In this document: piece after piece, positions 1 through 27,441 of the stretch
Position numbering within the stretch: the first letter of the stretch is position 1
Layout: each line of letters begins with the position of its first letter
Origin: a virus
Virus record (IMG/VR): IMGVR_UViG_3300030110_003628
Span: 1-27,441 of that record
Length of the DNA: 27,441 nucleotides
Strand: one strand, 5' to 3'
Notes under the pieces: generated by a model
Told to the model about the DNA's origin: nothing
Database searches by the model: none
What the model saw: the letters and a program-made list of their open reading frames with translations, nothing else
Translations under genes and position numbers: made by a program

Positions 1-42
1 ACTTATTGTAAAACCAGTATCTTCGTTTAATTCTTTTGCCAT
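1..42 (-). CDS. Start of an unidentified gene, cut by the window edge
   Basis: Fourteen codons are visible, reading MAKELNEDTGFTIS, open to the window edge. The ATG lies 20 bases after the stop of the lipoprotein gene. Its leader is A-rich, with no Shine-Dalgarno motif, like the other starts here. From memory, short phage proteins with similar N-termini continue into a single membrane segment, and a holin-type lysis gene would fit this place (T7 gene 17.5 follows the tail and ejection genes). The membrane part is outside the window, so the function is a guess. Confidence 0.45.
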   Translation of the reverse strand, partial: MAKELNEDTGFTIS

Positions 43-62
43 TTTTAGTGTGTAGTTATAGT

Positions 63-1112
63 TTAAAAGATTACGTAATTTACTCCAAATTTAAAGTCAT
101 ACCACTCTCTATTCCAATATTTGTTATACTTACCTTCTGCAAACAAACCTAATGATCTATTTAGCTTATAACCAAATATTAAACCACCACTATAATCAAG
201 CCATTGTCCGTTATTATATTTATGATATGAAAACTCACCGTCATCATCATAATGCCAAGGCATAACGTTAGCCCAAGCATGTGTCCAAAACATTTTAGTG
301 TAATGATAATAATCAAAACCTAACACAAGCGAGTGTTGTATTATTTGATCTAATTCATTACGTTTCTTTTCTGTATAGTTTGCTAAAACTGTAGGTATTA
401 TAACTTGCTCCCAAACATCAGATGAAGTAGCCACTACGTTACCAGCTGGGTCTATATATTCAGAGTTAAACACATCTACGGTATAACCTTCTTGTAAAGC
501 TAAATATGTATAATGTATACTACCATTGTCTAACCTCCACTCTTCAAGCGGATCGTAGCCATAAGGTTCAGATAATCTTTGCGCAGCACCAACATTAAAA
601 GATAATTTATTATTTATTTTATATCTATATCTTTCAGATGTTTCAACATATTTAACATCTGCAAAACCATCTTCTAAGTATTCACCTTTTAATATGTATT
701 TATCTTCTACAAATCTAACAAAATGGTGTTGATCAATGTATTCGTTACCTTGTTGTCTACTGTAATCAACTTCAAATAAAAATTCTAAACCAGAAACTTT
801 ACCTATATTAGCACCATCAGACCACGAGTTTTCTGTACCATCGTAAAATGTTTGTGCTCTGTTTTCGTAACCAAACCTAGCTATTTTACGTATACCTAAA
901 ACTAAATTATAGTCGTAAGGTGTTTTAACTGTTGAAGTTTGTAAACCGTTTGTAACAGAAAATATTTCTACATCTGATATAGACGTACCGCCATTTGCAG
1001 CCGCATAAAACGTTGAAAATTTAAATATCTTTTTTATATCTTGACTACAACATTTTTTTGGCGCAGCGCAAGAAGCTAAAGTTATTAATAGTAATATTAT
1101 AAGTTTTTTCAT
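63..1112 (-). CDS. Phage-encoded lipoprotein, probable outer-membrane beta-barrel
   Basis: This 349-aa protein starts with a lipoprotein signal peptide: MKK, a hydrophobic run, then a lipobox L-A-S-C with the lipidated Cys at residue 15. Two more Cys follow at 21-22. The rest lacks hydrophobic helices and is rich in Tyr, Trp, Phe and Gly in alternating patterns. It ends in an amphipathic strand with a C-terminal Phe (GVNYVIF), the usual beta-signal of barrels inserted by the BAM complex. A periplasmic or outer-membrane location in the infected host is therefore likely. It directly follows the giant ejection protein gene (10-base gap) and should be transcribed late. No catalytic motif is visible. 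Possible roles are superinfection exclusion, receptor masking or help in lysis, all inferred. From memory, similar uncharacterised proteins occur in marine phage genomes. The start is chosen because it gives an intact signal peptide. Confidence 0.75.
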   Translation of the reverse strand: MKKLIILLLITLASCAAPKKCCSQDIKKIFKFSTFYAAANGGTSISDVEIFSVTNGLQTSTVKTPYDYNLVLGIRKIARFGYENRAQTFYDGTENSWSDGANIGKVSGLEFLFEVDYSRQQGNEYIDQHHFVRFVEDKYILKGEYLEDGFADVKYVETSERYRYKINNKLSFNVGAAQRLSEPYGYDPLEEWRLDNGSIHYTYLALQEGYTVDVFNSEYIDPAGNVVATSSDVWEQVIIPTVLANYTEKKRNELDQIIQHSLVLGFDYYHYTKMFWTHAWANVMPWHYDDDGEFSYHKYNNGQWLDYSGGLIFGYKLNRSLGLFAEGKYNKYWNREWYDFKFGVNYVIF

Positions 1113-1122
1113 TTTTTAAAGT

Positions 1123-4100
1123 TTAATCAAAATCAAAGTCATCAAAGTCAAAGTCATCATCATCAAAGTCAAAGTCATCAAAGTCAAAGCCTATTTTATC
1201 AAATTCATCTTTTTTCTTTCTAGTATCTATACCAAGATCCCACGTGTTCCAACCTAAAGCTAAAGCTATTCTTTGCCAAACAGCGTTGTCACTGTCTAAC
1301 GAAGCTCTTATGTTTCTTATTTTGTTATAAGCTCTGTTTACAGGAACATTAAATATACCTTCTAATGTGCTAGTTGCTATTTCATAAGTTGGGTTATCAA
1401 TATCTACGTAACCCATTTCTTCTATTTCGTCTCTATTAAACTTATAGCTCTGTGTAGCTGAATATACTTTTCTAAGTTTAATACCTACAGGTGGTGCTAA
1501 ATTAGCCATTTCTAACAACACATAAGCATAATCTGCTCTTCCTCCTGGTTTAGCAGACTCTTTCATTGCTCTTAACAACATGTTTTTAAGCGTAGATACT
1601 ACAGCTCCTCCAACACCCATACCACGTAAAAACGAATCTGACATGCCGTTTAATATTCTTTCACCTTTTTTGTTTATATATTCTTCTTCATCGTCATCTT
1701 CAAACATCATAGCAAACATAGCTGTTTGTAAAGTGTAGAATATTAAGTTCTGTACCATACCGTAATATATTATTCTAGATATGTTAGCTTTCATACTACC
1801 TCTACCGTTAACTAAATCTTGCAAAGCTCTTTTAGTTAATCTAGCATACTGCATAGGTGTATTTTGAAAAGCAAGTATTAATCTACCTAAAACAGAAGCT
1901 TGTTCTTGTGAAATCATATCAGCTCTTGCAGACTGTTGAGTTCTTTCTGCAACTTCTTGAAAGTCTGTAAAAGCTTTTTTCTGAGCATCTTCTTTGCTCA
2001 TACCTTCTTTAACATATTTATTTATTCTGTTTCTGTAAAAACTTGCACCACCTATTGCTATTGCAAAGCTATCAGCTATTTGTGTAGGTAAGAAACCTTT
2101 TTGTAATAACCATTGTAAAGCAGCTTTAGTTTTGTTTCTGCTTTTACTTAAATGTGTAATCAACTCAGAAGCGTTTAAATCAGACCTTAAACCTGATCTA
2201 CGTTGTTTTAAGAAGTTTGAGTTAAATAATTCAGAAAAATCAGTCCAAAACTGCTCTTGATTTGCAAAAGCTTTTGAAGCCGCAAATATATTATTATCTT
2301 CCCAGTTTATAAAGTTAACAAAAGACAACTGCTGCAATAAAGCAGATCTCATGTTAACAAACATAGTTGCTGCTACAGAACCGTTTAACCAGTTCATAAA
2401 ATCATTAACAAGTTTATTATCACCAAAAGCTCTATTAGTACCGTTTTCCATACGCCATATAATATCATCAAGAGCGTTTCTTACGCCTTTACCATATATA
2501 GCTTCTATTTTATTCATATTAGCACCTACAAGCTTTCTACCGTTAAACTTACCAAAAATAATTTCTCTATTATTTTTAAAGTCTTGTAAAAACTCAGCTC
2601 TTTTTACTCTACTAGACTTTTGAAATAAATCAAACTTTATACCTTCAAGCTCCCACTCTTTATTTGGCTCTAAATAACCTGCTTTTTCTCTTGATATTTT
2701 ACCTACAGACAAAGCAAAAGCTAATAACCGCTCATCTTTTTCTACTATATCAACTAAAGCTAATCTATCAGTTTCTGATAATCCAGGTATTTCAAAACCA
2801 GCTTTACTCCACAAATAAACTCTTACAGCATCTTCTATAGTAAAATCACCATCAATAACTTTTTCTCTTAAACGCTTGCGCATGCCTGTTGTTTTCTTCA
2901 AAAGCTCACCGTATTCGTTCATCATTAACTGCCTAGCGTTGTTTATTTTTGCTATAGCGTTAGCATAAGGCCTTAACAACGTGTCTTGAAAAAACTTTAA
3001 AGCAGCGTCACCTTTAGCGCCTTTAGGTAAAAAATTATATATTAAACCTAAAAAATCTTCAGCTGATGGTGGTATAAAAAATCTAAATTTACCTTTGTCT
3101 TTACCACGTCTTCTACCTTTTATTTCTGAAAATCTTTTTTCTGCACCAACACCTTCTCTTTCTTCTAATATTTCGTTAAATTTATCGCTAAACTTTTCAC
3201 TTCTAGATATTTTAGCTTGCTGTACTTTTGACTTTACATCTAACTGATCTAGTACATTTGCAACTTCTGTTACGTTTTGTAAAGCATCGTCAGCAAAATA
3301 TATATCATTATAACCTTCTTCAACTTTTTTAACTATCCAAAGTGCTTTTGCTTCAGCTGTTGAATTAGCTAAACCTGTAATATTATCGTAAGGTATGTTT
3401 AAACCTACGCTTTTTAAAAAGTCATATATAGCTCTTTGTGCTTCTGGCGGCCTTGCTGTTAACACATACATATCTTCAGTGCCATACTTATTTGCTAGCT
3501 TAACAGCTTTATCAAATAGTGGCCCTACTTTACCGTCTACAACTTCATTGAACTCAGAAAAATCAAACTTATAACCTTGATTCAATAAACTAACATAATC
3601 TCTAGCATATTCTTCAGCGTTTAAAAAACCTTTTCTACCATCAGGCGAAGTATATCTAACTCTAGAGTTTGTAGTAGCTAAAGTATCGTCAAAATCTAGT
3701 ATACTTATACCTTTAAGATTATCATTAAACTTCATACTTCTAGCCATTTTAGCAGCTTCATTGTATGATAACGACTGTTTTACCTTTCTTTGTTCGTTAG
3801 AAACAAACTCTTCGCCAATAATTTCACCATTTAAAGCAAAATCTTTGTTTATTACTTTTATAGGTGAAACAGCAGAATCAAAAGCAGTTATATCGTTAAA
3901 AGATCTACCTATAGATGTTTTTAAAATAGTTTCACGATTATTAATATCTGCATCTTCATCATAATCTCTTTGCATTTTAGATTTTAATCCAGATCTTTCT
4001 AGCAAGTCATCAAAATCAGTTTCATTTTTTGTTTTACCACGAATTATACTAACAACGTAATCATTAAAAACCTTATCAATTAAACTATCCCATTTAGCCT

Positions 4101-7100
4101 CTGGCTCGTTTTGTAATATACTTGTTATTTTGCTTATTACATGGTGGTGTGGTTTTTGATGCTCGTATGTGGTTTGATTAGTAGGCACTAATAAATTATT
4201 GTTGTTATCTACTACGTTTGTAGCTATGCTAAATATTTTAGCTGCTTTTCTTGAAGGTGACTCCATGCTAACACCTAAATTAAATAAAAATTGAGCAAAC
4301 ATCATTTGATCATTTTTATTGTTTTTAGAGCCATATTTTTTCCAATTAAATATAAAAAGATACTTTGTTAGTTCTCTAGCAACATCGGCTTGTTCATTTA
4401 AATCAGAAGTTACAGAATCCCAGTTGCCACCAATATAACTTTCTACTATATTAGAAGATAAGTCATCTACAAGTTTTATATTGTACTTTTCTTTTATTTT
4501 TTTAGGTGTTAAGTTTAATTCAAAATACCCATCATCAACAGAGCTAATTAACTTATCAAAATCAGAAGCGTTTTCAAATATAGAAGCTCTAAAACCTCTA
4601 GGATTACTGTTGTCTACGGTAGGTCTTATTCTACCGTTACCTTTCATGTTTTTACTAGCTATTCTTGAGCTTTTACTATGATGTTTACGCAACATCTGCA
4701 TGTAAAGTATAGCTCTTGCTTTGTTTTCTTCAGCAGTTCCACCAGGCACTAAAGTTCCAGCTTCAGCTCTTGATTTTATATCTTTAGCAATACGAGCAAC
4801 ATTTATTCTACCTCTTGTAACGTGATATGGTGTAAAAGCCTCTGGCCTTGTAAGACTACCAACACCGTCACCATACAAACCTAAAAGCTCAAACACAGCA
4901 GAAGTCTCGTTGTAAGAGTGTAACTCTTCTTTGGTAAATTGAGCTAAATCAGGTAAAAAACCTCTATCAGTAGCATAGTTATTAACCATAAAACCGTATT
5001 TAGTTATTATACCTGTTTTAGCTGTTAAGTTTGTAATTAACGCTTGTTGTATAGCTGGTTTTACTATTTTACCGTCAAAGTTTTGCGTAAATAATAGTTT
5101 TAACTCTCGTCTAAGAAGTTTAACGTTACCTTCTACAGAAGCTGGAAAATCTATTATTAAACCTAGTATTTGTGGCTTTAACTTTTCTATCATAGTTAAA
5201 GTATACTCTGCTGCAGACTGATCTTTTACCATCATATCTTTAAATACCTTTGACTCTGAAAAAGTATTTATACCGTCATCTAAACCTACAGCTGTTTTGT
5301 CGTTTAAGCTACCAAATCTTGCTAAAGACTGTTTCATGCCTTGTGCAGAAACTTTTCTTGCTATTTCAAAAACTATTGCATTGGCAAAAGCAGACGTATT
5401 TCTATCACTTCTGTCAGCAATACCTTCTACTATACCTATTTTTTCAAGAAAGTCATTAACATCAACAACTGGAAACCTAAAAAACAAGTTTACGTTGTTT
5501 ACTTTTTTTCCTCTGTTATAAAAGTTTTTTAACAACAAAGGCCTAACTTTGTTTGATTTTATAGGTTTTTCTTTAGTACCTACAAAAGCTCTTGGTAAAC
5601 CGGCAGCAATATGAATCTCTGGATTACCACGAACTCTTCTCTGTATAGTTTGTAACTCGTTAGTACCTTTTTTACTGTCAATACGTAAATTAGCCATGAA
5701 ACTAGCTTTTTTACCTTTAGGTATTAAACCAGCGTCTTTATTTTTTTTGTTTAATCTCCAGTCTAGTTTATCACGATCAACACCATAATAATCAGCTATT
5801 ATTTGAAAAGCATAAGGTTGCATTTGCGCAAAGTCAAGATCACTTATATCTGGTAAAGTACCATCAAGATCTGCAAAACCAAGATCTGTTAATTCTTGTA
5901 ACCACTGCTCTCTTGTTTGATTGTCCATAGGACCATCTAAAATCATTTTAACACCTTTATCAAAGTGCTCTTGTATTCTGTCTTGAAGCTCTGAACTACC
6001 TAATCTATTAGAAACGTTTATATCAGGTCTTATAGTTTCGCTATCATTATACCTTGCGTCCATACCTTCGTCAGTATCAGCAAGCTCTCTAGCCTCTCTA
6101 GTATCAATACTAACAGTACCTTCAACTTGACCAACTGTTTCAGCTTTTAATATTTGCCCATATCTAAGTGGTAGTATACCGTTTAAGTACTGACCAAACT
6201 CGTTTACTCTAGCATCGTAAGTTCTAGCTAAATTTGATAGTTGCTCGTAGTAACCAGATAAAAACTGTTCTCTTGTAACTCTTTTACCTGCTTCTAATCC
6301 CATTATATTTGGGTTTTTAGCAGCAAAATCTGCCAACTTCATTGCTAAAGCTAAATTATTTTCAACAAGTTCGTTTTGTAGCTCAGGTGAAGCTACAACT
6401 TTACCGTTTTCAACTATACCTTGTTCTAATATCTTTTTTCTTATTTCAGCGTTACGCTCAACTATTTTTTTAGTATTTGCAGATAACTCTAAATCTTCTA
6501 CTAGTTTATCATTATTGTACACTGATCTACTTAAACCTTCATCACCTTCAATAGTCTCTATTACTTGACCAACTTGTTGTTCGTCTTCTATTGTTTTTCT
6601 TTGCTCAGCGGTTAGTTTAAACTTATTCTTTTTAGCCATTACAGACTGAAGACCTTCTTCTTTTATTTTTCTTAAACCTTTACTAAATCTACCTCTTTTA
6701 GCTTCTTTAGCGTAGTCTTCAATAAAGTTTTGCAAGTCTTGTATATCTTTTATTTTAAAGTTAATACCAAACTTTCTAGCAACTCTTCTAACTATATCTA
6801 CAAACTTAGATAAAAAGTTTTTACTAAGCTTTATTCTGTTTTGTAATAAAGCTTCTGACATTATTGTTAATAGTTCATCTGCATTTTTTGTAGTTAAATT
6901 ACCACCAGAGTAACTACCAAATTTATTTATTACATATCTATTTAATCCTGGATTTTTATTTAACTCTTCTCTTAATAAATATGATAACCTAACCATTAAC
7001 TCAGGATCTTTTATTATAGTTTCTCTTAGCATACCGTGTAAAACTTCATGTTGTACAACAGCAAAGTTTCCAGACTCTAAAGCTATTTCAGGGTTAACTA

Positions 7101-10100
7101 TTACTGTGTGTTTTTTAGTTACATCATCGTATACTATAAATCCAGCGCCTTTTCTTAAACTACTATCAAAATCAGGTATTGTAGCAACTATTTGAGATCT
7201 TAACTTTTCAACTTTTTGTTTAGCATCATCGTTTAAATCACCGTTTTTATCATAGTTCTTTTTATCTGATTTTATTTCTTTTATTTCTTTAGCAATTTTT
7301 TTATTTTGAGCTAATCTTCTAGCGTTTTCTATTACTCTAAACTTTTCATGCTCTTCTTTTGTTTTTGTTTCATGATATTCAAAACCTTCAGCACGAGCAG
7401 TAACTTCACCTCTTGCTCTTAACTCTTCAAATAACTCTTCTCTTTGCTTTGTATAATCGTCATTTTCAATTTGAGTATCTACACTTGCTATTTTTTCGTT
7501 TATTTCATCTATTTGGCTTTTGCTAGCAACTTTATCTTTTGTTTTTAAAATATCATTTTTTTCTTTTACTAGCTTTTGTTTTTCTCTTAATAAATCAAGC
7601 GTTTTAAAAGTAACTTTGTCAGGTGCAACTCTTACAACATCTAACAATTCAAGTTGTAAGTTTAAAGCTTTTTGATGACCTTCTATTGATTTTTGTAATA
7701 TATTTATTTCTTGTTTATCTTTACCAGACTTTCTTTTTTTATTATTTAATATAGCTAGTTTATCTTCAAAAGCTTTCATTTCATCACTAATTTCTTTAGC
7801 TGTATCGTAAGCGCCTAAATAAGCAGCACCATAAACAGACTCATATGAAGATTTATAGTTTTGTTTAGCTTGATAACCACCTAAAGCGCCTGATAAAAAC
7901 AAAGTACCAAGTAAAAGTTCTGATTGAGTAGAAGCTTTTAAAACTTCAGGGTGATAACTAGTTATATAAGCAGATTTTATAACATCGTTGAGCAAAATAT
8001 CAAGCTCTTCTTCAGTTATTTCTTTCATTATATTAGATAAAAACGTCTTACCAGCGTCACCAAAAGCTTGTTTTTGAGCTACTTTACCAATTTTTTGAGT
8101 ACTTCTTATTTTTTTTATACTGTTTACAAATTCTTTAGTAATTCCTTGTCCAGATTTACCTGCTATATAGTAATAGTCTGGCATTATAGCTTGACTTAAA
8201 CCAGTAGCAAATGACATCCAATGTGCCGCTGCCATAGCCTCTTCAGAAGTTAAACCTTCATTTTTCATATAAGCAACGTTTTCAAGATATAACATCCTAT
8301 ATGTTAAGTCTACTTGCTTTAAATTAATAGCAGCTCTTTCTGTAAATCTAAACCTTTTATTTAAGCTATCAAAAAATCTTCTATTAAACTGTATCTTTGA
8401 ACCGGTATCATATATACCAAACAAAGCGCTACCCTTTTTAAAATTACCACCTCTGTTCCAATGTTTTAGTTGTTTTTTAGAAAAACCTTTTAACTCTTTA
8501 GCTTTTATAGCTATATCTCTTGCTTTTACAAACTTACCAGTACCTACTATTAAACTTGCAGTGTATGGTATTACACCTGTAAGAAACCTTGGAACATTTA
8601 TTTCATTTGCGTTTTTACTTTTAAAAAATCCTTCAAACTCTAAAACATCTTCATCCGCAAATCTTGAAGCAAAAGGTATAATTTTTTTCTTGTTATAACT
8701 ATCAATATAGGTTGTAAGAAAATCTGCTGGTGTTATAGTTCTACCTGTAACTACATCCGTATACTCCGCACCTAAATAGCTAGCTAAATAACTTCCACCT
8801 GCCACGATAGCTTGCAAAGGAAGACTAACTATATCTACAGCAAACTGAGCCGTAGGTTCAATAAATTTATCTAACAAAAGACCAATAGTACCATCGTAAA
8901 CATCAACTAAACTTTCACGCTCACCAGCAAGTTTTATAATTAAATTACGTGGACCTTCAGAAGCCTTCGTGCTAACCATTAGAGTACCATCTTCAGCGTA
9001 CTTATATATTACACCATGAGTAGGGTTAAACATGTTTTCCGCTTGATTATAATTAAGGTCTGCAAAAAGTGTAGAAACGTTTTCTGTATACTTTGATTTT
9101 CTATCGTTTAATAAATCGTTTTTATCTTTATAATCTTTTAAAGTTTGATTTAATCTTAAACGCTCTTCTTCAATGCTTTGTCCATCTAAAACCCATTGAT
9201 TATAAGCTTCTTGTTCTTCTTTGTTTTTAAAATCAGGTTGCCATATTTGTTTACCTTCGTAACCAACATAGTAACCTGTTTGTCTTATTTTTTGCCATCT
9301 ATCAACTAAATCTTTTTGTCCTGTATCAAACTCTGCTATTTCGTTTTCAATATCTACTTTATCATCAGCCATTTTATCATCAGCCGCTTCTATTAACGAA
9401 CTTTCAAGTAGCAAATCTTTACCTTTAGTATCAAGTAAATGTTCTTTAGCTCTTAATAATATTCTAAATCTAAAATCATCTTCAAACTTTTTACCAGTTT
9501 CAAGAGCCATATAATCTTCTTCTGTCATTACAGATAACAAAGAAACTCTTAAATCTTCTTTACTATCACCATAATCTTCGCCAGAGCTGTCTAATATTTG
9601 ATCTGTTCTCTTTATTAACTGTTCGTACTGTAACTTACGTTTTTTATATTCTTTTTCATCTCTATATAGATCAGGCTTGTCTTCAAACTGTTCTATATAT
9701 TTTTTACTATCAAGATAAATTTTAGAAGCGTCAAAAGCTTGTTCTTTTTCAAACTTGTCTAGTGCTTCTTTTTTATCAAGTGATTTTTGAGTTGGGCCTA
9801 GTTGACTTTCTTCTTCAACAACTTGCTCTTCTTTTATAATCTCTTCTTCTTCTACCTTAGGAGATAAAATCTGATTAATACCTTTATTTACATCATCAAC
9901 TAACTTTTTTTGAACGCTAGGTTTTTCAAGCTCTTCATCTTCAGCTATAATGTTTTCAAGATCATCTTCTGTTAACTCTACGTTTTCTTTTACAACAGGT
10001 GTAGAGCCTTGATTTATTATAGGTTCTGTTCTGTCTTGAACTTCAGGTTGCGGTTGTTGTGGTGTAAACATATCAACCTCTTGTTGCTCTGTTTCTTTTA

Positions 10101-10968
10101 CATCATCAGATGGCTTAACATCAGTTATAACATTACCTTCAACTTGCTCTTCAGATACTGTTCTTCTTTCAATTTCTGCAGCTTGCTCTTCCATTGTAGG
10201 TTCATCTGAAGGTATTCCTTCAATACTTTCATCTTCAATTACTTCTGGAGGTTTTGGTCTAGCGTTATTTACACTGTCAACGGTTAGTGGTTCATTTACT
10301 TTTAATAAGTTAGTGTCTAGCTGAAACTCTGGTGTATAATAGTTGTTTAACCTATTCATCCAACCTCTTGAAAACTTAGAGTTATCACCTTTTTGACTAG
10401 AAGCTATATAACTTTGTTCTCTTCTTTTACCGTAAGAATTTAAAATCTTGTCACCACCTTCTTGCTCTATAGCTTTATTAACATGAAAAATAGCATCATC
10501 TAAACTTTTAAAATCTTCTATTTCGTAACCAGCATTGTTTAAAGCACTGAGCATACTTTCGTTACCCTTACCAATATCACCGAAACTAAAATTTTGATTA
10601 ACTAAAGCGTCATATATAGAAGCAGCAACTCTTTTGTCTGATATTTCATCTAGTTTATGCTTGTCCCAATATAAAGTTTTAAAATAACTAGTAACTTTGT
10701 TTCTACTTTCTCCTTCATCAACTTCAAACTCTGCTTGAAACTGAGAATTTACTTTATCAAAACCTTCTTGAGTTGTTGGTATTTCTATATTATTAGCAGT
10801 AGCCCAAGCACCTAAAGTTATACCATAATAAGTTTTAGTGTAAGCTACACTACCACCATCTATAGCATACTGGTTACCAGTATCTTCTTGCATATCGTTT
10901 ATACCAGCTTCTATATCAGCTGTTAAACCATGAGCGTAATCAAAGTTGCTTATAGTTTCTGTACTCAT
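1123..10968 (-). CDS. Giant multi-domain ejection (internal virion) protein with lysozyme-, metallopeptidase- and HAD-like domains
   Basis: This 3281-aa protein is the largest in the window. Residues 10-195 resemble GH108 lysozymes plus their C-terminal binding domain: candidate catalytic Glu20, a GG...YGIT stretch, a YWD motif, then a helical VN-containing part. Residues 240-393 are an acidic Pro/Gln linker. Hydrophobic segments lie near 709-736, 793-813 and 1015-1033. Residues 1063-1266 look coiled-coil. An HEVLH zinc-peptidase motif spans 1307-1311, with downstream Glu candidates at 1365 and 1372. A HAD-like phosphatase domain covers about 2420-2590 (D2425-F-D2427-D-T2429, T2504 in VLTARPP, D2560-D2561). 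A helical C-terminal region has a hydrophobic stretch near 3063-3090 and ends in a Phe/Asp-only tail. It is last of three ejection-type genes, like T7 gene 16, which also has an N-terminal wall-degrading domain. Large homologues in marine phages are recalled, with unknown function. Enzymatic activities are inferred from motifs only. Confidence 0.85.
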   Translation of the reverse strand: MSTETISNFDYAHGLTADIEAGINDMQEDTGNQYAIDGGSVAYTKTYYGITLGAWATANNIEIPTTQEGFDKVNSQFQAEFEVDEGESRNKVTSYFKTLYWDKHKLDEISDKRVAASIYDALVNQNFSFGDIGKGNESMLSALNNAGYEIEDFKSLDDAIFHVNKAIEQEGGDKILNSYGKRREQSYIASSQKGDNSKFSRGWMNRLNNYYTPEFQLDTNLLKVNEPLTVDSVNNARPKPPEVIEDESIEGIPSDEPTMEEQAAEIERRTVSEEQVEGNVITDVKPSDDVKETEQQEVDMFTPQQPQPEVQDRTEPIINQGSTPVVKENVELTEDDLENIIAEDEELEKPSVQKKLVDDVNKGINQILSPKVEEEEIIKEEQVVEEESQLGPTQKSLDKKEALDKFEKEQAFDASKIYLDSKKYIEQFEDKPDLYRDEKEYKKRKLQYEQLIKRTDQILDSSGEDYGDSKEDLRVSLLSVMTEEDYMALETGKKFEDDFRFRILLRAKEHLLDTKGKDLLLESSLIEAADDKMADDKVDIENEIAEFDTGQKDLVDRWQKIRQTGYYVGYEGKQIWQPDFKNKEEQEAYNQWVLDGQSIEEERLRLNQTLKDYKDKNDLLNDRKSKYTENVSTLFADLNYNQAENMFNPTHGVIYKYAEDGTLMVSTKASEGPRNLIIKLAGERESLVDVYDGTIGLLLDKFIEPTAQFAVDIVSLPLQAIVAGGSYLASYLGAEYTDVVTGRTITPADFLTTYIDSYNKKKIIPFASRFADEDVLEFEGFFKSKNANEINVPRFLTGVIPYTASLIVGTGKFVKARDIAIKAKELKGFSKKQLKHWNRGGNFKKGSALFGIYDTGSKIQFNRRFFDSLNKRFRFTERAAINLKQVDLTYRMLYLENVAYMKNEGLTSEEAMAAAHWMSFATGLSQAIMPDYYYIAGKSGQGITKEFVNSIKKIRSTQKIGKVAQKQAFGDAGKTFLSNIMKEITEEELDILLNDVIKSAYITSYHPEVLKASTQSELLLGTLFLSGALGGYQAKQNYKSSYESVYGAAYLGAYDTAKEISDEMKAFEDKLAILNNKKRKSGKDKQEINILQKSIEGHQKALNLQLELLDVVRVAPDKVTFKTLDLLREKQKLVKEKNDILKTKDKVASKSQIDEINEKIASVDTQIENDDYTKQREELFEELRARGEVTARAEGFEYHETKTKEEHEKFRVIENARRLAQNKKIAKEIKEIKSDKKNYDKNGDLNDDAKQKVEKLRSQIVATIPDFDSSLRKGAGFIVYDDVTKKHTVIVNPEIALESGNFAVVQHEVLHGMLRETIIKDPELMVRLSYLLREELNKNPGLNRYVINKFGSYSGGNLTTKNADELLTIMSEALLQNRIKLSKNFLSKFVDIVRRVARKFGINFKIKDIQDLQNFIEDYAKEAKRGRFSKGLRKIKEEGLQSVMAKKNKFKLTAEQRKTIEDEQQVGQVIETIEGDEGLSRSVYNNDKLVEDLELSANTKKIVERNAEIRKKILEQGIVENGKVVASPELQNELVENNLALAMKLADFAAKNPNIMGLEAGKRVTREQFLSGYYEQLSNLARTYDARVNEFGQYLNGILPLRYGQILKAETVGQVEGTVSIDTREARELADTDEGMDARYNDSETIRPDINVSNRLGSSELQDRIQEHFDKGVKMILDGPMDNQTREQWLQELTDLGFADLDGTLPDISDLDFAQMQPYAFQIIADYYGVDRDKLDWRLNKKNKDAGLIPKGKKASFMANLRIDSKKGTNELQTIQRRVRGNPEIHIAAGLPRAFVGTKEKPIKSNKVRPLLLKNFYNRGKKVNNVNLFFRFPVVDVNDFLEKIGIVEGIADRSDRNTSAFANAIVFEIARKVSAQGMKQSLARFGSLNDKTAVGLDDGINTFSESKVFKDMMVKDQSAAEYTLTMIEKLKPQILGLIIDFPASVEGNVKLLRRELKLLFTQNFDGKIVKPAIQQALITNLTAKTGIITKYGFMVNNYATDRGFLPDLAQFTKEELHSYNETSAVFELLGLYGDGVGSLTRPEAFTPYHVTRGRINVARIAKDIKSRAEAGTLVPGGTAEENKARAILYMQMLRKHHSKSSRIASKNMKGNGRIRPTVDNSNPRGFRASIFENASDFDKLISSVDDGYFELNLTPKKIKEKYNIKLVDDLSSNIVESYIGGNWDSVTSDLNEQADVARELTKYLFIFNWKKYGSKNNKNDQMMFAQFLFNLGVSMESPSRKAAKIFSIATNVVDNNNNLLVPTNQTTYEHQKPHHHVISKITSILQNEPEAKWDSLIDKVFNDYVVSIIRGKTKNETDFDDLLERSGLKSKMQRDYDEDADINNRETILKTSIGRSFNDITAFDSAVSPIKVINKDFALNGEIIGEEFVSNEQRKVKQSLSYNEAAKMARSMKFNDNLKGISILDFDDTLATTNSRVRYTSPDGRKGFLNAEEYARDYVSLLNQGYKFDFSEFNEVVDGKVGPLFDKAVKLANKYGTEDMYVLTARPPEAQRAIYDFLKSVGLNIPYDNITGLANSTAEAKALWIVKKVEEGYNDIYFADDALQNVTEVANVLDQLDVKSKVQQAKISRSEKFSDKFNEILEEREGVGAEKRFSEIKGRRRGKDKGKFRFFIPPSAEDFLGLIYNFLPKGAKGDAALKFFQDTLLRPYANAIAKINNARQLMMNEYGELLKKTTGMRKRLREKVIDGDFTIEDAVRVYLWSKAGFEIPGLSETDRLALVDIVEKDERLLAFALSVGKISREKAGYLEPNKEWELEGIKFDLFQKSSRVKRAEFLQDFKNNREIIFGKFNGRKLVGANMNKIEAIYGKGVRNALDDIIWRMENGTNRAFGDNKLVNDFMNWLNGSVAATMFVNMRSALLQQLSFVNFINWEDNNIFAASKAFANQEQFWTDFSELFNSNFLKQRRSGLRSDLNASELITHLSKSRNKTKAALQWLLQKGFLPTQIADSFAIAIGGASFYRNRINKYVKEGMSKEDAQKKAFTDFQEVAERTQQSARADMISQEQASVLGRLILAFQNTPMQYARLTKRALQDLVNGRGSMKANISRIIYYGMVQNLIFYTLQTAMFAMMFEDDDEEEYINKKGERILNGMSDSFLRGMGVGGAVVSTLKNMLLRAMKESAKPGGRADYAYVLLEMANLAPPVGIKLRKVYSATQSYKFNRDEIEEMGYVDIDNPTYEIATSTLEGIFNVPVNRAYNKIRNIRASLDSDNAVWQRIALALGWNTWDLGIDTRKKKDEFDKIGFDFDDFDFDDDDFDFDDFDFD
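1126..1188 (-). repeat. Low-complexity repeat encoding a Phe/Asp-only C-terminal tail
   Basis: The last 21 codons of the giant protein use only Phe (8) and Asp (13), built from FDFD and DFDD units. At DNA level this is an imperfect tandem repeat of TCAAAG and TCATCA hexamers on the plus strand. It could change length by replication slippage without shifting the frame. The tail is extremely acidic with regularly spaced aromatics. Confidence 0.9.
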
Positions 10969-10977
10969 TTAATTTTA

Positions 10978-12471
10978 TTATCTTGTTAGTGAACTACCCA
11001 TAAAATCTACATACTGACTTGGATCTGCACCTAAGTTTAGTTGTTTATAAGAGTCTGATCTTCTTAAAAATATTTTTAAAGCTCTAATTTCAGAAGGGTT
11101 TGTTAAATCAAAAGCTCCTTTATTATCACCTATTTGTATTCCAATTTTATTATTTTTACCCGTTTTAGCTATTTGTACGTCAGAGTTTCTAAAAGAGTTT
11201 CTTAAATTATCAATTGATTTTTGAACAGCTGAACCACCAGCAACTAAATCTCTATCAACAAGCATATCTACGTATGTGTTAACTTTAGCAGCGTTAACAT
11301 TAGCTACACTACCAAAGAAGTCTCCTGACGCAGTTTTAAGGTATCTATCGTTTCCAGCCATTTTAGTTCTAAACTCATTATTATGAAGCTCAGAAGCAGC
11401 GTTACCAAAGTATTCAGCAAATTTATCAACATTATGATTATAATGTATAGGGTTTCTTAAATATTCTTTAGCTTGTTCTTCTGTCCATTGATATTCACCT
11501 TTAGCATTAAAAGCAGGTGTTTCATCTGAAGCTTTAACTATAGCTCCAGTACCATCTTTATAAAACTCTTGTGATAACTGCCCTGATGCGAAAGCATCTG
11601 CATAAGTAATATCTTGATCGTCTGGTGTTAAGTCTTTAAAAAATAAAGTTGAGTTTTGTGCTCTACTACCACTTAATTTATTCTTTGTGCCTGGTATATT
11701 TTCACTACCGTTTAAAATATTTAATATTCTTGTTTTAGACTGTTTAGGACTAAGAACTGCTGTAGCTGTTTTACCATCTTGTATTAGTCCTGTTGCAAAG
11801 TTGTTTAATGCAGTGTTACCTTCTGTATAATCGTGTTGTGGCGTTGGTATAGGTTTATACTGTTGATTAGCCGAAGAACCTAAACCTCCATAAACAGTTC
11901 CGTCTGCCATTGTAATTTGTAAAGTAGAATTATCACCTACGTAAGCTATTGTAGGTGCTTCTTTACCAGGAAAGCTTTTACCTTCTAAAGTAGCTTGTAT
12001 TATCTGCATGTGTTCTTTTTCTGTAGCAGTATGAAAATCAGATAAACCAGCAGTTCCTTGAAGATCTTTAGACATGTTAAATCTTATATTAGACAAAGCA
12101 CTTTGACCAGCGTCTAAATTTTTAATTTGACCTGTCAACTGAGCTAGTCTATTTTTAGCTTCAATATCATCTTTATTTCTAGCAAGTCTTCTTGACAAAC
12201 TACTCCACTCATCACTTATTTTACCATACTCTTGATCAATCATACCTAGTTGATAATCTGAATAATTACCTAAATTTTCTAGTTCTGGTTGTTTTTCGTT
12301 CCAAGCTTGATAATCCGCGTCGAACTTTTGAGCTGCTTCAAATAAGGGTTTTATTCCAGCACCAAAACCTTGTAAACCAGCTTGTAATGCTTTTGCGCTA
12401 CTACCAGTATCATATGTTCCTGCGTCTGCTTTTATTAATGTTGCGTCTGCTTTTCCTGTTACATTTGCCAT
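10978..12471 (-). CDS. Putative internal virion (ejection) protein, medium-sized
   Basis: The chosen start gives 497 aa beginning MANVTGKADATLIKAD. A longer in-frame start 20 codons upstream would overlap the preceding gene by 59 bases. The chosen ATG sits one base after that gene's TAA, the usual spacing here. The protein is soluble and mostly helical, rich in Ala, Gln, Asn and Asp. It has an N-terminal Gly/Ala stretch (about residues 20-45) and no signal peptide or catalytic motif. It lies between an Ala/Gln-rich small protein and the giant lysozyme-bearing protein, the position of T7 gene 15. The role as an ejection protein rests on this order and composition, not on recognised homology. 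It could instead be a tail or neck component. Confidence 0.65.
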   Translation of the reverse strand: MANVTGKADATLIKADAGTYDTGSSAKALQAGLQGFGAGIKPLFEAAQKFDADYQAWNEKQPELENLGNYSDYQLGMIDQEYGKISDEWSSLSRRLARNKDDIEAKNRLAQLTGQIKNLDAGQSALSNIRFNMSKDLQGTAGLSDFHTATEKEHMQIIQATLEGKSFPGKEAPTIAYVGDNSTLQITMADGTVYGGLGSSANQQYKPIPTPQHDYTEGNTALNNFATGLIQDGKTATAVLSPKQSKTRILNILNGSENIPGTKNKLSGSRAQNSTLFFKDLTPDDQDITYADAFASGQLSQEFYKDGTGAIVKASDETPAFNAKGEYQWTEEQAKEYLRNPIHYNHNVDKFAEYFGNAASELHNNEFRTKMAGNDRYLKTASGDFFGSVANVNAAKVNTYVDMLVDRDLVAGGSAVQKSIDNLRNSFRNSDVQIAKTGKNNKIGIQIGDNKGAFDLTNPSEIRALKIFLRRSDSYKQLNLGADPSQYVDFMGSSLTR

Positions 12472-12472
12472 A

Positions 12473-13162
12473 TTATTTGAATATATCTTTGAAATTAAAA
12501 TCTTGTGTAAATCCTTTAGTGCCCGCTGCATAACCTGTAGCTAAGCCTCCAGCTAACTGTCCAATACCACCAGCTATCATTTGTTGATTTTGCATCATAG
12601 CTTGATTAGCAGCTGACAGTCTGTTTGCATCCATGCCTAACAAAGTACTAGTTCTACTTAAATCTAATCTTTGTTGTTCGCTAGCGCCTCTACCAAATAG
12701 CTCTTGACCTTTTAGTTCTAACTGTTGTTCCATTGCAGCGCCTTTTGCCATAGCTAATTGATTAGCTTGCTCTTGTTTACCAATACCAGCTGCTATTTGA
12801 GCTGCACTTTGAGTTTGTTGGTTAGCTAAAGCTTGAGCTAAAGCACCAATACCACTACCACCAGCAGCACCTCTTAACTGACTAAGAGTATTAGCTTGCG
12901 CTTGACGTGTAGTCTCTCTTTGAAATTGAGCTGCTTGTTGATTTACAGTTAAATCTTCAAACGGGTTTTCAAACTCTGTTTGTACATTTTCAAATGGATT
13001 ACTTATTTCCATGCTTGCATAAGCTTCTTTTGATTCTGCATAAGCTTTTCTAGCTTCTTCTCTTTCTCTTTTAATTCTTTTTCTGTCCATTAAACCCACA
13101 CCTAGTTGAGCTAATCCAGAAACTGTAGAGCCTATAGCCATTGCTGACATTAATGGTATCAT
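12473..13162 (-). CDS. Putative internal virion (ejection) protein, small, Ala/Gln-rich
   Basis: This 229-aa protein has a short hydrophobic Gly/Ala/Met-rich N-terminus (about residues 1-25), then a basic helix (DRKRIKREREEARK). Two NPFE/NPFED motifs follow (about residues 55-72), then a long Ala/Gln/Gly-rich part likely to be helical and membrane-active, and another Gly-rich hydrophobic stretch near 190-212. Size, composition and position before the medium and giant ejection genes match T7 gp14 and similar small ejection proteins that form the outer part of the envelope channel. From memory, proteins with the NPFE and Gly-Gly-Ser-Gly-Ile segments recur in marine phages. It ends one base before the next start. 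A 39-base leader of almost only A and T precedes it, with no clear promoter. Confidence 0.7.
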   Translation of the reverse strand: MIPLMSAMAIGSTVSGLAQLGVGLMDRKRIKREREEARKAYAESKEAYASMEISNPFENVQTEFENPFEDLTVNQQAAQFQRETTRQAQANTLSQLRGAAGGSGIGALAQALANQQTQSAAQIAAGIGKQEQANQLAMAKGAAMEQQLELKGQELFGRGASEQQRLDLSRTSTLLGMDANRLSAANQAMMQNQQMIAGGIGQLAGGLATGYAAGTKGFTQDFNFKDIFK

Positions 13163-13201
13163 ATTTTATATTTTATTTTTAATAATTACACTTTTTATAT
13201 G

Positions 13202-13582
13202 TTATTTACTACTTTTTTGTATTTCAGCACCAACAGTATACAGTTCAGCTTTGTCTGTAGAGTCGTTTTTAATTAATACGTCTGCGTAGTAACCTTTTAT
13301 TCTATTTAAATTAACACTAGTATTCTTTGCAAAAAACAAAAAATAATCTTCAATATTAATAGTGTTATAGCTAACACCTCCTGGTACATTTGTAAAGTTT
13401 GTAAAGTTAACAGTTAAAGTTGACTCACTAGATCCAGAGCTTAAATTAGTTATTGTTCCAGTATGAATAAAGTTGTTGCTAGTTGTATAACCAGAGTCAG
13501 GTGTTTTTAAAGTAAAGTAAAGCTCATCACCTATTTGTACAGATGAGTTTAGCGGTCCGTTTATTGTATATGTTGCTATCAT
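13202..13582 (-). CDS. Small beta-rich protein, probable virion-surface or tail accessory
   Basis: This 126-aa protein is predicted almost entirely beta: alternating hydrophobic and polar residues, many Thr, Ser and Asn, no Cys and no signal peptide. Its first half holds a QIGDELYFTL strand followed by a Thr-rich turn and TLTVNF. This resembles modules in the 491-aa neighbour. Its ATG overlaps the TGA of the upstream 491-aa gene (ATGA), so translation is probably coupled and the products made together. No named family was recognised. A tail-tip, fibre-attachment or decoration role fits its place between tail and ejection genes, but is inferred. Confidence 0.6.
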   Translation of the reverse strand: MIATYTINGPLNSSVQIGDELYFTLKTPDSGYTTSNNFIHTGTITNLSSGSSESTLTVNFTNFTNVPGGVSYNTINIEDYFLFFAKNTSVNLNRIKGYYADVLIKNDSTDKAELYTVGAEIQKSSK

Positions 13583-15054
13583 GATTCGTCAGTTATTGTT
13601 AATACATTATCTAAATCTAAGTACAAATAAAAGTCTGAGTCTCCAACTTCTAAAACTTCTATATCAAAACTTATCTTAGCTAATAAAGCGCTACCTTTAA
13701 AAAACATAGGCGTATCTTCTAATATTTGACCGTTATTTTGTAAAGTAGCTGAAAGAGTTATAGTGTTTGGCGAACTAGCATTGTCAACACCGGCTACAGT
13801 TATAGCAGCTCCATCAGCAGCACCTGTAGATGTTGTTAGACCAATAGCTGATATAGTATCACCTGTTCCTATACCTTTTGAACTCGTAACTTTACACGTA
13901 GTGCCAGTGCCTGCCACCTGGCTTTCAACAGACTTAGTTGTTACAAAATTAAAATCTGTAGCTTTGCCCGTGCTTGGATGATTTACGGTTGTAAGAGCGC
14001 CTGTTAAATTAGTTATTCTAATATCCCACTTGTATAAAGCTTGAATACCACCTAGTCCAAAAGCCTGTATAGTTATTTCATTTGCAGGGTTCATAGTAGC
14101 AGCTAAACTAGTTGTTATCGTTTTGTTTAGAGTATCTATTGAAGTTATAAAAGTATTAGCTGACAAAGCAGCGCCACTTGAACTACCAGATGTTGTTGTA
14201 AGAAGACGTAATTTATCACCAACACGTAAACCGTCAACACTTGTTAAAGAGTGCGTTATAGATGAGCTATTAGTATCACCGCTTGTACCAGCTATAGTAA
14301 AAGCTTTATAGTGATAAAAGTCAGATAAAAGTGGTTTTCTTGCAAACTGCATTGAATGATCTGCAGACTGCATTTTCGGTAAAAAGTTAGCCGTAAATTT
14401 ATTTTCAAAAGTATCTCCAATAGCAAAGTTTGATGATAAATCACCAAAAACTTTTCCTCTAGGTTTTGTTATTGTAAATCTAGGTACTGGAGTAGCTGTA
14501 AAACCTAAGTTAGTATTTATAGCGCCTGTATAGTCTGGATTATCAGTTTCACCAGCATAACCAGAGTTATCAGCATTTCTTGCAACAGCCGTATCTGTAT
14601 GCGTAATAGCAAAAGAAAGTACTTTATCAGCAAATTGATATAAACTAGATGGTAGTCTAGTAGTACTGCTTAAGTAATAAGTGCCGTCACTGTTTAGTCT
14701 ATTATCTGTGTTTTTAACTCTATATAATAAACTTTCTTCAAAAGCATTTAAAAAATCTGTATTAAAATGAGACTCTGCATAAACAAATATATCATAATCT
14801 TTATCAGCTGTTACTGTTGGAAAAACTATTTCTACATTATAAGCAACGTTTGTTTCTGTTAAGTCTTGCTGTAAAAGCCTTGTTGGTGTGCTTTGAAAAG
14901 TTTTAGTTTCAAAATTATAATAATAATTGTCATTATTTCTAACTACATAAACACTAAAAATAGCTCCTTCATCTCCTAATATAACAAGGCGTTTTTTAGT
15001 TTTAGTTTTACTTATTGGTGTAGTATCAAAGACTACTGAATTTATATACTTCAT
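13579..15054 (-). CDS. Beta-rich structural protein, possible tail fibre or receptor-binding component
   Basis: This 491-aa protein starts three bases after the 2235-aa tail gene ends. The N-terminal 120 residues contain regular strands (RLVILGDEGAIFSVYVV, then a Tyr/Asn-rich strand pair) and look like a domain seen, from memory, at the start of structural proteins of marine myo- and podoviruses. The rest is Thr/Ser/Gly-rich beta structure. Two modules of about 55-60 residues (near 272-331 and 388-445) share a Gly-x-Gly-Asp strand and a later NTIT or KTIT strand. There is no enzymatic motif. It ends in a TGA, the only non-TAA stop among the complete genes. Placement after the large tail gene suggests a fibre or tail-tip role, which is inferred. 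Confidence 0.6.
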   Translation of the reverse strand: MKYINSVVFDTTPISKTKTKKRLVILGDEGAIFSVYVVRNNDNYYYNFETKTFQSTPTRLLQQDLTETNVAYNVEIVFPTVTADKDYDIFVYAESHFNTDFLNAFEESLLYRVKNTDNRLNSDGTYYLSSTTRLPSSLYQFADKVLSFAITHTDTAVARNADNSGYAGETDNPDYTGAINTNLGFTATPVPRFTITKPRGKVFGDLSSNFAIGDTFENKFTANFLPKMQSADHSMQFARKPLLSDFYHYKAFTIAGTSGDTNSSSITHSLTSVDGLRVGDKLRLLTTTSGSSSGAALSANTFITSIDTLNKTITTSLAATMNPANEITIQAFGLGGIQALYKWDIRITNLTGALTTVNHPSTGKATDFNFVTTKSVESQVAGTGTTCKVTSSKGIGTGDTISAIGLTTSTGAADGAAITVAGVDNASSPNTITLSATLQNNGQILEDTPMFFKGSALLAKISFDIEVLEVGDSDFYLYLDLDNVLTITDES

Positions 15055-15057
15055 AAT

Positions 15058-18000
15058 TTACTGATAAGGATAAAGACCAAGGAAAGTAGACGGATTAACA
15101 GTTGTAAGATCTACAGTGCTATTAGCCGTTAAAGTATTTCCGTTGTCATCTGTTATTAAACACTCAACGTTTATTATATTAACTTGTGGATTTGGACTAC
15201 TATAACTAAATGCGGTGTCAAGAACTATAGTGTTAGCAATACTTGTTGAACTAGGACAGCCTACGTTTAAACTTGGTGTTTGGCTATAAGTATTAATAAT
15301 TAAATCGTTATAATCAGGTCCTCCGGGATAGCTTGTAGTTGAAGAAGCATAATCAATATATTGTAAATTGTTGTACGGTGATATTGAACCATGACTAAAA
15401 CCTAGTTCAGCTTCGTAAGGAGCTACACCGTTGGCAGCATTAGCAAAAATAGTAAGATTACCTAAAAGAAGAACGTTAATAACGTTACCGTTTGGATCTG
15501 GAACTCCGTTTATATTAAAAGTAGTTATTACAGTAACATTACTACCACTATTAGCAACAACACCTCCAGTAAGAGGTGGGAAAAAACCTGCATTAACAAT
15601 ACTATTGCTAGTTATAGTATTACCAGCAGAATCAGTTGCAGTAGCTATAAATGTAATATCTTGAGGCCCAAAAGGTACTGGGATTATATCAACAGGTATA
15701 GTAGTATTAGGAAGTAACGAAGTACTACCGCTTGTTGGATCAAGAACGTCTGCAGGATTAGCCATTGCAGAGTGTTGGTATGTACATGTGTATGTGTATG
15801 AAGGTGAGCCACCTTGTGCAAAAGGTATAAGTAAATCAATTTCAACATCAGTCGCTGTATCAAGTGTTACTTGCAGAGAAGGAGATGCTAAGCTAAAAGT
15901 TGGCAACGAAAGCGCTTGTATAGTTTCTGTTAAAGAAGCCTCTTGTTGACCACTACCGTCTATAGCAACTACATAAAACTCGTGAGTATTGTTAGTATCA
16001 CTAGCATCATCATTAGCAGAAACTGTTATAGTGTAAGATATGCTAGGGTCGTGATCAAGACCACCTGTTATTGCGTTTGTAATTTGTTGTGGTGTTTGGC
16101 TACCTGTTGACATAAACACTCTATAATTAATAATTGGAAAAACACCTGTAGTTGAAGCAGGTGTAAAGCTATATTCTATTGTTGCTGTGTTAAGTGTGTT
16201 TGAAAAATTTGTTAAACTAATAACGCTAGGCGTTATAGTGTAAGGCGCAATATCAATTTCTAAATCTTTTATTGTACCTAAACCTTGTACTGAAAAGTTT
16301 TTTAAATCAATATCATTAGCGCTTGTACTACTACCTCTAATACTACCAAACCACTTATCTTCTTTATCTAAAAAGTTTAACACACTACCTTTTGACTTTT
16401 CTGTACTTATTTCTTCAACGTACCAACCGTTTTTATTGTATAAACTTTTGTAACCATAAAAATTATTATCTGTATAACCTGAGCCTCTTTGAACTTTACC
16501 TTGACTTCCCTCATACATTATAGCGTTAAAAGATTTTATCATTGAAGGATCTTGATTAAACACAAGATTAACATGAGACTCAACAACGTCGCCGTAAAAC
16601 TCATTAGCCCTAACTCCTTCTACATGATGTTTATATATTCTACCTCTATTAAAAGTAAAGTAATCGTTTTGTATACTACAACCGTTTTCAAGCACAAAAG
16701 ACTTAAAACTAACCCAACCTTTTACTTTTTCATCATAACTAACAGTAGTGTCGTTAGGTGTTTTTATTTTAAAATTATTACTATATCTAACAGTTAGATT
16801 ATACTCTTCTTTGTTAGCATCGTAACTACCTATTAAATAAGCTGAGTCTTTTAATTTTTCACCAAAATAATCTCTCATACCATCATTAGATATTGCTGTT
16901 AAACCATCCATTGATAATCTAAGAACAGCACTTCTTTGTTTATCAGTAAAATAAGCTCTATAACTTTCACTTGCAAAAGACTCTGGATTTTGTGATATAC
17001 CATAATCACCAACAAAAGGTATTGTTTGTCCAAGAACGTTTGTATTTGCTGTTAACTGTGGATTACCATCAGCATTAAATACAGCATCTTTATTTGCTAG
17101 TATTTTTATAACTCTATCTTCACAAAAAGCTATTAAATCTGTATTTCTGCTAAATAATTTTTGTACACTACCGTAACTTGGATTTATATCTTTAGTAATT
17201 TTATCAGCTTGTACAAATTGATTTAATTCATTAACACCACCTATAGAATTATATATACCAGAAAATATTAAACCGTTTGTTTTTCTATCTTCATTATAAA
17301 GATTTTCATCATCTAACGTAGTTGATACTACAGCTCCTTTATCTATAGTAACAGCGTTAAAAGTGTCTCTAACTCTGTTAGACTCTACGCCGTTAGCAAA
17401 AGAATAACAATTGTACCAGTCAAGAGATATTGGAGAGTCATGTATATTTGTTTTGTAACTTATAGCTACACTATTAACAAGGTTAACACCTGAATTAGTT
17501 TGAACAGTTCCAGGTGGTGTATCTACAAGATTATAATCTCCAATTATTTGTATATTAATATTTTTGTTTTCGTATTCAAATATTAAAACATCACTATCAA
17601 ACAAATCTAAAGTAGCCCAATAATTTGCAGTTAATATAAGTTTATTTTCAGAAGTTATACCTCCAAGAAAAACCGCAGCAGCACCGTTGTTTAAATCACT
17701 AGTAGTATTATAAGACGGTAAACTAACTGTAGAAAATATTTTTAAAGCATCTTGAAAGTTATCAACGTTTAGGTTTACAGGATATTCTTGACTAGCTTCA
17801 TAATATAAATCTAAGTCTATATTTTCTTTTGGCTCTGTTTCAAATATACTAGGATTTTTTGGCATTTCTAGATCATCATATATAGGCTCAACTATTTCTA
17901 AGTCGTAACCTTGAGCCTTACTAATACCACGCCACATTGTTGATGGTACTGGACTAACAGGTGTTGAACCATCTTCTTCAAACTCAGCGAATGGATCTGT

Positions 18001-21000
18001 GTTTGGTGAATAACCATTCATAGCTTGTACACCATTGTTAGGTGCAGTTGGATCCCAAGCGATAGGTCTATCTAAATATAAAACCCAACTAGTTACATAG
18101 TTTTCTGGTCTTCTACCACCAAATATAATATTTTTCTCATGTTCGTAATCAAGCAAATATCTACGAGTAACAGATGTTATTGTATAGATAGAACCAGTAG
18201 GATCGTTTGACCATCTTATTTGTTTACCTACATCTAAACCATTTACAAAAGTTGCTTCATCAGCGTACTTAGGATTTACAGAGGCGTCACCAACATAAAA
18301 TATTGTAGAGTGAAGACCTGCGTTGCCAGGCACATTCCAACCTACTGAACCAGACTGGCTAAAATTACCAAGAGATGAATAGCCTGTAAGTTGACTATTA
18401 CTAGGTGAACCAGGAGGTTGGTTAAAAAGAGTTGGTTCTAAACCTGTAAAAGCTAGTTCTATTCTTGAAGTGTTTGTCCAGCTTGTAATACCGTTTGCTT
18501 TTTTTCTATAATTAGCGTTGTAACCAGACGAGTTAGGAGCATCACGGTTTATGTATGAATTATTTAAGTTATCTAATTGTGCAGAACCGCTAGTATCGCC
18601 AATAGGAGGGTTTGCAAAATCTAAGTGCCAATCGTTTATATACCAAACATCTTGATAAGTACCATACGCTACAGTAGTGCTTTGATCAACTCTATCACTT
18701 ATTTTTAAAGTACCTTGTTGTCTTGCAAAAGCAGTTGCTTTGTACCAATAAGAACGCAATTCGTTAACGCTATAATGATAATTATTAGGCTGATAACCAA
18801 AGTAAGAAGCAGGTACTCCGTTTTCATGATAACCTATAGCACCAGCAGCAGGATCGATTGCGTAATCATTATGATCACCTACTATAAAATTTGTTACCAC
18901 GCCATCAGAGTGATCATATATAAAGCTTGGTGCTCTGTAATATATTTTTCTTGAATCAAGTATTCTGTATTGAGTGTCAGCGTTTGTAAAAGGGTTTAAA
19001 TGTTTATTTATAATATCATCTTTTAATATTTTTACAAAAAACTTACCATCAAACTCTGGGCTATTTTCAACTTGAACTTTTTGAAGAACAATAGCTGTAC
19101 CAGATTTTATTTGATTATTTGCTGAGTCATATATAAAATTAACATCACTTTCAAAAGTAGGATCTACTGTAAAGTCTATTTGTGTGCCAGCTTGTGGATT
19201 ACCAGTTGAAGCGTCTATTGTAGCTGATATATTAGTAATCCTGTATTTTTTAGTACTTTGCTTAGTAGATGTATTTTTAAACTGAACTTGTATTTCTTCT
19301 TTATCTTTAGATTGTTCTAAAAGTAAATGTATATTATCTAAGCTACTATTAACAAAAGGATCATATCTTATACTGAAAGTGTCTTTTGATTGTAAAGGAA
19401 ATTTATTAGGATCTTGTGTAAAAACATCGTTGTTAGAGTTATCGTGAAACTCTAAACCTAAGTCAAGTTCGTTTCTTTTTATATAATCTGGGGCTTGGTT
19501 TTCTATAGCTAAAATTTTATATCTAGCTTTTTCAGCAACTAAATCATCAGACTCTGTACCTTTTTTTAGTATTAAAAACGTATCTATATCAACTTTATTT
19601 CTATCAGATGAAGCAAATGATAACCAAACATTATCATCTTTAGCATCGTAAAAACGATCTAAAGCTAAGTTGTAAAATTCATTTGCAGTATCTTTAATAT
19701 AAAACTTAAATGTTTTTGCAAAAGATGGTGGATCGTGTTTACACTGAACATAAAGCTTGTTGTAATCATCTGCAAATGCTTTTGATATTTTTTTTATACC
19801 ACTGTTACTACTTAATATAGGTGTTTGCCTACCGTATTCATCTAAGTATATAACTCCAACTTGATAATCTCTTATAGATTTAATTGATTTACCAGGCTCT
19901 CCTTTTTGCTCTGAACCTAGCGCTTGTAAAGAAACACTAAAGTCTGCTGATAGATTATTTAAGTCATAATTCTGTACATAGTTACCGTAAACAAGTCTGT
20001 TACCTGTTATTTCTTGAGCTAAGGCTTTTCTAGGTACTGTATCATAAACTCTTAATAATTGGTTTGAAGGTAAGGTAGCATATATAGTTTCTGATTTAAC
20101 TTCATATTTACCATTTCTTCTAGAGTTATAAATAATGCTTCGCATGTTAGGTACAGTCCAAGCGTTATGATTACCGTTGTAAGGTGAAGTAGCTATGAAA
20201 GGATCATCAGGTCTAAGAGTGTCAACTATGTAAACGTTTGCGGAATTAGACTCTTTATAAAGTATATCTATAGCAACAACATCTTCTGGTATATCTTTTG
20301 TAACAAACTCTTTTACATAAAGCTGAGCTAGTTTGTTAGACATACCTATGTTATAACCTTTTTTAGGATGATAATCAAAGTTACCTGGTAAAAAAGCTAC
20401 TTCAGAAAATGGTGAAAAAGTAGAATATTCTTTGTCTTCATAAACCCATCGATAAGCAAATCTTGGAAACTTAAATTCAAACATTTTTTCTATAGGCTCA
20501 AAAAGATCAATAACAAAAGAAGGTGCTAAATTTGTTACATTATCTAAACCAACAGGCGTTGAGTTAGAAATAGAAACTATAGAAACATCAAAATTTTCTC
20601 CTGCCGTTGTTACACTATCAACTTCAAGCTTAACCTCCCACTCTGTTAAAGGTGTTAAATGCACATTGTCTTCGTAATATCTTAAAACTAAAATATCATT
20701 AACTCTAAAATCATAATAATCACCAGAAGAATAATCTGTAAAAGTTGTTGCGTCTAAAGTAATAGTATCACCAGCTTCATTACCATCAAAATCAATATTA
20801 AGAGTACCAGATATTTTACGGTCAGGATACACAAAATCAAATCTTCTACCATCAGACATTTCTAGTACCGGTGGATATTTAGGTGATTTTTTAATAACTG
20901 TTACGTGATAATCTTCTACTGCTTTATCAGTTACAGCACCATTAACAACTAGCTTAGTTTGATTACTAACGCTCGCTGTACCTTGTATTGATCTAGGTAT

Positions 21001-21765
21001 GTTTATTTTTTTAGGTTCGTTTACATTGTCTGTAAACAATAAAAAGTCATCTAGTATATTTATACCAGTTATTATTTTAGTTGAAAAGTTTAAAACTTTA
21101 TTTTTAGAAGATGTTATATTAACGAATAGTTGAGGTTGGCCAATTAAATAGTTTGCAAAATCAACACCACCACTAGTGCTAACTTCTGTTAAGTCGCCTA
21201 CTGTTATAGTGTTGTTTGCAGGATCTTTACTCAATACGGATAAGCCAACTAAAGCAGTTTCAACAATGTTACCTGATGGCCCTCTTTCTACAAATTCTTT
21301 TACAATATCACCAACTTCAACAGCGTTAAAATTAGCTTGATTAAGCATAGTTATAACACCTGTTGTAGGGTTTATATTACTTTGATATAAATATTTACTA
21401 TGTATATCTATAAAAACTGGTGTAATTGAATTATTTTTATATTTATATATTGCGTCTTTAGTAGAAAAATATGAAAGGCCTGAAGGTAAATTAAAAAGAT
21501 CGAGTACAGGCGCTTCGTGAACAAAGTAATAAATAGAGTTATCTTTTTCGTCAGTAACTTTACCTATACAAACAGAGTCAGATGATATTGATTGACCACT
21601 AATTATTTCATTGCCTAATAAATTTTGTATAACACCAGTGTCAGAACCATCAGAAGTTGCTAACTGAACGTTCATTGCGTCTCTGTATTGACCATTAGGT
21701 ATTATTCTTTCATCAAGGTCTTTATTCATCTTACCTTGATTAAAAGTGTTATTTATTCTAGACAT
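15058..21765 (-). CDS. Very large tail protein (stabilisation/nozzle-like) with C-terminal Ig-like repeats
   Basis: This 2235-aa protein opens with an N-terminus (MNKDLDERIIPNGQYRDAMN, then QNLLGN) that I recognise from large structural proteins called tail stabilisation proteins in crAss-like phages, and from related marine phage proteins. Residues 1 to about 1830 are beta-rich with many aromatic and Asp residues, consistent with a propeller-like tail hub or nozzle. A conserved end of this part includes GWYVEEI and EDKWFGSIRG. From about 1835 to 2225 the protein changes to Thr/Ser/Asn/Pro-rich repeats resembling fibronectin-III or PKD-type Ig-like domains (ATATDSAGNTITSNS, LITDDNGNTLTANSTVDL). 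Phage Ig-like domains often bind surface carbohydrates, so this end may sit at the virion surface. It lies in a tight cluster with the 505-aa gene (3-base gap). Exact tail position is inferred. Confidence 0.75.
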   Translation of the reverse strand: MSRINNTFNQGKMNKDLDERIIPNGQYRDAMNVQLATSDGSDTGVIQNLLGNEIISGQSISSDSVCIGKVTDEKDNSIYYFVHEAPVLDLFNLPSGLSYFSTKDAIYKYKNNSITPVFIDIHSKYLYQSNINPTTGVITMLNQANFNAVEVGDIVKEFVERGPSGNIVETALVGLSVLSKDPANNTITVGDLTEVSTSGGVDFANYLIGQPQLFVNITSSKNKVLNFSTKIITGINILDDFLLFTDNVNEPKKINIPRSIQGTASVSNQTKLVVNGAVTDKAVEDYHVTVIKKSPKYPPVLEMSDGRRFDFVYPDRKISGTLNIDFDGNEAGDTITLDATTFTDYSSGDYYDFRVNDILVLRYYEDNVHLTPLTEWEVKLEVDSVTTAGENFDVSIVSISNSTPVGLDNVTNLAPSFVIDLFEPIEKMFEFKFPRFAYRWVYEDKEYSTFSPFSEVAFLPGNFDYHPKKGYNIGMSNKLAQLYVKEFVTKDIPEDVVAIDILYKESNSANVYIVDTLRPDDPFIATSPYNGNHNAWTVPNMRSIIYNSRRNGKYEVKSETIYATLPSNQLLRVYDTVPRKALAQEITGNRLVYGNYVQNYDLNNLSADFSVSLQALGSEQKGEPGKSIKSIRDYQVGVIYLDEYGRQTPILSSNSGIKKISKAFADDYNKLYVQCKHDPPSFAKTFKFYIKDTANEFYNLALDRFYDAKDDNVWLSFASSDRNKVDIDTFLILKKGTESDDLVAEKARYKILAIENQAPDYIKRNELDLGLEFHDNSNNDVFTQDPNKFPLQSKDTFSIRYDPFVNSSLDNIHLLLEQSKDKEEIQVQFKNTSTKQSTKKYRITNISATIDASTGNPQAGTQIDFTVDPTFESDVNFIYDSANNQIKSGTAIVLQKVQVENSPEFDGKFFVKILKDDIINKHLNPFTNADTQYRILDSRKIYYRAPSFIYDHSDGVVTNFIVGDHNDYAIDPAAGAIGYHENGVPASYFGYQPNNYHYSVNELRSYWYKATAFARQQGTLKISDRVDQSTTVAYGTYQDVWYINDWHLDFANPPIGDTSGSAQLDNLNNSYINRDAPNSSGYNANYRKKANGITSWTNTSRIELAFTGLEPTLFNQPPGSPSNSQLTGYSSLGNFSQSGSVGWNVPGNAGLHSTIFYVGDASVNPKYADEATFVNGLDVGKQIRWSNDPTGSIYTITSVTRRYLLDYEHEKNIIFGGRRPENYVTSWVLYLDRPIAWDPTAPNNGVQAMNGYSPNTDPFAEFEEDGSTPVSPVPSTMWRGISKAQGYDLEIVEPIYDDLEMPKNPSIFETEPKENIDLDLYYEASQEYPVNLNVDNFQDALKIFSTVSLPSYNTTSDLNNGAAAVFLGGITSENKLILTANYWATLDLFDSDVLIFEYENKNINIQIIGDYNLVDTPPGTVQTNSGVNLVNSVAISYKTNIHDSPISLDWYNCYSFANGVESNRVRDTFNAVTIDKGAVVSTTLDDENLYNEDRKTNGLIFSGIYNSIGGVNELNQFVQADKITKDINPSYGSVQKLFSRNTDLIAFCEDRVIKILANKDAVFNADGNPQLTANTNVLGQTIPFVGDYGISQNPESFASESYRAYFTDKQRSAVLRLSMDGLTAISNDGMRDYFGEKLKDSAYLIGSYDANKEEYNLTVRYSNNFKIKTPNDTTVSYDEKVKGWVSFKSFVLENGCSIQNDYFTFNRGRIYKHHVEGVRANEFYGDVVESHVNLVFNQDPSMIKSFNAIMYEGSQGKVQRGSGYTDNNFYGYKSLYNKNGWYVEEISTEKSKGSVLNFLDKEDKWFGSIRGSSTSANDIDLKNFSVQGLGTIKDLEIDIAPYTITPSVISLTNFSNTLNTATIEYSFTPASTTGVFPIINYRVFMSTGSQTPQQITNAITGGLDHDPSISYTITVSANDDASDTNNTHEFYVVAIDGSGQQEASLTETIQALSLPTFSLASPSLQVTLDTATDVEIDLLIPFAQGGSPSYTYTCTYQHSAMANPADVLDPTSGSTSLLPNTTIPVDIIPVPFGPQDITFIATATDSAGNTITSNSIVNAGFFPPLTGGVVANSGSNVTVITTFNINGVPDPNGNVINVLLLGNLTIFANAANGVAPYEAELGFSHGSISPYNNLQYIDYASSTTSYPGGPDYNDLIINTYSQTPSLNVGCPSSTSIANTIVLDTAFSYSSPNPQVNIINVECLITDDNGNTLTANSTVDLTTVNPSTFLGLYPYQ

Positions 21766-21768
21766 ATA

Positions 21769-23286
21769 TTAGTGTTTAATCCACTTAGACTTACCTCTAA
21801 GTATTTGTGTTATTTCTTCTAATTTAATATTTGATAATCTAAGCTTTGCGTTTCGCTTAGTAGCTCTTGCTTCTTTTTTAAATCTAGCAACAACATACTC
21901 AGGTATATTTTTTTTACCAGAAAGTATTGCATGAGCTATATACTTATACATAGCTTCTTCTGCAAACTTATGTATTTTCATTTCATCATCAGTGCCTAAA
22001 CTATCACTTATGTATTTAAGTATTATAGTTTTACCACTAACACTAGAACTAAAATGTATATTGCCTCTTAACTCGTCTATAAAAAAGCTACCGTTTATTT
22101 GAGCGTTTTGCGGATGTATACCATATCTTTCGCCAGCTATCATATCATAAGTTCTATCGTCGTACTTATCTAGATTATCTCTTGCCGTTAAGTTTTTAAA
22201 AGAGTCTCTTGTTGTTGATGTTTTTGGATCTGTTTTTAGTTCACCAGCATCACCATCAAACTCAACAACTATATCATCGATAGTATTTGTTTGTTGAAAC
22301 TCTGTTCCACTACCACCACCAAGCTGAGACCAAACAGTTCTCATTTGTACTACGACAAATAATTTATCGTAATCACGTACACTTATGTTTGTTATTTCTT
22401 TTTCTGTTTCTGTAGCATTACCATCGTCCCAAGTTATTACGGCAATATCAGGATCTGTAACATTTATTTGGTGGTTTGAGTTTACAGTATTATAAGGATT
22501 TGTAAAGTTACTACCAGGCACAGTACTTAGTCCTAACTTTATTATACCGTTTCCATGTATAGGTGTTGAACCTGCAGCAGCAGATGTTGCTTTAGCGGAT
22601 ATTGCTACAGTATTATATGCTGACACATCTATCTCTTGCCAACAAGAATAAGCTCTACTAGCAACAGCGCCTTTATAATAGAAGTTATTTGTAGTTATAG
22701 ATAACTTACCGTTTACAACTTCTATTTTATCTTTTTCAATTGTAAAAGGATAATTAGTAGGATCTGTATAGTGTAAAACACCAAAAGTACCACTTCTGTG
22801 ATTATTTTTTACTGTACTAAAAATCCAAGGTGAGTCTTGTAATGTTGTTTCAAAATCACCATTAACAATTAAATTTTCGTCAGCTTGAAATATATAAGAA
22901 CCATCATCTGTTTGATCTAACTTTAAAGGATTAGAAGTTTTAATAGCAGGATATAAAGGATGCTCAACACCAGCGCTATCTGTAAAAGTCAACTTAACAT
23001 AATTAACGTAGTCATGCGGTATTGGCATTGTTAAAGAAGGTGGTAGCACTATTTCTTGAGATTTAATAGATTTAAAAGTATCAAAAGATAATTCTTGCAA
23101 ACCTCTCATTGCATGAAACTGTACATCTATTTTTCTTGCTTTATCAATAAGTTTGTCATCACCAACGTAAACAACCATAAACTGGCTAATAATATCTTTT
23201 AGTGAAACAAACTGATAACTACCAATATCACTTCCTTCATAATAACTTTTTTGTTGTTCAGATAATCCTAGATAATTTTGTGACAT
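21769..23286 (-). CDS. Neck/tail structural protein with a carbohydrate-binding-module-like insertion
   Basis: This protein has 505 aa. The first 135 residues (VSLKDIISQFMVVYVGDDKL; PPSLTMPIPHDYVNYVKL) and the last 150 (YGIHPQNAQINGSF; TDDEMKIHKFAEEAMYKYIA; LRGKSKWIKH) match a virion protein family I recall from many marine podoviruses and crAss-like phages, usually about 330-350 aa. Between them, about residues 137-346, lies an extra block starting ENLIVNGDFE. That is the characteristic opening of CBM4/9-type jelly-roll modules, and later strands include CWQEIDVSAYNTVAISAKA and DKLFVVVQMRT. The host protein therefore seems to carry an inserted glycan-binding domain. The gene overlaps nothing and sits between the 243-aa and 2235-aa tail genes, spaced by 4 and 3 bases. 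A ring or tail-tube role is inferred. The family length is from memory. Confidence 0.7.
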   Translation of the reverse strand: MSQNYLGLSEQQKSYYEGSDIGSYQFVSLKDIISQFMVVYVGDDKLIDKARKIDVQFHAMRGLQELSFDTFKSIKSQEIVLPPSLTMPIPHDYVNYVKLTFTDSAGVEHPLYPAIKTSNPLKLDQTDDGSYIFQADENLIVNGDFETTLQDSPWIFSTVKNNHRSGTFGVLHYTDPTNYPFTIEKDKIEVVNGKLSITTNNFYYKGAVASRAYSCWQEIDVSAYNTVAISAKATSAAAGSTPIHGNGIIKLGLSTVPGSNFTNPYNTVNSNHQINVTDPDIAVITWDDGNATETEKEITNISVRDYDKLFVVVQMRTVWSQLGGGSGTEFQQTNTIDDIVVEFDGDAGELKTDPKTSTTRDSFKNLTARDNLDKYDDRTYDMIAGERYGIHPQNAQINGSFFIDELRGNIHFSSSVSGKTIILKYISDSLGTDDEMKIHKFAEEAMYKYIAHAILSGKKNIPEYVVARFKKEARATKRNAKLRLSNIKLEEITQILRGKSKWIKH

Positions 23287-23290
23287 TTAT

Positions 23291-24022
23291 TTAAGCTTTT
23301 TGTTGTTGTATTGTTTTTATTTCTTCTTGAGCAGCAACTTGATAAAGAGCAGGATCCATTGTTATACCAGCTAACTGTAGTATTTTAAATACTAATTTAT
23401 TTTCTTCAGAAGGATGTAGCTCAAAGTTTACTACTTTATCAGGATCTGAATCATACAAAGCTTGCTCATTAGCAACTACATAAGGCCAGTTTGGTTTATC
23501 AGGTCTTTTAAAATAAAAAACTCCTGTTGGCGTTATAAATTCGTTATTGTCACCAACAACTCTTAAAACAGAACCTTCATCACTACCTCTAATATTTGCA
23601 ATTGGTCTTTGATTTGAAGGTTTTACTAAAGGACCACTAAATCTTACATCGTTAAAATCAGCTGTGCTTAGTATTTCGCATTTTAAATTGTTAAGATCTA
23701 TTCTGTAAGCTCTATATATATAGTCTGGTAGTATTTTGTTAACACCACCACCACCAGCACCAGTATAAGAATCAATAGCATTTATCCCGTCTTTTCTTTC
23801 AAACACTTGTATTTTTTCTTCTAACATATCGTCAACATCTGAGTATTGACTTTGATTACCAGGTATTCTTTTAAATTGATTTAAATCATAGAAGTATTGC
23901 TCAAATATTTCTAATTGAGCTTGATCAGCAAACAGATTAAACTCTTGAGGTGTTATATAACCTCTTTGTTCTTTATTTGCTATTGCTAATACTTTTTGAT
24001 ATACTGTATCTATTAATATCAT
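23291..24022 (-). CDS. Neck/adaptor-type structural protein
   Basis: This 243-aa protein has a helical N-terminus (QKVLAIANKEQRGYITPQE, then FADQAQLEIFEQYFYDL) that I recall from a widespread small structural family in marine podoviruses and crAss-like phages, next to the large tail genes. The middle holds a Gly-rich loop (TGAGGGGVN) and beta strands with YIYRAYRIDL. The end is helical (NKLVFKILQLAGI) and finishes in a Gln/Lys-rich tail. There are no catalytic residues. Position before the 505- and 2235-aa tail genes fits a head-to-tail adaptor or ring, comparable in place to T7 gp11, though homology to gp11 is not claimed. The start follows a leader of 54 bases containing a GC-rich hairpin, and no Shine-Dalgarno motif is present. 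Confidence 0.65.
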   Translation of the reverse strand: MILIDTVYQKVLAIANKEQRGYITPQEFNLFADQAQLEIFEQYFYDLNQFKRIPGNQSQYSDVDDMLEEKIQVFERKDGINAIDSYTGAGGGGVNKILPDYIYRAYRIDLNNLKCEILSTADFNDVRFSGPLVKPSNQRPIANIRGSDEGSVLRVVGDNNEFITPTGVFYFKRPDKPNWPYVVANEQALYDSDPDKVVNFELHPSEENKLVFKILQLAGITMDPALYQVAAQEEIKTIQQQKA

Positions 24023-24032
24023 ATTTTTTATT

Positions 24033-24070
24033 TGTAGTTGCGATCGCCCCGTAGAGCGACCGCTTCTACA
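24033..24070 (-). promoter_or_regulatory. GC-rich hairpin in the leader of the 243-aa structural gene
   Basis: Read on the minus strand, an outer 5-bp stem (TGTAG/CTACA) encloses a symmetric AA/AA internal loop, then an 8-bp inner stem (GCGGTCGC with GCGATCGC, one G-U pair) and an 8-base loop. It begins 6 bases after the upstream gene's stop and ends 10 bases before the next ATG. No U-tract follows, so it is not a standard terminator. An RNase processing site (as between T7 late genes), mRNA stabiliser or translational control element are options. Confidence 0.6.
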
Positions 24071-24076
24071 GTTTGA

Positions 24077-24886
24077 TTATTTTAATCTTTTTTCTATATT
24101 CGCATATACTTCCATACCTTCATCAGTTTTAAACCAATGAGCTAAAGCTGTATACGGATGTTCATCAAAAGGAACTGTCATTATAGGTCTTTGGTTAGAG
24201 CCCCATAAAAAGTTTCTTTGATCAGAACTTAAATTTATAATTCCAAGCTCTGTTGCTTTAATACCAAAGTTTCTAAGTTGAACATTATCGTCTGTAGCTA
24301 ATTCTAAGAACAAATCAGGATTATTTCTAGCAAATACTAGTAAATCTCTTTTAAGCTCCTTAGAACTCATCCTATCAACCGCTGAGCCTTTTTCTACACG
24401 CATAATAGCTTCTGCCATATCTACATCCATATCTCTAGCTGCTAATATAGCGTCTGCCTGTAATTCTAGTAACTCTAATTGATCTTGAGCTTTTTCTTCA
24501 GGTTTATGCTCGTAAAATAACTTACCGCTATCTGGATGGTACAGTGATAACATTTTTTGCAAAACTGTTTTTTCTTTTTCTACGTATAAAACACCATTTC
24601 TAAATATAATGTGATCTAATCTTTGATCACCTTTCATTTCATCAACAAAACAAGTTTTTTGATTTTGACAGTATTTTAATTCTCTTTCATAACCTTTTTC
24701 TTTATCAAACCAGTATATGTTTGCTGATCTTATCATACGTGATAAAGGTCTTTCGTTTTTTAAAAAATATGTTCTTGGTTTTATTTCCCAAGTTGGTTTT
24801 TTAGGTTCAACTTTTTTTGGTTTTAGTTGTTCTACAACCTGAGGTGTTTCTTCAACTACCTCTTCGATTTTTTGTTTTTTTGCCAT
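24077..24886 (-). CDS. Conserved hypothetical head-associated protein
   Basis: This 269-aa protein starts with a charged, Lys/Glu/Pro-rich tail (about residues 1-35), then a compact domain with WEIKPRTYFLKNERPLSRMI and a pair of Cys six residues apart (YCQNQKTCF). A PTLQ-like segment (VLQKMLSLYHPDSGKLF) and a long helical acidic part (LELLELQADAILAARDMDVD) follow. From memory, similar proteins lie next to the capsid gene in T4-like and podo-type marine phages, without a firm function. The place directly after the capsid gene suggests a head-vertex, decoration or head-completion role. Its leader is nearly all A and T, and a terminator separates it from the capsid gene, so it may have reduced or separately driven transcription. 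Confidence 0.6.
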   Translation of the reverse strand: MAKKQKIEEVVEETPQVVEQLKPKKVEPKKPTWEIKPRTYFLKNERPLSRMIRSANIYWFDKEKGYERELKYCQNQKTCFVDEMKGDQRLDHIIFRNGVLYVEKEKTVLQKMLSLYHPDSGKLFYEHKPEEKAQDQLELLELQADAILAARDMDVDMAEAIMRVEKGSAVDRMSSKELKRDLLVFARNNPDLFLELATDDNVQLRNFGIKATELGIINLSSDQRNFLWGSNQRPIMTVPFDEHPYTALAHWFKTDEGMEVYANIEKRLK

Positions 24887-24907
24887 AATATAATATATAA
24901 TAAAATT

Positions 24908-24942
24908 AATAAAATAAAAGCCGAGGCCGAAGCCTCGACTTT
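24908..24942 (-). terminator. Intrinsic terminator after the major capsid gene
   Basis: On the minus strand, starting 10 bases after the capsid stop, GTCGAGGC pairs with GCCTCGGC (one G-U) around a TTCG tetraloop closed by C-G, with a further three A-T pairs (AAA/TTT) at the base. TTTTATTTTATT follows. Stem 24917-24927 with 24932-24942, loop 24928-24931. C(UUCG)G is an unusually stable tetraloop. This is the classic form of a rho-independent terminator, at the same place as T-phi after gene 10 in T7. Confidence 0.88.
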
Positions 24943-24951
24943 AATAATGAT

Positions 24952-26481
24952 TTACTTCATTAACATGAAATTGTTAGCAGCCTGAGTAATCAAGCATCTT
25001 TCAGTTAAGAAGTGTAATTGCATTGCATCTAAAGCAGATGTAGCAGCACCAACAGAACCAGTAACCCAAGTCTTCATTCTTCGGTCATCAGTTTGTGAAG
25101 CTCTATATCTTACGTGTAAGAAAGGTCTCTTAATGCTAGAACCTACAGTTTGGTCATAAACTGAAGATGTACCAGCAGGAATTAAGATTCCTCTAATCGC
25201 GTTAGATCCAGCGACACTGTTAATACCACCTCTTGTAGCTTTGTCATTTAAGTATCTAAAGTCAGATTTGTAGAAGTCATAAGAACCTCTTCTGAAACCA
25301 GAGAAACCTAAGTTTAATGCCATGTCTTCAGAGTTGTTGAATACACCGTAAGATGTACCACCAGCACCGTAAGAGTTCATTGAAGCTAACATGTCATCTA
25401 TAGCTAAGCTAGTTGATCTGTTAACAAACATCATATACTCTTCAATAGCACCTTGCTTATCAAACTCAGCAAGTATTGCATCGAACTCAGCTAAATCAGT
25501 AGCAGCGTTAGTACCTAAAACACCAGAAGTTACGTTACCTCTAGTTTCGATAGCATCAAATAACCCTTGAGTTCCATGAAGAGCTCCAGAGTAAGTAGCT
25601 GATTGACCTTCTAAGTAGTCATCAACTAAATCGTCTGCACCAACTACTGCACCTGCCATAACATCTGAAGCATCACCACCCATTTTAGACTCAAGCATAG
25701 CCATTTCAATGTAATCAGTGAAACGAGCTCTTGTATCAGCCTCAGCCTTTAAGTACCATAAGTAACCACCTTGTCCGTTTTCAGTAGATATTTCTACCCA
25801 ACCGATTCTAGAAGCGTCAGATCCTGATACTTCGTAGTAATCTTTCATGATGATTGGCTTGTTAGTAAAAGACTTAAATTGTGGTGTATTAGCTTGTCTA
25901 GTGTCAGATCCTTGGTAAGTATCACCTTTTCTAAACTCAGAACCGTAAACGAATACAGTAACAGAGTTAGCACCTTGGTTATCAGTAAACGTAGCGTTTA
26001 GAGTTGCTTTTCCGTAAGGAGCAACTTCGATAACAAGTGAAGTACCAACGTTAGTTTTAGTAACTATACACTTTTCAACACCTTCGCTAGAAGCAACGAT
26101 AACTAAATCGTTAACTCTAATACCGTGGTTGTTGTCAGATAGAGATACACCATCAATATCTTTAGCTAATGTAATTTGACCACCAGCTACTGTACCAGCA
26201 TCACCATCAGTGATTTGTCCAGTATATGATAAATGTAATCTACCTTGTTCAGACCATACTACTTGATCAGCAGTCATAGCCTCTTCTGCCCCGATTTGTG
26301 ATAGGAAACCAGAAATTGTTCTAGGTCCGAAAACCTCAGCTTCTTTTTCCATCAAATCTGGCACGTATTGTTGCGCCCATCCAGCACCGGATGTAGACGC
26401 AAGATCTAAATAGTTTGTTGCTAGTGTCTGCTTAATAGAGCTAGGAACACTGTTTAACAAACTTCCTCCTGTAATTGCCAT
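24952..26481 (-). CDS. Major capsid protein
   Basis: This 509-aa protein is called the major capsid protein from sequence style, position and expression signs. The N-terminal part (LATNYLDLASTSGAGWAQQY, FGPRTISGFLSQIGAEEAM) and the C-terminal part (AIRGILIPAGTSSVYD, then RPFLHVRYRASQTDDRR) match capsid proteins I recall from marine tailed phages, which adopt the HK97 fold. A beta-rich segment near residues 85-190 could be the extended loop or an inserted domain. The upstream gene is scaffold-like and a strong terminator follows. Its GC content is higher than its neighbours (38% and 47% in two 60-base lines counted, versus about 20-32% in two lines of the giant gene), consistent with codon selection for high expression. 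The leader (about 21 bases, A/T-rich) has no Shine-Dalgarno motif. Confidence 0.82.
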   Translation of the reverse strand: MAITGGSLLNSVPSSIKQTLATNYLDLASTSGAGWAQQYVPDLMEKEAEVFGPRTISGFLSQIGAEEAMTADQVVWSEQGRLHLSYTGQITDGDAGTVAGGQITLAKDIDGVSLSDNNHGIRVNDLVIVASSEGVEKCIVTKTNVGTSLVIEVAPYGKATLNATFTDNQGANSVTVFVYGSEFRKGDTYQGSDTRQANTPQFKSFTNKPIIMKDYYEVSGSDASRIGWVEISTENGQGGYLWYLKAEADTRARFTDYIEMAMLESKMGGDASDVMAGAVVGADDLVDDYLEGQSATYSGALHGTQGLFDAIETRGNVTSGVLGTNAATDLAEFDAILAEFDKQGAIEEYMMFVNRSTSLAIDDMLASMNSYGAGGTSYGVFNNSEDMALNLGFSGFRRGSYDFYKSDFRYLNDKATRGGINSVAGSNAIRGILIPAGTSSVYDQTVGSSIKRPFLHVRYRASQTDDRRMKTWVTGSVGAATSALDAMQLHFLTERCLITQAANNFMLMK

Positions 26482-26502
26482 AATTGTAAAATTTTAATTT
26501 TG

Positions 26503-27441
26503 TTATTTATTGTTTTTAATTTTAAACTTAAAATCATTAGACGTATCACCACTTAATACTTTTACTTTCATACCTCCAGTGTTGACTTCACCAAAAGCTT
26601 GTCTTGGGTTCATATCAACATTTTTAGATTTAGCTATACTATTTTTTAAAGCATCAGCTTTACCTTGTTCGTAGAAGTGTTTAGCAATAGCATCAGCGTT
26701 CATTGCTGTAAACAAAGACTTGTGATAACCTGCAGCATCTTCCATTTCATTGTTTTTGTTCAAAAACTTTTTGACAAAATTATTAATGTCGCTTTGAGTT
26801 TCTTTTACTTCATTTGTGTTTTTAACGTTAAACCTATATCTTTTATCACCAACATTATAATCAAAGCCTTTAAAGTTTTGATTAAATATATTGTCAGTTT
26901 TTAATTTAAAAGTTTTAGTTTGACGATCTACAACCTTTTGATTTTCTTCCGATTCCTTGTTGTATCTATTAAAGAAATTAACAGCTTTTTGTTGTTCATT
27001 GGTCAACCTTGACCCAGCTTTAATTTCTTCATAGTATTTAGACTTTTGCCCGTCTAAGTAGGCTTTAGCGCTGGCAACTTGCTCTTTTAACGCTATTTTT
27101 TTCTTTTTAACTTCTCTCTCTTCATCTGTTTCTTCATCGTAAGAGAACTCATCTTCCATCATAAAACTTATTTCGTCGTCTGTAAGATGTTTTTTAGTTT
27201 GTTTATAATATTCTCTTAGTAAAGCCATATCATCAAACTGAGAGTAGTCTTGATTTAAACGAACATAGTCGTTTATATCACCGCCAGTTTCTTCCATAAA
27301 GTCAACTAGCTTTTGTATATTTTCAGGTAACTCTTTACCAGTTTCTTGTGCTTCAGCAATAGCTTCTTTAGTTTCTTCAACTAATTCTTCTACTTGTTCT
27401 TCAACTTTATCTGTTACTTCTTCAAGAACAGGTTTTTCATC
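26503..27441 (-). CDS. Probable scaffolding protein, 5' end cut by the window edge
   Basis: An internal Met at 27297 could be read as a start. However, the frame stays open upstream to the window edge (48 more codons, beginning DEKPVLEEVTDKVEEQVEEL), so the visible part is 312 aa of a longer protein. It is strongly charged and helical: Glu-rich coil at the start, ADDEISFMMEDEF-type acidic segments (actual TDDEISFMMEDEF), a Lys-rich stretch (EREVKKKKIALKEQ), then Asn/Lys/Phe-rich parts and a basic C-terminus ending KFKIKNNK. Acidic coiled-coil proteins with a basic end directly upstream of the capsid gene are typically scaffolds, whose basic C-terminus binds the capsid protein. That is the inference here. 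No protease motif is seen in the visible part. Confidence 0.65.
   Translation of the reverse strand, partial: DEKPVLEEVTDKVEEQVEELVEETKEAIAEAQETGKELPENIQKLVDFMEETGGDINDYVRLNQDYSQFDDMALLREYYKQTKKHLTDDEISFMMEDEFSYDEETDEEREVKKKKIALKEQVASAKAYLDGQKSKYYEEIKAGSRLTNEQQKAVNFFNRYNKESEENQKVVDRQTKTFKLKTDNIFNQNFKGFDYNVGDKRYRFNVKNTNEVKETQSDINNFVKKFLNKNNEMEDAAGYHKSLFTAMNADAIAKHFYEQGKADALKNSIAKSKNVDMNPRQAFGEVNTGGMKVKVLSGDTSNDFKFKIKNNK

Follow-up and report, generated by a model that had tools for sequence, protein, structure and literature searches.

A giant late protein of a marine podovirus with lysozyme-, zinc-peptidase- and HAD-phosphatase-like domains and a constant C-terminal core

One late gene occupies more than a third of a 27,441-nucleotide stretch of viral DNA (IMG/VR record IMGVR_UViG_3300030110_003628; hereafter the window). 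The gene was reported by a first-pass annotation, which read its product as an ejection protein of 3281 aa in the position of T7 gp16. The open reading frame is found on the minus strand (1123..10968), runs uninterrupted from an ATG to a stop codon and fills 35.9% of the window. It has homologues on the full-length scale, L143 and L144, which are aligned with the window protein at 45% identity (window residues 411-3252) and 44% identity (403-3260) respectively. Because these giants come from two independent contigs and align over almost 2900 residues, the length of the window protein is not an artefact of assembly. The window makes up the greater part of a virus contig of 32,083 bp. Just past the window, this contig (G000) contains a short run of N, translated as XXXX (about 3415-3450 of L002), which is an assembly gap between the portal gene and a 264/312-aa gene.

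Gene order and the ejection cassette

The phage is a marine podovirus of the Cellulophaga/Flavobacterium kind, around Pervagoviridae and Elemovirus. Its major capsid protein (24952..26481, minus strand) shows 35-45% identity to the capsid proteins of Cellulophaga phages phi38:1/phi40:1 and Calle (Pervagoviridae), Flavobacterium elemoviruses, Maribacter phage Panino and ctfjg026. The 2235-aa tail muzzle protein (15058..21765, minus strand) is of the crAss type: it matches Pfam crAss_MUZ_C above the cut-off (E 2e-7) and, by BLAST, phi38:1 gp97 and proteins of the elemovirus and ctfjg026. It is longer than crAss001 gp44 (1371 aa) and phi38:1 gp97 (1324 aa) and contains extra sequence. Its C-terminal part is encoded by a separate 267-aa gene in ctfjg026, and the last part of the 126-aa protein of the window resembles the end of that 267-aa protein.

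The muzzle gene is followed by genes for proteins of 491, 126, 229, 517 and 3281 aa, the giant being the final gene of the structural/ejection cassette, behind gp14-like and gp15-like proteins. A matching order is found in phi38:1 (gp98, gp99 of 200 aa, gp100 of 549 aa and gp101 of 1691 aa), the elemovirus, phi19:3 and ctfjg026. The terminal giants of the last three are 3694, 1871 and 3859 aa long respectively, and those at this position in cultured relatives range from 1691 to 3859 aa. Several of them are labelled structural, a label that is GenBank annotation and partly assigned by similarity.

The 229-aa protein (12473..13162, minus strand) has a hydrophobic N-terminus and an Ala/Gln-rich body, and corresponds in synteny to phi38:1 gp99; its role is probably gp14-like. 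The 517-aa protein (10978..12531, minus strand), encoded directly upstream of the giant, takes the gp15-like position of phi38:1 gp100. It has no family match in a profile search and no relatives were found for it in the 43 records searched, so its likeness to gp100 is one of position. The gene order and the hydrophobic, Ala/Gln-rich sequence of the 229-aa protein thus suggest that the 229-, 517- and 3281-aa proteins, which have the sizes and order expected of it, form a gp14/gp15/gp16-like ejection cassette.

The giant gene closes the structural block, the order is shared, and several of its counterparts carry a structural label. On these grounds the giant is probably a polyvalent-type internal virion (ejection) protein that takes the place of T7 gp16 or the N4 virion RNA polymerase. 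The gp16-like position assigned to it by the first-pass annotation is borne out by sequence and synteny. A point against the ejection reading is that the giants of phi38:1, phi19:3 and Panino contain neither HExxH nor HAD nor a detectable core in a profile search.

Directly downstream of the giant gene lies a gene for a 349-aa putative lipoprotein (63-1112, minus strand; lipobox LASC). Many relatives have a post-giant gene whose product has a similar N-terminus (STFYAAxNGGTS), usually followed by one for a protein of about 91 aa with one hydrophobic segment (MAKELNEDT...). These lipoprotein-like and ~91-aa genes are possible superinfection-exclusion or lysis genes.

Wall enzyme and zinc peptidase

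Relatives of the giant were gathered by capsid-anchored and core-anchored searches, which yielded 99 giants including that of the window; the 89 complete ones are 2068-4134 aa long. Viral contigs searched with the full giant sequence as a single query gave no relative.

The N-terminal domain (aa 17-124; 10597..10920, minus strand) matches the GH108 family (Pfam PF05838, E 3e-8) with 34.5 bits against a curated cut-off of 21.2, and residues 5-212 match the endolysin family PHROG 315 (E 4e-9). Two relatives, L154 and L156, have homologous N-termini, and Glu20 of the EAG motif is conserved in all three carriers. These results uphold the assignment of a lysozyme-like domain. A possible peptidoglycan-binding segment follows (aa 168-207; 10348..10467, minus strand), with a match to PF09374 (PG_binding_3) below the cut-off. 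The peptidoglycan-cleaving domain is exchangeable: the N-terminus carries GH108 in the window protein, L154 and L156, SLT in L153 and one more giant, and a phage lysozyme in another. A recognisable wall enzyme is present in only 6 of the 60 giants scanned. Farther downstream, two hydrophobic segments (aa 710-728, 8785..8841; aa 790-808, 8545-8601; both minus strand), each with a Kyte-Doolittle mean above 1.2 over 19 residues, could conceivably have a membrane role.

A zincin-like metallopeptidase region spans aa 1202-1492 (6493..7365, minus strand) and contains a conserved HEVLH motif at aa 1307-1311 (7036..7050, minus strand). In an alignment of 54 relatives with a mean identity of 18%, His1307, Glu1308, His1311 and the distal Glu1365 are invariant. 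Exactly one HExxH is found in 87 of the 89 complete relatives, as compared with 0.8% of shuffled sequences, and HAD motif I follows it at a rather uniform spacing (median 987 aa). The AF2 model of the region (pLDDT 76) shows the expected beta-hairpin leading to the HExxH helix and then a later helix that bears the Glu. The zinc-peptidase-like domain proposed by the first-pass annotation is thus supported by motif. The region of the window protein has no Pfam match above the cut-off, and Foldseek gives for the model no PDB match at E ≤ 0.001, the matches being helical noise. The giant of ctfjg026 (L006, 741-12320) has two HEFGH motifs, at aa 1615 and 2500, possibly duplicated metallopeptidases.

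The peptidase is at least as likely to process the giant itself as to attack a host protein; autoprocessing by zincins has been proposed for polyvalent proteins (Iyer et al. 2017, PMC5512222). That the zincin is instead an effector directed against the host is a less likely alternative. The surroundings of the active site are very diverse, as an arms race would predict, but the near-universal presence of the domain and its fairly constant distance from the HAD suggest a structural or processing role.

HAD phosphatase, constant core and mosaic upstream region

The C-terminal core (aa 2405-3252; 1213..3756, minus strand) is constant, at 42-70% identity in essentially all of the ~98 relatives, while the region upstream is mosaic: except around the peptidase, coverage there drops to a handful of relatives. 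The core is encoded by at least 492 IMG/VR stretches, and no homologue of it was found among 50,697 annotated phages. Judging by the contig coordinates, those capsid-anchored records that gave no match stop short of the position of the core. The extreme C-terminus of the window protein is a low-complexity Asp/Phe tail (1123-1200; FDFDDFDFDDDDFDFDDFDFD). Five relatives match DUF5763, and some relatives have a Cys-rich C-terminal tail in the alignment.

The core begins with an HAD phosphatase-like domain (aa 2412-2600; 3169..3735, minus strand), followed by a mostly alpha-helical region (aa 2601-3252; 1213..3168, minus strand), which is identified from conservation and from AF2 secondary structure of moderate confidence. 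The HAD motifs DxDx[TV], S/T, K and DD are all present in this order, as DFDDT (2425-2429), LTAR (2503-2506), Lys2541 and DD (2560-2561). They are essentially invariant in 17 relatives, the invariant residues being Asp2425, Asp2427, Thr2429, Thr2504, Lys2541 and Asp2560-Asp2561. The universality of the HAD is partly circular in the core-anchored set, where the motif was a search pattern; the capsid-anchored set is unaffected. The domain matches PHROG 415 (E 6e-8), and with the conserved motif set this match corroborates the HAD-phosphatase-like assignment of the first-pass annotation. No Pfam match above the cut-off is obtained for the HAD of the window protein, and PDB sequence profiles give chance matches only for HAD and zincin. 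In the comparison of structure models that the annotation had called for, with the HAD-containing AF2 model, HADs crowd the top Foldseek ranks (3, 5, 6, 7 onward), but at E ≥ 0.5, and neither HAD nor zincin reaches a PDB match at E ≤ 0.001. The two folds are accordingly predicted from motifs and profiles.

In 8 of the 99 giants, a P-loop kinase of ~200 aa is inserted between HAD motifs I and II, just after motif I, which widens the spacing of these motifs from about 79 to 278 residues. The insert matches Zeta_toxin (E 1e-13) and AAA_33 (E 7e-11) in Pfam and, among others, polynucleotide kinase (PHROG 505) in PHROGs, and its carriers fall into two separate parts of the core tree. An intein was considered for this insert of roughly 200 aa and ruled out, since Pfam identifies it as a P-loop kinase. 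In L198 (about 9500-10100), an ART-PolyVal-like domain (E 0.005, below the cut-off) occupies the insert site instead of the kinase. The kinase and HAD of the eight relatives together form a composite like a polynucleotide kinase-phosphatase. The window protein lacks the kinase and is not such a composite.

T4 polynucleotide kinase (PseT) shares with the giant the PHROG 415 HAD, matched by its phosphatase half (aa 154-298), and with the eight relatives also a PHROG 505-type P-loop kinase. In PseT, however, the kinase precedes the HAD, whereas in the relatives it lies within the HAD, after motif I; PseT is a free early enzyme, whereas the HAD described here is part of a late giant gene. When the HAD profile was compared with crAss001 gp60 and T4 PseT, only motif I was aligned, so the link to polynucleotide kinase-phosphatases is one of PHROG matches.

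It is possible, if somewhat unlikely, that the HAD (together with the kinase in the giants that have one) acts as a virion-delivered polynucleotide kinase-phosphatase, which would heal broken RNA or DNA ends, such as those of tRNAs cut by host anticodon nucleases, before phage gene expression. In its favour, the HAD and the kinase insert match PHROG 415 and PHROG 505, T4 Pnkp matches both, and both halves lie within one domain unit in eight relatives. PHROG 415 is, however, not specific for such enzymes: of 14 control genomes, 7 match it as well. The kinase, present in a minority of giants, resembles Zeta_toxin more closely than PNK. Among 21 long relatives, only 2 show an RNA ligase and none shows RtcB, and this scarcity of ligase weakens the RNA-repair reading. 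A search for T4-type ligase is uninformative, as it matched nothing, controls included. T4-style RNA repair is a possibility. The RNA ligase-like ORFs (PF09414) are in the L207 and L221 records (G056 and G062), and the L207 giant also bears the kinase-HAD composite.

A slightly better candidate, yet still short of probable, is a generic phosphatase for small molecules or nucleotides, which would eliminate an alarm or defence nucleotide of the host or reshape nucleotide pools. The HAD motifs define the superfamily only, the HADs of relatives weakly match HAD-IIIC, IA and IB models (NCBIfam), and the Foldseek near-matches are a mixture of HADs, among them AphA and NagD-like proteins. PHROG 415 and the recurrent fusion with a PNK-like P-loop kinase point instead to nucleic-acid ends.

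Relation to known virion giants and a possible course of ejection

The giant resembles T7 gp16 in coming third in a late ejection cassette, of which it is the largest member, and in having an N-terminal peptidoglycan-cleaving domain (GH108 here, SLT in L153). It is two and a half times larger than gp16, and adds a peptidase and a phosphatase; the likeness is one of position and domain, and no database match pointed to homology with gp16. The N4 virion RNA polymerase gp50, which is ejected, is about 3500 aa long and likewise has an HExxH domain and then a large helical C-terminal region (PMC12633501). In contrast, an RNA polymerase domain was not found in the giant, an HAD is not reported in N4 gp50, and only HExxH was aligned in a profile comparison of the two. 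CrAss001 shares the crAss-type muzzle and adjacent genes in the cargo position, but the giant has no profile match to its gp45, gp46, gp47, gp49 or gp50. The Flavobacterium elemovirus giant (QMP84709.1, 3694 aa), annotated as structural, shares the gene position and matches the same zincin profile (E 2e-9), but unlike the window giant has no HAD and no detectable core.

These likenesses bear on whether the giant is a divergent subunit of a virion RNA polymerase, like crAss001 gp47 or the N4 enzyme, which is very improbable. CrAss001 gp47 (2341 aa, annotated as an RNA polymerase subunit) also lies behind muzzle and cargo genes and contains HExxH, and the N4 enzyme couples HExxH to a helical C-terminus in the same way. 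The core and HAD profiles are, however, unmatched in crAss001 gp47, gp49 and gp50, and DFDDT belongs to the full HAD motif set, not to DxDxD. No RNA polymerase family is matched in Pfam or PHROGs either, and the reading was rejected.

The giant and polyvalent proteins (PMC5512222) have in common a very large size, disparate enzymes, a recurrent zincin, lysozyme and predicted injection. At least two disparate activities, the mark of polyvalent proteins, are joined in this one polypeptide (GH108, HExxH...E peptidase and HAD), and domains that recur in such proteins are found: the zincin motif in 87 of 89 giants, LPD14 in one relative and ART-PolyVal, below the cut-off, in one. The LPD14 and weak ART-PolyVal matches tie the family to polyvalent proteins, and the resemblance noted by the first-pass annotation is supported by sequence and synteny. 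Its further statement that the cytoplasmic roles are undescribed holds in part. Iyer et al. (2017, PMC5512222) describe lysozyme and zincin in injected proteins; neither "phosphatase" nor "haloacid" appears in their paper, however, and its searched text describes neither a constant core of HAD and helical region nor a kinase within an HAD. New here is a family whose members share a constant core and an almost invariant protease, with interchangeable other enzymes and, in eight relatives, a kinase set within the phosphatase.

The giant, read as an ejection protein, would probably be packaged with the DNA and leave through the crAss-type tail. Its GH108 domain would open the peptidoglycan in the periplasm, and the zincin would cleave either the giant, freeing parts of it, or a host protein. 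The C-terminal core may carry the HAD phosphatase into the cytoplasm, where it would most likely act on nucleic-acid ends or nucleotides; the helical region of the core may serve packaging or channel formation. A more far-reaching reading, which we regard as rather doubtful, is that these proteins are widespread, previously unnamed virion giants of marine phages that combine a nucleic-acid end-processing HAD (in some with a kinase), a zinc protease that processes its own giant and interchangeable wall enzymes for particle-borne end repair before phage gene expression.

The presence of an almost invariant protease in so large a virion protein is relevant to whether such proteins are cleaved before, during or after ejection. 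The constant core and exchangeable cargo mark a probable border between the delivery part and its payload, which makes the function of the ejection protein testable in cultured flavobacterial phages.
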